In this document: piece after piece, positions 1 to 64,000 of the stretch | Numbering within the stretch: the first letter of the stretch is position 1 | Layout: the number at the start of each line of letters is the position of its first letter | Origin: Flavobacteriaceae bacterium F08102 | GTDB taxonomy: Bacteria; Bacteroidota; Bacteroidia; Flavobacteriales; Flavobacteriaceae | Assembly (NCBI GenBank): GCA_023015935.1 | Contig: JALKAY010000004.1 | Coordinates: forward strand, 372,001-436,000 | Length of the DNA stretch: 64,000 nucleotides | Direction of reading: 5' to 3' | Position numbers and translations under genes: made by a program | Notes under the pieces: model-generated | What the model saw: only the letters and a program-made list of their open reading frames with translations | What the model was told of the DNA's origin: nothing | Database searches by the model: none

Positions 1-389
1 AATAGAAATAAATTGTGTCTTCATTTTTCTCATAAATAATTAAAATTACAATACTGTATTAATCCTTTTTTAATTTTTTAAAATTAACTCTCGCTTAACC
101 TAACAGTCAATATATATTTACATTTTTTACCGAAACAACTCTATATATTAGCTGTTTTTATACTTCTTTATAATAGTTGAATCATTTCTTATAATTAATT
201 CTAAGTCATATTAAATTATTCAATAGATATACATATGCTCTTGCATTTTTATCTGTTGAAAGCATTTAAAATTTTAATGTATTTCTCTATTATTGTATTC
301 TCTTAAAAAGTTTATTGTATTGTTTGTGACTCACCTTAAATACAAATTTTGTAAAAAGATGAGCACAACAATATAACTACAGGTTTTAT
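1..389. other. AT-rich intergenic stretch at window edge
   Basis: No open reading frame with coding character is visible on either strand. The stretch is very AT-rich. A weak palindrome (TACAAA/TTTGTA, about 341-353) and a partial inverted repeat around it lie downstream of the minus-strand lipoprotein gene. They could form a 3' end structure, but there is no convincing T-run terminator. The left part probably holds the control region of a gene outside the window, which cannot be shown here. Confidence 0.5.
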
Positions 390-1658
390 TTAATCGTTTC
401 CTGTTAACGCAAAATCAGATTTCCAAGCCCAATGTGTTGGGCAGTTTTCAATTACCCATCTAATTCTTTGTACTTGTTCACCTGAAAAAACTAAAGAAGG
501 TGATTGTTCATCCATAACATTTATAGCATCATATAAGTAATCGTCTATACTATATCTCCAATTATCTTCATTTATATAAGTAGTATATGCATAAGTATCA
601 GTACAATAATCTACATCTTCAGGATCTGATGCTGAATCAGGCGATTTTGCTCTACATGACAACAGCCCAAAATATTTACCAAACTCCACTTTCCAATTAG
701 AAGTAAAAAAACGCCAAGAATAACTTTTTGAATATGCTGAATACGAAGCCCCCATTAAAATTCCTGTATTTTCTGGTGAACTCATGTCAATAGCGTCATC
801 AGGACCTATTTCATTATCAAATGTTAATCCACCTAACGATTCAACCCCTGTAAGTTTAGTATTTGGAGTTGTATGGCTTTTACTATATGTAGAAACCCAA
901 ATATTTAAATATTTTTTAGGATCCCAAGTATTACTAACTAATGTTGACTTTACTTCATCTCTTTCTTTTGAAGTTATAACCCTATGGATTCCTGGTTCTT
1001 TTAGTAAATCTCCATCTTCATCATAAAGAGCCAATTTAAACTCTATATTTGCATTAGCGCCATTAGATGCAAAAAATTTACTTCGCATAAACGCCCAATT
1101 TACCTCATCCAACCTTTCTTGAATATCCTCCGTTTTTATAGTGGGAAACGTTTTAACTTTACTAGATTGTACAATATGAAATATTACTGGAATTACTATT
1201 TTAGGTTGGGCTTCTAATGGTTCTCTTACCTCAATCTCTAATAAATCTGATGATACATCTTCATATTTTGCATATACTTTAAAGTTCTCAACATTTAGTG
1301 TTGTCATTTTTCCATTCGGTATTTCTTCACCGTTTTCTTTAAAATATTTAATAAACTCTTTTATTCTTGACTCCTTTAATAAAACAGTATCTATATGTAC
1401 TGAATCTTTAAAAGTAAAACTACCATCAGGTAAAACCAATTTATTATCACTTCTATTGGTTTTTACAATGTTAAATGTTCTTGTAGATAAATTTAAAGTT
1501 GAAACACCATCTGCGTAAAGAATATGACTGTTTGTTTTCAGTTTAATTACATCTATTCTTTCTGGATTGGTTGTTAATTCAAAAATCTCCTCTTTATCTG
1601 GAGTACAACCTGTAAAACATACTATGATAAATAGTACTACGTATTTATATATTTTCAT
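390..1658 (-). CDS. SusCD-linked lipoprotein, degenerate M43/pappalysin-like metalloprotease
   Basis: Predicted 422-residue lipoprotein, last gene of module A, 29 nt after the SusD gene. I start it at the ATG at 1658 (MKIYKYVVLF), because the longer frame begins with TTG inside the SusD gene; a lipobox (FTGC) follows directly. The body has the layout of substrate-import-associated zinc metallohydrolase lipoproteins of the M43/pappalysin type: a VIPVIFHIVQ strand, HRVIT, KYLNIWVS, and a C-terminal GEQVQRIRWVIENCP. The zinc site HExxHxxGxxH should fall at residues 324-334 but reads VEFGKYFGLLS: the Glu and Gly remain and all three His are replaced (V324, K328, S334). The Met of the Met-turn (NVMD) is kept. 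The protein is therefore probably a catalytically dead, possibly substrate-binding, surface lipoprotein. The fold assignment is by motif recognition only. Confidence 0.7.
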   Translation of the reverse strand: MKIYKYVVLFIIVCFTGCTPDKEEIFELTTNPERIDVIKLKTNSHILYADGVSTLNLSTRTFNIVKTNRSDNKLVLPDGSFTFKDSVHIDTVLLKESRIKEFIKYFKENGEEIPNGKMTTLNVENFKVYAKYEDVSSDLLEIEVREPLEAQPKIVIPVIFHIVQSSKVKTFPTIKTEDIQERLDEVNWAFMRSKFFASNGANANIEFKLALYDEDGDLLKEPGIHRVITSKERDEVKSTLVSNTWDPKKYLNIWVSTYSKSHTTPNTKLTGVESLGGLTFDNEIGPDDAIDMSSPENTGILMGASYSAYSKSYSWRFFTSNWKVEFGKYFGLLSCRAKSPDSASDPEDVDYCTDTYAYTTYINEDNWRYSIDDYLYDAINVMDEQSPSLVFSGEQVQRIRWVIENCPTHWAWKSDFALTGND

Positions 1659-1687
1659 TTTATATTTTTTTAGTTTAACGAAACTTA

Positions 1688-3235
1688 TTATTGATTGTCC
1701 CAATTAGGGTTTTGTGTTAAATTAGAATTGATATCTAATTCTCCTTCCAAAGGAATATAAAAAGCATACCTATAATCATCACTAGCTAACGTAATTTGAG
1801 TTTCAGCACCTCCTGAAGATGGATCTTGAATAGTTCTTGTCATTGAAACTCTATTACGTTTCATATCCAACCATATATAATCGTACTCTATAAAGAATTC
1901 TTTTTTCCTTTCATTTAAAATCTCTTTTAAAACATCCTGTTCTGAATAAGTCCCTGCATTTCTAGCTGTTTTAAACTCATCTAACAACAGCTTTGCTTCA
2001 TCTGTTTCACCAATACGAGCATAAGCTTCTGCTTTCATTAAAAACAAATCTGCTACTCTAAACATCGGGTACACATTTCTAACTTCATACCCATCTTGAA
2101 GGTATTTACTAAACTCATTATGCACTAAATCATAAGTATATACATTATTACCTAAACGAATATCTCCATCATTGTATAAACTTTCTATTTCAGGAGATAA
2201 TCTAACACCTGCATAATATGGTTCTCCCCAATTATACGCCATATCAATATACCCCCATATATCAGTTCCAGAAGGTGATGAGAATTGAGTTTTACCACTC
2301 CAGAAAAAACTAATTAACGTATGTGGATTCTGATAATTAACCCCAGTCACATCATTTTTAAACATTGTTTTCAAGTCATCTCCAGAAACTGCCAAAGCTT
2401 TTCCTTCCATTGCCAAATCGGAATGTTTTATAACCTTTTCCCAATCATCCTCACTTTTCACAGGCCCTGTTGCTTTATAAAAATATGTTTTAGCAAGTAT
2501 TGCATGAATTACAGATTTTCTATAAAACACATTATAATTTTCATCTGTTTCTGCTGTATAATTTAAAACCTCATTTAATTCTTTTATAATTGTATTAAAC
2601 ACCTCTTCTTGAGTCCTTCTTTTACCAGAAGTAGTAGCTACAGTTTCAGCATTAAAATTTAATGGAATTCCTAATTCATTATTATCAAAAGGAGTAAAAT
2701 ATTGAAGTAATTTAAGTGCATTCCAAGCTCTTATAATCTTGGCTTCTCCTTTAATTATCTCCACCTCAATTCCATCATCTTTCTTAACAATTTCTAATTC
2801 ATTTATAACATTATTCATCAATCCAATTGATAAATAACCATTTTTCCATATTCTTTTATGATCATCAATGCTAGACCAATTAGCACCTTTTAAAAATGGC
2901 TCTCTAAATCGTTGACCAATGTATCTTTCTGAAAAATCTTTCGCATTAAAGCTATTTTCATAATAAGCAAACATTTGCAGCAAACCACCATCTATTAAAA
3001 ACCCAGTATCCTTATACCAAGTATACTCATAAGGATTACCTGTACTATTCAAGTGATAACCTGGATCTACAACTGTTTTTAAGTATCCGCCTAATATACC
3101 TTTAACATCTTCTACTGTTTCTATAGTTCTTTGGTTAGCAGGTTTGACTTCTAAATAATCTTCACATGAAGTAATACCTATAAAAAGAAGTATGTATAAA
3201 TAAGTAATCTTATTCATTTTTAAATATTTTTTCAT
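1688..3235 (-). CDS. SusD/RagB-family surface lipoprotein (module A)
   Basis: 515-residue SusD-like nutrient-binding lipoprotein, the lid partner of the SusC transporter that starts 17 nt upstream in the operon. The signal peptide ends in a lipobox (GITSC) followed by EDYLEV, a typical SusD mature N-terminus. The N-terminal SusD-like region carries the expected AWNALKLLQYF helix, and the C-terminal RagB/SusD part contains FRVADLFLMKAEAYARIGETDEA and KKEFFIEYDYIWLDMKRN. It ends NPNWDNQ, as SusD proteins usually do (N-P-x-W/Y). Two in-frame ATGs are possible (3235 or 3217); both precede the same signal peptide. The ligand cannot be predicted. Confidence 0.93.
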   Translation of the reverse strand: MKKYLKMNKITYLYILLFIGITSCEDYLEVKPANQRTIETVEDVKGILGGYLKTVVDPGYHLNSTGNPYEYTWYKDTGFLIDGGLLQMFAYYENSFNAKDFSERYIGQRFREPFLKGANWSSIDDHKRIWKNGYLSIGLMNNVINELEIVKKDDGIEVEIIKGEAKIIRAWNALKLLQYFTPFDNNELGIPLNFNAETVATTSGKRRTQEEVFNTIIKELNEVLNYTAETDENYNVFYRKSVIHAILAKTYFYKATGPVKSEDDWEKVIKHSDLAMEGKALAVSGDDLKTMFKNDVTGVNYQNPHTLISFFWSGKTQFSSPSGTDIWGYIDMAYNWGEPYYAGVRLSPEIESLYNDGDIRLGNNVYTYDLVHNEFSKYLQDGYEVRNVYPMFRVADLFLMKAEAYARIGETDEAKLLLDEFKTARNAGTYSEQDVLKEILNERKKEFFIEYDYIWLDMKRNRVSMTRTIQDPSSGGAETQITLASDDYRYAFYIPLEGELDINSNLTQNPNWDNQ

Positions 3236-3252
3236 TTTTAAGTGTTTTTAGT

Positions 3253-6200
3253 TTAAAAAATTAAATTAAGGCTGAACGAGTATCTTATAGGTGAAGGGTA
3301 TGCAAAATCACCATTATTTTCAGGATCTAAACCTGTGTATTTTGTCCATGTAAAGATATTCTGAGTATTAAAGTTGAAAGTACATTTTTGTAACCCCAAT
3401 GAACTTATTAGATTTTGTGGCATATTCCACCCTAAATTAACATATGATAATTTCAAAAAACTCCCATCTTCTAACTCATTATCATAAAAATAATTATCAT
3501 AGGCTGATCTTGACATTCTAAGCTCTCCTACATTTGTTACATCTCCTGGCTGTCTCCATCTATTTGCATCAGTTGTAAGTACATTTAATTTAGATGAATA
3601 AAAGGAGCTTGGAGAAGTTCTAGACTGTTTAATTAAATTTCCTTTTAAGTAATTAAAGTTAGTTGTTAATGTTATTCCTTTGTATGTTAAACTTGTTCCA
3701 AAACCACCTGAAATATCAGGATATTGTTTTCCTAAATAACTTACCGTAGCCTTATGGTTAAAGTTCTTATCCATATCAATAACTTTTCGCCCATTTATTT
3801 CTGAATGAACTTCCCAAGAGTTTAATTCTTCCTCATTAACTACGTAAGCTAAGGCATTTCCTGTATTAGGATCTATCCCAGCAAATTGATAACCAAACCA
3901 AGCACTTGCATCATACCCTTTTACAAAGTACTTATTTCTAAATCTAGGTGCTTGTCTTGTAATTATTGGTAACTCATCTAAAGAATTTATATGAGTTTTT
4001 GTTATTTCATTTCTGTTTTTACTCAAGTTAAGATTAACACTTAAACGCCAATCTTCATTTCTAACAATAAAAGTGTTTAAATCCAATTCTACCCCCCTAT
4101 TAACTAATGTTGCTACATTCGCTTTTATAGTAGTAACTCCTGAAGAATAAGGTAATTCTTTAAAATCTAATAAATCTTTTAGTTGGTTACTATAAACGTT
4201 AACATTCATATTAACTCTATGATCAAATAATGATAAGTCTAACCCAAGGTTTCTATCTAGTTTTTTTTGCCATTTTATATTTGGACTTTTATAAACCACA
4301 CTACTAGGTAACAATACTCCATTATATTCATCACTTCTACCAAAATTTAAATACGAAAATGGTAATGCATTCTTATCAATACTACCGGTATAACCATAGG
4401 AAGCTCTAATAGATAAAACATCTACATAATTCATTTTAAAGTACTTATGTAGGTTTGTTTTATAACTAGTATTCCACAAAGGAGTGAAGTTATTAACATT
4501 TCCAATAATATCAACACCATCATATCGTATTGTACCATTTAATATATGAGTATCTTTGTAGCTATACGATGCATTTGCAAAAAAAGATGAAGTTCTTCTC
4601 TCACTCAACCCTGAATTTCCTAATGAAGATAAATCTAAGCTCGTTAATGAAATAACATTAGGATACTCCTGAGGATATCCACCCAATTGTAAATCAGAAT
4701 TGTATTCTGGCAATAAACTATAAAAGTTACCAGCTTTACTCTTTGACAGCTCTTGCCCTAACAAAACACTTATAAAGTGGCTATTATCTAAATTTAAATT
4801 ATAGGTTAATAAATTTTTAAGTGCAAAATCCTCTCCATTTGCAGATGATTCTCTTAGAGATCCTTTATTGTATTCATCTCCTAAATCATAAGCTCTTGAT
4901 CTTCTTAAAAAGCTTCTTAAGGCTGATGAATATGTTCCAGCCCCTGACAACTCTCTTACATATCTATTTGTATTTGTGTACTGAAATTGAGATTCTAAAC
5001 TTAAATTATTTGTGATATCATACACTATTTTAGCATCAAAAGTGGTCGAAAAAGTCTTCGTTTTTCTTGAATTTTTATCTAAATCTTCCAACATATTAAA
5101 ATCCCATTGGAATTCATCAAAATCTCGTCTTTTCGTGTTTTCATATGAACGGTCATATGCGTAAGAGCCATCATCATTATATGGACGTTCATAGGTATTA
5201 GCAAAAGTTGCATACTCAATAGCGTTTACTGCTGAATTAGGAGAATTATCACTCCTAATATTATTTCTTAACTGAAGCTCTATTTGTATATTTTTCTTAG
5301 GCTTTACATTAATTTTAATTTGAGAATTAAATGTATTCAGTTGATTACTTCTTAATATTCCTGATTCAATACCGTAATTAGCAGACCCATAATATATAAG
5401 TTTTTCATCTCCTCCACTTAAACTAACACTATGGCTTTGAGAAGTTGCTTTTCTAAAAATCTCGTCAAACCAGTTTGTATTTACTTTAGATAAATTTGCA
5501 ATCATTTCTTGAGATTGCTCAGGAGAATAAATCCCTTCATTTTCGTTTTTTAAAATTTGAAAAACACGCCCGTAAATATCTAAGCTACCAAAATCTTCAT
5601 AAATTCCTCTTTCATAAGAAATTTTCTCTTGAGTATTCATCATATCAAGTTGAGATTCTGGAGCTTCAGAAATAGCATAAGAACTAGATACACTTATCTT
5701 ATTTTCTCCTGCTTTTCCACTTTTAGTTGTTACAACAATTACACCATTTGCTGCTCTTGCTCCATACAGCGCTGATGCAGCTGCATCTTTTAAAACCGTT
5801 ATAGATTCTATATCGTTAGGCGAAATTGCCCCTATTCCATTAGTAAATATACTGTTTTGCAAATTTGCTCCTCCTACAGAAATATTAGGAATATCCCCCT
5901 GCATTTCCATTCCATCAATAATCCATATAGGATTCATATCTCCTGTAATAGAGTTTAAACCTCTAATTCTAATCTGTGCAGATGCTCCAGGTCTTCCTGA
6001 TAAACTCATTACTGTTGTTCCTGATATTTGTCCTTTTAAAGCTTGATCTATTGACATTGCTCCTGTTTCTGCTATTTTTTGAGCTTCAATTTTCCCAACG
6101 GAACCAGTACTTCTCGTTTTATTAACCTTTGTATATCCCGTTACAACAACTTCTTCAAGTTCATTTTCATCATACAGGACAACGTCATATACTTGACTTT

Positions 6201-6822
6201 TACTTTTAGAATTAAAATAAACTACCTTCTTTTTATACCCTAATAAGCGAAAAGCTATATAATTCTCTAAATTAATATTAATAGTGTATTTTCCTTCAAA
6301 ATCAGTAGTTGTAGCATTGGTAACATTTTTAGTACCACCCTCTTTATCATTTGTTGAATAAACAGCAACACCAACAAGTGGAGAACCTTCTTGATCTCTT
6401 ATTATACCTTCCACCTTTATTTTATCCTGAAATTCTAATTTTGATTCATCAAAATCATTTATTTTTTTAACAATAACGGTGTTATTAAGAAATTCAAATC
6501 CACATCCGATAGGTTTTAACCCACTTTCTAGCATATCAAGCACTTTTACTTTCCCCTCTTTAAGTTTAACTTTAGGGGAATCAATAAAATGCTTTTCATT
6601 ATAAATAAATAAATAATTTGTTTGCGCCTTGATGATATCAAAGACCTCTTCAATAGTTACAGTTCTATCTGAATTGACATAAATAATTGTATTTTGAGAA
6701 TTCGCTTTCCTAGGAGTTAAAGCAAATATCGATGTAGTAAGTAACAAAATAAAAATTCTCATAATAAATCGAATACGTTTTAAGTTCAGTAACCAATAGC
6801 GATTAGTTAATTTTAAATTCAT
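3253..6822 (-). CDS. SusC/RagA TonB-dependent transporter with STN signalling domain (module A)
   Basis: 1189-residue outer-membrane TonB-dependent transporter. In order: a long basic N-terminus and signal peptide (about 1-43, ending NSQ), an STN domain (about 45-115) of the kind that contacts FecR anti-sigma factors, a carboxypeptidase-like regulatory beta-sandwich (about 135-220), a plug with the SusC signature DAAASALYGARAANG, and a 22-strand-type barrel ending in YSFSLNLIF with terminal Phe. It works with the SusD lipoprotein encoded 17 nt downstream. The start ATG follows CAAATTTATG, the conserved leader seen before all five SusC genes here. A second Met at residue 21 lies just before the hydrophobic core and could be an alternative start. 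Confidence 0.95.
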   Translation of the reverse strand: MNLKLTNRYWLLNLKRIRFIMRIFILLLTTSIFALTPRKANSQNTIIYVNSDRTVTIEEVFDIIKAQTNYLFIYNEKHFIDSPKVKLKEGKVKVLDMLESGLKPIGCGFEFLNNTVIVKKINDFDESKLEFQDKIKVEGIIRDQEGSPLVGVAVYSTNDKEGGTKNVTNATTTDFEGKYTININLENYIAFRLLGYKKKVVYFNSKSKSQVYDVVLYDENELEEVVVTGYTKVNKTRSTGSVGKIEAQKIAETGAMSIDQALKGQISGTTVMSLSGRPGASAQIRIRGLNSITGDMNPIWIIDGMEMQGDIPNISVGGANLQNSIFTNGIGAISPNDIESITVLKDAAASALYGARAANGVIVVTTKSGKAGENKISVSSSYAISEAPESQLDMMNTQEKISYERGIYEDFGSLDIYGRVFQILKNENEGIYSPEQSQEMIANLSKVNTNWFDEIFRKATSQSHSVSLSGGDEKLIYYGSANYGIESGILRSNQLNTFNSQIKINVKPKKNIQIELQLRNNIRSDNSPNSAVNAIEYATFANTYERPYNDDGSYAYDRSYENTKRRDFDEFQWDFNMLEDLDKNSRKTKTFSTTFDAKIVYDITNNLSLESQFQYTNTNRYVRELSGAGTYSSALRSFLRRSRAYDLGDEYNKGSLRESSANGEDFALKNLLTYNLNLDNSHFISVLLGQELSKSKAGNFYSLLPEYNSDLQLGGYPQEYPNVISLTSLDLSSLGNSGLSERRTSSFFANASYSYKDTHILNGTIRYDGVDIIGNVNNFTPLWNTSYKTNLHKYFKMNYVDVLSIRASYGYTGSIDKNALPFSYLNFGRSDEYNGVLLPSSVVYKSPNIKWQKKLDRNLGLDLSLFDHRVNMNVNVYSNQLKDLLDFKELPYSSGVTTIKANVATLVNRGVELDLNTFIVRNEDWRLSVNLNLSKNRNEITKTHINSLDELPIITRQAPRFRNKYFVKGYDASAWFGYQFAGIDPNTGNALAYVVNEEELNSWEVHSEINGRKVIDMDKNFNHKATVSYLGKQYPDISGGFGTSLTYKGITLTTNFNYLKGNLIKQSRTSPSSFYSSKLNVLTTDANRWRQPGDVTNVGELRMSRSAYDNYFYDNELEDGSFLKLSYVNLGWNMPQNLISSLGLQKCTFNFNTQNIFTWTKYTGLDPENNGDFAYPSPIRYSFSLNLIF

Positions 6823-6918
6823 AAATTTGAGTTTAATTAGTTAGACATTAGTTTGATTAATTTTATTTAGGAGGGGAATTTGCTATCAACCGTGGAAAGT
6901 AACTAGCGATTCCTCTTT
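6823..6918 (-). promoter_or_regulatory. Conserved fecR-susC leader with hairpin (module A)
   Basis: On the minus strand an imperfect hairpin is formed by 6904-6915 and 6871-6885. It is followed by an AATTAAT/AACTAA tract and CAAATTTATG at the susC start. The same order (hairpin, ATTAAT, AACTAA, AAATTTATG) recurs before the other four susC genes although the stem sequences differ. There is no T-run after the stem, so it is more likely an mRNA processing, stability or regulatory element than a plain terminator. Confidence 0.55.
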
Positions 6919-8079
6919 TTATTTTACTGTTATTCTTCCGTTTTCAATTATAAATTTTACGTCTCCTGTTTTTTCTATATTATTTAAAAGTTCTGTTACA
7001 GTACTTGTTCTCTTTAACATTCCCGAAAACACTTCTCTCTTCTTTTCTTCTGTTTTAAAGACAACTTCTAAATCATACCATCTTGACAATGTTTCCAATA
7101 TAGACTCCAAAGACTCTTTATGAAACATAAAAAGACCATTTTTCCAAGCTATCTCGTACCTAACATCAACATCCCAAACACTTATACTTCCTATTCCATT
7201 TTTATTTACTACTGATTGTTGACCTGGAGAAATTTTAACTATACTATTATTATTACCAACATTCACTTCTCCTTCAATTAAGGTGGTATAATTAGAATCT
7301 TGATTTTTATAACTTCGTATATTGAATTCAGTTCCCAACACTTCAATATCTTGTCCTTTCGCCACCACTTTAAACCTAGATCCTTTATGATGCGTACTGG
7401 ACGAAACATCAAAATATGCTTCTCCATAGATTAATTCAACAACACGTTTTTGACCATCGATAAATTTCGTTGGAAACTTCAATTTCGATTCAGAATTTAG
7501 CCAAACCTGAGTTCCATCTTCTAATTTCACGAAAAATTGTCCACCTCTCGGAATCGAAAGGTAGTTATAGGTGATTTTAGTTCTATCCTCTTCATTTTCA
7601 TGGGCATTATACACCAATTGCTTCCCATTACTACGAAGGTTATTTGCTTGAAAGGTCTTTCCCTTTTCTAATAAAATTTCAGATCCATCTCCTAAGGTCA
7701 AGGTTGCCTTATCCGTTCCAGATTGAATGTTAGTAACTTCTTGATTCGGGGAGTTTTTTATCTTGGCTTTATTTATTAAAAAAATTGGGATGGCAATTAA
7801 AATTGCAATGGATGCCGCAACTGCGTATTTAAAAATCCTTCGTTGAAACAACGGAATTACTTTACCAGTATCCCTCTGATTTTTCTTAAATTTAGATTCT
7901 ATTTTACTAAATATTTTCTCTTTTACTTGCCCCTTTAAATGAAGATCATGTGGCCATTCCTCACTTCCTTGATGATTTACGTAAAAATTTGCAAGCTGCT
8001 CTATTTCTGCGTTTGTCGCAGTCCCCTCTTGGAATTTTTGAAGTAAATCGGCTAACTTTTCTTGATGTTCTTTGTTCAT
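6919..8079 (-). CDS. FecR-family anti-sigma factor (module A)
   Basis: 386-residue inner-membrane regulator. A cytoplasmic N-terminal helix bundle (about 1-80) should bind the ECF sigma factor. One transmembrane segment (about 83-103, YAVAASIAILIAIPIFL) is followed by a periplasmic FecR domain with the hallmark PRGGQFFVKLEDGTQVWLNS and YGEAYFDV, and a C-terminal DUF4974 domain (about 310-386) that in this family meets the STN domain of the partner SusC. It is co-directional with its sigma gene (151-nt gap) and precedes susC. Its N-terminal region resembles the module E FecR most closely. Confidence 0.95.
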   Translation of the reverse strand: MNKEHQEKLADLLQKFQEGTATNAEIEQLANFYVNHQGSEEWPHDLHLKGQVKEKIFSKIESKFKKNQRDTGKVIPLFQRRIFKYAVAASIAILIAIPIFLINKAKIKNSPNQEVTNIQSGTDKATLTLGDGSEILLEKGKTFQANNLRSNGKQLVYNAHENEEDRTKITYNYLSIPRGGQFFVKLEDGTQVWLNSESKLKFPTKFIDGQKRVVELIYGEAYFDVSSSTHHKGSRFKVVAKGQDIEVLGTEFNIRSYKNQDSNYTTLIEGEVNVGNNNSIVKISPGQQSVVNKNGIGSISVWDVDVRYEIAWKNGLFMFHKESLESILETLSRWYDLEVVFKTEEKKREVFSGMLKRTSTVTELLNNIEKTGDVKFIIENGRITVK

Positions 8080-8101
8080 TTTCTATACGCTTCTACCTAT
8101 A

Positions 8102-8125
8102 TGTCGATATAAACGGAAGCACCCC
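8102..8125 (-). promoter_or_regulatory. Putative ECF-sigma promoter before fecR (module A)
   Basis: On the minus strand GGGGT (8125-8121), a 14-nt spacer and CGACA (8106-8102) lie 22 nt before the fecR start. The same arrangement, GGGTA-N14-CGTNA, occurs at 20-22 nt before fecR in modules B, C and D. The -10-like box is the less typical CGACA here. Predicted from repeated occurrence only; no transcript data. Confidence 0.5.
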
Positions 8126-8230
8126 CGACTTGAAAGCCGTCTTTTTTTTGTAATTTATCAAAAAGACATCGTTTTACGGAGGAAATATATCCCAAAACAG
8201 GTGCGTAAAGAAGTTGGTAGAAGGGTATTT

Positions 8231-8824
8231 CTAAGGAAGCAAATCGTGAAAGATAAATAGCGCTAATTCTACACTCGCGATATTACTCAACGAACCTCTT
8301 AAATGTTTTAAGGCTTTGGTGATGTGGGATTCAACGGATTTTACAGAAATATTGAGCTCCGCTGCAATTTCTTTATGACTCAATTGCTTTTCTCGACTCA
8401 ATTTAAATACCGCACGACATTTAGGGGGTAACAATTCAATCGAAGCGTTCACGTGTGCCACAAGTTCTTCATAAATAAGTTTAGATTCTGGCGTTGTATA
8501 TTGAATTTTTCGATCAAAATCTTCAATCAATTCTTCATGAAACACCCCTTTATTCTTCCTAAAATAATCGTATACCTTATACAATACACTTGTATGAAGG
8601 TAGGCTTTTAAAGAGGTTTTAATCACGATGTTCCCGCGCTTATCCCATAATTTAATAAAAATATCCTGTAGGATATCTTCGCAGACTTCTCTGTTTTTCA
8701 CCAAATTATACGCCGAAACATACAGCTGTTCCCAATACGTATCATAAAGGTAGCGTAAGGCAGCCTCATCACCTGCATTGAAGCGTTTGAGTAGTTCTTG
8801 CTCTAGTAATTTAGTGCCTTGCAT
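8231..8824 (-). CDS. ECF RNA polymerase sigma factor, FecI-like (module A)
   Basis: 197-residue sigma-70 family ECF factor of the Bacteroidetes FecI-like expansion. Region 2 carries EDILQDIFIKLW and region 4 a helix-turn-helix with LSHKEIAAELNISVKSVESH. A starting ATG is present at 8824. It lies 151 nt upstream of its FecR gene on the same strand. Its closest relative in the window is the module E sigma factor (shared NLVKN, KTSLK, LYKVYD-type stretches), and both A and E have the sigma gene co-directional with fecR, unlike B, C and D. Confidence 0.95.
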   Translation of the reverse strand: MQGTKLLEQELLKRFNAGDEAALRYLYDTYWEQLYVSAYNLVKNREVCEDILQDIFIKLWDKRGNIVIKTSLKAYLHTSVLYKVYDYFRKNKGVFHEELIEDFDRKIQYTTPESKLIYEELVAHVNASIELLPPKCRAVFKLSREKQLSHKEIAAELNISVKSVESHITKALKHLRGSLSNIASVELALFIFHDLLP

Positions 8825-8851
8825 CGGGGTTTAATTCGTTCGTTATTTGAA

Positions 8852-8859
8852 CAAAAGTA
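8852..8859 (-). promoter_or_regulatory. Possible Bacteroidetes -7 element of sigma gene A
   Basis: The minus strand reads TACTTTTG, matching the Bacteroidetes -7 consensus TAnnTTTG, 27 nt before the sigma factor ATG. No clear -33 TTG is found at the expected distance, so this is a weak call. Confidence 0.3.
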
Positions 8860-9033
8860 GGTAAATATTGTAATTATAAGTTCTTCTCTGAAATATTCAT
8901 TATTAAAAGTGGGGTCGAAATCCTCTTTTTGCTTATGGAAATTTGCACTACTAACATTTATGAGATCTTTCGTTGCACTCGAGATGACAAGTGCTAAGGG
9001 GTTTTAGCTTCGCTGATTATTTTCTCTCGGGCG

Positions 9034-9074
9034 TTTTTGATATTGCTATTTTGTTCCAAAATACCAATCAAAAA
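9034..9074. repeat. Covarying long hairpin, copy 1
   Basis: TTTTTG...ATTG..TATTTTG, loop TTC, then CAAAATA..CAAT.CAAAAA. A nearly perfect stem of about 17 pairs. The related copy at 9993-10033 has different bases in both arms that still pair, so pairing is preserved. It is followed by the shared tail TCTACT-(C)-TTTCAATAGTTG. Confidence 0.7.
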
Positions 9075-9282
9075 TCTACTCGTTTCAATAGTTGTTGTAA
9101 ACAATGCATCACTATTTTTCTATTATTCTTTTTTGCTTGTCCAAAAACAAATCGACCAGAGGGAGATTCACGAATACTTAATAAAATAATATGAGGATGA
9201 GTAAACCAAAAAAGTTATTATAAGAGTAAATATTATTGCTTCATTGAGTACTTGGAAACTTCCTATTTTATATGATGTGTAC

Positions 9283-9532
9283 AAGGTAGGTGGCTCCCCT
9301 CTTTGGATAAAGAGGGGAATGAATTTGCTCATCCACGAGACGTTATCACCAAAATCATAACGCACTTGAGCAAAGAAAGGGGAGTTTGATAATTAACATT
9401 GATCAAACCCTCCGTCATCCTCCTTAATCGTGTGGCTGCGCGCCAACTGGCCTCTCGCGTAAAATGTCCACAGGACATTTTATTTTCGCTCGATCCCCCT
9501 TTATCCAAAGGGAGGAACCCCTACCTAGCCTG
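9283..9532. repeat. MITE-like segment bounded by inverted repeats
   Basis: The left end (about 9283-9320: GGTAGGTGGC, CCCCTCTTTGGATAAAGAGGGG) and the right end (about 9489-9532: CCCCTTTATCCAAAGGG, then CCTACCTA) are inverted copies of each other. Inside are nested hairpins: TTTGCTC 9324-9330 with GAGCAAA 9368-9374, enclosing CGTTAT 9341-9346 with ATAACG 9357-9362. A further stem pairs 9384-9390 with 9402-9408 (GTTTGAT/ATCAAAC). No target-site duplication was established. It could be a non-autonomous element or a degenerate structured repeat. Confidence 0.4.
9442..9496. repeat. Palindrome-core repeat unit 1
   Basis: 55-nt unit. The left flank GCCAACTGGCCTCTC and right flank TTCGCTCGATCC match the other two units. 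The core is the perfect palindrome TAAAATGTCC-aca-GGACATTTTA (9460-9482). The core sequence differs from the other units while its self-complementarity is retained. Confidence 0.7.
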
Positions 9533-9761
9533 TTTTATAAATACATCAAATATCAACTCTTCTTAGTTATCATAAATGAATAAAAAAAACTTCAACCTTG
9601 AGGGTTCAATGCTTTGCATTGATTACTCCGCTTTGGTGCTCATCAGACTGAAGAAAATTTTAATTAAAATTATAGTTCGTGAAATACGAGCGCAGCTCCC
9701 TTTTATTCGTGTAATTATACGTACTGCTAAGCAACACATTAGTGCTAAGGAAAACCAACGC

Positions 9762-9817
9762 ACCAGCTGGCCCCTCTCTAAAATTAGTCTGCAAGACTAA
9801 TTTTGGTCGTTCGGTCC
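9762..9817. repeat. Palindrome-core repeat unit 2
   Basis: 56-nt unit with left flank ACCAGCTGGCCCCTC and right flank TCGTTCGGTCC. The core is an 11-bp perfect stem with a 3-nt loop: AAAATTAGTCT (9780-9790), gca, AGACTAATTTT (9794-9804). Confidence 0.7.
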
Positions 9818-9934
9818 TGTGTAAAAACCCACCCCGTTTTCCGCAGGAAAAACTTGTGACCCCCGTGGACGTCTCCATAATGAGGCTCCAAAAACTCGTG
9901 GCCTTTAGCTTCGCTGATTATTTTCCGCCTTCGT

Positions 9935-9990
9935 GCCAGCTGGCTCTTTCACTTAAAAGGTCTACTTGACCTTTTCTAAACGTTCGGCCC
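9935..9990. repeat. Palindrome-core repeat unit 3
   Basis: 56-nt unit with left flank GCCAGCTGGCTCTTTC and right flank ACGTTCGGCCC. The core is AAAAGGTC (9955-9962), loop tactt, GACCTTTT (9968-9975). The unit sits inside one of two diverged direct repeats; the other repeat (9003-9104) lacks it. Confidence 0.7.
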
Positions 9991-9992
9991 TG

Positions 9993-10033
9993 TTTTTGAC
10001 AAAGTAATTTTGTTCCAAAATTCTTGTCAAAAA
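9993..10033. repeat. Covarying long hairpin, copy 2
   Basis: TTTTTGAC.AAG.AATTTTG, loop TTC, CAAAATT.CTT.GTCAAAAA. Compared with copy 1 at 9034-9074, the pair changes GAT/ATC to GAC/GTC and TATTTTG/CAAAATA to AATTTTG/CAAAATT are compensatory. Confidence 0.7.
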
Positions 10034-10093
10034 TCTACTCATTTCAATAGTTGTGGTAAAAATCCACCACACAAGAACACACCCCCTCAAACC

Positions 10094-10129
10094 AAAAAAA
10101 AGGACAACTCACCGAAATGAATTGCCCTT
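10094..10129 (-). terminator. Rho-independent terminator of the haloperoxidase/TlpA operon
   Basis: On the minus strand a stem of AAGGGCAATTC (10129-10119) and GAGTTGTCCTT (10110-10100), all paired if G-U is allowed, is followed by a T-run (10100-10094). It lies 25 nt after the stop of the DsbD-like gene. Confidence 0.85.
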
Positions 10130-10153
10130 GATTATCGTATTCAACATGACGCA

Positions 10154-10681
10154 CTACTTCAACGGTAGGTCGATGGATTTAGTAACAGGTGGAAAACACT
10201 TGTGAATATCACAGGTCTGATAATACATTCCACTAGTAATCTTCGCTTCGTTGGCAAACGCATCAACCGTACAATATTGTACAAACACTACCTCATCTTC
10301 ATAAACATAGATTCCCTCGTCATAGGGTTTGCTCTTTGGTGTTTTCCATTCCCCAATCGCAGTGACCCCTTTGGGGAGTTCCAACTTGAGTTCCGTAGTG
10401 ATATACGGTGCTGTTTCGGGTACATAGGCATAGATATGCCAACCTATTTCAACAGACGCCTTCATTACCACCGCCACTTGCGACTTATCATCAGACCAAA
10501 CTAACGTTGCGTTCACAGCTACAGGATCCATGGCATGCGTTTTATCCAAATGCAAGTTGGCTCCCGCTTTTTCAATTTTTTGTTTCAATTCTGGTGACAC
10601 CTCGATCGACTGTGCCCAGCCTGAGGATACAAAAACTAGAAAACAAACTAGAAAACTATACATGTTATTCATCAAATTCAT
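10154..10681 (-). CDS. Stand-alone DsbD N-terminal (alpha) domain protein
   Basis: 175-residue exported protein: signal peptide about 1-24 (ending GWAQ), then an immunoglobulin-like DsbD alpha domain. The redox pair is visible as YYQTCDIHKCFPP, Cys157 and Cys162, matching the C-x4-C form found in Bacteroidetes DsbD. In full-length DsbD this domain takes electrons from the membrane domain and passes them to periplasmic thioredoxin-like partners. No membrane or gamma domain is encoded here, so it must rely on a DsbD/CcdA elsewhere or act alone. It is the last gene of a seven-gene operon with four TlpA-like proteins; its ATG follows the upstream stop after 1 nt, suggesting translational coupling. 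Confidence 0.85.
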   Translation of the reverse strand: MNLMNNMYSFLVCFLVFVSSGWAQSIEVSPELKQKIEKAGANLHLDKTHAMDPVAVNATLVWSDDKSQVAVVMKASVEIGWHIYAYVPETAPYITTELKLELPKGVTAIGEWKTPKSKPYDEGIYVYEDEVVFVQYCTVDAFANEAKITSGMYYQTCDIHKCFPPVTKSIDLPLK

Positions 10682-10682
10682 T

Positions 10683-12248
10683 TTATTTTGAAATCAAAGC
10701 TGCAATTTCCTTTTCACTACGTGGTCTAACCTTTGGATTTGCATCCGCATCATCAATCATCCAAACAAAACCTCCAACTTCTGAGAAGAACATATTGCTT
10801 TTGTTTTTATTAAACCATGTTCTCCATGCCTTCGCAGTAGGGAAATTTTCGAGGGTATAACGTAATAATATTCGCTTCGCTTTCGTTGTTTCCGTTCCAT
10901 TTTCTAACATACTAATTGCCTTATCAAGTACGTTTATATCTGTATTAGCGATTTGTAAACTCTTAATATCTTCATCTACGTTTAGGTCGTAAAACCCGTC
11001 AGGTTCTGAAAAGAAATAAGGTCTATTATCCTTAAGGTATTTTCGAATTGCCAAGGTGTCTAAGCCGGTAATTTTAGCCCATTTATTTCTCCCAATATTT
11101 TTTTCGAGATATTCTTCTCTCGTCTTGATTTTTTGTGGGTCACTGTTAAGGATCATCTTTTCACGTTGTGATAGCTCCTCACCTGCTGCTTGTTTTTTAG
11201 CAAATTCAGCCTTTTGTTTTACCGTGTTTTCGTTCAGCTCCTCATAAAATTTAACATGACTATCGTAAGACGCTTTCGTGGTATAAAAAGCCATTTCGTC
11301 AATAAACTGCTTCGTAGCGATACGTTCGTTGTATTTTCTCACAATTAATTTATCGTTTTTATGGGCATTCGTATACACAATAGCATTGACAAAAACTTTC
11401 TTGGCTTCTGCAGTCATATAATCAGGTGATCCTGCAAACCCCCATAAAAAGAAGTTTCCATGTCGTCCTAAGGCGACCGCTGTTTTTTGCTTAGAACACA
11501 CACCGCTTGAAATAATTTCTGCATTTGAAGAATCTTCAAATCCCCAACCACGAGCAACCATCCCTATTCTAAAGCCTTTCCCATCTTCATAGCCTTCTGT
11601 ATCAACTTCCCACATTGGAATTTCTTTGGGAACATCCATTCCGTCAAAAGCTTCTAAAACTCCACTTGGGGTAGCCATGTCTTTTAGGGTAATACTCGTT
11701 TTAAAGGGACCTTTAAAAATAGGGTGTTCTGTTTTTATATGATGTGCATGTCGATCTAAACACAAACAGTACCAATCGAGTTTAGACCCTAAACTACTTC
11801 CAATCACAGAAGACGTATGACCGATAAAAACAGCCGCACTGTTAAAATCGTCACTTACATATTTCGCGGGTTCCATACTCACAAACTCGCCAGTGACAGG
11901 GTCATTGTTAATTACACGTGGTTTTATGGGCGTAGGCGCTTCATCAAACACAGTCACATCGACCTCTTTCGACATCGACTCATTATAATCTCTCGCATCT
12001 ACAATTTTTACCGTGGTAAAATATTTTTCTAATAGGCTTTTAAAGGCGGGCATTCTTTTACCGTATTCTGCTTTAAAACGCTCTGCGGTCATTCCTCCAG
12101 AAATGGATGCTGATGCTAAGTTCTCAGGCATCGGTTTGTCGGCACTATAGCCCACATATAGTACACTGATGCTTTGTTTTTCTTGGGCAAATCCCGTAAA
12201 GGTCATACAGATAGCCAACGCTAAACTGTAAAATAATTTGTTTTTCAT
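10683..12248 (-). CDS. Secreted protein with ThuA/class I amidotransferase-like N-terminal half
   Basis: 521 residues with a signal peptide (about 1-21, TGFAQ). The first half looks like a ThuA or GATase1-like Rossmann domain: ISVLYVGYSAD, a strand before VDARDYN, AAVFIGHTSSV, then EHPIFKG and a late SPDYMTAEAKKVFVNAIVY, the usual end of ThuA-like domains. The second half (about 320-521) is helical and charged, with no motif I recognise; KYLKDNRPYFF and AWRTWFNKNK stand out. It sits between the last TlpA-like gene (22-nt gap) and the DsbD alpha gene (1 nt). The enzymatic role is unknown; the domain call is by motif pattern only and should be treated as tentative. Confidence 0.5.
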   Translation of the reverse strand: MKNKLFYSLALAICMTFTGFAQEKQSISVLYVGYSADKPMPENLASASISGGMTAERFKAEYGKRMPAFKSLLEKYFTTVKIVDARDYNESMSKEVDVTVFDEAPTPIKPRVINNDPVTGEFVSMEPAKYVSDDFNSAAVFIGHTSSVIGSSLGSKLDWYCLCLDRHAHHIKTEHPIFKGPFKTSITLKDMATPSGVLEAFDGMDVPKEIPMWEVDTEGYEDGKGFRIGMVARGWGFEDSSNAEIISSGVCSKQKTAVALGRHGNFFLWGFAGSPDYMTAEAKKVFVNAIVYTNAHKNDKLIVRKYNERIATKQFIDEMAFYTTKASYDSHVKFYEELNENTVKQKAEFAKKQAAGEELSQREKMILNSDPQKIKTREEYLEKNIGRNKWAKITGLDTLAIRKYLKDNRPYFFSEPDGFYDLNVDEDIKSLQIANTDINVLDKAISMLENGTETTKAKRILLRYTLENFPTAKAWRTWFNKNKSNMFFSEVGGFVWMIDDADANPKVRPRSEKEIAALISK

Positions 12249-12270
12249 TTTGTTCGTAGTTTATGGTTAA

Positions 12271-13467
12271 TTAATAGCCAAATAATTCTTTTAATTTTGC
12301 ATCTAGTTCTTCCTTAGACGGATTTCTAAGGATTATTTTTTCATTTTCATCCATTAAAAATGTAGTCGGTAAAAAGGGTACTCCGTATTTGGCAGCAACA
12401 ACCCCCCATTGGTGATTTTCACTTTGATCGTATAAATGCATCCATGGAAGTTCATCCTCCTCAATGGCATTTCGCCATTTTTGCTCTTCATCGGCCGTTC
12501 CTATCCCTACTACTTCAAAACCATCATCGTGATAGGTTGCATACAATTCTTTTAAATGAGGAAAAGATGCTCTACAAGGCACACACCAAGACGCCCAAAA
12601 ATCGACTAGCTTATATTTTGCTTTTACTTCAGAGAGTTTTTGTTCCGTACCATTCACATCCGTTAAAGAAAAATCAGGTGCAATAGAACCAACACCTAAA
12701 TTCTTAAACAAATCATTATACGTTTTTTCGTAAAACTTGAACATGGCGGTATGTGTAGCTTCGCCCTTAAATAGTGGATAGACCTCTTTCATTTCTTCCT
12801 TAGACATTCTTCCTTCACTAAATTGAAATCCTAATACCCAAGGAGCTACAGGAGAGTTCGGATGTTCTTTGACATAGTTAATAGCATAATTTTTACGCTC
12901 CTTTGTTCGCTCTATTTGAAGTGCACTAAACTGTGCCGCCTTTAATTTATAGGCTTCAATTTTTTCTTCATCTTTGGAGGTAATCACTTTTTCCATCTCA
13001 GCACGTAAGTCTACTAACGGTTGGAATTTCTCCTGATTTAGAATACTGTCTATCTTGGCCATTTGTTCATCAAAACGTTGTTGCATTAGCGATCCGGTCA
13101 CCTTTGCTTTAAGGTAGTTTCCGCGATCGGCCTCGGCTATGTCAAACGCTAAGGTAATGGGACTGTTCTCTAAAAAGAAACCACTATGGTAGGTATCGCC
13201 AATCAATATCATTACCTGATCAGGGTGTTCAATGCTCCCTTTGAAGTTGAAAACACCACTTACCATTTGTGTACTGTCAATTACTTTGCGTTTGGCTCTT
13301 CGGTCAGCAAAGTTATTTTCAACCAAACGAATAGTCGCTTCGTCTAGTCCTTTAACCGTACCGTTAATGGTGTAGCCCTCGAAAGAAGGTTCTTTTTTAC
13401 AACTCGTTACTGCTAAAATAATCACCATACTTATGGTAAGAAATACGTGTAGTTTTTGTTTGTTCAT
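12271..13467 (-). CDS. TlpA-like thioredoxin lipoprotein with DUF4369 (paralogue 4 of 4)
   Basis: 398-residue envelope thiol-disulfide oxidoreductase. Signal peptide with lipobox VTSC (Cys23), a DUF4369-type beta domain (about 30-130), a helical linker, and a TlpA/AhpC-TSA thioredoxin domain (about 260-398) with VDFWASWCVPC (Cys295, Cys298) and the cis-Pro region GVPFLPTTF. It is very similar to the proteins at 13486 and 15893, including the same WRNAI and ENHQ stretches and the C-terminal KLKELFGY. Likely a membrane-anchored disulfide reductase or isomerase in the operon that also encodes a DsbD alpha domain. Confidence 0.93.
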   Translation of the reverse strand: MNKQKLHVFLTISMVIILAVTSCKKEPSFEGYTINGTVKGLDEATIRLVENNFADRRAKRKVIDSTQMVSGVFNFKGSIEHPDQVMILIGDTYHSGFFLENSPITLAFDIAEADRGNYLKAKVTGSLMQQRFDEQMAKIDSILNQEKFQPLVDLRAEMEKVITSKDEEKIEAYKLKAAQFSALQIERTKERKNYAINYVKEHPNSPVAPWVLGFQFSEGRMSKEEMKEVYPLFKGEATHTAMFKFYEKTYNDLFKNLGVGSIAPDFSLTDVNGTEQKLSEVKAKYKLVDFWASWCVPCRASFPHLKELYATYHDDGFEVVGIGTADEEQKWRNAIEEDELPWMHLYDQSENHQWGVVAAKYGVPFLPTTFLMDENEKIILRNPSKEELDAKLKELFGY

Positions 13468-13485
13468 TTATATAAATTTTGTTAA

Positions 13486-14664
13486 TTAATAGCCAAATAG
13501 TTCTTTCAATTTGGTATCCAACTCCCCTTTTCTAGGATCGCGTAAAAGTATTTCTAAGGTACTTCCATCAAGTAGAAAGGTCGTAGGTAAATGTGGAACA
13601 CCATATTTATTTGCGATGGCTCCATAGGCATGATTTTCTGAAACATCATAGACATGCATCCATGGGGTTTGATCTTCTTTCACAGCCTTCATCAACTTAT
13701 CCTTCGTATCTGCGGTTCCCACCCCAATCACTTCAAAGTCTCCATGGTTCTTGTATTGCGCATATAATTTTTTTAGATGAGGAAAAGAAGCTCTACACGG
13801 TACACACCAACTCGCCCAAAAGTCGACTAAAATATACTTCGCTTTTACCTCTGAAAGTGTAACGTCATTACCGGCATAGTTTTGTAAGGTAAAATCAGGA
13901 GCAATGGTGCCAACTTGTAAGTTTTCAAAGGCATTTTTATATACCTTAGTCATGTGTTCTCGATAGAAGAATGTTTTCTTGGCGTCTCCCGTAAAAAGAT
14001 GATAGTACTCCGTTAACTCTGCTCTTGTCATATTTGACTCAATAAATTGGTAACCTAATACGTGGACAGCTACAGGTGAATCTGGATGTTCCTTAACATA
14101 GTTAAACCTCAACTGCTTTACGGCAGCTTGTTGCTCTTCAATTAAGGGAGTTAGTTCATCAAGCAGTACTAGCGCCTGATCAACCCCACTTTTATCTCCT
14201 GCTCTTTTTGCCGTATTCAACATGATACTTACACTGTTAATCGTGTCGTACTTTTTATTTGCAAAGGTCGCAGCGGCTTGAGCATTCATTTCATTGAGTT
14301 CATCCGTCATTGAAGAACCCTTGACTACCGGGGTAAAGGAGTTGTCAATTAATTCAATGGACATATCCTTGTTTTCTAAGAAAAAACTCCCTTTGTAGGT
14401 GTCATTTACAGCAATATTCACATAATCTACGTGATCTACTTTACCTTTAAATTCGAATTTACCATTGCTTACAAGCGCACTGTCAATAATCGTCCCATTA
14501 ATAATTCCCGGAAGATTTTCAACCAATTTAACCCATGAATTATCAGCTGCATTTACCGTACCCTTAAGGTAATAACCATTGTGTTTAACCTCCGTTTTAC
14601 AACTCGTCAAGAGTCCCATTGAAATAAAAAAGAACCCGATGATTGTCGCAATATTATACTTCAT
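13486..14664 (-). CDS. TlpA-like thioredoxin lipoprotein with DUF4369 (paralogue 3 of 4)
   Basis: 392 residues: lipobox LLTSC (Cys22), DUF4369-like domain, helical linker, and a thioredoxin domain with VDFWASWCVPC (Cys287, Cys290) and GVPHLPTTF. The C-terminus KLKELFGY is shared with paralogues at 12271 and 15893, pointing to tandem duplication. It begins 7 nt after the CGPC-type gene and ends 18 nt before the next paralogue. The middle part (Asp/Thr-rich, with ADTKDKLMKAV) has diverged most, so the three copies probably differ in partner rather than chemistry. Confidence 0.93.
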   Translation of the reverse strand: MKYNIATIIGFFFISMGLLTSCKTEVKHNGYYLKGTVNAADNSWVKLVENLPGIINGTIIDSALVSNGKFEFKGKVDHVDYVNIAVNDTYKGSFFLENKDMSIELIDNSFTPVVKGSSMTDELNEMNAQAAATFANKKYDTINSVSIMLNTAKRAGDKSGVDQALVLLDELTPLIEEQQAAVKQLRFNYVKEHPDSPVAVHVLGYQFIESNMTRAELTEYYHLFTGDAKKTFFYREHMTKVYKNAFENLQVGTIAPDFTLQNYAGNDVTLSEVKAKYILVDFWASWCVPCRASFPHLKKLYAQYKNHGDFEVIGVGTADTKDKLMKAVKEDQTPWMHVYDVSENHAYGAIANKYGVPHLPTTFLLDGSTLEILLRDPRKGELDTKLKELFGY

Positions 14665-14671
14665 AATTTTG

Positions 14672-15847
14672 TTATTCTCTTAGTAATTCTTCCAACAAAG
14701 CAAAGGCCTCTTCCCCTGATCCTAAATAGCGTTTTACAATTTTCCCTCTTGGGTCAATGATAAATTTCGTAGGAAAACCTTGCACATTAAAACCGGTTAC
14801 AAAATTATCAGATGAATTTTCTTTAACGCTCATTACCTGTTGCCATCCGTATCCGTGCTCCTCTACAAATTTTTGAACTTTTTCTTTAGTATCTCCAGAG
14901 TTGATACCCAACACTACCAACTTGTCTTTATATTTTTCTTGAAACGCTTTCACCTGTGGCATTTCTGCAACACAGGGACCACACCATATTCCCCAAAAAT
15001 CAATTAATACATATTTTCCACGGAGCGACGTAATATCAAATTCTTTTCCATCTAAGGTCGAGGTGGTTTTGATCGCAGGTACTGGTGACCCTTCGGCTGT
15101 ATTTAAGATTCCGTTTATGCGACTTTCAACGGTTTTGTAAAAACTCAATCCACTGTGTTCTTTTGAAATAGAATTAAAAATCTCAATAGCTTTATCATTA
15201 TCGATCTGTGTACGAAGCATCAGATCATTCAAATAGTACATGGCTGCTACAGTATTTGGATTTTCTTCAACGAATTTAATTCTCGCTAAACGTCCTTCTT
15301 CACTCAATTCTTCCGCTTTTTTATTAATTTCCTGAATCACTAAAGAATCTGTTTCATGGGTAGCTTGTACCGCTAAGTTTACAGTTGTATTGTAATTAGG
15401 ATAAGCGATCTTGTTAATGGCTGCCAAACTATTGTTATACTCATCCCCCGAAGGATACGCATTCATAAAGTCGGTAGCTTCCCCACTCACCTTTATGTCG
15501 GCCCCAGGAAAAGCGAAAAAAGTGAACAACATCGATTTGGTTGGAAAATACCCTTTTCCATCCGCAGGTTTTTTGAATAATTTATTGTTTGGATCACTAA
15601 AATCGGTATAAGCCGTGATTATATTTAATTCAGAAATGGTATCTGAAAAATTGATTTTCCCATCAACTACATGAATGGTATCCGCGGGAGTGTCTCTTGT
15701 ATATTCTTTATCAGGATGTCTAAAAAACAAATTTCCTGTCAACCCTTTTATTTCTCCAGTCAAGGTAAATTGCTTTGGATTAGATTCTTCTGTTTTACAG
15801 GACATTATACTTAGTGCTCCTATGAGTATTACTACTATTTTTTTCAT
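14672..15847 (-). CDS. TlpA-like thioredoxin lipoprotein, CGPC type (paralogue 2 of 4)
   Basis: 391 residues from the ATG at 15847; the longer frame would need a TTG at 15856. Lipobox IMSC (Cys17), DUF4369-like N-terminal domain, then a thioredoxin domain with IDFWGIWCGPC (Cys289, Cys292) and a cis-Pro at GFPTKFI. Its active site is the canonical thioredoxin CGPC, unlike the CVPC of its three neighbours, and its linker and C-terminus (LLEELLRE) are unrelated to theirs. It interrupts the tandem series of CVPC copies. This difference suggests a more reducing partner or a different substrate. Confidence 0.93.
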   Translation of the reverse strand: MKKIVVILIGALSIMSCKTEESNPKQFTLTGEIKGLTGNLFFRHPDKEYTRDTPADTIHVVDGKINFSDTISELNIITAYTDFSDPNNKLFKKPADGKGYFPTKSMLFTFFAFPGADIKVSGEATDFMNAYPSGDEYNNSLAAINKIAYPNYNTTVNLAVQATHETDSLVIQEINKKAEELSEEGRLARIKFVEENPNTVAAMYYLNDLMLRTQIDNDKAIEIFNSISKEHSGLSFYKTVESRINGILNTAEGSPVPAIKTTSTLDGKEFDITSLRGKYVLIDFWGIWCGPCVAEMPQVKAFQEKYKDKLVVLGINSGDTKEKVQKFVEEHGYGWQQVMSVKENSSDNFVTGFNVQGFPTKFIIDPRGKIVKRYLGSGEEAFALLEELLRE

Positions 15848-15892
15848 TTTAATCAATGTATTATCGTTTGTATATATTTTAAAAATGGCATT

Positions 15893-17101
15893 TTAATGAC
15901 CAAAAAGTTCTTTTAATTTAGCGTCGAGATCTTTCTTCGATGGATTTCTCAATAGGATGGTGTTGTGCTCATCCACCAAGAACGTAGTTGGCAAAAATGG
16001 AACGCCGTACTTTTTCGCTACCTCCCCATACTGATGGTTTTCACTTGTGTCATATACGTGTATCCACGGAGTCTGATCTTCTTTAATGGCATTTCTCCAT
16101 TTCTGTTCTTCATCAGCCGTACCGATGCCTACCACCTCAAAACCTTCTTTATGATAGGTTTTGTACAACTCTTTTAAATGAGGAAAAGAAGCTCTACACG
16201 GTACACACCAACTCGCCCAAAAATCAACCAATTTAAATTTTGCGTTGACCTTCGATAAGGTTATGTCATCGCCGTCGACCGATTTTAACGTAAAATCTGG
16301 GGCCGAGTTTCCAACGCCTAAGGATTCAAAATTATCAGTGTATACTTTGGTCATATAGCCCTTATAAAAACTAGTTTCTTTAGCTTCCCCTTGAAAAAGT
16401 GTATAAAACTCCTTGAGTTCATCTTGGGTCATTCTTCCTTCCGAATACTGAAATCCTAACACATAAACGGCTACTGGAGAACTGGGATTCGCTTTCACAT
16501 AATCATATTTTATTTTTTTATAGGCCTCGTTACGTTCATTCATAATAGGGCGTAATTCTTCTTGAAGCGCGAAGGCATTATCCATATCCTCTTTTTTATC
16601 AGAAGCTTTAGCGTCAGCGAAAGCCTTACGCAATTGTTCATCATAGGTTTTATACTTGTCATTGCTAAAGGTAGCCGATGATTTAGCCTCTTGAGCGGCA
16701 AATTCATCATGGCTTTTAGACCCCCTAACTGTAGGTGTAAATTGGGTATTTCTACCTTCGAGTTTAGATACATCAATATCCATAGAAATGGCGCTGTTCT
16801 CCAACATAAATCTTCCTCTATAGGTTCCATCTATGGCTAAATTTGCCATATCCACATGCTCAATTATTCCTTTAAAGCTAAATGTACCATTACTAATTAA
16901 GGTACTGTCGAGTATTGCCGGTTTAGCTCCTTCAGCCCCGCTACCTACCTGCATTACAATATAGACATTATCAATCCCTTTAACGGTTCCCGAAATTATA
17001 TAACTGGAAACATCTTGAGATTCAGTGTTTTTTTCTTTACAGGAAACTAGCAAAATAAAGGCCATTAAGACCATACCAAATTTGACACCGTAGTTTTTCA
17101 T
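15893..17101 (-). CDS. TlpA-like thioredoxin lipoprotein with DUF4369 (paralogue 1 of 4)
   Basis: 402 residues: lipobox LVSC (Cys21), DUF4369-like domain with SGTVKGI and ENSAISMDI, helical linker, thioredoxin domain with VDFWASWCVPC (Cys299, Cys302) and GVPFLPTTF, ending KLKELFGH. It starts 15 nt after the stop of the haloperoxidase fusion gene, so the two are almost certainly co-transcribed. Nearest relative is the gene at 12271, with which it shares the stretch EEQKWRNAI after the active site. Confidence 0.93.
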   Translation of the reverse strand: MKNYGVKFGMVLMAFILLVSCKEKNTESQDVSSYIISGTVKGIDNVYIVMQVGSGAEGAKPAILDSTLISNGTFSFKGIIEHVDMANLAIDGTYRGRFMLENSAISMDIDVSKLEGRNTQFTPTVRGSKSHDEFAAQEAKSSATFSNDKYKTYDEQLRKAFADAKASDKKEDMDNAFALQEELRPIMNERNEAYKKIKYDYVKANPSSPVAVYVLGFQYSEGRMTQDELKEFYTLFQGEAKETSFYKGYMTKVYTDNFESLGVGNSAPDFTLKSVDGDDITLSKVNAKFKLVDFWASWCVPCRASFPHLKELYKTYHKEGFEVVGIGTADEEQKWRNAIKEDQTPWIHVYDTSENHQYGEVAKKYGVPFLPTTFLVDEHNTILLRNPSKKDLDAKLKELFGH

Positions 17102-17116
17102 TTTTATTATTCTTTA

Positions 17117-20100
17117 TTATTTTTTAATTATTAATTGACGATGGTTTTGCTGTTTATTATAAACATTAATAAGGTAAATCCCCGTAGGTAGATAAGCTAC
17201 TTCATAGCCATTCAACCCATTTTGTATTCCCTCTTTTCTAATCAGTTTACCATCTAGACTATACACTAAAATTTCACTTTGTTCGACTAAATTTGTAAAG
17301 TAAAGTAGATCGTTCGTCGGATTCGGATACACTTCAATTTTTCTTATTGCGAACACCCCTCCTTTAGGTTCAAAATATGGCAAGGCATAATTGTACGCTT
17401 CTACCCCAATTTTCTCACCAATAATCCGTCCTGGGATATCATCAGCTGGGGGATGAATTCCTCCCCATATTCGCGATAAACTCGTTTGATCAGAGGCATC
17501 CCGATAGGTAGCCCACTGCAAGGTAACATCCACCGAAGGTCCTTTTTCGAAGACTAAAAACTCATTTTTCTTCGCTACAAATTCTCCCATTCCTCCAGGG
17601 AAATAGGCATCTCCTGTAACCAAGGTCATAACTTCGGCAGCGGCTCGTGAAAACGTAGAATGTCCTGAAATAAATCCTGCAAACGGAGGCGTTACAAAAC
17701 TGGGGCGTTGATATGGCCACCAGTTTTCAGCTAAAATCCAACCTACTCCTGCAACATCCGTTTTAGCGTCACTAATAAAATCATGCCCTTTCCAAGCATA
17801 TAATTTAATTTTCCCAACGTGTTCATTATTGGCACCACTCAATGGATCACCCGCTTTAATCACTTCGATATACCCTTCTTTTAAGGCAATTCCTTGCGGT
17901 TCATAATGGGGAAGTGACGGGTCAGTACTTTGCCCTAATTCGCACATGTATCGTATGGCAGAAATCGGACGGATATAATCGTACCATCCTTTAATTCCCC
18001 AGGCCGTTACAGCCGCATCATGCATCGCTCCTCCCAAAATAAAATAGGCTTTTACATCCCATTCTAAGGCGTCTAACTCCGGCCCTTTTCCATTGAATCT
18101 TGGAACAAACTGTTCGTGATCTGTTACATAATTCAATATGGTAAACCAATGTCCTGGTGGGGTTTCTGAATCTGGACCATCAGCCCAAAACTCTGCCAGT
18201 ACTCTTGTATAATCAGCTCGTGGCACTACTTGGGGTTCATAAGGCTTTCCAGTTTTTGGATTTACCGTATAACCGGTACTGATATCCCCTCCTTCTAGTA
18301 CATTGAAAAAATTAGGATACTCCTCATACGTTGTAGGAAATAAGCTACTATCAATATTGCCAATCGTGTTCGGTGAAATATCCCATAGTACGCCATCGGT
18401 TGGGTCTAAATGTGAGCTCCACATCGAAACCAATGAAAAATTCCACTTGTACTGTTCTCTTGAAGCTTGGCTCCCCTCACTTAACCGCGGCGGCATTTCG
18501 GGATTGTGATATACAATAAAATCATGCCCATCTCTTCGTAAAACTTGTTTCTCACGCTCAGATAAAGCAAACGGATGTACAGCACCCCATTCGGGACCTA
18601 AAAATGTTGGCGTTGCGCCAGGTATTAAATTACCGCTCTGATCTATAAAGGTATTAAATGTCAACGGTTGCCATCGGTTTGATTCTATTATTCCCGTTGC
18701 ATGACCAGATGGATTTAGCACTAAGGCGGGATTTACAGGTTCATAAAAATCGTTGTCATACCCTGTGGCTTCCCTAGCGTTATCATTTAAACCATAGTCA
18801 ATTATAAGTTGCCCAACATAATTCCCTAAATCGGCTGGATTACCTGAAGTATAATCGACTCCGTTATAACTACTATCGTAACCCAATTGCTTCATCAATA
18901 CTTCAAACCGTGCTAGAGATTCATTAGCACTCGGTGAATTTTTAAAACGATGCATTAACAGCCTATAAACCGCATAGCTCATCGCTTCTTTTTTAGACTC
19001 TTCAATAGGCTTATTTGAGGTAAACGGCTCCAAACTACTTTTAAAGTTATGCACCACGTTTCCAGTCAAATAAGGATTCGTTCCTTCATAAATTGCCCAT
19101 GTATCATACATGGCAATGGAGGTGTGAAATAGGTTTCGAGCATGTACAATAGGCCGGGCAAAATCCCCTCTAATTGCCTCTAATAATACTTCGTTCCACA
19201 ACCGAGCTACCGAATAATCACGTAATCCATTTGAAATATCGAGTTCAACGGTTAATTCTTGTACATCACCGAAACAGAATTTATTATTTTCAATAACCGT
19301 TAGCTTCCCTGTTTCAGCCAATCCCCATACAACCTCAATACGCCCTGTACCTTGACCACTAAATATCGTACCGCCTTCAACCGTCCATGTAAGTACAGAA
19401 CCTGAAGTTGACGGATAAGTATAGACTTCCGTTTTATTAAATCCCGAGCTCATTACTCCAGAAATCTCTCCTGGCACAAGGTATTCACAACTACCGTTAT
19501 CAATGGTGGCTAATGGGTTGTAATTACATGACAATGGATCCGTACAACCAATCACATCGGTTGTAGAAATCTTCTCTTCTTTAATAGTATACCGTTGATT
19601 TGCAGAAAGGGACGTGAATTTTTCGGTATGATCTTTCGACCAAACCACCTTAACCTCATCGATTACACTAGCATTGGCCACTCCAAAATGCAATACTAAC
19701 GAGTGCTGAGAGCTATGGCTTCCTTGCCCATGGACCTCCTGTATTAATTGCTCGCCATTAACGGTAAGAATTACCTTGGCTCCAATGGCATCTCTATTGA
19801 TATTTGTCCCTTCTAACTTAAATTGTATCCAATTATTGTTAGCACTTTGATTTGGATTTAACTGATTAATGAAAAAGTTAGAGTGATTGGTAGACCCCGC
19901 TTGTGGTGATTTCCCTTGTACAACTGTAAAGATATCTAAATCACCGTCTTGATCAAAATCGCAATACGCCATCCCACGAGCAATATTAGGATCATCAATT
20001 CCAGCTGAAATAGACACATCGGTAAACGTATTATCCCCTTGATTTACAAACAATTTATTCGGGTCATAAGCCCCTGTTCGATAAGGCGCATTTGAAAATA

Positions 20101-21187
20101 TATAGCCATTGGCGACAAATAAGTCGGGCCAAGTATCATTGTTGACATCTAGAAAGGCAGTTCCCCAACTTGTCGATAAATACTCCGAACCATTTCCATC
20201 GAGCGAATACTTATTTTCTGTTCCCGCATAGGTACTTTCATCCGTAAAGTGTTGGTTCCCATCATTCTTTAACAATACATTTCTTCCCAAATTGGCAACA
20301 TAATAGTCCAAATGACCGTCTTTATCATAATCTCCAGAGGCAATCCCCATTCCAAAAACCCCAATATCGAGTCCCGTAGTCGTAGAAACTTTGGTAAAAG
20401 TCGTTACAGGATCATTATTTTGAAAAATTGCATTGGGTTCTATAAATGCACCAAAATCATTGGCTAAGTAAATATCCGTGTCGTTATCGAGATCAAAATC
20501 GGTAGGCATTGCGGCAAGCGCACAACCACTATCAGACAAGCCTAATTCGGCTGCTTTTTCTGTAAACGTTCCATCTCCATTATTTTGATAAAACTGATTT
20601 GGATAACAATCGTGATCAAAAACCACATTTCCATTTTCATCATGTGGGATTTTTGAGTTTTCTATATAATTAATGACATAAATATCGAGGAAAGAATCAC
20701 GGTTATAGTCTATCATCACCGCCCCCATAGAAAAGCTCGGAATAGTAATCCCGGCGCTCTCACCTATTTCTATAAAGCCATTGCCTTTATTATTTAAAAA
20801 GAGTAAATTTCGTTTTACATTTTTGGCAAAATCAGGTTCACTCCAAGTTGTGACAAATAAATCTCTATAGCCATCATTGTTTATGTCCCCACTGCTTACC
20901 CCGGTAGTGTAATAATCTTGTGTAATCCCTAAGCCACTATCGACGATGAGTTCAAAAGTGCCATTGCCTTTATTGCGATAAAGCACATCGGCTGATTTAC
21001 CTCCAGTGATGTATAGGTCCTCCCACCCATCATTATCGTAATCAAAAAACACACAACCACCACCAAACTCTCCAATTGCTTCAAATTTATGGGCTATCCC
21101 AACATTCGCAGACCGTTCAGTGAACGACTGCGCATAGATAGTCACATAGACTAAAAACAGTAAAATGGAAAGTAATTTTTTTTTCAT
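17117..21187 (-). CDS. FG-GAP / UnbV(ASPIC) / vanadium haloperoxidase fusion with T9SS sorting domain
   Basis: 1356 residues from the ATG at 21187 (MKKKLLSILL); the longer frame would start with GTG. Order: signal peptide (ends YAQ); FG-GAP/VCBS repeats (about 20-440) with many DxDxDxx calcium loops such as DYDNDGWEDLYI; an UnbV/ASPIC domain (about 455-540, NRDAIGAKV, LHFGVA); a Cys-rich linker (GCTDPLSCNYNP); a vanadium-dependent haloperoxidase/PAP2 domain; and a C-terminal T9SS type A sorting domain (VYPNPTNDLLYF, LPTGIYLINV). All three haloperoxidase/PAP2 motifs are intact: K-x6-RP (KGWYDYIRP, about 1065), SGH (about 1174), SR-x5-H (SRIWGGIHPP, about 1240). So the protein is secreted by T9SS and may oxidise halides with hydrogen peroxide, or act as a phosphatase, on the cell surface. 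First gene of the seven-gene operon. Confidence 0.92.
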   Translation of the reverse strand: MKKKLLSILLFLVYVTIYAQSFTERSANVGIAHKFEAIGEFGGGCVFFDYDNDGWEDLYITGGKSADVLYRNKGNGTFELIVDSGLGITQDYYTTGVSSGDINNDGYRDLFVTTWSEPDFAKNVKRNLLFLNNKGNGFIEIGESAGITIPSFSMGAVMIDYNRDSFLDIYVINYIENSKIPHDENGNVVFDHDCYPNQFYQNNGDGTFTEKAAELGLSDSGCALAAMPTDFDLDNDTDIYLANDFGAFIEPNAIFQNNDPVTTFTKVSTTTGLDIGVFGMGIASGDYDKDGHLDYYVANLGRNVLLKNDGNQHFTDESTYAGTENKYSLDGNGSEYLSTSWGTAFLDVNNDTWPDLFVANGYIFSNAPYRTGAYDPNKLFVNQGDNTFTDVSISAGIDDPNIARGMAYCDFDQDGDLDIFTVVQGKSPQAGSTNHSNFFINQLNPNQSANNNWIQFKLEGTNINRDAIGAKVILTVNGEQLIQEVHGQGSHSSQHSLVLHFGVANASVIDEVKVVWSKDHTEKFTSLSANQRYTIKEEKISTTDVIGCTDPLSCNYNPLATIDNGSCEYLVPGEISGVMSSGFNKTEVYTYPSTSGSVLTWTVEGGTIFSGQGTGRIEVVWGLAETGKLTVIENNKFCFGDVQELTVELDISNGLRDYSVARLWNEVLLEAIRGDFARPIVHARNLFHTSIAMYDTWAIYEGTNPYLTGNVVHNFKSSLEPFTSNKPIEESKKEAMSYAVYRLLMHRFKNSPSANESLARFEVLMKQLGYDSSYNGVDYTSGNPADLGNYVGQLIIDYGLNDNAREATGYDNDFYEPVNPALVLNPSGHATGIIESNRWQPLTFNTFIDQSGNLIPGATPTFLGPEWGAVHPFALSEREKQVLRRDGHDFIVYHNPEMPPRLSEGSQASREQYKWNFSLVSMWSSHLDPTDGVLWDISPNTIGNIDSSLFPTTYEEYPNFFNVLEGGDISTGYTVNPKTGKPYEPQVVPRADYTRVLAEFWADGPDSETPPGHWFTILNYVTDHEQFVPRFNGKGPELDALEWDVKAYFILGGAMHDAAVTAWGIKGWYDYIRPISAIRYMCELGQSTDPSLPHYEPQGIALKEGYIEVIKAGDPLSGANNEHVGKIKLYAWKGHDFISDAKTDVAGVGWILAENWWPYQRPSFVTPPFAGFISGHSTFSRAAAEVMTLVTGDAYFPGGMGEFVAKKNEFLVFEKGPSVDVTLQWATYRDASDQTSLSRIWGGIHPPADDIPGRIIGEKIGVEAYNYALPYFEPKGGVFAIRKIEVYPNPTNDLLYFTNLVEQSEILVYSLDGKLIRKEGIQNGLNGYEVAYLPTGIYLINVYNKQQNHRQLIIKK

Positions 21188-21193
21188 GTTATA

Positions 21194-21217
21194 AAACGTA
21201 TCCTCTATTTGAACCAC
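21194..21217 (-). promoter_or_regulatory. Possible ECF-type promoter match before the haloperoxidase fusion gene
   Basis: The minus strand reads GTGGT (21217-21213), 14 nt, CGTTT (21198-21194), similar to the motif before the five fecR genes. It is only 6 nt from the ATG, which would give an almost leaderless transcript, and the boxes are degenerate. A chance match is likely. Confidence 0.2.
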
Positions 21218-21386
21218 CTACATATAGATGTTAAGTTCTCAAGGAAAAATTGCAGTATTATATAATGTGTAGCGTAAAAAGAACGCTTTTCTCTTATGCT
21301 ATAATGTAGCCCCTCTGTCAAAATGAGTCCATGTTGACAATTGTTATTTTCTGATTGTTGAAGTGCTACTTCCTGTTAAAGAAGTA

Positions 21387-22061
21387 CTAATTTCCCAAAC
21401 CTTTTATGTGCTCAATTTCCATTTGAACTTTCCAGCTTCCAAATTGGTAAATTTCTACTTCAACATACTCAAGCTCATAGGTCGCTCTAAATTTCAGCGG
21501 ATATGTGACATTGGTCAGTTCGATAAAATCTTTTTGATTGCGGATGTCTTGAAATGAACCGCTCTGCAACACAATCGTAGCATTTGGATTGAGCACAGGT
21601 GAGTTGTCCTTTCGAATATAGATACGAACGGCATTCATCTTATCATCCATTCTCGTAAAACGGACGGACGTAACATTTTGTGAGTTGTCAATTTTTTTAT
21701 AAGGTTTTTCATAAACACCGATATATGTGTCTTTTTTCCAAAACCCAATTACAATACTATCTTTTGTTGTATTTGTTTTATAAGTCAATTTTCCTTGACC
21801 ATTTTTTTGTCCTTTTTTAAATTCTCCTTCATAAACATCTCCATTGCTCCAGGTATATATTCCTTTACCATCTGGATATCCTTTTTTAAATTCTCCTTCA
21901 TAACTATCTTTTCCTTTAGCAATCCCTTTTCCATCTGCCTTCCCTTTTTTACAATCGCCCGAATAGGATTGATTAATGTCTTTTAAAAGTACTTTACAAT
22001 CTTGAGCATTTAAGCCGCTAAGCATGAAAGAAAAGCACATGAGTAAAATAATATGTTTCAT
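21387..22061 (-). CDS. Exported MORN-repeat protein (copy 1)
   Basis: 224 residues with a signal peptide (about 1-19, LNAQ). MORN repeats (about 35-95) are clear: YEGEFKKGYPDGKGIYTW, then YEGEFKKGQKNGQG, preceded by a shorter degenerate copy. The C-terminal half has no recognised domain. A same-length paralogue lies at 62986-63660, in the same place relative to its SusD gene (SusD, terminator, MORN). It is separated from module B by a strong terminator and from the haloperoxidase gene by 199 nt. Its function is unknown; MORN repeats generally act in membrane association or as scaffolds. Confidence 0.85.
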   Translation of the reverse strand: MKHIILLMCFSFMLSGLNAQDCKVLLKDINQSYSGDCKKGKADGKGIAKGKDSYEGEFKKGYPDGKGIYTWSNGDVYEGEFKKGQKNGQGKLTYKTNTTKDSIVIGFWKKDTYIGVYEKPYKKIDNSQNVTSVRFTRMDDKMNAVRIYIRKDNSPVLNPNATIVLQSGSFQDIRNQKDFIELTNVTYPLKFRATYELEYVEVEIYQFGSWKVQMEIEHIKGLGN

Positions 22062-22203
22062 TGTCTTTAGGTTACCGTGTGAATCGTGTTTTTATTTTTT
22101 CCAACAAACTATCTGTCGAAAGACGAATTGGTTTTTCCTATTTAGAAACTATCCAATTCTTATAAAAGGATTATTTAATTAAAATCCCCTTTGTGATGTA
22201 TAA

Positions 22204-22237
22204 AAAAACCTATTGGAATTGCTTCCAATAGGTTTTT
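22204..22237 (-). terminator. Rho-independent terminator of module B
   Basis: Perfect 15-bp stem AAAAACCTATTGGAA (22204-22218) and its complement (22223-22237) with loop TTGC. On the minus strand it ends in a T-run 10 nt after the SusD stop codon. Confidence 0.95.
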
Positions 22238-22247
22238 AATAGCTATT

Positions 22248-23735
22248 TTATTCGTAGCTAGGATTTTGAACTTCAATTCCTCCACCAGCTCTAACGGTTA
22301 AGATTGGATAAGGCAAGATAAATTTATCTGGGTTGGTAGCCGAAGGTTTATGGTCAGATACTTGGAATCCTGTTCCAAATCCATCTTCCCAATCATAGCG
22401 AACTAAATCAAACCAAGATTCTCCCAATTCACCAGATAACTCAACCATTTTTTCAATTCTCACCGCTTCTAAGAATTCCTCATAAGTAATGGTTGCTGGA
22501 TAGGTTTCAAAACCGTCCCCCCCTGTTGTGGTAGCTCCAGCTCTTAAACGAATTGCATTCAACGCAGCCAATGCATCACTCGATACCGACATGGTATTAC
22601 GCGCATCTGCTTCCGCATAAATTAAATATACTTCAGACAATCGTGAATGATAAATTAAATCATATTCTTCACCAACACTAAATACGTTAGTGTATTTTAA
22701 GTTATTCGTTCCAAAAAAACCAGGGGTCGTTGTACTCGCGATTCTGTTTGAATCGTAATCAATCGTTTGCGAACCTATAGTCATGGAACCTGACATTAAT
22801 TCTGCGAGGTAAGCATCATTATATCCAACGGCAAATCCCCAACGGGTATTTGGTAGTGGAGCCTGTAAATCCCCTCTCAGACCAAACAAAATCTCAGGAT
22901 TGTCATACATATCACTTGTTGTATTATCAAACATAGCAGCATAGGTTGGAGACAAATAAAACGATCCTCCAGCTTCATCAATGATGGCTTTCGCTGTACT
23001 TGCAGCCATTCCATAATCACCTTGATACAAATAGACTTTCGCTTTGAGGGCTCTTGCTGCAATTTTATTCATATAACCTCTATTGTCAGGTAAATCAAGT
23101 CCATTTGCAATTACATAATCAAGGTCCTCATGAATTTGGGCATAAGTTTCTGCCACCGTATTTCGCGGAAATGCTTCGCCACTTCGTATGGGTTCAAGCC
23201 TAAGTGTTATTCCGTATTCTGAGCTTGTATCATACCACTGTCCGTAATAACGCAAGAGGTAAAAATGTGCTAATGCTCTAATTCCATAAGCTTGAGCCAT
23301 AGTTTCTGCCTTTCCTGTTGGACTAGAAAAGCTTCCTTCACTTAGGTCTGCTACTTTTTCAATAATCCAGTTTGCATCATTAATAGCTCTGTAGAGTGCA
23401 GCCATCCCAGTAAAGGTTAGGTTATCGCCAGCATCTTCTTTATTTAGCGGTTGGTTAGCAATCCACGAAGGAATTTCCTCTCTATAGAAAGACGTTCCAG
23501 GTAAAATTGCACCACTTAATGCTTCGGGAATTAAAAGCATAAAACTAGGCTCTTCTTTTAAACTTGAATACGCCCCAGCCAACGCTAATTTTGCAGACGC
23601 TTCATTGTTAATAGCTGTTTCGGCATTTAATTGATATGCCAATTCGATGTCATCAATAGGTGTAGTAAGTTCACACGAGGTAAGACTTAAAATGGCTACA
23701 CTTAAAAAACTTATATATTTTGTTATTTTTTTCAT
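22248..23735 (-). CDS. SusD/RagB-family surface lipoprotein (module B)
   Basis: 495-residue SusD-like lipoprotein. Lipobox LTSC followed by ELTTPIDD; an N-terminal SusD-like helical region with YRAINDANWIIE and YGIRALAHFYLLRYYG; and the C-terminal RagB/SusD part with YLIYAEADAR, ALNAIRLRAGA and GESWFDLVRY. It starts 10 nt after the SusC stop and ends just before a strong terminator, closing the fecR-susC-susD transcript. Ligand unknown. Confidence 0.93.
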   Translation of the reverse strand: MKKITKYISFLSVAILSLTSCELTTPIDDIELAYQLNAETAINNEASAKLALAGAYSSLKEEPSFMLLIPEALSGAILPGTSFYREEIPSWIANQPLNKEDAGDNLTFTGMAALYRAINDANWIIEKVADLSEGSFSSPTGKAETMAQAYGIRALAHFYLLRYYGQWYDTSSEYGITLRLEPIRSGEAFPRNTVAETYAQIHEDLDYVIANGLDLPDNRGYMNKIAARALKAKVYLYQGDYGMAASTAKAIIDEAGGSFYLSPTYAAMFDNTTSDMYDNPEILFGLRGDLQAPLPNTRWGFAVGYNDAYLAELMSGSMTIGSQTIDYDSNRIASTTTPGFFGTNNLKYTNVFSVGEEYDLIYHSRLSEVYLIYAEADARNTMSVSSDALAALNAIRLRAGATTTGGDGFETYPATITYEEFLEAVRIEKMVELSGELGESWFDLVRYDWEDGFGTGFQVSDHKPSATNPDKFILPYPILTVRAGGGIEVQNPSYE

Positions 23736-23745
23736 CTTAAATTTA

Positions 23746-26700
23746 TTAAAAAGTTACGTTTAATCCGAGCGTGAAGCTTCGTACATTTGGATATCCCCAA
23801 CCACCATCTGAGGCGGCATCAACAGAAGAAGTATTGGTTACTCCACGTAAAATACTCTCTGGGTTTGGTCCTGCGTAATTGTGAATCAAGAATAAGTTAT
23901 TTCCGGTTAAGGTAAACTTCGCATTACTTAGTCCTACTTTATCTAATAAACTAGAAGGGAGATTATACCCTATAGACGCTGAACGTAACGACACATACGA
24001 CGCATCTGAAACAAAGCGTGAATTATTGGTTTGCCATGAACGTGAACCAGCTCTAGGGAATTTTGAATCTAAATTATCAGGTGTCCATGCATTTTCTAGA
24101 TCGTTACGTTGGTAATTTGGCATTCTATCAAAATCGATAAAGGCTAAAAATTCATCGCCTCTTCTAATTTTGTCAATACCTTGTACAAATTGAAAATTAA
24201 ACGAGATATCAAAACCTTTGTACGACATGGTATTGTTCCATCCCCCAAAGAAATCTGGTACATTACCATCCGCAAGACGCACGTCATCTTCAGTGGTATA
24301 TTCGCCATCACCATCCACATCCCGAGCGATAAAATCTCCAGGTGCCAATAAATTAGGATCATACTGTCCGTCAGGTGCACTTGCATTTAAGGCATCGATC
24401 TCCGCTTGTGTATCAGCCGTTTTGATAATATCTCTTCCAAAAATGGTTCCTAAAGGATAGCCTTCAGTAACCCCGTAGTTTCCAAATTCGTTGGCTTGAC
24501 CACCTTTTAAGGCATCTACATTACTTTTGATAAATGAAACGTTAAACGAAGAATTCCACGTAAAGTTTTCGTTGCGTACAACGTCACCTCCCACTAAAAA
24601 CTCCCATCCTTTATTGCTCACATCGGCAACGTTAGAATAGTAATTAGGGAATCCTGTTTGTGCTGACAACGGCGTCAATAAAATTAAATCTGAAGTTGCT
24701 TTATCGAACCAAACAATTTCCGCATTTAAACGATTGTTAAAAAGTCCGAATTCTAAGGCAATATCTAATTGATTCGTTTCTTCCCAACGAATATCTTGGT
24801 TAGACACCCCTTGCAATCTAAATCCGTTCAATCCATTGTATTGGGTTGGATTATCTCCAAACCCACTTTCAACGGCCATTACTGGTCTAAATAAAAATGC
24901 TGGAAGGTTATCATTCCCTGTTTTTCCTGCCGAAACGCGAAGTTTCATCTGCGTGATGGTTGCGTTATCTTTTAAGAAATTCTCATTGTGCATATTCCAT
25001 GCTAAACCAAAAGAAGGAAAGAATCCAGTACGGTTATCTTCACCAAATTGGGTAGAGCGATCTGCACGACCAGTTAAGGTTAACAAATACTTATCGTCAT
25101 AATTATAATTCACACGACCAAACAATGAATTTAAGGCCTTTTGCGCAAAATCACTATTTCCGTTAAACACTTGTGAGGCAGAAGCGGGGTTTACCAAGAC
25201 AAAATCATCCGGGAATCCTGCAAAACTCACACCCGTTGCTTCATTTTCTGTACTATCCCATGACAATCCTGCCACAGCACTTAGGCGATGGTTTTCTTTA
25301 ATCGTGGTGTTATAGGTTAAGGTATTAGTGAAAATGATATTCTTAGATTTGTTAAACTGCGTCGTCAAAATTCCAAGTGGAGTTCCGCCACGTGCAAACA
25401 AATTACTATTTAAGCCATCAAGGGCCGCTTGTATCGTAAATGAAGGAAGAAATTCACTAACATCATCATTGGATTGATTAGCACTGAATTGCGTTCTAAA
25501 TTTAAGATTTTTAATTAGCTCAAGTTCGGCATACACACTAGAACGAATATTTTTACTTTCAATATTGTTTCTAATGCGTCCATCTTGACCCACGGGATTC
25601 ATATCAGGGTTTCCAAAAACAGGTAAGCCTCCATTATCGGTATAGTTCCCAGCGTCATCAAAAACAGGTACATCGGGTCTAAAAGCCCCAGGGTATCTTA
25701 AATTATCAACATCACTCGATTTATCAATACTATTGTTATAATTAATGGCAACCCCTACTCTTAATTTATCGGTTACATCGGCATCTAAATTAGCCGCCAT
25801 CGAATAGCGTTTAAATTTGCTATTGATAAAAATAGCTTCTTGATTCTGAACATTTCCAGACACGTAGTAGTTAATTCTATCCGTACCACCAGAAAGCGAG
25901 AGACTGTAGTCGTTCCACATGGCGTTTTTATTCCTTACCTCTTCTTGCCAATCGGTATTTGCATCTCCAAATGCAGGTACAGGTACCCCAGCAATTCCAG
26001 CTTGTTCCGTATAAAATTCTTTATATTCATCTACAGTCAAGAACTCATATTTAGTCTGAGGATTTTGAAATGTCGTATTTGTAGAAAAAGTAAATCTAGG
26101 TTTTGCACCGCGATTTCCTCTTTTTGTCTTAACAATAATTACACCGTTAGCTGCTCTTGAACCGTAAATCCCCGCTGCAGATGCATCTTTCAATATCGTT
26201 ATATTTTCAATATCTGCCGGATTAATAGACAAGAGTGGGTTTGATCTTGACCCTTGTAATAATCCATTTGCATCTCTACTGTTAGGATTAATATTAATTG
26301 GAATTCCATCAATCACATAAAGCGGTTGATTATCCCCATTAATTTGACTCAATCCTCTAATAACCACATTGGCAGCAGCTCCTGGTTTCCCTGTTCCAGT
26401 TACCATGACACCTGGTACTTTACCATATAAAGCGCGCTCAACCGTTTGAGTTTTAACTTGCTCTATTTCTTTCGCTTTAAGTGTTGTAACTGAACCGGTG
26501 AGATCTTTTTTAACAGTGGTTCCATATCCTACAACAACCACTTCATCTAAACGATCCTCACTCTCTTCGAGCACAATATCATAGGTCGCATTTTTAGAAG
26601 TAATTTTCATGTATTTAAATTTACTACCTAAAGCAACTATACCTAAGTAGAAATTTAAACTTGCGTCAATTTTGAACTTACCATCAAAATCAGTACTCGT

Positions 26701-27222
26701 TCCACGCGTAATATAATCTCTTGAACGATCAAACCCTTTCGCTGGCTCTTCACTTGTCACAAAGACTGTTGCCCCAGGAATTGGATTACCATCCTTATCT
26801 TTTACAGTCCCTTCAATTGGAAAAGTTTCCTGCATTGGAATGTTTAAGATAGGGTGCATTTTTCTTTTTACAATTACGGTATTATCCGTGAAATCGTAGG
26901 TACACCCAATCATGTCTAACCCTCTTTTCAAAAGCTTATAAGCCTTGATATTACCTTTCTTTACGTAAATATCAGGCGCATTTTGAATGTGTTCAGGTCT
27001 AAACACAAAATTGTATTCCGTTTGAGATTTAATTAATTCAAAAATCTCTTCAACCGAAATAATTTTATCCTCATTAATATTAATTTCTGCATTCTGTGAA
27101 AATCCCGCATCGGGATTTAAACTAAACACAGTCGTACAAAATAAGAAGATAAAGCTTTTCATCATTACTTTTAATAGCCTCCTTTTATCGTAAACGAAGG
27201 AGTTTGTCAATTTAAATTTCAT
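23746..27222 (-). CDS. SusC/RagA TonB-dependent transporter with STN signalling domain (module B)
   Basis: 1158 residues: long basic N-terminus and signal peptide (about 1-43, ending FSQ), STN domain (about 45-115), carboxypeptidase-like regulatory domain (about 135-215), plug with DASAAGIYGSRAANG, and an outer-membrane barrel ending SFTLGLNVTF with terminal Phe. The regulatory domain is followed by the usual TonB-box-like DEVVVVGYG. The STN domain implies signalling to the FecR encoded upstream. Met residues at 20-21 precede the hydrophobic signal core, as in the other four SusC proteins. Confidence 0.95.
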   Translation of the reverse strand: MKFKLTNSFVYDKRRLLKVMMKSFIFLFCTTVFSLNPDAGFSQNAEININEDKIISVEEIFELIKSQTEYNFVFRPEHIQNAPDIYVKKGNIKAYKLLKRGLDMIGCTYDFTDNTVIVKRKMHPILNIPMQETFPIEGTVKDKDGNPIPGATVFVTSEEPAKGFDRSRDYITRGTSTDFDGKFKIDASLNFYLGIVALGSKFKYMKITSKNATYDIVLEESEDRLDEVVVVGYGTTVKKDLTGSVTTLKAKEIEQVKTQTVERALYGKVPGVMVTGTGKPGAAANVVIRGLSQINGDNQPLYVIDGIPININPNSRDANGLLQGSRSNPLLSINPADIENITILKDASAAGIYGSRAANGVIIVKTKRGNRGAKPRFTFSTNTTFQNPQTKYEFLTVDEYKEFYTEQAGIAGVPVPAFGDANTDWQEEVRNKNAMWNDYSLSLSGGTDRINYYVSGNVQNQEAIFINSKFKRYSMAANLDADVTDKLRVGVAINYNNSIDKSSDVDNLRYPGAFRPDVPVFDDAGNYTDNGGLPVFGNPDMNPVGQDGRIRNNIESKNIRSSVYAELELIKNLKFRTQFSANQSNDDVSEFLPSFTIQAALDGLNSNLFARGGTPLGILTTQFNKSKNIIFTNTLTYNTTIKENHRLSAVAGLSWDSTENEATGVSFAGFPDDFVLVNPASASQVFNGNSDFAQKALNSLFGRVNYNYDDKYLLTLTGRADRSTQFGEDNRTGFFPSFGLAWNMHNENFLKDNATITQMKLRVSAGKTGNDNLPAFLFRPVMAVESGFGDNPTQYNGLNGFRLQGVSNQDIRWEETNQLDIALEFGLFNNRLNAEIVWFDKATSDLILLTPLSAQTGFPNYYSNVADVSNKGWEFLVGGDVVRNENFTWNSSFNVSFIKSNVDALKGGQANEFGNYGVTEGYPLGTIFGRDIIKTADTQAEIDALNASAPDGQYDPNLLAPGDFIARDVDGDGEYTTEDDVRLADGNVPDFFGGWNNTMSYKGFDISFNFQFVQGIDKIRRGDEFLAFIDFDRMPNYQRNDLENAWTPDNLDSKFPRAGSRSWQTNNSRFVSDASYVSLRSASIGYNLPSSLLDKVGLSNAKFTLTGNNLFLIHNYAGPNPESILRGVTNTSSVDAASDGGWGYPNVRSFTLGLNVTF

Positions 27223-27316
27223 AAATTTGCATTTGAGTTAGTTAAACATTGTTTTAATTAATTTATCGTAAGGGATTTAGCTATTGCTTTGGACGGTTCT
27301 AGCTTTATTCCTTTTT
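27223..27316 (-). promoter_or_regulatory. Conserved fecR-susC leader with hairpin (module B)
   Basis: On the minus strand a stem pairs 27313-27300 (AAGGAATAAAGCTA) with 27283-27270 (TAGCTAAATCCCTT), with small bulges. AATTAATTAA, TTTAACTAAC and GCAAATTTATG follow. Same order as in modules A, C, D and E. Confidence 0.6.
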
Positions 27317-28468
27317 TTAGTTTACAGTAATAAGTTTATCTGTAATGGTGAATTTCACATCACCCGTTTGTTCAATTTTTGATAAAATATTATTAATGGT
27401 ACCTTCTCTGGGTAATTTACCTGAGAAAACCATTTCTTTTTTGGCCATATTTGTAAATATTACATCCACATCATACCATCGTGAAAGCGTAACCATAATA
27501 TCTCCAAGCTTATCGTTTTCAAACACAAATAAGCCATTTTTCCAAGCCGTTTCATACGTTACATCTACCTTTGACAGACTGATATTATCATCTTTAATAC
27601 TCACCTTTGACTGTAATCCAGGGGTTAATGTTTCAAGCGCCACCCCATTGGTCACCGCAATCTTTCCTTCGACCAACGTAGTTAAGATATAATCATTTCC
27701 ATCGTACGCCTTGATATTAAATTCAGTCCCTAAAACCTCTACATCTTGCACTTTCGTTCCCACAATGAATTTAGACCCCTTGTGTGCTGAACTTTTAGAA
27801 ACTTCAAAATAAGCTTCTCCATAGACTAATTCAACATGACGCGTTTCTCCATCTATAAATTCTACGGGATATTTTAATTTAGATTCAGAGTTCATCCAAA
27901 TCCTTGTTTTATCAGCTAATTGCAAAAAGAATTCCCCTCCTCTAGGAACTGTTAAGTAATTGTAGGCAATTTTTGGTCGCTCCGTCACCTCACCACTTGG
28001 ACTATATACTAAAACCTCCCCGTCACTTTTCAAATTATCAGTTGCATACGTAGATCCTTTTTCAAGTGCTACCGTCGAACCATCACTTAATGTAAGAATT
28101 GCCTTATCAGTCCCGCTTTCAATCGTATTCTTGGTGACAATAGAATCAACAGGTGTTTCACTTTCCTTTTTAGGAAGTAACAGTACTAAGCTTATTAAGG
28201 CCAATACAGAGGCAGCAACGGCATACTTCCAATAAGCATTTTTAACACGTGGTTGTTGAATGTGTTTTTTAATAACTTTCCATACATCCGAATTAGAATG
28301 TGTAGTCATTTTAAGCTCTTCAAGCGTGAAATTCACTTTGATAAAGTCCGAAAACAAGTCAAGGTTATCATCTTGCTTAACCCACTGCGTTAATTCTACA
28401 ATCTCCTCTGTACTTATTTGATTCGTACAATACTTAATTATTAAAATTTCTATATGATCTGTTATCAT
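27317..28468 (-). CDS. FecR-family anti-sigma factor (module B)
   Basis: 383 residues: cytoplasmic sigma-binding region (about 1-75), one transmembrane segment (about 80-99), FecR domain with PRGGEFFLQLADKTRIWMNS and YGEAYFEVS, and a C-terminal DUF4974 domain (about 305-383). The partner sigma gene is divergent, 93 nt away on the plus strand. The CYCTNQ-type N-terminus (IIKYCTNQIS) resembles those of modules C and D. Predicted to hold the sigma factor inactive until the SusC signals ligand binding. Confidence 0.95.
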   Translation of the reverse strand: MITDHIEILIIKYCTNQISTEEIVELTQWVKQDDNLDLFSDFIKVNFTLEELKMTTHSNSDVWKVIKKHIQQPRVKNAYWKYAVAASVLALISLVLLLPKKESETPVDSIVTKNTIESGTDKAILTLSDGSTVALEKGSTYATDNLKSDGEVLVYSPSGEVTERPKIAYNYLTVPRGGEFFLQLADKTRIWMNSESKLKYPVEFIDGETRHVELVYGEAYFEVSKSSAHKGSKFIVGTKVQDVEVLGTEFNIKAYDGNDYILTTLVEGKIAVTNGVALETLTPGLQSKVSIKDDNISLSKVDVTYETAWKNGLFVFENDKLGDIMVTLSRWYDVDVIFTNMAKKEMVFSGKLPREGTINNILSKIEQTGDVKFTITDKLITVN

Positions 28469-28490
28469 TCTATTACGTCTATATACACAA

Positions 28491-28514
28491 TAACGGAGAA
28501 ATCTAAAAATACCC
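28491..28514 (-). promoter_or_regulatory. Putative ECF-sigma promoter before fecR (module B)
   Basis: On the minus strand GGGTA (28514-28510), 14 nt, CGTTA (28495-28491), 22 nt before the fecR ATG. It matches the spacing and boxes found before the fecR genes of C and D. Confidence 0.6.
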
Positions 28515-28561
28515 CTACTCCTTTATGAACTTTTATTTAATTTTACCACCAATATATCACA

Positions 28562-29182
28562 ATGCAAAAAACAGAAGTAAATACTATATTCTTAGAAACT
28601 GCTTTGAAAAAAGGAGATGAAACTGCATTTAAGATGTTGTTTGAAACCTATTACGATCAACTCACAATTTACGTTAATAGTTTCACTAATGACCAAGATA
28701 CAACCAAAGATATCATTCAAGATACCTTTATTAAATTGTGGAATTCTAAAACCAACTTTGACTTCCATCAATCTATTCTAGGCTATTTATATAAAACAGC
28801 CTACTTCACCTTTATTGATAAGTATAGATTAGACATGAAAGAACGAAAGTTTTTAGATGATCACGTGTATAAAAAACGCCTTGAATTATTGAATACTGAA
28901 GACGAAGAAATGCGACAAAAAAAAATAGACCAAGTAAGTGAAGCCATTGAGAACCTACCCCCAAAGTGTAAAGAAATATTTAAAATGAGTAAACTACAAG
29001 GGTATAAGTATAAAGAAATAGCCAATATGAAAAATATATCTATTAAAACCGTTGAAGCACAAATGGCTAAAGCCTTTTCCAGATTGCGTTCCATCCTTTC
29101 TAAAAAAGGAACGATAAACCTCTTTTTCTCTTTTTTCAGTAAACAAACGAAAGAGAACGTTTTGTTTAAAATGACTAAATAG
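28562..29182 (+). CDS. ECF RNA polymerase sigma factor, FecI-like (module B)
   Basis: 206 residues. Region 2 with TKDIIQDTFIKLWNS, region 4 with a helix-turn-helix YKYKEIANMKNISIKTVEAQ. It is divergent from its FecR gene, sharing a 93-nt intergenic region that holds the putative ECF promoter facing fecR. The C-terminal tail is long and Phe/Lys-rich (NLFFSFFSKQ). It is followed after 70 nt by the YeeE-like transporter pair on the same strand, which may be read through from the sigma gene as no terminator is visible. Confidence 0.94.
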   Translation: MQKTEVNTIFLETALKKGDETAFKMLFETYYDQLTIYVNSFTNDQDTTKDIIQDTFIKLWNSKTNFDFHQSILGYLYKTAYFTFIDKYRLDMKERKFLDDHVYKKRLELLNTEDEEMRQKKIDQVSEAIENLPPKCKEIFKMSKLQGYKYKEIANMKNISIKTVEAQMAKAFSRLRSILSKKGTINLFFSFFSKQTKENVLFKMTK

Positions 29183-29252
29183 TTTAGCTTCCTCAACCCT
29201 ATTTTTACGCAATTGCTACTCAATATTGATGAATTAATCCCAAAATTTTAAA

Positions 29253-29819
29253 ATGATACTGATGGATTGGATACTTGCCCCTTGGCCTTGGTATGTCTCA
29301 GGGCCGCTTATTGCCTTTGTAATGTTCTTACTACTCTTGGTAGGAAAGAACTTTGGAATGTCAGCAAATTTCAGAACCCTTTGTACCCTCTGTGGTGCGA
29401 ACAAAAAAGCTCGTTTTTTCGATTTTGATTGGAAATCGCAGCGATGGAACTTAGTTGTAGCCCTTGGCGCCATTGTAGGTGGTTATATAGGAGCTCATTT
29501 TTTATCAAATGACAATGCTGTAATCTTAAATCCCGACACCACAGAAGAATTACATACCTATGGATTTGAAAGCGCTGGAAATGCCTATACACCCAATGAA
29601 CTTTTTGACATGAAAGCTTTTAACACCCCTAAAACCTTGTTCATTTTATTGGTAAGTGGACTCCTAATTGGGTTCGGAACGCGTTATGCTGGCGGATGCA
29701 CCTCAGGACACACCATTTCTGGTTTGAGCAATTTACAGATTGCTTCGCTAATTGCCACCATTGGATTTTTTATCGGTGGCCTCATAATGATCTATTTTAT
29801 TTTCCCCTTACTCTTTTAA
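29253..29819 (+). CDS. YeeE/YedE-family sulfur-compound transporter, N-terminal half
   Basis: 188-residue inner-membrane protein with about four hydrophobic segments. It carries the family signature GTRYAGGCTSGHTISGLSN, whose Cys is one of the thiol residues thought to pass thiosulfate through YeeE-type channels, and a second Cys pair LCTLCGA near residue 45. In this split form the other half is the next gene (3-nt gap). Together they probably import thiosulfate or a related sulfur species; the substrate has not been shown for split pairs of this kind. Confidence 0.85.
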   Translation: MILMDWILAPWPWYVSGPLIAFVMFLLLLVGKNFGMSANFRTLCTLCGANKKARFFDFDWKSQRWNLVVALGAIVGGYIGAHFLSNDNAVILNPDTTEELHTYGFESAGNAYTPNELFDMKAFNTPKTLFILLVSGLLIGFGTRYAGGCTSGHTISGLSNLQIASLIATIGFFIGGLIMIYFIFPLLF

Positions 29820-29822
29820 ATT

Positions 29823-30236
29823 ATGCGTGTACTTATTTATTTTGGAATTGGAATTCTTTTTGGAATCGTCATGTATAAATCGGAAGCTGCATCTTGGTTT
29901 CGAATTTATGAAATGTTCACCTTTGGCTCATTCCACATGTATGGAATTATTGGCACTGCTTTAATCGTTGGTATCCTCGGTGTTCAACTACTTAAGGTGA
30001 AAAAAGTCAAAACCATGCAGGGAAACAGCATTAATTTTAAACCTAAAGAAAAAAGAGTTCCAAGATACCTTTTTGGCGGCATCATATTTGGCTTAGGATG
30101 GGCCCTCGCTGGCGCATGTCCTGGCCCCATATACGTACTTCTTGGTGCTGGATATTTTCCAATTTTAGTCGTTGTGTTAGGCGCATTGTTAGGTACGTAT
30201 TTCTATGGCTATTTTAGAGATAAATTGCCGCATTAA
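29823..30236 (+). CDS. YeeE/YedE-family transporter, C-terminal half (DUF6691-like)
   Basis: 137 residues, several transmembrane segments. The conserved motif GLGWALAGACPGP contains the second family cysteine. It begins 3 nt after the stop of its partner, so the pair is co-translated. Such two-gene YeeE/DUF6691 units are common in Bacteroidetes and often sit near sulfur or rhodanese genes; here they lie between two ECF sigma genes, with no rhodanese next to them. Confidence 0.85.
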   Translation: MRVLIYFGIGILFGIVMYKSEAASWFRIYEMFTFGSFHMYGIIGTALIVGILGVQLLKVKKVKTMQGNSINFKPKEKRVPRYLFGGIIFGLGWALAGACPGPIYVLLGAGYFPILVVVLGALLGTYFYGYFRDKLPH

Positions 30237-30366
30237 TACTACATGGTTAAACACAATTGACCTTTCACAAAGTTCAACCTATACAATTCACGACGCGAGA
30301 AACGAGTTTATTTTAATGAAGCACGTAAATTCGCTCCTCCTACACTCGCTCACACATTGCATTATG

Positions 30367-30981
30367 CTAACGTCTATGAATTGTACTATTTTCTTTACCC
30401 TTTATCATGTCAAACAAGAGAAATAACATGACGTTAATTTTATCACCTATCGTAGCCTTAATATGCCTATACGCACTTGAGATTTGACCTTCAACAGTTT
30501 TGATAGAGATCCCTAAATGTTTTGCAATTTCAGCGTTTGTTAACCCCTCCGATTTACTCAGTAAAAATATTTCCTTGCATTTGACAGGTAATTCTTGTAC
30601 GGTAGCATACACCAATTTAACCGCTTTTTCGAGCGCATCTTCATCGTATTCATTTAAAAGAGCATTAAAATGCTCATAATACTGTTTTTCAACGCGCAAA
30701 ATTGTCGTTTTCTTTCGGTATTGATCTATAAATTCATTGTATACCGATTTATATAAGAGTCGCTCGAGAGAAATTCTAATTTTTAATTTTTTTCTTCGCT
30801 TCCAAAGATTGATAAACACATTTTGAACAATATCTTCCGCCATTAAATCATCGTTTATGAGATTGTTGGCATATACATATAATTTGTGATGATACCTATC
30901 CACCAAATAAGCATAGGCCTCTTCCCGTCCAGCTTTCAGCTGATCTATCAATTGATCATTATGGATATAAACTGGTTTCAA
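30367..30981 (-). CDS. ECF RNA polymerase sigma factor, FecI-like (module C), TTG start
   Basis: 204 residues. Region 2 contains AEDIVQNVFINLWKRR; region 4 has LTNAEIAKHLGISIKTVEGQ. The only usable start is TTG at 30981: an in-frame TAG lies a short way upstream and no in-frame ATG occurs before region 2. The length from this TTG fits the module D paralogue, which it resembles closely (VYNEFIDQYRK). It is divergent from its fecR (104 nt). A TTG start would keep translation low. Confidence 0.92.
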   Translation of the reverse strand: MKPVYIHNDQLIDQLKAGREEAYAYLVDRYHHKLYVYANNLINDDLMAEDIVQNVFINLWKRRKKLKIRISLERLLYKSVYNEFIDQYRKKTTILRVEKQYYEHFNALLNEYDEDALEKAVKLVYATVQELPVKCKEIFLLSKSEGLTNAEIAKHLGISIKTVEGQISSAYRHIKATIGDKINVMLFLLFDMIKGKENSTIHRR

Positions 30982-31041
30982 TTTAAAAAGTATAGCGTTT
31001 AATTTTCGCTAAATATCCAAAAAAAAAATTAGAATGAATGA

Positions 31042-31065
31042 GGGTAGTCGATTTGGGCTCCGTCA
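31042..31065 (+). promoter_or_regulatory. Putative ECF-sigma promoter before fecR (module C)
   Basis: GGGTA (31042-31046), 14 nt, CGTCA (31061-31065), 20 nt before the fecR ATG. Boxes and spacing agree with modules B and D. Confidence 0.65.
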
Positions 31066-31085
31066 AGAGGGTATAAACATGTACT

Positions 31086-32246
31086 ATGAAATCAAGGGAA
31101 TTTATCGATTTAATCATAAAATATATAAATCACGATGTTTCGGCAACTGATTTAGATCGTATAAATGAGTATCTCGCGGACGAAGAATACAACGAAATTT
31201 TTAAAAAGTATGTAGAGGCTAATTTTTTAATAGATTACACCTTTCGAAACTATAATTCGCTCGAAGCCAAAAAAGAGATCATAAATCGCATAAGAGCGGA
31301 AAGAATCGCACGGAAAAAGCGTCGAACGTTCTACATTACAGCCGCTGCTGCAACAATTGCACTTTTAATAAGTCTTCCCTTTGTATTAAAAAAAACAGGA
31401 ACTTCCACGGTTAAAACACCCATTCAGGAGCTGCAAATCATCCCTGGATCAGACAAAGCAATCTTAACCCTAGGTGATGGTCAACATATCCCCTTAGAAA
31501 AAGGGAAGAAATTTGAAAACTCTGTAATCAATAGCGATGGAGAAAACCTTGTATATACTCCACAAACAAAACCAACCGAAAAACTATCACCACAATTCAA
31601 CTTCCTAACTATACCCAGAGGAGGAGAATTTCATATTACCTTAGCAGATGGCACAAATGTTTGGTTAAACTCAGCATCCAAGTTAAAGTATCCAGTTCAT
31701 TTTGATGAAGGACTACCAAGAGAAGTCGAATTACTCTACGGAGAAGCATATTTTGACGTCTCACCTAGTACCGAACATAAAGGTTCCAAATTTTTAGTCC
31801 GCTCTGGAAAGCAAAAAATCGAAGTTATCGGTACTGAATTTAATATCAAAGCGTATCAAGATGAAACGCAAATCTATTCAACGCTTATTGAAGGAGAAAT
31901 AAGCTTGATAACTAGATCTCAAACAAAAACACTGAACCCCGGACAACAAGCTATAGTTACAAACACGGGAGAATTAATCAAACTTCAAAATGTAGATACC
32001 TTCAATGTCGTCTCGTGGCGAAAAGGTGTTTTTAGTTTTGAACGAGAGCCTCTGTCCAAAATCATGAAAGTATTGAGTAGATGGTACGATTTTGAAACAA
32101 CATTTAAAACGGAATCACTCAAAAACATTGAATTTACCGGAATTTTAGACAAAACCCAACAAATTGAAGACATCTTATTGACCATTAAAAATTTAGGATT
32201 TATCAACGCTTTTGAAATAGACCAGCAAAAGATCATTTTAAAATAA
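31086..32246 (+). CDS. FecR-family anti-sigma factor (module C)
   Basis: 386 residues: cytoplasmic region (about 1-78), one transmembrane segment (about 82-101), FecR domain with PRGGEFHITLADGTNVWLNS and YGEAYFDVS, and DUF4974 at the C-terminus (about 310-386). Divergent from its sigma gene. First gene of the fecR-susC-susD-DUF4465 transcript. Confidence 0.95.
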   Translation: MKSREFIDLIIKYINHDVSATDLDRINEYLADEEYNEIFKKYVEANFLIDYTFRNYNSLEAKKEIINRIRAERIARKKRRTFYITAAAATIALLISLPFVLKKTGTSTVKTPIQELQIIPGSDKAILTLGDGQHIPLEKGKKFENSVINSDGENLVYTPQTKPTEKLSPQFNFLTIPRGGEFHITLADGTNVWLNSASKLKYPVHFDEGLPREVELLYGEAYFDVSPSTEHKGSKFLVRSGKQKIEVIGTEFNIKAYQDETQIYSTLIEGEISLITRSQTKTLNPGQQAIVTNTGELIKLQNVDTFNVVSWRKGVFSFEREPLSKIMKVLSRWYDFETTFKTESLKNIEFTGILDKTQQIEDILLTIKNLGFINAFEIDQQKIILK

Positions 32247-32341
32247 AAAGGGAACGAAGATCAGAATTTTGACCGACTCTATCTTCGCCCCTTCTAGTAG
32301 TATTAATTAATCAAATGTTTAACTAACACAAATGCAAATTT
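32247..32341 (+). promoter_or_regulatory. Conserved fecR-susC leader with hairpin (module C)
   Basis: The stem pairs AAGGGAACGAAGAT (32248-32261) with ATCTTCGCCCCTT (32281-32293). ATTAATTAATCAAATG, TTTAACTAAC and GCAAATTTATG follow. Same architecture as the other four modules. Confidence 0.6.
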
Positions 32342-35300
32342 ATGGAAAATACCTTAACCCATGTTTTTTTCCGGTCAAGAAAAAAACTAATTCAACTACT
32401 TATGAGAACCTTTTTATTCTTATTATGCACGGTAGCCTTCGGATTTACGCCTGACAACGTACTTTCTCAAAACGCCAAGGTGAAAATTGAATCTGATCAA
32501 ACCCTTACCGTAGATCAGGTTTTTAAATTAATTAAGAAGCAAACAAACTATCGCTTTATATACCAAGCAGATATGTTTAATAACTACCCTAAGGTCTTCG
32601 TAAAAAAAGGGACTATTAGAGCTAATAAACTCTTAAAACAAAGTCTTACCCTCAGTGATTTCAGTTTTGAACTTACCGACCTAAATACCATAGTTATTAA
32701 AGAAACTCCTAAACCAATTGTACAACAACAAGTGGTTACAGGAATTGTCTATGATGAATTAGGCACTCCTTTACCTGGCGCAACAGTACTGGAAAAAGGA
32801 ACTGGAAATGGAATTAATACTGATTGGGATGGGAAATTTTCATTGAAAGTTGCTGGACCAACATCCGTTTTAAAAATATCGTATGTTGGGTATGAATCCC
32901 AAGAAATTACGGTTGGTACAAAAACAACTTTTGAAGTCAAACTCAAACAATCTGACAGCAGATTAGATGAAGTGGTACTCATTGGGTATGGTTCAACCAA
33001 AGTGAGAGAAGCCACTGGAGCAATTAATTATATCAGTGCTAAAGAACTTGAACAAGCACCTGTACAGAATACGGTACAAAGTGTTCTTCAAGGACGGGCA
33101 GCTGGTGTGAATGTAATGGTACAATCTTCTGCACCAGATTCGCCCATCAGTGTAATTATTCGAGGGACTTCCTCTTTGTCAGGGGATAGTCAACCTTTAT
33201 GGGTCATTGATGGAGTACCTGAATACGGGGCCGGAACTAGCGGAGACATTAGCAACACCCTATACAATCTAAATTTAAATGATGTGGAGAGTATCAATAT
33301 TCTTAAAGATGCTGCTTCTGCCGCTATTTACGGTTCACGTGCAGCGAACGGAGTAATTCTAGTTACCACTAAAAGAGGTAAATTAGATTCTAAACCACAA
33401 TTTGATTTTTCAGCAACCTATGCCTTTACCCAACCAGACGAAGGAAAATATAGATTATTTAATGCCGCTGAATACAAAGATTTTATGACCACCGCTTGGG
33501 CGGAAGATGCTTTATCTGATATCTATTGGAGTGGTACTTCCCGTCAAATTTTTGACGAAGATGCCTTTTTTGCCTTACATGCGTCAACACAGTACAATCG
33601 AGATATGCTTACGGTATTACCTGATGCTTTTGGCGATGGAGACACCAATTGGTGGAATGAAATTGTACAACCCTCCTCTACTCAAAAATATGACTTGTCT
33701 GTAAGCGGAGGTAGTAAGGCTACGCGCTATCGTGTATCCTTAACCTATGGCAATAACCAAGGAGTTGTCATAAATTCTCATTCTAAAAATTATGGAATTA
33801 CCCTAAATTTAGATGCTGATGTATCTGAAAAGTTTACCTATCGTTTAAATATGAGTGCTACGGGTCGTGAAAGTCAAGGGAAAAGTGGTGTTTTGGCTAG
33901 TGTTTCATCTTTTAGACCCGATCTACCCGCCTATAATGAAGATGGCAGTTTTTATAATGCAGAAAGTTATTTTGTTGAAAACCCATTGGTGAGTGTCAAT
34001 AATGTTAATGAAGGGATTTCAAACAATGTAAGAATCAACAATTCATTCATCTACAAGCCCTTACCTAGCCTTACCCTAAAGACTAGTGCAAATATTAGTT
34101 TAAGTAATAGTACACAAAATACATTTAATTATTCGGGTACTTCATATTCATCCTATAGTGGAGGATATAGAGGCTTATCAAAAGGAAATGGAAGCACCAT
34201 GGTATGGGAAAATATGCTTACCTATTTCGCACAAATTAAGGACCATAAATTAGATTTTACTGGGTTGTTTTCAATGGAACAATCAAAAAGTGATGGACTC
34301 AGTGGGGCTGCCTTTGATTATTTTGATGAAGAGCGAATGACCAGTTTAAATTATGGAACCAATTACAATCGTCCATACGAAAGTTTTTCAGAGTCACATA
34401 TGATGTCAGGATTAGGACGTATACGGTACGATTTTAAGAAGCGTTATTTAGCCACCTTTACGTTAAGAGCCGACGGTTCTTCTAGATTTGGATCCGCTAA
34501 TCGATGGGGGTATTTTCCTTCTGGAGGTATTGCTTGGTTAATCAGTGAGGAACCATTTATGGAGTCAATCAAAGATATCGTTCCTTACTTAAAATTAAGA
34601 ACATCTTTAGGAAAATCAGGTTCACAAAACGTGAGCAATTATGGTTGGAGAAAATTGATGGCATCAGAAAATTCATTCGATGAAGGAGCCCTAGTACCAG
34701 GCAGTAATATTGGTAATAATCATCTCAAATGGGAAGAAACAAATCAATTAGATCTCGGTTTAGATTTTGGTCTATTGAAGGATAAACTAAGTGGAACTTT
34801 TGGGTATTACAGAAGAACTATTGACAATATGATATTTACAAAACGTTTAGCACCGTCAACTGGGTATGCTACTACACCGTATAACATTGCGTCAATTACA
34901 AACAAAGGTCTCGAATTTGACATTACGTATGATGCAATCCGTACGGATGATATGTCCCTAAAAATTAGCGCCAATGTTGCTCGTAACTGGGGCGTATTAA
35001 ACAAGTTAGATGGTGTACTTACATCACTTAATTTCCCTACAGGATGGGGAGCAACCAGCCAACCGATAACGGTATATCCTAATGAACCTTTAGGGAGCTG
35101 GTATGGGTTTCAAACAGCGGGACGTTGGTTTGCCACAGGAGAAGAAATTGCGGCTTTGAAAGAACGATCAATCTATGGATACTCTAATAATAAGTACTTC
35201 CATACTGGAGATGTTCCAGGCGGAATGTACCCTGTAGATCAGGATGGGAATGGTACCATCAATGCTGACGATCGTGTAAAGTTAAATAAGACCTTTAACC

Positions 35301-35806
35301 CTAAAGCCTTTGGAGGTGGAAATATTTCATTCAGATATAAAGCTTTTAGTGTGAATGCTCAATTTACCTATTCCTACGGTAATCATAAATATTGGTATGC
35401 TTTGTATAATCAAATTAATGCTGGAAGCATGAATAATCAGTTTGCCATTGGGCAGAATGGGTATTCTTTTACAGGAGATCCCTATTCACAATTTCCAGGA
35501 CATCCAAAAAACTATAATTATCAGTTTAACGAAAATTTCCTTTTTGACGCATCGTATATACGTTTAAACACCTTATCACTTAACTATAACGTACCGAAAA
35601 AACTTATTGAAAAAACCATGTTTTCAAAAGTAGCCTTCACTGCGTATGGAACTAATGTCTTTACTATCACTAAATATCCAGGAATGGATCCTCAAGGAAA
35701 TTGGGATTCTGATTGGGATGGAGCATTTTTTGGTATGGGTATCGACCGTGGATTTTATCCCCCAGCCAAAACGTATAATTTTAATCTTAAATTAACTTTT
35801 AAATAA
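32342..35806 (+). CDS. SusC/RagA TonB-dependent transporter with STN signalling domain (module C)
   Basis: 1154 residues: long basic N-terminus and signal peptide (about 1-43, ending LSQ), STN domain (about 45-115), carboxypeptidase-like regulatory domain (about 130-205), TonB-box-like DEVVLIGYG, plug with DAASAAIYGSRAANG, and barrel. The last residues are NLKLTFK, so one Lys follows the usual terminal Phe; this is slightly atypical for barrel insertion signals. It pairs with the SusD encoded 6 nt downstream. Met21 precedes the signal core. Confidence 0.95.
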   Translation: MENTLTHVFFRSRKKLIQLLMRTFLFLLCTVAFGFTPDNVLSQNAKVKIESDQTLTVDQVFKLIKKQTNYRFIYQADMFNNYPKVFVKKGTIRANKLLKQSLTLSDFSFELTDLNTIVIKETPKPIVQQQVVTGIVYDELGTPLPGATVLEKGTGNGINTDWDGKFSLKVAGPTSVLKISYVGYESQEITVGTKTTFEVKLKQSDSRLDEVVLIGYGSTKVREATGAINYISAKELEQAPVQNTVQSVLQGRAAGVNVMVQSSAPDSPISVIIRGTSSLSGDSQPLWVIDGVPEYGAGTSGDISNTLYNLNLNDVESINILKDAASAAIYGSRAANGVILVTTKRGKLDSKPQFDFSATYAFTQPDEGKYRLFNAAEYKDFMTTAWAEDALSDIYWSGTSRQIFDEDAFFALHASTQYNRDMLTVLPDAFGDGDTNWWNEIVQPSSTQKYDLSVSGGSKATRYRVSLTYGNNQGVVINSHSKNYGITLNLDADVSEKFTYRLNMSATGRESQGKSGVLASVSSFRPDLPAYNEDGSFYNAESYFVENPLVSVNNVNEGISNNVRINNSFIYKPLPSLTLKTSANISLSNSTQNTFNYSGTSYSSYSGGYRGLSKGNGSTMVWENMLTYFAQIKDHKLDFTGLFSMEQSKSDGLSGAAFDYFDEERMTSLNYGTNYNRPYESFSESHMMSGLGRIRYDFKKRYLATFTLRADGSSRFGSANRWGYFPSGGIAWLISEEPFMESIKDIVPYLKLRTSLGKSGSQNVSNYGWRKLMASENSFDEGALVPGSNIGNNHLKWEETNQLDLGLDFGLLKDKLSGTFGYYRRTIDNMIFTKRLAPSTGYATTPYNIASITNKGLEFDITYDAIRTDDMSLKISANVARNWGVLNKLDGVLTSLNFPTGWGATSQPITVYPNEPLGSWYGFQTAGRWFATGEEIAALKERSIYGYSNNKYFHTGDVPGGMYPVDQDGNGTINADDRVKLNKTFNPKAFGGGNISFRYKAFSVNAQFTYSYGNHKYWYALYNQINAGSMNNQFAIGQNGYSFTGDPYSQFPGHPKNYNYQFNENFLFDASYIRLNTLSLNYNVPKKLIEKTMFSKVAFTAYGTNVFTITKYPGMDPQGNWDSDWDGAFFGMGIDRGFYPPAKTYNFNLKLTFK

Positions 35807-35812
35807 AAAAAC

Positions 35813-37378
35813 ATGAAAAAAATAATATATAGTTTATTTATGGTTTTATTCTTATTTGTTTTTCCGTCATGTGAGAAATTTTTAGATGTAGAACCTAAAT
35901 ATGATTACAGTTACGATAAAGCGGTAACTAATTACACAAATGCAAAAGCAGTAGTAAATGGTATTTATAAGGCTACACAACAACGATGGGTTAATAGTGA
36001 ATTTTATCCTGGATTAACCTCTATGGGTGGTTATCACCAATACTACACACCAAACTCTAATGGTACCTTTAATCCTGACGGATACGCCCAAAAAAATATC
36101 TGGAATTATCTTTATAAAGTGGTAAATAGTGCGAATATTGCGATATTCGGGTTGAACCAATTGGCAGATGACAAATACCCTTCTGTGGAAGCTAAAAAAG
36201 AGTTAATTGCAGAAGCACGTTTAATGAGAGCATGGATGCACACACAAATATTCTGGGCCTATAATAGATATTGGGACGAAGATGATAGTCCATATGGCTT
36301 ATTGTATAAAGGGGAAGTGTCTTCTATAGATACCGAACAACAAGCTAGACTTACCGTTGGAGAAAGCTATACCAAATTGTATGAAGATATTGACTATGCC
36401 ATAGAAAATCTTCCTGATTTTACTGATCAATTCCATGCTTCTGGCCTCTTAGCTAAAGTTTTAAAAGCTAAACTTATGCTATATAGAGGTAAATCAACAG
36501 ATTACCCTGCTGCCTTAGCATTGATTGACGATGTCCTACAAAACCTACCTGGCCAAGTACATATGGAAACCAATGAAGGAGTTTATCCTGAAGTCTTTGA
36601 AGATACTAAAGGAAATACCTATAATTACACCATCATCGATGATAATAAAAGCCGCATGGGAGCGCTCTATGAAAATTCATGGGATTCTTCCGAAAATATA
36701 TTTGTTAGTTATTTAGAAGATGATGGCAATCGGTTTTCTCCAACCCTTGGATATGGAAGTTATTTATTGCAAGATGGTACTAATTATACCTCCTCAAACT
36801 TAACCGGAGGATTGTATACGTTGGCCTTGAATATGATGAATGAGGAGTATAACAAATACCGTAAAGAAGTTTTTATGGGTTGGAGCGAATATTATACCTA
36901 TGGTGCTGAATGGACGGTAGCTAAAATTACGCGCGGGAATTATTTGAATGATCGCAATCAAAAATGGGCAACCTATTACCTTCGAGTTCCTGAATTGTAT
37001 TTACTACAAGCAGAATTACGTATGCGCATAAACCCAAGTGATATTGAAAATGGAATGGCTCCACTGAATGAAATGCGCCAAAATAGAGGTATGATCATGG
37101 TTAATGGCGTTGAGACACGCTTTTTACCAGATATTGACACCAATGGCTTATCTTATCAAGAGGCTATGGACATCTTATTCAAAGAGTATTTTTTAGAATT
37201 AGGCTTTGAAAACGGAAGCGACTACTATGCAACATGGCGCTTTCAAATGGATGATGGTCGGAATTGGATTGAAGAGTTAAACCCAAATCTAAACGACAAA
37301 CTGCGTTGTTGGCCAATTCCTAACGATGAAATTCTTGCCAATTTAGAATGTATTCAAAATTTAGGCTGGGAAGACTAA
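35813..37378 (+). CDS. SusD/RagB-family surface lipoprotein (module C)
   Basis: 521 residues. Lipobox PSC (VFPSC) followed by EKFLDVEPKYDYSYD. N-terminal region with EARLMRAWMHTQIFWAYNRY; C-terminal RagB/SusD part with YLRVPELYLLQAELRM and NEMRQNRG. It starts 6 nt after the SusC stop. The sequence is rich in Tyr/Trp in the predicted binding half (YYTYGAEW), but the ligand is not predictable. Confidence 0.92.
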   Translation: MKKIIYSLFMVLFLFVFPSCEKFLDVEPKYDYSYDKAVTNYTNAKAVVNGIYKATQQRWVNSEFYPGLTSMGGYHQYYTPNSNGTFNPDGYAQKNIWNYLYKVVNSANIAIFGLNQLADDKYPSVEAKKELIAEARLMRAWMHTQIFWAYNRYWDEDDSPYGLLYKGEVSSIDTEQQARLTVGESYTKLYEDIDYAIENLPDFTDQFHASGLLAKVLKAKLMLYRGKSTDYPAALALIDDVLQNLPGQVHMETNEGVYPEVFEDTKGNTYNYTIIDDNKSRMGALYENSWDSSENIFVSYLEDDGNRFSPTLGYGSYLLQDGTNYTSSNLTGGLYTLALNMMNEEYNKYRKEVFMGWSEYYTYGAEWTVAKITRGNYLNDRNQKWATYYLRVPELYLLQAELRMRINPSDIENGMAPLNEMRQNRGMIMVNGVETRFLPDIDTNGLSYQEAMDILFKEYFLELGFENGSDYYATWRFQMDDGRNWIEELNPNLNDKLRCWPIPNDEILANLECIQNLGWED

Positions 37379-37419
37379 CTAATTATCACGTACTATTATT
37401 AAATTAAAAACTTTAACAA

Positions 37420-38244
37420 ATGAAAAATAAATTTATATATATACTAATCCTTTTCGCAGTCGTTCTAGTAGGATGTGAGACAGAATACAATGATCCTCTT
37501 CCAATTCCAGATGACATTACATTAAATGAATTGGATGAAAGTGTGGGTATTTTTGACCACGTAATCCCTACAGGGGGATTTACCTCCGATGTGGCTACTT
37601 TTAATACCGTGAATAACAATGATGGAAGCTACGGAGGCTTTGCTTATTCCAATAGAAATTATGGATCTTATACTTGGACTACCACGCAACAAGCGTTGGA
37701 TTCAGTTATTTATAGTGTCTATACCAATACCTATCGAAATAAAACAAAAACCTTTGCAGTGGCACGAGCCACCAACGATGATGCCTTTATTACCTTTGAC
37801 AAACCGTATGTTGTGGAGCATGTGTTGATTGCAAATACAAGCTATAATTACTTAACTATGCAATATGGCGACCCATATGGAACGGAAGATTCACCAAAAC
37901 AAAACCCAAATATTAGAGCCACTGCACTCGGTGTTTGGAAATTAAATACAGGTGGAGCAAAGACACTTAACGAAGAAGGTGATTATTATAAAGCTACCGT
38001 AAAAGGATATAACGGAAGTAATTTAACGGGGGAACTTGAATTTTATTTGGCATCTGCAAAAGTTGACCAACAGTTTCCTACCAGAACCTTTGTGATTAGA
38101 GAATGGATGCGATGGGATTTAGCTGAATTAGGTGAAGTTGATAAACTTGTCTTTAATGTAGAAGGGTCAGATGTGGATCCGATGACAGGAGATCTTTTAA
38201 CTCCGCCCTATTTTTGTTTAGATGGTATTCGTTTGAGAAGATAA
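37420..38244 (+). CDS. DUF4465 surface lipoprotein
   Basis: 274 residues with lipobox LVGC (Cys19). The body matches DUF4465: GGFAYSNRNYGSYTW, a central Ala-rich VARATNDDAFITF, ANTSYNYLTMQYGD, LTGELEFYLASAKV and the C-terminal WMRWDLAELGEVDKLVF. DUF4465 proteins are commonly encoded beside SusCD and are thought to be surface binding lipoproteins; no enzymatic motif is seen. It follows SusD by 41 nt and is closed by a terminator, so it is the last gene of the module C transcript. Confidence 0.85.
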   Translation: MKNKFIYILILFAVVLVGCETEYNDPLPIPDDITLNELDESVGIFDHVIPTGGFTSDVATFNTVNNNDGSYGGFAYSNRNYGSYTWTTTQQALDSVIYSVYTNTYRNKTKTFAVARATNDDAFITFDKPYVVEHVLIANTSYNYLTMQYGDPYGTEDSPKQNPNIRATALGVWKLNTGGAKTLNEEGDYYKATVKGYNGSNLTGELEFYLASAKVDQQFPTRTFVIREWMRWDLAELGEVDKLVFNVEGSDVDPMTGDLLTPPYFCLDGIRLRR

Positions 38245-38265
38245 AAATGAGTTACTCATATTAGC

Positions 38266-38296
38266 AAAAGAGGCAGCCTTCATGTCTGCCTCTTTT
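38266..38296 (+). terminator. Rho-independent terminator after module C
   Basis: Perfect 11-bp stem AAAAGAGGCAG (38266-38276) and CTGCCTCTTTT (38286-38296). It lies 21 nt after the DUF4465 stop and separates it from the TlpA-like gene. Confidence 0.9.
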
Positions 38297-38332
38297 ACTA
38301 TAAATTTAATATAAATTCAAAATCAATCCCTT

Positions 38333-39679
38333 ATGAAGTATTGTATCAATAAAACGGTTATTTTATTTCTTTTCGTAATTTTTTTACTATCCAACTGCCA
38401 GAAAAACAACCTACCCGCACCAACAGATGAACAACTTCTTCAAGTTCAAACAGACTTATCTGCCATCAATACAAGTAAAGATACGGATAGCCTTAAATCA
38501 ATTCAATCTAAAACCATTCTTGCTGAAGCATTAAACACGTTTGCATTGGATAAACTTACCTTATTACAAATCACCAAGTACTTTACTTCCAGTGGAGTTG
38601 CATACAAAAACAATGAATTGCGAAAAGTACTTTACCCGGTATTAGACAAACTTTCGACTTCCCCAGACTTGGATGGAGCCAAGGCTGCCGCCCTAAAAGT
38701 GGTCAACTTTCCAATTGCTGAAAATGGCAATGTAAAAGATTATGATCAAAATCTATTGTGGATTGCAGCGTATAAAGACTTCGTCAAACATCCTGCTATT
38801 GGTGAATTGCTGTTAATGAACGACAATACATCAACCACTGCTTTTGGACGAATGCAATTCATGAATTTAAAAGCCATGGGTGCTACCAATTTTTTTGATG
38901 ATATCATTCCCCTACTCGACCTTCCAATGTCTATACAAGCTGCAGGCACTGTGTTTATTCCCTTTAAAATTGCGGCTAACGAAGAAGTAGGCCTTTCTAA
39001 AGAGCAGCTCGAAACCATTCGAACAAAAGCTGTAGGTGCCATGGATCGAGCCTTAAAAGATGCACCCGAAAATCGCAAAGAATACCTCCAAGCCCGACGA
39101 GCCTTTTTAACGGGGCCTTATGCAAAAGGAACTCTTCTAAACAATCCCGCACCTGAACTAACCATCAACTGGATTAGTGAAGGTAATGAAAAAAGGTTAG
39201 CCGATTTTAAAGGGAAAGTAGTGGTTCTCGACTTTTGGGCAACTTGGTGCGCACCTTGTATTGCTAGTTTTCCTAATATCCGAAAACTCAAAGAACGCTA
39301 TGAAGGTTATCCCGTAGAAATTATTGGCATAACTAGTCTCCAAGGATATCATTTAGATAAGGAAAATAATAAAAAAATCCCAGCAGAAGGGAAACCCGAA
39401 ATAGAATATCAAGGAATGCACTCCTTTATGAAGTATTTAGACATGACCTGGAAAGTTGCCTTTACGAGCCAACCTGAATTTAACCCAGATTTTGGCGTTA
39501 CGGGCATTCCCCATGTAGCAATCATCGATCCAAATGGCATCGTGCGCTATAATATGTTACGCCCTTACCACCCACCTTACCTAGAAGCGCAAAAAATTGA
39601 CGCCTTACTCAAAGAAGCGAATTTACCCTATCCAAAAAATAAAATGACAGAGGTAAATTACAGTAATGCAAATGACTAA
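38333..39679 (+). CDS. TlpA-like thioredoxin lipoprotein, long form
   Basis: 448 residues. Signal peptide with a lipobox-like LLSNC (Cys22; Asn at -1 is unusual). An unrecognised helical N-terminal part (about 30-260) unlike the DUF4369 type, then a thioredoxin domain with VVLDFWATWCAPC (Cys306, Cys309) and a cis-Pro at GIPHVAI. It lies beyond the module C terminator with a 36-nt gap, so it needs its own promoter or read-through. A second terminator follows it. Confidence 0.9.
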   Translation: MKYCINKTVILFLFVIFLLSNCQKNNLPAPTDEQLLQVQTDLSAINTSKDTDSLKSIQSKTILAEALNTFALDKLTLLQITKYFTSSGVAYKNNELRKVLYPVLDKLSTSPDLDGAKAAALKVVNFPIAENGNVKDYDQNLLWIAAYKDFVKHPAIGELLLMNDNTSTTAFGRMQFMNLKAMGATNFFDDIIPLLDLPMSIQAAGTVFIPFKIAANEEVGLSKEQLETIRTKAVGAMDRALKDAPENRKEYLQARRAFLTGPYAKGTLLNNPAPELTINWISEGNEKRLADFKGKVVVLDFWATWCAPCIASFPNIRKLKERYEGYPVEIIGITSLQGYHLDKENNKKIPAEGKPEIEYQGMHSFMKYLDMTWKVAFTSQPEFNPDFGVTGIPHVAIIDPNGIVRYNMLRPYHPPYLEAQKIDALLKEANLPYPKNKMTEVNYSNAND

Positions 39680-39725
39680 ATTTAAAATAGCGGTAAAATT
39701 CCTTACCCCCCTTTTCTAAAACGAC

Positions 39726-39754
39726 AACTCCCGTACGTATTACGGGAGTTTTTT
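39726..39754. terminator. Bidirectional terminator between TlpA-like gene and sigma gene D
   Basis: 10-bp stem AACTCCCGTA (39726-39735) and TACGGGAGTT (39741-39750) with a T-run to 39754. It lies between convergent genes, with the sigma D stop at 39796. Confidence 0.85.
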
Positions 39755-39795
39755 AATTTAAATTTTTACAATGAATTATCTTTTTTTTTGCAAAA

Positions 39796-40398
39796 CTAGC
39801 ACAGCCTACGTCTTCGAAGGATCTTAGGCAGATAAAAAAACAACATAAAATTTGTTATTCTATTTTTCAATTTCTTTCGTATGGTAGAAAATCCCCTTGT
39901 AATCTGTGCTTCAACTGATTTTACCGAAATATTTAAGTACTCTGAAATTTCTATATTAGTAAGCCCCTGCTGTTTACTTAATTCAAATATTTCTCTACAA
40001 GCAGGTGGTAATTCTTTAATAATCTCTTTTACCTTTTTAATGGTTTCATTGAGTTCCTCCTGATCATCTTCATTCAAGATCGTGGTATTTAAATAATCTA
40101 TATAAACTTTCTCTATGCGTAAGACAGCCTGAGTTTTCCTGTACTGGTCAATAAATTCATTGTAAACCGCTCTGTATAAAAAACTTTTAATCAAGAAATT
40201 TGAGCTTAGTTTATCCCGTTTTTCCCAAAGTCTTAAAAATACATTCTGAACTACATCTTCCGCTTGAATATGATTATTAATAAGACTATTTGCATACACG
40301 CATAACTTTGCGTAATAGCAATCTATTAAATAATTATAAGCCTGCTTATCTCCTTCTTTTAGTCGGGCGATTAGAAAAAGGTTGTTATTATAATCCAT
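39796..40398 (-). CDS. ECF RNA polymerase sigma factor, FecI-like (module D)
   Basis: 200 residues from the ATG at 40398 (MDYNNNLF); two more codons would need TTG. Region 2 with AEDVVQNVFLRLWEKR; region 4 with LTNIEISEYLNISVKSVEAQ. Closest to the module C sigma factor. Divergent from fecR D (102 nt). Confidence 0.94.
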   Translation of the reverse strand: MDYNNNLFLIARLKEGDKQAYNYLIDCYYAKLCVYANSLINNHIQAEDVVQNVFLRLWEKRDKLSSNFLIKSFLYRAVYNEFIDQYRKTQAVLRIEKVYIDYLNTTILNEDDQEELNETIKKVKEIIKELPPACREIFELSKQQGLTNIEISEYLNISVKSVEAQITRGFSTIRKKLKNRITNFMLFFYLPKILRRRRLC

Positions 40399-40456
40399 TT
40401 GCAATAATACTTATAAAATTTCTTGAAAATTATAAAAAAAATATAATAAACGCATA

Positions 40457-40480
40457 GGGATATTCAAAACGGCTTCGTAA
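40457..40480 (+). promoter_or_regulatory. Putative ECF-sigma promoter before fecR (module D)
   Basis: GGGAT (40457-40461), 14 nt, CGTAA (40476-40480), 20 nt before the fecR ATG, the same distance as in module C. The -35-like box differs from GGGTA in its last two bases. Confidence 0.55.
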
Positions 40481-40500
40481 TAGAAATAATTAAACACATT

Positions 40501-41673
40501 ATGAAAGAGCAGAGGATAAATAAACTAATTGTCAAATTCATGACAAAATCTATTACAGCAACCGAACTAACGCAGTTATCGAAATGGGTTGAAGTTAAGG
40601 AAAATGAACAATACTTTTTAGACTATCTAAAAATAAACTATTCGCTAGACGTAAATCTTGCAAACTATGACTCTAATAAGGCGAAAATTATTTTTTCCAA
40701 TCATATCGCACAGGCGATAAAGCGCAGACAAAAACGCAAAAGAACTCAATTTATAAAATACGCAGTTGCTGCTTCTATTGCATTATTGATTGCCACATCC
40801 CTGTATCTATCATCAGAAAAAACCATCCCGTTAGAAAACACGGTAGTCTCAACGAAAGAACCCATTATTAAAAGTGGTACAAATAAAGCTATCTTGACCT
40901 TAGAAGACGGCTCGACAATCCCTTTAGAAAAAGGAAAAACCTATGACACCGAAAACATCCAGAGCAACGGTGAAAAACTGTTTTATAAAAAAAATAATCA
41001 ACAAACTCCCTCAAAACTTGCCTATAATTATGTGACTATCCCACGAGGAGGGCAGTTTTTTATAGAACTTTCTGACAACACCAAAGTTTGGTTAAATTCA
41101 GAAAGTAAATTAAAATATCCCGTGAATTTTATCGAGGGTAAACCCCGTGAAGTTGAATTGATCTACGGAGAAGCCTACTTTGAAGTTTCACCAAGCACGA
41201 ATCACAAAGGAGCGAGATTTAAAGTACTCAACCAAGATCAAAACATAGAAGTTTTTGGGACTAAATTTAATATAAAAGCCTACCGCAATGAAACGTCAAT
41301 ATACACCACATTGGCCGAAGGAAAAATCAGCCTTGAAGTGGATGGGAAAACGAAATTTTTAAATCCCACAGAACAAGCTACTTTAAATCTAGAAACCAAT
41401 CAAATACATATTAAATCTGTAGACATCTACAATGAAACTTCATGGAAAGATGGATTGTTTAGTTTTAAAGGTAAAACCCTGCTTGAAATTACGCGTGTAT
41501 TAACACGTTGGTACGATGTTGAAATAACCCTACCAGGAGAAAAAATTGCTGATGAGAAGTTTAACGGAGTATTGTCTAAAAATCAACCCTTAGAAGAAAT
41601 ATTAACTACCATTAAAAACACAAACTTTATAAATGCCTATGAAATAAAAAACAATGAAATATTTTTAAAATAA
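40501..41673 (+). CDS. FecR-family anti-sigma factor (module D)
   Basis: 390 residues: cytoplasmic region (about 1-82), one transmembrane segment (about 86-104, YAVAASIALLIATSLYL), FecR domain with PRGGQFFIELSDNTKVWLNS and YGEAYFEVS, and DUF4974 at the C-terminus. The periplasmic part reads EVFGTKFNIKA where the others have GTEFNIKA. Divergent from sigma D. Confidence 0.95.
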   Translation: MKEQRINKLIVKFMTKSITATELTQLSKWVEVKENEQYFLDYLKINYSLDVNLANYDSNKAKIIFSNHIAQAIKRRQKRKRTQFIKYAVAASIALLIATSLYLSSEKTIPLENTVVSTKEPIIKSGTNKAILTLEDGSTIPLEKGKTYDTENIQSNGEKLFYKKNNQQTPSKLAYNYVTIPRGGQFFIELSDNTKVWLNSESKLKYPVNFIEGKPREVELIYGEAYFEVSPSTNHKGARFKVLNQDQNIEVFGTKFNIKAYRNETSIYTTLAEGKISLEVDGKTKFLNPTEQATLNLETNQIHIKSVDIYNETSWKDGLFSFKGKTLLEITRVLTRWYDVEITLPGEKIADEKFNGVLSKNQPLEEILTTIKNTNFINAYEIKNNEIFLK

Positions 41674-41775
41674 TTAGAAAAGAGAGCGAAGCAAAGACCT
41701 TGGAAAGTAGATGCTTCGTCCCTTTTAGACATTAATTAATTATCAATTATGTATAACTAACTAATACGCAAATTT
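41674..41775 (+). promoter_or_regulatory. Conserved fecR-susC leader with hairpin (module D)
   Basis: The stem pairs AAAAGAGAGCGAAGCA (41678-41693) with TGCTTCGTCCCTTTT (41712-41726). ATTAATTAATTATC, ATAACTAACTAA and CGCAAATTTATG follow. Confidence 0.6.
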
Positions 41776-44700
41776 ATGGAATTTAAACTTAATTACGCCT
41801 TTAATCGTAGGGTTAAAAAGCTGCTTCTCCTATTTATGAAAACCTTTATCTTATTATTTTGTACTTCCGTCTTTAGTTTAACTACGATTGACGTATTTTC
41901 TCAAAATGCTAAAATTAACATTGACAAAGACAAAACAGTCAGTGTAGATGAAGTTTTTGACTTAATTCGAAAGCAAACAAAATACACCTTTTTATACCAT
42001 CAAGATTTATTTAAAAAATATCCAAAGGTAACGCTTAAAAAAGGTACAATTCGAGCTAACAAACTGTTAGAAATGAGTCTATCGACTCATAATTTAATTT
42101 TTGAATTGTCAACGAATAATACAATCCTAATAAAAGAGAATTCAACAAATAGAGACCAACAAATAGTTACCGGTAAAGTTACGAACGAGCGAGGCGATCC
42201 ACTTTATGGCGTTAATGTTATTGAAAAAAACACCAATAACGGTGTAGCTACTGAAATGGACGGTACATATCGTATAACAGTAGCCAATAAGGCCGAATTA
42301 GTTTTCTCTTTTGTTGGCTATATTACACAACAAAAAATTGTTGGATCAAATGCAGTCATTGATATCGTATTAAAAGAATCAAGCAATACCTTAGACGAAA
42401 TTGTATTGGCTTCTACAGGGTATCAGGAAATTCCACTGGAACGAGTTACAGGATCTTATAACACCATTAGTTCTGATGAAATTAGAAAGGCTGGTAGTAA
42501 TCTAAGTTTAAAAAATAGACTTGAAGATTTAATACCTGGAATGTATTTTGAAAGTAATTTTGTTGATGATCAAAATGCAACGGAAGAAGATAGTCGAAGT
42601 ATAGTAATTAGAGGTATTAGCACATTTGGTAATAACAACCCTTTAATTGTGGTCGATGGATTTCCAATAGACCCAGATGTAGTTGACCCATGGACCATCA
42701 TTAATCCAGATGATGTAGCATCGGTTACGGTTTTAAAAGATGCGGCTGCCGCCTCCATTTGGGGTGCACAAGCAGCAAACGGTGTAATTGTAATTGTAAT
42801 TGTTACTAAAAAAGGAAATGTTAAATCAAATACCACATACAATGTATCTGTAGATTACTTAGTAAAACAAAAACCTAAATTATCAAGAATCCCTTGGGCT
42901 AATAGTAAAGACGCTATTGATGTATATCGATCATTTATTTTGGATGGTGAATATTTCGACTCTTTATTGACCACTGATTATGACAAGTATGATCTGCCCG
43001 AAGTGATACGTGTTTTAGTCGATATGAAATCGGGACGCATAGGACAAGCTCAAGGAGATGCTAGATTAGCAGAACTAGCCAAACTAGATGTACGAAATGA
43101 GTTTTCTGAATTATTTTTACAACCCGAAAGCTTTAAAAAAGCTAATTTATCTATCCAAGCGGGAGGGAAAAATCATGTTGCACGTTCATCCATAACCGCA
43201 ATTTCAAATGAAGGCTATGCCAAAGGTAATTCCACAGTAGAATTTCTAGCAAATATTACGGATCAATATACGCCAAAAGATTGGTTAAAACTTTCCTTAG
43301 GTCTAAATCTTTATATGACAAATGAGAAAAAAAATGGAGTCTCTATAAATGACTTAAGTTACATACCTCAACATTCAAGAATTTTAGATGATAATGGTAA
43401 TTTTTTACCAATGATTAAAGAACAAAGCCCCTATTCATTTTATGATTTTGGGACAGAAGAACGTAGAGATAGCGTTGCTAGTTATAGTTTACCCTATAAC
43501 TGGGATTGGAATTTAAAACAAGATGTAGACACCAGAGACAACACGTTTCAACAAACCAACCTCCGCATAAATACCCACCTGGTATTAACCCCCGTTAAAC
43601 CCCTAAAATTTGAAGTCTACTATCAATATACTAGAGATAATTCTGTCGATCGAAACTATTATAATGAAGAATCTTGGACTACCAGAAGTACTGTTAATTT
43701 TCATGTCAGAGAGGACGGTACCTTAGCGATACCACCAGGAGGTATGTTAAGTGAAATTAAAGGGGAATCTTTCTCACACAGTATACGTTCACAATTTTTA
43801 TTTAACAAAAAATTCAACAAGCACGAAATAAGTTTATTGGGTGGTACCGAATGGAGGAAAGACGTTTATGAACGAATTCCCTATGGATACTATGGGTATG
43901 ATCCTCAATCCTTAACCTCGTATACAGGTATTGACTTTGGGGAACCCATAACCCCGAGAATTGACGGGTCAACCCCCTATTTCAATACAGTTCCTGTAAT
44001 TCCTGGTACAAACTATTTTTCAGGTATTAGCGGTAAAGATTCTAGGTATGTTTCGTATTACGGGAATACTACCTACAACTTTGATAACCGATATGATATT
44101 TCTGGTAGTATCAGAATTGACAAAACCAATTTGTATGGTCAATCAAAAAACTACAGAGATTTACCTCAGTGGTCTGTTGGTTTTGGATGGAAAATTGATA
44201 ATGAAAAATTCTTTTCATCAGAAATAATAAATAACTTAAGATTCCGAGCCTCTTACGGATTCAATGGAAATATAGATAAGTCTGCAAGCCCCTACATTTT
44301 AGGATACGCTTGGTCAGACCCAATCACATTCCTTCCCTACTCTGCCGTTCAAACTGCACCGAATCCTAATCTAACATGGGAAAAAACTGAGGTTACAAAT
44401 TTCGGTCTAGATTTTTCAATGTTAAACAATAGACTTAAAGGTACGCTAGAATATTATACCAAATTCTCTTCTGATGTTTTAACAAACACCGAAATTAATG
44501 GTACCTATGGTTATCAAAACAATAGAGCAACCTTAAATGCTGGTAACATCAAAAATTCAGGTGTCGAAATAACTTTGTCGCCAACCCTTATTAATAATCA
44601 AGACTTTCAATGGAAGTCTCAATTCATTTTAGGAACTAATAAAAACAAAACTTCTGGATATCGACCCGTTGGTTTCAGCATTAGTTCCTATTTAACGCTT

Positions 44701-45432
44701 CCATACTATTATCACCTAAATGGATTGCCAGTCGATTATATTTATGCCATGAAATGGGCGGGCTATGACGATGAAGGATTCCCTCAATACTTTTATGGAA
44801 AAGAAAACAACGTTGTATCTGCTGCTGAAGGTAAAAACATAACGGTATCAGAATTAGATTCTGTAGCACATTATGCTGGGAGAAGAAATCCGAACTTATT
44901 CGGTTCATTCTCAAATTCCATTAACTACAAAAATTTCCAATTAAACTTTAGACTATCCTATAAGTTTGGACATAAATTTTTTGGAGATTATCCGGCTTCA
45001 AATATGTCTCGTTATTATTTAAATAGTAACAAATATTTTACGTGGCTTCCAGAATTAATTGTCAATAGATGGCAATCCCCTGCAGATGCAGAAACGGCAA
45101 GTATGCATTCGCTAAACCAAGTCATTAATAATTCTTTTATTAATAATAATATAAACTATTTAGAAAAATATGGAGATCATAAATTAATGGACGCTGGACA
45201 AATTCGCCTACAATCTATAAACCTTGCGTATAGATTTCCGAAAACGATGTTTAAATGGATGAAAAATGCAACACTCCAACTTGAAGCAAGAAATTTAGGT
45301 CCAATTTGGGTAGCTAATAAACAGGGAATCGACCCTTCTAATCCAGCATATAGCAGTTCAACATATGGTGCACTAAGATACGTAACTCGATACAGACCAG
45401 AGTATTCATTAAATCTAAGGTTTGAGTTTTAA
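41776..45432 (+). CDS. SusC/RagA TonB-dependent transporter with STN signalling domain (module D)
   Basis: 1218 residues: long basic N-terminus and signal peptide (about 1-43, ending FSQ), STN domain (about 45-115), carboxypeptidase-like regulatory domain (about 130-205), plug and barrel ending YSLNLRFEF. The SusC plug signature is unusual: DAAAASIWGAQAANG instead of the usual (L/I)YG(A/S)RAANG, followed by VIVIVIVTKKG, two residues longer than in module E. The extra length comes from a (GTAATT)3 repeat. The TonB-box-like stretch is DEIVLASTGYQ. SusD follows after 26 nt. Confidence 0.94.
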   Translation: MEFKLNYAFNRRVKKLLLLFMKTFILLFCTSVFSLTTIDVFSQNAKINIDKDKTVSVDEVFDLIRKQTKYTFLYHQDLFKKYPKVTLKKGTIRANKLLEMSLSTHNLIFELSTNNTILIKENSTNRDQQIVTGKVTNERGDPLYGVNVIEKNTNNGVATEMDGTYRITVANKAELVFSFVGYITQQKIVGSNAVIDIVLKESSNTLDEIVLASTGYQEIPLERVTGSYNTISSDEIRKAGSNLSLKNRLEDLIPGMYFESNFVDDQNATEEDSRSIVIRGISTFGNNNPLIVVDGFPIDPDVVDPWTIINPDDVASVTVLKDAAAASIWGAQAANGVIVIVIVTKKGNVKSNTTYNVSVDYLVKQKPKLSRIPWANSKDAIDVYRSFILDGEYFDSLLTTDYDKYDLPEVIRVLVDMKSGRIGQAQGDARLAELAKLDVRNEFSELFLQPESFKKANLSIQAGGKNHVARSSITAISNEGYAKGNSTVEFLANITDQYTPKDWLKLSLGLNLYMTNEKKNGVSINDLSYIPQHSRILDDNGNFLPMIKEQSPYSFYDFGTEERRDSVASYSLPYNWDWNLKQDVDTRDNTFQQTNLRINTHLVLTPVKPLKFEVYYQYTRDNSVDRNYYNEESWTTRSTVNFHVREDGTLAIPPGGMLSEIKGESFSHSIRSQFLFNKKFNKHEISLLGGTEWRKDVYERIPYGYYGYDPQSLTSYTGIDFGEPITPRIDGSTPYFNTVPVIPGTNYFSGISGKDSRYVSYYGNTTYNFDNRYDISGSIRIDKTNLYGQSKNYRDLPQWSVGFGWKIDNEKFFSSEIINNLRFRASYGFNGNIDKSASPYILGYAWSDPITFLPYSAVQTAPNPNLTWEKTEVTNFGLDFSMLNNRLKGTLEYYTKFSSDVLTNTEINGTYGYQNNRATLNAGNIKNSGVEITLSPTLINNQDFQWKSQFILGTNKNKTSGYRPVGFSISSYLTLPYYYHLNGLPVDYIYAMKWAGYDDEGFPQYFYGKENNVVSAAEGKNITVSELDSVAHYAGRRNPNLFGSFSNSINYKNFQLNFRLSYKFGHKFFGDYPASNMSRYYLNSNKYFTWLPELIVNRWQSPADAETASMHSLNQVINNSFINNNINYLEKYGDHKLMDAGQIRLQSINLAYRFPKTMFKWMKNATLQLEARNLGPIWVANKQGIDPSNPAYSSSTYGALRYVTRYRPEYSLNLRFEF
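42784..42801 (+). repeat. Hexanucleotide repeat (GTAATT)3 inside susC D
   Basis: Three perfect GTAATT copies encode VIVIVI in the plug signature. Module E has VIVIVTKKG at this place, so one unit appears to be inserted. Slippage by whole units would keep the frame. Confidence 0.8.
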
Positions 45433-45458
45433 TAAATTCTAATGTAAAATATAAAATA

Positions 45459-46979
45459 ATGAAAAATACATATATCAAATATATATTAGTACCACTTCTT
45501 TCAATATCACTTTTAAGTGCGTGTAATGAAGAAGAATTTTTAGACGTGCTTCCTAAAGGAATTTCTGTAGCCAAAACGACAAATGATTTTAGGAAATTAC
45601 TAGATGCTGTTGACAATGAACGCTATGCACATTCTTTTTCTCAAACGGTTGGGATGTTAGATATTTTAACTGATGACGTTTCCATTGATTCATTAGATTG
45701 GTCTCGATGGACCTATACTAGATTGCATTTTCAGGAGTTATATACCATGCAAGATTTTATATGGAAATATGATGCCTTACGCGATGACCCTAATTGGAAA
45801 CCATCTTATTACATTGCTTCATTAGCTTCTACCATTCTTGAGGAAATTGAAAAAGTAAAAGATAATCCAACGGTAAAGAATCAATTAATTGGTGAGGCTA
45901 AAGTGCATCGAGCATACGCTTATTTATTGTTAGTGAATGCATATGCGAAAGCCTATAATCCTAGTACGGCATCTACTGATTTAGGTGTTCCTATCATTAC
46001 GAATCCTTCTGCATTACCTTCTCTTGAGCGCAATAGCGTTCAAGAGGTCTATGATTTTATTATCAAAGATTTAACTGACGCTGTAGAACATTTACCTGAT
46101 GATATTGAATTGTATAATCACCGTCCAACGAAAGTTGCTGTTTACGCAATATTAGCGAGAACATATTTGTACATGGGGAATTATGAAAAAGCGTTAGAAT
46201 ACGCAGACAAAAGTTTGCAAATTCGAAATTTCCTCTATGATCTGAATACTCAATATGAAGGTCCGACCCCGTATTATACTGCCATAAAAAAAATTTCACG
46301 TTTAGAAGATCAAGAAATACTATTACATAAAACCACTTCTAAAAGCTTCTTCTCCCGATCCTATATGATGCTAGACACTATTAGTTTTGATCAAATTTAT
46401 CCAGGTTTTACCAAAGACCAAAACGGATATACGAATTTTGATTTGAGAAGAACTTTGTGGTTTTATGGGTGGAATGTAGATAATAAAACAAAAAGAAATA
46501 ATAACAAATATCATTTTGTCTATTATGGAAACCACCCTACCTACAGATATGGTATAGATAATCGAAATTCTGATGCCGCCAATAATATTCCTATTACAAC
46601 TGCAGAAATGTACTTAACACGAGCCGAAGCAAATGCACGTCTAGGAAATTTACAGGCAGCCTTAGATGATATAAATCTAATTGGTCGAAAAAGATATAAG
46701 ACAGGTACCTATGTCGACGTTTCATCCACAGATCAAAATGAAGTAATTCAAGCCGTATTAAATGAACGAAGACGGGAGTTATACGGAAAAGAACTTCGCC
46801 TTTTTGATATAAAAAGATTACACTTACCGGTTGTTCATTATTTAAGCAGTACAAAAATATCTGTACCTGCTGACGATCCGCGATTAATACTGCCAATTTA
46901 TGATGATTATATTGAACGAAATCCCGAACTCGAACAAAATGATCGATCCAATTCTGGGGTAACTATTGAATTCAATTAA
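45459..46979 (+). CDS. SusD/RagB-family surface lipoprotein (module D)
   Basis: 506 residues. Lipobox LSAC followed by NEEEFLDVLPKG. N-terminal region with GEAKVHRAYAYLLLVNAYAKAY; C-terminal RagB/SusD part with AEMYLTRAEANARLGNLQAAL and RRELYGKELRLFDIKRL. It is the group most similar to the module E SusD (same AYAKAYNP/ANT-type spacing after the first motif). A TlpA-like gene starts 13 nt after its stop. Confidence 0.93.
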   Translation: MKNTYIKYILVPLLSISLLSACNEEEFLDVLPKGISVAKTTNDFRKLLDAVDNERYAHSFSQTVGMLDILTDDVSIDSLDWSRWTYTRLHFQELYTMQDFIWKYDALRDDPNWKPSYYIASLASTILEEIEKVKDNPTVKNQLIGEAKVHRAYAYLLLVNAYAKAYNPSTASTDLGVPIITNPSALPSLERNSVQEVYDFIIKDLTDAVEHLPDDIELYNHRPTKVAVYAILARTYLYMGNYEKALEYADKSLQIRNFLYDLNTQYEGPTPYYTAIKKISRLEDQEILLHKTTSKSFFSRSYMMLDTISFDQIYPGFTKDQNGYTNFDLRRTLWFYGWNVDNKTKRNNNKYHFVYYGNHPTYRYGIDNRNSDAANNIPITTAEMYLTRAEANARLGNLQAALDDINLIGRKRYKTGTYVDVSSTDQNEVIQAVLNERRRELYGKELRLFDIKRLHLPVVHYLSSTKISVPADDPRLILPIYDDYIERNPELEQNDRSNSGVTIEFN

Positions 46980-46992
46980 ATATTTCCATCAT

Positions 46993-48081
46993 ATGAAAGG
47001 GCTATTAATTCTCATAATGAATATTCTTGTTGTTACTGTTTTTGTTACTACTTGTAAAAATGAACAACAAAATAAAAAAATTGAATTATTAAATTATTCA
47101 GGATCTTTAAAAATGTACAACAAGGATTTAGGTGGCGTTTTTGATTCAATAAAAATTGTAAATGGCAGCGGTAGCTATGAAGTAACCGACGATAAGGGTC
47201 TCGTTGTCAACATGTACCTAACTGATATTGATCATCACAATGCTCATTATGCAATTTTAGAGAAAGGAACTATTGAAGTTTATGTTACCAAAGACTCATC
47301 TATTGTGTTTGGCGGAACTCCAAATAACATCCTTTTAGGGGAGTTAAATATGAAAAAAGAACCATTACGTGTTCAACTCCACCCCTATTTACATGTTGAT
47401 TACTCAAATTTAAGTAAAGAAGATAGTACAGCTTTACGGTCAATGAATAATCAAATTGTAAGGGATCTAGGAAGGCAAATTGTTACATACGAAAAAGAAT
47501 TTGCTTTAAACAATGATAACCTCGCAGGATTAGTGTATGTAAGACGTAGAATGAGTACATTTTCTATGCCAGAATTAGAGCAATTAACAGAACGCTACAA
47601 ACAATTTGAAAATCATCCGGTATACAAAACCCTTAAACGCTACTATGGAGCTGCGGTAAAAACACGCGTTGGTGCAAAGGCCTCCAATTTTTCCTTGCCA
47701 AATCCAAAAGGGAAACAAATTTCGCTTTCAGATAAAAAGGGAAAAGTAATATTACTTGATTTCTGGGCATCATGGTGTATCCCTTGTAGAAAAGCCATTC
47801 CCCATCTCAAAGAGCTTAACGATCGCTTCAAGTCTAATGGATTAGAAATTGTAAGTGTTTCTATTGACAAAGATCGCGATAAGTGGTTAGAAGCTGTAAG
47901 TGAAGAAAAAATGCCTTGGGATCAACTCCATGACGACAAAAAAAGAGTTGCATCAGACTATTATATTACGGCAATTCCTAGAATTTTCATTATAGACAAA
48001 AATGGTGTAATTATTGCCAAAGACCTTCGTGACGAAGCCCTTACTTTAAAGTTAGAGGAAGTATTTTCTCAAACAAAATAA
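46993..48081 (+). CDS. TlpA-like thioredoxin lipoprotein in module D operon
   Basis: 362 residues from the ATG at 46993; the longer frame would start with TTG inside the SusD gene. Hydrophobic signal ending FVTTC (Cys21; a poor lipobox). DUF4369-like N-terminal domain, helical linker, and a thioredoxin domain (about 225-362) with LLDFWASWCIPC (Cys262, Cys265) and cis-Pro at AIPRIFI. Directly co-transcribed with susD, so its reductase activity is probably tied to handling of the imported ligand or to maturation of the transporter. Confidence 0.92.
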   Translation: MKGLLILIMNILVVTVFVTTCKNEQQNKKIELLNYSGSLKMYNKDLGGVFDSIKIVNGSGSYEVTDDKGLVVNMYLTDIDHHNAHYAILEKGTIEVYVTKDSSIVFGGTPNNILLGELNMKKEPLRVQLHPYLHVDYSNLSKEDSTALRSMNNQIVRDLGRQIVTYEKEFALNNDNLAGLVYVRRRMSTFSMPELEQLTERYKQFENHPVYKTLKRYYGAAVKTRVGAKASNFSLPNPKGKQISLSDKKGKVILLDFWASWCIPCRKAIPHLKELNDRFKSNGLEIVSVSIDKDRDKWLEAVSEEKMPWDQLHDDKKRVASDYYITAIPRIFIIDKNGVIIAKDLRDEALTLKLEEVFSQTK

Positions 48082-48111
48082 CAGTTTAATAATTTGAATT
48101 TGAATTAGTTT

Positions 48112-48147
48112 AAGTCACCTTTGTGTTCCTACAGAGGTGACTTTTTT
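48112..48147 (+). terminator. Rho-independent terminator of module D
   Basis: 9-bp stem AAGTCACCT (48112-48120) and AGGTGACTT (48135-48143) with a T-run, 31 nt after the TlpA-like stop. Confidence 0.9.
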
Positions 48148-48214
48148 AAAGTATATCACAAAATACTGTCCCTTTCCAACATTTACCCCTAATTTCAATT
48201 TTTATAACTACGGA

Positions 48215-48235
48215 GCGTCAAAATACCATTGACGC
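48215..48235 (+). promoter_or_regulatory. Inverted repeat upstream of the decarboxylase gene
   Basis: GCGTCAA (48215-48221), 7-nt centre, TTGACGC (48229-48235). It lies 33 nt upstream of the -33 element of the predicted promoter. It could be an operator; no cognate regulator gene is adjacent. Confidence 0.35.
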
Positions 48236-48268
48236 CAATTATTTATCACAATTTTATCTTCACTTTCA

Positions 48269-48299
48269 TTGTAGAATGTCTGCTTGAGCCCTACCTTTG
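48269..48299 (+). promoter_or_regulatory. Bacteroidetes-type promoter of the decarboxylase gene
   Basis: TTG (48269-48271), 20 nt, TACCTTTG (48292-48299), which fits the -33 TTG / -7 TAnnTTTG consensus. It is 24 nt before the ATG. Confidence 0.6.
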
Positions 48300-48323
48300 C
48301 GGCCATAAAAAGAAACAACAACA

Positions 48324-49562
48324 ATGAACACACATTGGCAAAAAAAGTCACAAGAAGAGATAAAAAAAATCGTATTTAGTGCACTCGATCACAACGTGAA
48401 CTATCAAGAACAGCCTATTCTTGGAGTTCCAGCCACCTACTTAGATGAAAAAGTATTTTCACAAGATGAAAGCTTTTTAAAAGAGGCTCCCTTTTTAACC
48501 GCCTTAATTAAAAATCCTAATCACATTGGCTGCCATACCCTCGACGGATCTGAAAACTTTTTTTCTGGTACCCAAGAAATTGAAAGAAAATTAATAGAAA
48601 TCTGCGCCGTAGATATCCTCAAAGGAGAAACAGGTGCCCAGGATGGGTATGTAGCATCGGGAGGTACAGAAGCAAATATTCAAGCATTGTGGATTTATCG
48701 CAATTATTACCAACAAGAATTCAATGCCAATCTCAATGAGATTACCATTCTCTGTAGTGAAGACAGCCACTATTCTATGCACAAAGCAAGTAATCTTTTG
48801 TGTATTGACATCCTAAGTGTCCCTGTTGATGAAGAAACTCGTGCCCTAAATGAAGATACCGTACTTCAATATATCAATAATGCCAAAGCGAAAGGAAAAA
48901 AATATTTTTTAGGAGTCGTAAATATGATGACTACCATGTTCGGATCGGTAGATGACATCGATATATATGTACGTGCTTTACAAGCGGCAAAAGTTGAATT
49001 TAAACTTCACGTGGATGGCGCCTATGGCGGATTCTATTATCCATTTTCTAATCAAGAAAATCCCTTAAATTTCAAAAATCCCATGGTAACTTCGGTTACT
49101 TTAGATGCACATAAAATGGTACAAGCTCCTTATGGAACTGGGGTGTTTTTAATCCGCAAAGGATTTATGAAATATGCCAACACCAAAGAAGCAAGCTATG
49201 TAGAAGGTGAAGATTATACCCTCATCGGAAGTCGCTCCGGGGCAAATGCCATTGCGATTTGGATGATTCTTTCTAAAAATGGTCCTTTTGGATGGTTTGA
49301 AAAAATATTTATTCTACAAAAAAGAGCACAATGGCTTTGTACTAAACTCGATGAATTAGGATTTTCATATTTTAGATTCCCTACCTCAAATATTATCACT
49401 ATTAAAAGTGAATATATCAATGAGCAATGTGCAAAACGTTTTGGACTCGTCCCTGATAATCACCACGCTCCAAAATGGTATAAAGTAGTAATTATGGATC
49501 ATGTGAGTATTGAGAAATTAACGCTATTGCTCGATGAGTTAAAAAAACACACACTCGCGTAA
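48324..49562 (+). CDS. Group II pyridoxal-phosphate-dependent amino acid decarboxylase
   Basis: 412-residue cytoplasmic PLP enzyme. It carries the phosphate-binding GYVASGGTEANIQALW, the histidine-bearing CSEDSHYSMHKAS, the aspartate of HVDGAYGGFYYPF and the Schiff-base lysine Lys264 in VTLDAHKMVQAPYG. The last motif is typical of group II decarboxylases (glutamate, histidine, aspartate, aromatic). The length fits the short bacterial histidine/aspartate-type group, but the amino-acid substrate cannot be fixed from sequence alone. It stands alone with its own predicted promoter and is followed by a hairpin terminator. Confidence 0.9.
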   Translation: MNTHWQKKSQEEIKKIVFSALDHNVNYQEQPILGVPATYLDEKVFSQDESFLKEAPFLTALIKNPNHIGCHTLDGSENFFSGTQEIERKLIEICAVDILKGETGAQDGYVASGGTEANIQALWIYRNYYQQEFNANLNEITILCSEDSHYSMHKASNLLCIDILSVPVDEETRALNEDTVLQYINNAKAKGKKYFLGVVNMMTTMFGSVDDIDIYVRALQAAKVEFKLHVDGAYGGFYYPFSNQENPLNFKNPMVTSVTLDAHKMVQAPYGTGVFLIRKGFMKYANTKEASYVEGEDYTLIGSRSGANAIAIWMILSKNGPFGWFEKIFILQKRAQWLCTKLDELGFSYFRFPTSNIITIKSEYINEQCAKRFGLVPDNHHAPKWYKVVIMDHVSIEKLTLLLDELKKHTLA

Positions 49563-49902
49563 CCCAATAACCGTCCAAATTAGCGAGATATTAGCGAAAA
49601 ATAAATGAACCAATCCCTTAAAGGAGCCACCCAAATTGATAAGCTGTGTGGCTCCTTTACGTTTCTTAAAATCCATACCAAGCAGTTGAGAAATATAGGA
49701 TACTTCCCAAATACACAGTACAACGTTTGTAACCTCACTCCGTCAGCTAAAATTCCAATAATCGAAGAACAAGTTCCAAACCATACTCAAATTCAAAAAT
49801 CAATTTTTAAGCCAACATTTGTGGTGATTTCATCTCGCTAAGTCCTATACAAAAAATATCAAAAATCACTTATCGTATATCTTCAATCGTTCATCAATCC
49901 GG
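49563..49902. other. Intergenic region between convergent genes
   Basis: 340 nt between the decarboxylase and the convergent phosphatase gene. It holds one terminator hairpin (49620-49658). A 78-codon frame runs through that hairpin and has no domain, signal peptide or start context, so I do not call it a gene. Confidence 0.6.
49620..49658 (+). terminator. Probable terminator after the decarboxylase gene
   Basis: 11-bp stem AAAGGAGCCAC (49620-49630) and GTGGCTCCTTT (49648-49658), with a 17-nt loop. The T-run is short and broken. Confidence 0.6.
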
Positions 49903-50712
49903 CTAATAATGCTTCACTTTTTTTAACCTCATCGCCTTTTTCTCTTGGGCATTTAATTGGTAATTACCTTCGTAAATTCCATTGATTTCCCAATCGCCAT
50001 ACATTGGATTTGGCAAAACGATAAATTTGGTACCAAAGGCCAACTGTAATTGATCAGCACTCTTATGGCGACTTTCGGTTCCACTATTTTCAAAAACATC
50101 ATCAAAGTCAGATAAATTATCCCCTAGAAGTAACAAAATTTGATGACTTGCTTGCACTTTAGCTCTACGCATTTCTTTACCACTACTTTTATCCATCAAC
50201 AGTAAATGCGCTTTATCAGCATTTGGGAATCCAAGGGCTTTCATATTGGCTAATGTAGCATCCGTATGGGATACGGAACGATTCGAAATATAAAAAATCG
50301 CCACCCCACGCTGATTAGCATAGGTTAAAAAGTCAAGTGCTCCTGGTACTGACTTGGCTTCCTTACGTTCAACCCAATTGGTCCATCGTGCTTCTGTAAA
50401 TTCTTCATTGAGCACAATTTGCTTACCACTATACGGACTGTTATCTAACACCGTTTCATCAATATCCGTAATTATGGCTTTGGGTTTGTTTACATGTTCC
50501 CAATCTTTCAAAGCCTTATCTAGTTGTAGCTTCGCTAAATTAAACGCTTGATAACAAAGCGCTCTGTACTCCGCTGAGCTTTGTTGCCATAACACCGCGC
50601 CAACTGAATATTCAACTTGGTCAATTTTATTTTTAGCGTGGATGTTTTTTTGCGATTTACAGCCTATAATAATTGTTAGACCTAAAATAAAGAGGATGGT
50701 TATTTTTTTCAT
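49903..50712 (-). CDS. 5'-nucleotidase, lipoprotein e(P4) family (class C acid phosphatase)
   Basis: 269 residues, lipobox IIGC (Cys18). HAD-type DDDD phosphatase: first motif IITDIDETVLDNS with both catalytic Asp residues, then YISNRSV, and a late motif LLLLGDNLSDFDDVF. These are hallmarks of e(P4)/OlpA class C acid phosphatases, which remove phosphate from NMN, AMP and similar in the envelope. Likely anchored to the periplasmic side of the outer membrane. It follows the minus-strand barrel gene by 64 nt and may share its transcript. Confidence 0.92.
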   Translation of the reverse strand: MKKITILFILGLTIIIGCKSQKNIHAKNKIDQVEYSVGAVLWQQSSAEYRALCYQAFNLAKLQLDKALKDWEHVNKPKAIITDIDETVLDNSPYSGKQIVLNEEFTEARWTNWVERKEAKSVPGALDFLTYANQRGVAIFYISNRSVSHTDATLANMKALGFPNADKAHLLLMDKSSGKEMRRAKVQASHQILLLLGDNLSDFDDVFENSGTESRHKSADQLQLAFGTKFIVLPNPMYGDWEINGIYEGNYQLNAQEKKAMRLKKVKHY

Positions 50713-50776
50713 GTGGTAAAGGTATTAGAAATTTCAGCTATTTAAAAGTGAAGATAAGCAAACTAATCTTTTTCAA

Positions 50777-51628
50777 TTACAACCTAAAGATCCCACCAAA
50801 ACTTATAATCCGTTCTAAGAAAAAGAAGTTTTGTGAAGCACTATCGGATGTACTTTTCGTGGTTCGAATGTCATCCATATCAATATTTCCTCCTTTAAGA
50901 TCTAATTGCAAGAAAAAATATTTGTACACCGTAAAGTTTATTCCAGCTTTCGCCGAAACTCCATAACCAGAAACGTGAAATTCATCATAGCGTTCCTTAC
51001 CAAGTAAAGTCGTATTGGTTTTAGGATATAAACCTCCAATAGCCAATCCTCCATTCAAATTTACTTGAAAAATATCCGTATTCTCAATTTTAAACACAGA
51101 GGAAATATCATCTTGACGCCCCACCTCAACATAAACATAATTTAAGCCATCGGTATGTTCAAATTTCAAAAAATCTTCAGAGACTAGATAGGCCGTACCA
51201 GGATAACTTCCATTATATATACTCCCTGGTTCCGTGAGGGGTAAATCAATAGTTCCCGATACATTTCTAATTCTATTTCTATTCATCACATATTTCATGT
51301 GATCTACACCAATAGCAACGGTATATTTATCAGAAATAAAATACCCCAGTTTAAAATTGGTTTGTGGAATGGTCATTCTTGAAGGATTAACATAGTCAAT
51401 ATGCCACCCTTTAGGCTTGTCGTGAGCTGTAGCATCGTTAATAGTGAAATCGTAATCTGCACCTTTAAAATGAATATCAGAGGAGGAATAATTCTCCCGA
51501 TTTCCTCCCCAGCTAAAAAAGATTTTACCCTTGTTTGAATCGGTATATCGAACGGACTCTTCTTGGGCATTCCCTATAAAGGATAAAATTACTAAGGTCA
51601 ATACCGTTACTTTCTTTGAAATATGCAT
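50777..51628 (-). CDS. Outer-membrane beta-barrel protein, unknown family
   Basis: 283 residues with a signal peptide (about 1-21, IGNAQ). Alternating hydrophobic/polar strands, Tyr/Gly-rich turns and a C-terminal IISFGGIFRL suggest an 8-12-stranded barrel. Strands such as NFKLGYFISDKYTVAIGVDHM and FFLQLDLKGGN fit. I do not recognise a named family. It lies upstream of the e(P4) phosphatase and is divergent from a second barrel gene across 363 nt. Confidence 0.7.
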   Translation of the reverse strand: MHISKKVTVLTLVILSFIGNAQEESVRYTDSNKGKIFFSWGGNRENYSSSDIHFKGADYDFTINDATAHDKPKGWHIDYVNPSRMTIPQTNFKLGYFISDKYTVAIGVDHMKYVMNRNRIRNVSGTIDLPLTEPGSIYNGSYPGTAYLVSEDFLKFEHTDGLNYVYVEVGRQDDISSVFKIENTDIFQVNLNGGLAIGGLYPKTNTTLLGKERYDEFHVSGYGVSAKAGINFTVYKYFFLQLDLKGGNIDMDDIRTTKSTSDSASQNFFFLERIISFGGIFRL

Positions 51629-51991
51629 CTGTTGTTAATTCTATGTGTTCAGTTGATTTCATGTCCATCACTATCAAATTAAAACGCTCGTTTAAACAAA
51701 CAGATTGAACGGTCAACCTTTGCTGCAAATTTCGGGTGAATTTTAAAAGTAGCACAACTAAAAAACATTTTTTTTAGAATTCTTTTTAAATTCGTTCAAA
51801 TCGAATACCATGCGGCACCTAACTAAAACTAACCTAAGCGAGTACCTCCATTAAAGAGCCTTGTATTCTTACAGAAAACCGCAATAATTTTTACAGTTAT
51901 AATATACTAAATTCAATTCTTCATCGTTGATGTAATGAATGAATAGCGACTCCCCAGTGAATTAACTAAATAAATTTGAAAAAAAAACTAC
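51629..51991. other. Divergent promoter region between two barrel genes
   Basis: 363 nt without a gene. A partial palindrome (TTGAACGGTCAA, 51703-51714) is the only distinct feature. No confident promoter consensus was found for either gene. Confidence 0.4.
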
Positions 51992-52642
51992 ATGGGAGTC
52001 TCCTTCAAAAATTCAATTCGCAATGGGGGTTTCCTCCTTGTATTTGCCTTCACACAACCATTGTATAGTCAATTTTATCACGGAATAGAATTTGGTATTA
52101 ATCACACAAATCCCGAATTTATCCTTAATGATTCAGCAACCCCCACAGCAGGCACAGGCTATTTTTTTGGGTATTTAGCTGAACGAGAGCTAAATGACAA
52201 TCTCTATTTCCGACTTGCAGCAAACTACAATCGAAGACAATTCGATGCCATTGCGCATAGAGGGGCCTACACCAACAGAGAAAAATGGAACTTAGACGTC
52301 ATTGAAATTCCGATCAATTTTGGCTACTACCTAAATTGGAATCAACGAAAACTCCAATTTTTCGTCGATGCTGGGGTCAATATGGCCTATAATAATAAAG
52401 TTTCTGTAACGAACAACAAGGAAACTATCAGGATGGATATCGGCAGTGATGCCGAAATAAAACGGTTAGGCATGGGGGCAAATATGGGCTTAGGTGTCTT
52501 GATAAAAAAAAGACTCAAGCTTCGATTCCATTATTATCTCGGACTTTCAAACCTAACCAGCAGCGAAGGGAACACCTGGAAAAACACCATTTTGGGTTTT
52601 TCAATGAGTTATTTCGTAAAAGACAAGCAGATTACGTATTAA
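51992..52642 (+). CDS. Outer-membrane beta-barrel protein (PorT/OMP_b-brl-like)
   Basis: 216 residues with a signal peptide (about 1-26, PLYSQ). The body has the pattern of small Bacteroidetes barrels: GIEFGINHTNP, NLYFRLAANYNRRQF, IPINFGYYLN, FFVDAGVNMAYN, GANMGLGVLIKKRLKLRFHYYLGLSNL, and a final FSMSYFV. It precedes DUF1800 by 51 nt on the same strand, in the same reading frame, so the three genes to 55781 probably form one operon. Confidence 0.75.
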   Translation: MGVSFKNSIRNGGFLLVFAFTQPLYSQFYHGIEFGINHTNPEFILNDSATPTAGTGYFFGYLAERELNDNLYFRLAANYNRRQFDAIAHRGAYTNREKWNLDVIEIPINFGYYLNWNQRKLQFFVDAGVNMAYNNKVSVTNNKETIRMDIGSDAEIKRLGMGANMGLGVLIKKRLKLRFHYYLGLSNLTSSEGNTWKNTILGFSMSYFVKDKQITY

Positions 52643-52693
52643 ACCATAACCTATCATTCAAACCAACAGACCCACAAACTAACACATAGTAAA

Positions 52694-54181
52694 ATGATAA
52701 ACTTCGCATCGTGTAATACCTCCCCACTAACGGCCTATGTACCAACTCCCGAAAACCCCTGGGATGCTATTAAAGTAAGACATTTACATAAACGTTTGAG
52801 TTTTGGAGTTAATTTTTCTCAACTTACCAATGCCTTGAGCAGTACGCCAAGTGCCTATATAGACCAATTAATTGACGAAACAATAGCGCTCCCTTATACA
52901 ACTCCACCTGCTTGGGCAAATCTTGACCCAGCAAACTATCCTGCAAATGGACTCACCTACAGTGAAGAGGAAAATGATAAAAACGTTGAGGAAACTCAAT
53001 ATGCATTCATTAAAGAGTGCTTAGACAATGGTGTTCGAGGTAGAATAACCCTATTCTGGCATAATATCCTCGTAACACGAGCCGTTGAATATCGATTTGC
53101 AGGTTATGCCTATCGGTATTTCCTTACTTTACAACGTAATTGTTTAGGCAATTTCAAGGATTTTATTCATGAAATTGGACTCGATGAAGCAATGCTTAAA
53201 TTTTTAAACGGTTTTGAAAATACAGCTGGGAGTCCTAATGAAAATTATGCACGTGAACTTTATGAATTATTCACCTTAGGTGAAGGAAATGGCTATACCG
53301 AAGATGATATTGTTGAAACCGCCAGAGCTTTGACGGGATATAACGACTACAGCAATGGAGAAAATTCGCGTATTGTATTTAATGAAGCTAATTTTGATAC
53401 GGATGATAAAACCATTTTTGGACAAACTGGAAACTGGGGATATGACGATGTAATTGACATCTTATTTGCTCAAAAATCTACCTTAATTGCTCGTTTTATT
53501 TGTGAGAATGTCTACGAGAATTTTGTAAGTCCTGAAATAGACGATCAAATTCGCCTTTTGATTATTAATCCCTTAGCGGATATTTTTATTGCGGATAACT
53601 ATAATATTGCTACCCTTTTTAAAACCTTACTTAAAAGTGAACACTTCTTCGATGCAGAAGCACGTAATGTCATTATTAAAAGCCCCCTTGACCTTATCCT
53701 TGAATTTATGATTTCTTCAGGATTGGATTTTGGCACGTGGGAAATGAATAAAGAATCTGTTAAAAATGTAGCTCGCCTCTTTGATCAAGATATTCTGAAC
53801 CCACCCACGGTGGCTGGATGGGATGGTGATAAGGCATGGATAAATTCTGGAACCATCACCTTTCGTGGCGCTTACTTAAGTGAAGACATAATCTTTTGGG
53901 CTTTTGAACAAAATGAAGAACAATTTCGACAATTTGCTAAGGATGTAAGTACAGATCATACCGATGCTGAAATTGTGACAAAAGCAATTTTTGCCGCAAT
54001 ATTAGGAGAAGAACCCTATAGTACCCCAGATATTGAAGTTGGCATTGATATATTTAAAAGTCGGGTTCCTTCCAACTATTTTGAACAAGCTATTTGGTCC
54101 TTAGATTTTGTCTCTGCCCCCTTACAGGTCAGAGATCTCTTAGAATATATTGTAAACCTTCCAGATAATCAACTAAAATAA
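52694..54181 (+). CDS. DUF1800-family protein
   Basis: 495 residues. Family hallmarks: KVRHLHKRLSFGVNFSQLTNAL near the N-terminus, RGRITLFWHNIL, the strongly conserved NENYARELYELFTLGEGNG, ALTGY, and PPTVAGWDGDKAWINSGT. No signal peptide is visible and no ATG lies upstream in frame before the stop of the barrel gene. DUF1800 and DUF1501 genes nearly always occur as a pair, as here (4-nt gap). Their role is unknown; the pair is thought to act in the envelope. The N-terminal Cys (NFASCNTS) is not in a lipobox context. Confidence 0.9.
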   Translation: MINFASCNTSPLTAYVPTPENPWDAIKVRHLHKRLSFGVNFSQLTNALSSTPSAYIDQLIDETIALPYTTPPAWANLDPANYPANGLTYSEEENDKNVEETQYAFIKECLDNGVRGRITLFWHNILVTRAVEYRFAGYAYRYFLTLQRNCLGNFKDFIHEIGLDEAMLKFLNGFENTAGSPNENYARELYELFTLGEGNGYTEDDIVETARALTGYNDYSNGENSRIVFNEANFDTDDKTIFGQTGNWGYDDVIDILFAQKSTLIARFICENVYENFVSPEIDDQIRLLIINPLADIFIADNYNIATLFKTLLKSEHFFDAEARNVIIKSPLDLILEFMISSGLDFGTWEMNKESVKNVARLFDQDILNPPTVAGWDGDKAWINSGTITFRGAYLSEDIIFWAFEQNEEQFRQFAKDVSTDHTDAEIVTKAIFAAILGEEPYSTPDIEVGIDIFKSRVPSNYFEQAIWSLDFVSAPLQVRDLLEYIVNLPDNQLK

Positions 54182-54185
54182 GTAT

Positions 54186-55781
54186 ATGTGTACAGAAAAT
54201 AAGAATCACGGGAATTGTAAACGAGAGGATCATGAAAAATGGAACCGACGATCATTTTTACAAACGTTGGGCTTAGGAGGTGCAGGTGCTACACTCATGA
54301 TGAATGGTATCCCTATGGCCTTTGGAAAATCGACCCCCTTATCAGATGCCTTAGGGAAATCTGATTCTGGTCGAGTATTACTCATTATTAGATTACAAGG
54401 TGGAAATGACGGCCTAAACACAATTGTTCCAATTTATGATTATGATACCTATGCCAATTACCGTCCGACCATCCGACATGAACTCGCCGACATCCACCAG
54501 TTATCACCAGATTTTGGTGTCCCTAAATATTTACAACCTTCTGTTGAACCTATTTGGGAAGGTGGTTGTATGAAAGTGGTACACGGAACAGGGTATGAGA
54601 ATCAGAATTTATCCCACTTTACAGGAACCGATAATATGTCCCGAGGTATCGCAGATGACACCGTTGAATCAGGAGTGTATGGACGATATTTCGAAAGTAT
54701 TTATCCCGATTACTTGTTAAACTTACCCAAAGCACCTCCAGCTGTTCAGATTGGCGGTGTTGGAGATATAATTTTTAAAGGAAGTGAAAGTAATTTTGCC
54801 TTTACCATCGCAAATACAAGCCAACTAGAACGTATTGCTGCCAGTGGAGAATTATACGATGTAGCTGATGTACCAGCCTGTACAAAAGGATCGCAATTGC
54901 GATTTGTTCGCGGTGTATTGAATGCCACCTTAAAATACGCTGGCGTTATCCAAGAAGCTGCCGCCTCACAAGTAAATGTAATGCAGTTTCCCGAAACCAA
55001 ATTAGGCAGCGCCTTATCGATTATTTCGAAAACCATCAAAGCGGGTATGGGAACGTCAGTCTATATGGTAAACCTCAATGGATTTGATACCCATGCGAAT
55101 CAACCTGATCGACATCAAGAATTATTGACCAATATCACTCAATCTGTCATGGCTTTTTACAAGGATTTAGAACCTACTGGTCGAGATAATGACGTATTAA
55201 CTATGACCTTTTCCGAATTCGGAAGACGCGTAAAAGAAAATGGGTCTAGTGGTACAGATCACGGAACCGCTGCCCCCATGCTGCTGTTTGGTCCACCCTT
55301 AAATGGAAATGGTTTTATTGGAGAACATCCTAATTTATCCGATTTAAATCGTGGAAATTTAAAATACACCCAAGATTTTATCAATGTATATGGTACCATT
55401 ATGCAAGAATGGTTATGTATTGATACATCTGTAATCAATCAATCTATTCCAAGACCCTATACTCCGCTGGATATTGGATTCAGTTGTACCAGTACCGTTA
55501 CCAACCACGATTACCTAATCCGTGAAAAATTTGACCATATTCCGATTTACGACCAAGAACTCGTATCCATCCGAATTACAAATAATTTTGAGTCGAAGTA
55601 TACCATCACCTTATACAATATCCTCGGACAAAACATAGGACTCTTATACGATGGTGTCTTAAATGCGGGAGAATTTGATATTGCAATTTCTGAAAAATAT
55701 CCACAATTACCTGCAGGAATTTATATATACAATATTAAAAAGGACAATAAGAACTACAGTAAAAAGATCATTATTAGTTAA
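54186..55781 (+). CDS. DUF1501-family protein with T9SS sorting domain
   Basis: 531 residues. Twin-arginine-like signal NRRSFLQTLGLGGAGATLM (about 20-38), sulfatase-like DUF1501 core with LLIIRLQGGNDGLNTIVP, NMSRGI, the conserved TFSEFGRRVKENGSSGTDHG, and then a C-terminal type A T9SS sorting domain (about 455-531, ITLYNILGQN, LPAGIYIYNI). So it is exported, perhaps folded through Tat, and passed to the cell surface by T9SS. DUF1501 is distantly related to alkaline-phosphatase-like sulfatases; no activity is assigned. It is encoded 4 nt after DUF1800. Confidence 0.9.
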   Translation: MCTENKNHGNCKREDHEKWNRRSFLQTLGLGGAGATLMMNGIPMAFGKSTPLSDALGKSDSGRVLLIIRLQGGNDGLNTIVPIYDYDTYANYRPTIRHELADIHQLSPDFGVPKYLQPSVEPIWEGGCMKVVHGTGYENQNLSHFTGTDNMSRGIADDTVESGVYGRYFESIYPDYLLNLPKAPPAVQIGGVGDIIFKGSESNFAFTIANTSQLERIAASGELYDVADVPACTKGSQLRFVRGVLNATLKYAGVIQEAAASQVNVMQFPETKLGSALSIISKTIKAGMGTSVYMVNLNGFDTHANQPDRHQELLTNITQSVMAFYKDLEPTGRDNDVLTMTFSEFGRRVKENGSSGTDHGTAAPMLLFGPPLNGNGFIGEHPNLSDLNRGNLKYTQDFINVYGTIMQEWLCIDTSVINQSIPRPYTPLDIGFSCTSTVTNHDYLIREKFDHIPIYDQELVSIRITNNFESKYTITLYNILGQNIGLLYDGVLNAGEFDIAISEKYPQLPAGIYIYNIKKDNKNYSKKIIIS

Positions 55782-55976
55782 ACATCATCATGCATAAATG
55801 CATAACTAAAGTTATATCATTCTCAACGAAATGAACGCTTAAATACCCCTAGATTTATATCTCTGCCCTGTATTTTTTTGCTGAATTTTTACCTTGAAAA
55901 TAATCAATAGACCACTTTCTATTCTCTTGGCAATAGATAATTACGTATAATTGTATCAGAAAACGATTCTGTAAAA

Positions 55977-56558
55977 ATGCCAAATCAAATTGTATCGGAA
56001 GATCAAGAACTCTTGAATTTATTACATACTGGCGAAAATAATGCGCTTACTTTGGTATACAATAAATACTGGAAAATGATGTATTTGGCTTCGTATAATT
56101 TAGTGAAAAACAAGACGGTAAGTGAAGATATTGTTCAAGATATTTTTGTCTATTTATGGAATAATCGAGCTAATTTAACGATTAAAACTTCCTTGAAAAA
56201 TTACTTATACACGAGTACTATGTATAAGGTGTATGATCATTTTCGAAAAAGTAAAGCACAACCTTCAGTAGAATTGTTTGAAAATTTTCACGAAAAAATC
56301 ACGCATTCCACACCCGAAACTCAATTTGTTTACGATGAATTAATGGCACACATTGATGCCTTAATTGAAGAACTTCCTGATCGTTGTAAACAAGTATTTA
56401 GATTGAGTAGAGACGAACAATTGTCGAATAAAGAAATTGCTGCGAAGTTAAATATTTCGTTACGAACCGTTGAAGGTCATATTTCAAAAGCTTTAAAACA
56501 TTTAAAATCATCACTGATAATCAGCCTATTACTGATAATTTTAGAACAAAAACAATAA
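55977..56558 (+). CDS. ECF RNA polymerase sigma factor, FecI-like (module E)
   Basis: 193 residues. Region 2 with SEDIVQDIFVYLWNNR; region 4 with LSNKEIAAKLNISLRTVEGH. Closest relative in the window is the module A sigma factor. Co-directional with fecR, 87 nt upstream of it, as in module A. Confidence 0.95.
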   Translation: MPNQIVSEDQELLNLLHTGENNALTLVYNKYWKMMYLASYNLVKNKTVSEDIVQDIFVYLWNNRANLTIKTSLKNYLYTSTMYKVYDHFRKSKAQPSVELFENFHEKITHSTPETQFVYDELMAHIDALIEELPDRCKQVFRLSRDEQLSNKEIAAKLNISLRTVEGHISKALKHLKSSLIISLLLIILEQKQ

Positions 56559-56587
56559 TTTTTGAAAAAAAAACGGTTTTTGAACAG

Positions 56588-56611
56588 GTGGTGTTCTCTT
56601 ATTTACAGACT
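56588..56611 (+). promoter_or_regulatory. Weak ECF-sigma promoter match before fecR (module E)
   Basis: GTGGT (56588-56592), 14 nt, AGACT (56607-56611), 34 nt before the fecR ATG. Aligned with module A (GGGGGT / CGACA) it keeps the same spacing, but both boxes deviate and the distance to the ATG is longer. Confidence 0.3.
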
Positions 56612-56645
56612 ACTATGATGTACAGACTAGACGTAAAGATCAAAA

Positions 56646-57812
56646 ATGAACGCTGACCCTAAACACTTTTTAGCACAACTCACCGAAAAACTAAAGGCAA
56701 AGACCATCACTAAAAAAGAGCTGTCTACCCTCATAAATTTCTTCTTAAATAATCAAAAAGAAACAACGTGGTCAAACAAATTTGACGATGAGCAAACCGT
56801 AAAGACAAGAATTCACCAAAAGATTCTCGCTGAACTACAATTGTCAGAAGAAACGACGAAACCACGTGTACTACCATTGTATCGGCGTCCAATTTTTAAA
56901 TATAGCATTGCAGCGAGCATTTTATTATTACTCACCTTACCTTTTATTTTAAAACAAAATACACAAAGCACACAAGACCATCCGTTAGAAGTTATCAAAC
57001 CTAACAACGTTTCAATTGGTACAGATAAAGCTACTTTAACCTTGGCTGATGGATCAAATATAGTCTTAGAAAAAGGGAAAACCTTCACTAAAAAAAATAT
57101 AATTAGTACAGGAAAAGAATTAATCTACGAAAATAATGATGCCGCTAAATCAGCTGAATTAACCTATAATTATTTGTCTGTCCCACGCGGTGGACAACAC
57201 TTTGTAAAATTAGCCGACGGCACGCAGGTTTGGCTCAATTCAGAATCAAAATTGAAATTTCCCGTAAATTTCATTGCAGGTCAACCTCGAGAAGTAGAAC
57301 TCGTCTATGGAGAAGCCTATTTTGATGTAAGTCCAAGTTCATCGCATCAAGGTGACTCATTTAAAGTTAGATCCAACCAAGATTTAATTGAAGTCTTAGG
57401 AACTGAATTCAACATCCGTGCCTATCAAGACGAAACAACACAATATACCACGTTAGTCGAGGGAAGTATCAACATAGAAAATAACGGGCGCGTTAAACAA
57501 TTAAAACCAGCCATGCAAGCGATTACCAGCTCCACCCAAACAGGGATAAAAATTCAACAGGTAGACACCTATAACGAAACGGCCTGGAAAGATGGAATCT
57601 TTGTATTCAAAGGTAAAACCCTATTACAAATTATGCAAACCCTCTCGAGATGGTATGATGTAGAGGTCGTTTTTGAAAATGAAGAAATTAAAAAATCTAA
57701 GTTTCGCGGAATCTTACGTAAAAATCAACCTATTGAGGAAATCATGTCGGCTATTCAGTCATCCTCATTAAATGGGTATGAAATTAATAATAAAACAATT
57801 CGATTAAAATAA
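56646..57812 (+). CDS. FecR-family anti-sigma factor (module E)
   Basis: 388 residues: cytoplasmic region (about 1-80), one transmembrane segment (about 84-102), FecR domain with PRGGQHFVKLADGTQVWLNS and YGEAYFDVS, and DUF4974. The N-terminal arrangement (LYRRPIFKYSIAAS) parallels module A (LFQRRIFKYAVAAS). First target gene of the module E sigma factor. Confidence 0.95.
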   Translation: MNADPKHFLAQLTEKLKAKTITKKELSTLINFFLNNQKETTWSNKFDDEQTVKTRIHQKILAELQLSEETTKPRVLPLYRRPIFKYSIAASILLLLTLPFILKQNTQSTQDHPLEVIKPNNVSIGTDKATLTLADGSNIVLEKGKTFTKKNIISTGKELIYENNDAAKSAELTYNYLSVPRGGQHFVKLADGTQVWLNSESKLKFPVNFIAGQPREVELVYGEAYFDVSPSSSHQGDSFKVRSNQDLIEVLGTEFNIRAYQDETTQYTTLVEGSINIENNGRVKQLKPAMQAITSSTQTGIKIQQVDTYNETAWKDGIFVFKGKTLLQIMQTLSRWYDVEVVFENEEIKKSKFRGILRKNQPIEEIMSAIQSSSLNGYEINNKTIRLK

Positions 57813-57940
57813 ATCTACTGCTTATGTAAAAGTACTTTCAAAAAAAAACGGGGTTAAGGGTCATCTCGCTAAAGTTAACCTTACTCCCCGTGGTTTAAAA
57901 TCAATTAATTACAAGAATAATTAACTAATCCAACAAATTT
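57813..57940 (+). promoter_or_regulatory. Conserved fecR-susC leader with hairpin (module E)
   Basis: The longest of the five leaders (128 nt). The stem pairs ACGGGG (57848-57853) with CCCCGT (57886-57891) and AAGG with CCTT inside. CAATTAATTACAAG, TTAACTAATC and ACAAATTTATG follow. Confidence 0.6.
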
Positions 57941-60900
57941 ATGGAAATTAAATTAAATCCTGCCGTTTTCTGGTACAAGAAAAAGCAACTAATTAACAAG
58001 CTAATGAGAGCCTTTATATTTTTATATAGTGCCATCGTCTTTAGTTTTACCTCAACCAATGTTGTTTCACAAAATTCAACGATTTCTATCTCTTCCGATG
58101 AGATATTATCTGTAGAACAAGTGTTTGATCTAATTATGAATCAAACCGAATACAATTTTATTTACGAAGAGGGAACGTTCAAAGATTTTCCACAGGTATA
58201 CGTAAAAAAGGGTAAAATTAAAACGAACAAACTCCTACAATTGTGTTTAGAGAATCAACATCTAGATATAACGCTAACGGCAAACAACACCATTCTAATT
58301 CGTAAAAAACCGACGATTAGTCAAGCTATCCAACAGCAACTTACAGGAGTCATTAAAGATGAAACAGGGCTCCCTATCCCAGGTGTAACCATCCTAATCA
58401 AAGGAACACAAACAGGAACATCGACCGATTTCGACGGTAAATTTAGCCTTACCGTTCCTGGCCCTTCTACCGTATTAGTGTTCTCCTCTATTGGTTACCA
58501 AACCAAAGAAATAACCGTTGGTGAACAAAAGAACCTAACAGTGGTTTTAAAAGAAGAACTGAACACCCTTGACGAAGTAATCATAACGGGGTATCAAAAG
58601 ATTAGTGTTGAACGGTCTACAGGTTCCTCCATAACCATTGATGGAAAACAACTCGAAAAAAGAGGAAGATCTAACTTAGTCAATACCTTAGAAGGTCAAA
58701 TCGCTGGTTTAGGAATCACCGCCGACGTTGATAATGAAGGGGCGAAGAAAATTGACATTCGCGGCATAAGTACCATTAACGGAAACTCACAACCGTTAAT
58801 CGTTATTGATGGTTTTCCAGCTAATGTAGACATCGCACAAATTAACCCCTACGACATTGAATCATTAACCGTCTTAAAAGATGCGGGTGCTGCCTCCATC
58901 TACGGAGCAAGAGCAGCTAACGGAGTAATCGTAATTGTAACCAAAAAAGGAAAAAAAGGAACCTTAAGTGTAAATTACACAAATAATTTCACGTTTAGTC
59001 AAAAGCCCGATATGGCCTATCGTCTTAATAGACTGTCCTCTTCAGAACTCGTTGATGCTCAAATTTTAGGAGCTCAACAAGAACCTTCGTATTCGTTTCA
59101 CACCTATCAATGGGTGTTAGATAACAATCATTTTTATAAATTTCCAATAGCTCGCACCCAAGTGTTTAACGCAATGGCTGCCATGAGTGAAGGGTCCCTT
59201 ACTCAAGCTGAGGTAGATGCAAAAATAAATCCATTGCGAACTATTGACAATACAAATCAAATTCGTGACTATTTTTCTCAAAGCCCTATTGAAAAACAAC
59301 ACAACCTAATGCTTAGTGGCGGTGGTGAAAACAATGTTTATCGAGCTACCTTAAATTATACCAGTAATAAATCTTCTTTTGTTGGAGACGAATCAGATCG
59401 AATCATTTTTGATATTCAAAACAGTACTGACTTATCCGATAAATTAAAATTGGATCTCAATGCAAACATCACTTTAGATGATCGAAATTCGATTCCATAC
59501 AATAGAGAAATCGTACTTGGTCAAGTTAATTCCTATGAATTGTTTGCCGATGAAAATGGAAATCCACTCCCTGTAACTGTTGGAAATGTTGGGGAGTTTG
59601 GAGCGATTTCAAGTGGTGGTTTATTTGGAGGTAAAGACCCTATTGAAATCCAACGTTTAATTGATTTAGGCCTCTACGACGAAACCTATTACCCTTTGAA
59701 CGAACTGGATAGTTACACACAAGAAAACAAAGGCTTATCTACGCGAATTCAAGCCATGTTACATGCAGACATTCTTAAAGGCTTAAAAGGGTCTTTTGGG
59801 TTTCAATATCAACAAGGAGCTAATTCTTCGACTCGCATAGCGAAAGAATCCTCCTTCGAAATTAGGTCCTTAGTGAACAATTTATCTCCTAGAGATTATA
59901 ATGGAGATAATACCACCTTAAACCTGCCAAGAGGAGGAAGAATAATTGAAACTAGAGGAGATTCGCAATCGTATACAGGAAGAATCCAATTAGATTACGA
60001 AACCAATTTTGGAAAACATACAATACGAGCTTTAGCAGGTTCTGAAATTAGACATTTATTTAACTCATCTACTACGACCGATCAATTTGGGTATGATGAA
60101 TTCTCATTAAACACCGTTGCGGTAGATAAATATAGAATTGGATCAGACGGTATTGGTTCTGTTCAAAACATAAATCACCCAAATGGCCAATTACAAGGAG
60201 GAATTCGGTTTAGTGATAACCAAAGTGAAAGCACAAACCGCTTCTTCTCTGCGTACGGAAATTTCAGCTATGATTTTGACAGAAGATATGTAGTGACCGG
60301 AAGTGTCCGATTAGACCAATCAAATCTATTTGGAACAGACCCAAAATATCGTTATAAACCATTTTGGTCAACTGGATTTAAATGGAATATCAGTGATGAG
60401 GACTTCTTTGAGGTAGAACAAATTAATCAACTTTCCTTAAGAGCCACTTACGGAATCAATGGAAATATAGCGAACTTATACGGTCCATTTGATATTGCTG
60501 CCTATACCCTAGCCTTTAGAGCTGACGGAAGTGAAGGACTAGAAATTACCAGTCCAGCCATTAAAAATTTACGTTGGGAACGCACAGCAACTACCAATAT
60601 TGGTTTAAATGTTACTGCCTTTAATAATCGGATTAATCTAGGTTTAGATTATTATAGAAAAAATACGTCCGACATATTTGCTACTGGAAAAAATAATCCA
60701 GTGAACGGAACGAATCGTGTCTTAAAAAATGACGCAACCATTACCAATAATGGATATGAGCTTTCGCTTGGAACTACCAACATTCGTGGTGATAATTTTT
60801 CTTGGAGAACGAATATTGTACTTCGTTCTAACAAAAATAAAGTGGAAAAAGTTGCTGTTGACGAGCTAGCCCCCATATTTCTTGCGCAAAGACCACAAAA

Positions 60901-61567
60901 CAAAGAAGGTTATCCAGCCAATAGTTTTTATGTTTTCGATTGGGCGGGCTTGGATGCAGATGGTAATGTTACGATTAAAACAAATAATGATGAAATAAAA
61001 ACTGTACAAGGTTTTTTTAGTCCATATAACGATGTGACTAAAGAAGATTTAGTTTATGCAGGTACGTTAAATCCAACCTTTACAGGCTCTATTACTAATA
61101 ATTTTGCGTATAAAAATTTCAACTTATCCCTTATGTTCGTCACCAGTCAAGGACATAAACTATTAAAAGACTCTTATAACGGTGAAGCTATTTCTAGTCA
61201 ACCACAAAATGTGAATGCTGATGCACGATTCGCATGGGAAACTCCTGGTGACGAATTGTTTACAGATATTCCTGCGATTGGAAAAGCACGATCTGCTAAT
61301 TACACACCTATCTTTTCAAAATACAGTACAAAAAATGTAGTTGACGCAGGCTTTGTTAGATTACGAGAGGTTCTATTGAGTTATTCATTGCCAACCAATG
61401 CCTTAAAAGCACTTCCGCTTAATTCGCTTAACATTAATATGAGAGCGAATAATATATGGTTAATTGCTAACAATAAGGAAGGGATTGATCCAGAATCACA
61501 TGGTATAGGAACGCGTTATTTCCCTATTCAACCATCGTTTACCATTGGACTTAATGCTAGTTTCTAA
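57941..61567 (+). CDS. SusC/RagA TonB-dependent transporter with STN signalling domain (module E)
   Basis: 1208 residues: long basic N-terminus and signal peptide (about 1-44, ending VSQ), STN domain (about 46-117), carboxypeptidase-like regulatory domain (about 135-205, with GVIKDETGLPIPGVTI), plug with DAGAASIYGARAANG, and barrel ending FTIGLNASF. TonB-box-like DEVIITGYQ. SusD follows after 16 nt. An internal Met at residue 22 precedes the hydrophobic signal core. Confidence 0.95.
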   Translation: MEIKLNPAVFWYKKKQLINKLMRAFIFLYSAIVFSFTSTNVVSQNSTISISSDEILSVEQVFDLIMNQTEYNFIYEEGTFKDFPQVYVKKGKIKTNKLLQLCLENQHLDITLTANNTILIRKKPTISQAIQQQLTGVIKDETGLPIPGVTILIKGTQTGTSTDFDGKFSLTVPGPSTVLVFSSIGYQTKEITVGEQKNLTVVLKEELNTLDEVIITGYQKISVERSTGSSITIDGKQLEKRGRSNLVNTLEGQIAGLGITADVDNEGAKKIDIRGISTINGNSQPLIVIDGFPANVDIAQINPYDIESLTVLKDAGAASIYGARAANGVIVIVTKKGKKGTLSVNYTNNFTFSQKPDMAYRLNRLSSSELVDAQILGAQQEPSYSFHTYQWVLDNNHFYKFPIARTQVFNAMAAMSEGSLTQAEVDAKINPLRTIDNTNQIRDYFSQSPIEKQHNLMLSGGGENNVYRATLNYTSNKSSFVGDESDRIIFDIQNSTDLSDKLKLDLNANITLDDRNSIPYNREIVLGQVNSYELFADENGNPLPVTVGNVGEFGAISSGGLFGGKDPIEIQRLIDLGLYDETYYPLNELDSYTQENKGLSTRIQAMLHADILKGLKGSFGFQYQQGANSSTRIAKESSFEIRSLVNNLSPRDYNGDNTTLNLPRGGRIIETRGDSQSYTGRIQLDYETNFGKHTIRALAGSEIRHLFNSSTTTDQFGYDEFSLNTVAVDKYRIGSDGIGSVQNINHPNGQLQGGIRFSDNQSESTNRFFSAYGNFSYDFDRRYVVTGSVRLDQSNLFGTDPKYRYKPFWSTGFKWNISDEDFFEVEQINQLSLRATYGINGNIANLYGPFDIAAYTLAFRADGSEGLEITSPAIKNLRWERTATTNIGLNVTAFNNRINLGLDYYRKNTSDIFATGKNNPVNGTNRVLKNDATITNNGYELSLGTTNIRGDNFSWRTNIVLRSNKNKVEKVAVDELAPIFLAQRPQNKEGYPANSFYVFDWAGLDADGNVTIKTNNDEIKTVQGFFSPYNDVTKEDLVYAGTLNPTFTGSITNNFAYKNFNLSLMFVTSQGHKLLKDSYNGEAISSQPQNVNADARFAWETPGDELFTDIPAIGKARSANYTPIFSKYSTKNVVDAGFVRLREVLLSYSLPTNALKALPLNSLNINMRANNIWLIANNKEGIDPESHGIGTRYFPIQPSFTIGLNASF

Positions 61568-61583
61568 TTTAAATCATACAAAA

Positions 61584-62936
61584 ATGAAAATCAGATTATA
61601 TATATACACACTCATCGTATCAATCGGCTTAGTAAGCTGTAATGATTATTTAGATGTTGACCCTATCGGACGGTTAATCCCCACCAAAATAGATGAATTT
61701 GACCGTCTACTCATTGGTGGAGATTACAGTATCCATACAACCTCTGATGATAATGCTTTATTTTTATCGGCAGACAATACAGATGCTTTAGTTAATTTTT
61801 TAGGTGATATTTCCAGTCCAGACAACCTCCCAATTCGATTTCTAAAATGGGAAGCTGATTTATTTCCGCCCAATGCTACCATCGCTTTATGGAATAATCC
61901 GTATAAAAATATTTATACCTATAACTTTATCACGGCTAATATCGATGAGGCATTAGGAAGTGATGAAAATGCAAGAAAACGGATTAAAGCCGAAGCCCGT
62001 ACTATGCGCGCTTATGAATACTTTATATTAGTTAATTCATTCGCCAAACAGTACGATGCTGCAACCGCTAATACTGATCCTGGCGTACCGTTAGTAACCA
62101 TCCCTGATGTGCTTGCCGAAAGTACTGGAAGAGCGTCTGTACAGGAAATTTACGATTTTATGCTCACAGAAGTAATCGAATCAATTGCCGATTTACCTGT
62201 TTCTCAAAGTATTGATACCAGAGCAACTAAAGGTGCTGGATATGGTTTTTTAGCACGTATCTATTTACAAATGAATGATTACGTAAAAGCACGAGAATAT
62301 GCGAATCTAGCCCTAGGTCAAAATGGAACAATTAGTGATTATACCAGCGGTAATCCATTAGGAACCCTTTATGATGCTGAACAATACACCTATCGATATT
62401 TTGGTGGAACCTATGGGTATACGGGTGGAACCCTAACAGATGAAGTACTTTCTCTATTTGATATTAATAATGATGTACGTGTTAACGGTATCTATGGCTA
62501 CTTATCGTATAGAAATGGGTATGCTAAAGGATATAGTACATATTCCAATCACTTTGTTTCTATTCCTGAGATGTACTTAATCCGCGCAGAAGCGAACGCT
62601 CGACTGGACGATGCAACGATAGACGATGTACTTGATGATCTTAATGAGTTAAGACGCAACCGAATCTATGGGTATACAGATTCTACGAATGTGGCATCAA
62701 AAGAAGCTGCTTTATTGTTCGTTCTTGAAGAACGAAGACGTGAAATGCTTGCAACTGGTATGCGTTGGTTCGATTTAAAACGCCTCAATCAAGAAACAGC
62801 AACCGCTAAAACCATCACACACACCATTGATGTTGATACGTATACTCTAGCACCTAATTCGAATAGATATGTGTTTCCTATTCCACCAGAAACGATGAAT
62901 TTCAATCCTGATATGGAACAAAACCCAAGAAACTAA
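61584..62936 (+). CDS. SusD/RagB-family surface lipoprotein (module E)
   Basis: 450 residues from the ATG at 61584; the longer frame would need a TTG inside susC. Lipobox LVSC followed by NDYLDVDPIGR. N-terminal region with EARTMRAYEYFILVNSFAKQY; C-terminal part with PEMYLIRAEANARLD, DLNELRRNRIYG and RREMLATGMRWFDLKRL. Ends MEQNPRN. A strong terminator begins 7 nt after the stop. Confidence 0.93.
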   Translation: MKIRLYIYTLIVSIGLVSCNDYLDVDPIGRLIPTKIDEFDRLLIGGDYSIHTTSDDNALFLSADNTDALVNFLGDISSPDNLPIRFLKWEADLFPPNATIALWNNPYKNIYTYNFITANIDEALGSDENARKRIKAEARTMRAYEYFILVNSFAKQYDAATANTDPGVPLVTIPDVLAESTGRASVQEIYDFMLTEVIESIADLPVSQSIDTRATKGAGYGFLARIYLQMNDYVKAREYANLALGQNGTISDYTSGNPLGTLYDAEQYTYRYFGGTYGYTGGTLTDEVLSLFDINNDVRVNGIYGYLSYRNGYAKGYSTYSNHFVSIPEMYLIRAEANARLDDATIDDVLDDLNELRRNRIYGYTDSTNVASKEAALLFVLEERRREMLATGMRWFDLKRLNQETATAKTITHTIDVDTYTLAPNSNRYVFPIPPETMNFNPDMEQNPRN

Positions 62937-62942
62937 ACATTC

Positions 62943-62972
62943 ATGGGCACCTTAAACAAGGTGCCCATATTT
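62943..62972 (+). terminator. Rho-independent terminator of module E
   Basis: Perfect 11-bp stem ATGGGCACCTT (62943-62953) and AAGGTGCCCAT (62958-62968), loop AAAC, followed by ATTTT. Confidence 0.9.
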
Positions 62973-62985
62973 TAATTATTTACCT

Positions 62986-63660
62986 ATGAAAACTACACTA
63001 TTAACGCTTAGTATTCTCCTGTTGAGTTTCCAACAAAGCTATAGCCAAAAGTCAAAAAAACATGCCGTATTACTTGAATCTATCAGTGTCAAGTACGAAG
63101 GCGACATGAAAAAAAACCTAGCAAATGGAAAAGGAAAAGCTTGGGGTACAGAAGATTTCTACGAAGGTCAATTCAAAAAAGGCTTACCTCATGGTGAAGG
63201 AATATATACCTGGGGTAATGGAAATATCTATAAAGGAGAATTTTCGAAAGGAAAAATGGATGGCAAAGGAACGTTAACCATTAAAGCTTCTGGAGGAACC
63301 TCAGACATCATCCAAAATGGATATTTCAAAAATAATCAATACCTAGGGGAATATAAAAGTCCCTATAAAATTATTGCCGATGGTGGTGCGAGAAATGTGA
63401 ACTTTCAAAATAACGGAGGAGCACTCAAACAAGTAAGTTTTGAAGTGGTTTCCAATGGGGTTTCGGTTTCTTCTGGCGCCTTGCGTATTACCGATGAAAA
63501 AAATTCATTAATCCAAGTGGTTAATGGATTTAAAACGATGACCAATGCTACGTTTCCTTTAAAACGTATAGAAATCTCATTCTCTGTTAACAAAGCAAGT
63601 TATACGGTAATTTTAGATGTGTATCAAGCAGGGAATTGGCATGTAATTATCTCTGTATAA
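62986..63660 (+). CDS. Exported MORN-repeat protein (copy 2)
   Basis: 224 residues, the same length as the copy at 21387-22061. Signal peptide about 1-20 (QQSYSQ). MORN repeats about 33-105: KYEGDMKKNLANGKGKAW, YEGQFKKGLPHGEGIYTW, YKGEFSKGKMDGKGTLTI. The C-terminal half is a beta-rich stretch without a known domain. It follows the module E terminator by a few nucleotides and precedes a DUF4369-type lipoprotein gene by 73 nt with no terminator between, so those two are probably co-transcribed. Confidence 0.85.
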   Translation: MKTTLLTLSILLLSFQQSYSQKSKKHAVLLESISVKYEGDMKKNLANGKGKAWGTEDFYEGQFKKGLPHGEGIYTWGNGNIYKGEFSKGKMDGKGTLTIKASGGTSDIIQNGYFKNNQYLGEYKSPYKIIADGGARNVNFQNNGGALKQVSFEVVSNGVSVSSGALRITDEKNSLIQVVNGFKTMTNATFPLKRIEISFSVNKASYTVILDVYQAGNWHVIISV

Positions 63661-63733
63661 ACGGCTAAACGGTAGCAATCACAACATTTAGAAATACACC
63701 TTTTAACAACTAATTTTTCTTAAACAAAATAAA

Positions 63734-64000
63734 ATGATTTATAAAAATCTATGCCTCCTCCTATTTGTTTTTGTAATTTCAGCATGCACTACGCCTGAAA
63801 ATAAAACAAATACCTATACCATCGATGGAACTATTAAAAATGCTCCGGATGGGATGAAAGTAACACTGAGCTTAACCGCTCCAGAATTTTTTAATGAAGG
63901 CATAAAAATTAAAGATACCGCAATTATAAAAAATGAAACGTTTCAGTTTAAAGGAACTTGCCCAGCACCCTTTTTATATGCAATAAACTTCCTTGAACCT
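63734..64000 (+). CDS. DUF4369-type lipoprotein, probably TlpA-like (cut by window edge)
   Basis: First 89 codons of a gene that runs past the window. MIYKNLCLLLFVFVISAC gives a lipobox (ISAC, Cys18), and TIDGTIKNAPDGMKVTLSL followed by IIKNETFQFKG is the N-terminal pattern of DUF4369, as in the TlpA-like proteins at 12271-17101. A thioredoxin domain with a CxxC motif is therefore expected beyond the edge but is not seen here. Confidence 0.7.
   Translation, partial: MIYKNLCLLLFVFVISACTTPENKTNTYTIDGTIKNAPDGMKVTLSLTAPEFFNEGIKIKDTAIIKNETFQFKGTCPAPFLYAINFLEP

Follow-up and report, generated by a model that had tools for sequence, protein, structure and literature searches.

A SusCD locus with sigma/FecR genes and an exported thiol-reducing module in Bacteroidota, joined in a few marine flavobacteria by a putative vanadium haloperoxidase fusion

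Introduction

Loci built around SusC/SusD pairs are usually read as glycan systems. The locus analyzed here shares with the known SusCD/RagAB importers under ECF sigma/FecR control a SusC (TIGR04056), a SusD, a FecR and an ECF sigma factor, above model cut-offs where these are curated, but its unit lacks a glycoside hydrolase and carries instead TlpA proteins, an orphan DsbD alpha domain (DsbDα) and a ThuA-fold protein with a CxC motif. Like the TlpA/ResA reductases of Bacteroidota that have DUF4369, its four TlpA proteins combine a lipobox, DUF4369, a redoxin domain and WCxPC, differing in that the four stand in tandem and three are close paralogues. The orphan domain shares PF11412, the redox cysteine pair and the fold (Z 11) with the N-terminal alpha domain of DsbD (DipZ), yet it is free-standing or fused to the ThuA-fold protein rather than to the membrane and gamma domains of DsbD. 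Residues ~24-295 of the ThuA-fold protein have the fold of ThuA-like proteins (1t0b, 4jqs) and class-I glutamine amidotransferases (Z 12.6), whereas it lacks detectable PF06283 membership, its CxC is invariant, and it has an additional helical region at the C-terminus, hardly covered by the fold search. The remaining gene encodes a domain with the fold (Z 27-31) and the invariant Lys, Arg, Ser-Gly-His, Arg and His of the vanadium haloperoxidases NapH1 (3w35), XhnO11 (9l8x) and Zobellia iodoperoxidase (4cit), fused here to FG-GAP, UnbV and PKD domains and a type IX secretion system (T9SS) sorting tail.

This locus, with its thiol module, was not found described in the literature searched, which covered subscription journals and preprints to a limited extent. 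A conserved version of SusCD equipped with a thiol-reducing relay of its own would suggest another nutrient class, namely oxidized or disulfide-bonded sulfur compounds or peptides, for soil, marine and gut Bacteroidota, and such a relay would give orphan DsbDα domains a defined partner.

Results

Organization of the locus

The window, a 64,000-nt stretch of one contig of Flavobacteriaceae bacterium F08102, holds seven open reading frames at 10154-21187, all on the minus strand. Their intergenic gaps of 15, 45, 7, 18, 22 and 1 nt are those given in the initial annotation, the 45-nt gap shortening to 36 nt when the second TlpA gene is read from its upstream TTG start, and the clear terminator that it had described is present as a 13-pair stem with a T-run on the same strand (10129-10100; folding z -4.15). 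It had also taken the seven genes as one unit; the genes are as it listed them, but they belong to a larger locus, with SusCD upstream, and make up its distal part. Directly preceding the block, and overlooked previously, are genes for a MORN-repeat exported protein (21387..22061, minus strand; Pfam MORN; paralogues in L123, L125, L137, L139 and L148), a SusD-family lipoprotein (22248..23735, minus; Pfam SusD-like_3 and SusD_RagB, both above cut-off), a SusC/RagA TonB-dependent outer membrane transporter (23746..27222, minus; TIGR04056 at 795 bits against a cut-off of 368, with Plug and CarbopepD_reg_2), a FecR anti-sigma factor (27317..28468, minus; Pfam FecR and FecR_C) and, divergent from fecR, an ECF sigma-70 factor (28562..29182, plus; Pfam Sigma70_r2/r4_2; TIGR02985 at 132 bits against a cut-off of 126). 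The order is thus divergent ECF sigma, FecR, SusC, SusD, MORN and then the seven genes.

We assign the upstream genes to the same unit because paralogous loci show the same order. In the same genome, L123 reads sigma-FecR-SusC-SusD-MORN-TlpA-TlpA-ThuA-DsbDα, followed by an M16-type peptidase, and L125 reads sigma-FecR-SusC-SusD-MORN-TlpA-ThuA-DsbDα; both keep the order of the window locus but have no haloperoxidase, and the MORN gene comes after susD in the paralogous loci too. The SusC/RagA and SusD/RagB pair identifies a SusCD uptake locus, for which control by the adjoining ECF sigma/FecR genes is predicted from gene content. No carbohydrate-active enzymes were found among the Pfam matches of the unit, which consequently does not classify as a polysaccharide utilization locus. 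A strong hairpin with a T-run follows susD (22200..22237, minus strand; dG -18.8, z -6.4) and could be a terminator or an attenuator; the distal seven genes may therefore be a separate or attenuated transcript, and they may have a putative promoter of their own or be expressed by read-through past the hairpin.

Directly after the ECF sigma gene lie two short genes of the YeeE/TsuA type (Sulf_transp, thiosulfate-transporter-like; 29253-30236, plus strand; gaps of 70 and 3 nt). Genes of this kind were not seen to recur near ThuA in the relatives' loci, and a sulfur-nutrition reading based on them is only a lead. ECF sigma genes occur in the window at 8231-8824, 28562-29182, 30367-30981 and 39796-40404, most of them beside FecR and SusC/SusD and often TlpA. 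Elsewhere in the window, a PLP-dependent decarboxylase gene (48324-49562) follows a SusCD-TlpA set, with tyrosine/histidine decarboxylases as its nearest families, below their cut-offs, and a DUF1800-DUF1501 gene pair (52694-55781) has a T9SS sorting tail on its second gene.

Proteins of the thiol module

The four thioredoxin lipoproteins reported earlier are TlpA/DUF4369 proteins, all encoded on the minus strand: T1 (15893..17101; DUF4369 and redoxin, WCVPC), the more divergent T2 (14672..15847; WCGPC), and T3 (13486..14664; WCVPC) and T4 (12271..13467; WCVPC), which are ~51% and ~52% identical to T1. Each has as its cysteines exactly the lipobox Cys and the WCxPC pair, and with Pfam matches above cut-offs and WCVPC or WCGPC in 4/4 they belong to the TlpA/ResA thiol-disulfide reductases. 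TlpA genes are abundant in the genome, where one TlpA protein gives 49 matches, so their presence alone says little.

Likewise, the DsbD alpha assignment holds, DsbD_N being above its cut-off (PF11412, 32.4 bits against 25). The protein (10154..10681, minus strand) has a signal peptide and a CxxxxC pair, and many relatives have it fused to the ThuA-fold protein; the pair, as CxnC, is kept in 82/82 relatives, and the fold was recognized on a fused relative. At 175 aa it is the alpha domain only, with neither the transmembrane nor the gamma domains of a complete DsbD. Counts from a PF11412 scan of the genome are lower bounds, as that scan missed the window's own DsbDα, which hmmscan finds. Another sigma/FecR/SusCD/TlpA locus of this genome (L126 and L127, G000:C50:50000-89800) has an orphan DsbDα followed by a complete DsbD and no ThuA-fold gene.

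For the sixth gene (10683..12248, minus strand), described earlier as ThuA-like, fold and sequence gave different answers. A model (pLDDT 92.6) was built for a fused relative (L152), whose identity to the window protein is 61% across the region that they share. Residues ~24-295 of this model match ThuA-like 1t0b at Z 12.6 with 196 residues aligned, and residues 526-654 match Escherichia coli DsbDα at Z 11.3. The product is thus an exported protein with a ThuA (class-I GATase-like) fold, as judged from the relative's model, and with a C-terminal helical region. Canonical membership of PF06283 was ruled out by the absence of a Pfam match and an hhalign probability of 1.3%, and a search by sequence for a solved homologue found none that was convincing. 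Going by sequence order, the invariant C161-x-C163 would occupy the nucleophile strand position of class-I amidotransferases.

Conservation across Bacteroidota

When 84,980 species genomes were searched with the ThuA alignment, 156 relatives were recovered, and the 80 best loci were retained; the counts below rest on the 77 intact ones, which are the nearest relatives, so that proportions may differ in remoter ones. The CxC is present in 77/77 and is not a search artefact, because the search patterns lacked it. A DsbDα accompanies the ThuA-fold protein in 75/77 (42 fused, 33 separate). SusC is found in 71 of the 77 loci, TlpA in 57, FecR in 50 and sigma in 50; SusD was recognized in 38, and a further, divergent SusD-like cluster occurs in 39. 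Evolution therefore keeps together a thiol-reducing module and a SusC/SusD importer across Bacteroidota, and thiol reduction coupled to TonB-dependent uptake is the constant theme, because the CxC is conserved throughout and the cysteine pair of DsbDα is intact in all 82 proteins. The ThuA tree implies about three switches between the fused and the separate state, of which well-supported branches require at least two; the invariant CxC and this repeated fusion make the DsbDα-ThuA partnership directly testable.

The relatives span Flavobacteriia, Sphingobacteriia, Chitinophagia and Bacteroidales. Two more, a MAG assigned to Opitutaceae and a record that bears the name Paenibacillus (L189, L190), carry ThuA-DsbDα fusions; the Paenibacillus record is possibly misbinned, or its fusion transferred. 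Genome scans of the phylum and genus for ThuA found the window genome only, a result that conflicts, for the phylum, with the many Bacteroidota matches of the pattern-based scan and is limited by sensitivity or sampling. The gene is sporadic, occurring in 1/17 genus genomes and 8/299 genomes of the family sample.

This distribution bears on whether the module serves envelope quality control, folding or isomerizing cysteine-containing surface proteins such as the SusCD partners independently of any imported ligand. The usual role of DsbDα and TlpA is thiol housekeeping in the envelope, and here they stand beside SusCD; a housekeeping gene, however, would not be expected to be so sporadic, nor to be linked, as the ThuA-fold gene is, to particular sigma/FecR/SusCD loci whose SusC is divergent, and we regard this explanation as improbable.

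Proposed coupling of reduction to uptake

We tentatively favor reading the locus as a widespread Bacteroidota system in which a sigma/FecR-controlled SusCD importer and an exported thiol-reducing module handle a ligand with disulfides or oxidized thiols. SusCD would bring this ligand into the periplasm, cysteine-containing peptides being the most likely kind, and electrons would pass from cytosolic thioredoxin through DsbD and DsbDα to the ThuA-fold CxC and/or TlpA; once reduced by these, the ligand would be open to processing by peptidases, which in some loci are of the M16 type. In the window genome and a few relatives the locus has also gained, as a non-core addition, the T9SS-exported FG-GAP/UnbV/putative vanadium haloperoxidase, which probably acts extracellularly, on the substrate or its matrix. 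Some loci include peptidases, a complete DsbD or a SufS-like PLP enzyme, which favors cysteine-containing peptides as the ligand; complete DsbD (N-TM-thioredoxin) is found in 11/77 loci, while the frequencies of M16 peptidase (17/77) and of the PLP enzyme (7/80) weaken the peptide view. More doubtful, though possible, is the broader proposal that these loci make up a new, phylum-wide class of TonB-dependent importer, with a ligand that must be reduced after it crosses the outer membrane and a dedicated relay in which DsbDα, often fused, serves a new CxC enzyme of ThuA fold.

The main rival to a disulfide-bearing ligand is acquisition of a metal or metal complex (copper, haem or another soft metal), whereby SusCD would import the chelate, the CxC would be a metal-thiolate site, and DsbDα/TlpA would keep it reduced to bind or release the metal. 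ECF sigma/FecR pairs classically govern metal-chelate receptors such as FecA, and His is frequent, though not invariant, after the CxC (D-x-x-A-H). We nevertheless consider the metal route unlikely: the His residues near the CxC vary, no metal transporter turned up among the genes that recur near ThuA, and M16 peptidases recur instead.

The putative haloperoxidase fusion and its possible link to the thiol module

The first gene of the block (17117..21187, minus strand) encodes an accessory fusion of 1356 aa, recognized by Pfam/NCBIfam models, fold and active-site residues. The FG-GAP domain, UnbV region (about 19789-19586, minus) and T9SS tail (about 17332-17120, minus; TIGR04183 at 40.2 bits against a cut-off of 23, as for T9SS cargo) bear out the earlier description, to which we add a PKD domain. 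For the haloperoxidase domain (about 19237-17363, minus), Pfam matches are partial: DUF6851 is above its own cut-off, while VCPO_2nd, at 23.9 bits, falls short of its cut-off of 27, so that the vanadium haloperoxidase assignment is based on fold and residues. With a pLDDT of 86.6, the domain model matches NapH1, a bacterial chloroperoxidase (3w35), at Z 30.8 over 437 residues and the Zobellia iodoperoxidase (4cit) at Z 27, far exceeding the ~13 for acid phosphatases, and it has the two-bundle VHPO fold rather than that of a minimal PAP2 phosphatase. The vanadate-site residues of the domain (K427, R434, S535-G536-H537, R600 and H606) are invariant in 34 sequences. The domain is thus a putative vanadium haloperoxidase; the fold also supports phosphatase activity.

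The initial annotation had proposed a linked envelope redox system in which a surface haloperoxidase yields hypohalous acid and TlpA, DsbDα and ThuA repair oxidized envelope proteins or reductively process substrates modified outside the cell, which we take as halogenated. The linkage among TlpA, DsbDα and the ThuA-fold protein stands, phylum-wide and often with fusion, but the haloperoxidase does not define it. Its gene is found in 2/77 relatives, being absent from the other 75 and from both paralogous loci of the same genome, and 42/43 fusion loci outside this genome have no ThuA and DsbDα nearby (present in 1/43); conservation therefore rules it out as a core component or general partner. 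Conserved clusters lacking this gene were what the initial annotation had set as a refutation of its proposal. Common in Flavobacteriaceae, with at least 40 loci among 299 family genomes and the stand-alone domain in many more, the FG-GAP/UnbV fusion mostly lies elsewhere in the genome than the thiol module. The block with the haloperoxidase is nevertheless not unique to the window genome, where the fusion is single-copy, but is seen again in L148 (Flavivirga rizhaonensis), L054 (G006) and, lying further downstream, L163 (Aestuariivivens marinum); a facultative functional link between haloperoxidase and thiol module is therefore possible. These recurrences and the intact fold and vanadate site speak for the oxidant-repair proposal; the conservation counts speak against it, as does the unit itself, in which no methionine sulfoxide reductase was found, and we give it little credence.

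Within the family sample, four genomes (G000, which is the window genome, G006, G213 and G248) have both a ThuA gene and a haloperoxidase fusion, and the two are adjacent in 2/4, an outcome expected at ~1.5e-4 under uniform placement. The estimate was made post hoc, with the window as one of the two adjacent cases; leaving it out, adjacency is 1/3. L148 and L163, from a separate search, add support for the linkage. On the ThuA tree, with the window, L148 and L054 scored, haloperoxidase linkage needs three changes; despite this, a single inherited arrangement may underlie both the window block and that of L148, given their shared identities (SusC 68%, SusD 64%, MORN 59%, haloperoxidase domain 79%, ThuA 74%). 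A putative halogen-oxidizing enzyme has been added to the locus in only a few marine flavobacteria. In four other loci (L077-L080), a SusCD-linked cluster encodes FG-GAP/UnbV and haloperoxidase by two genes, the pair being one fused gene elsewhere; the L077 cluster also has a GH20 beta-hexosaminidase. L062 contains the FG-GAP/haloperoxidase fusion twice in tandem, with 15 nt between the copies.
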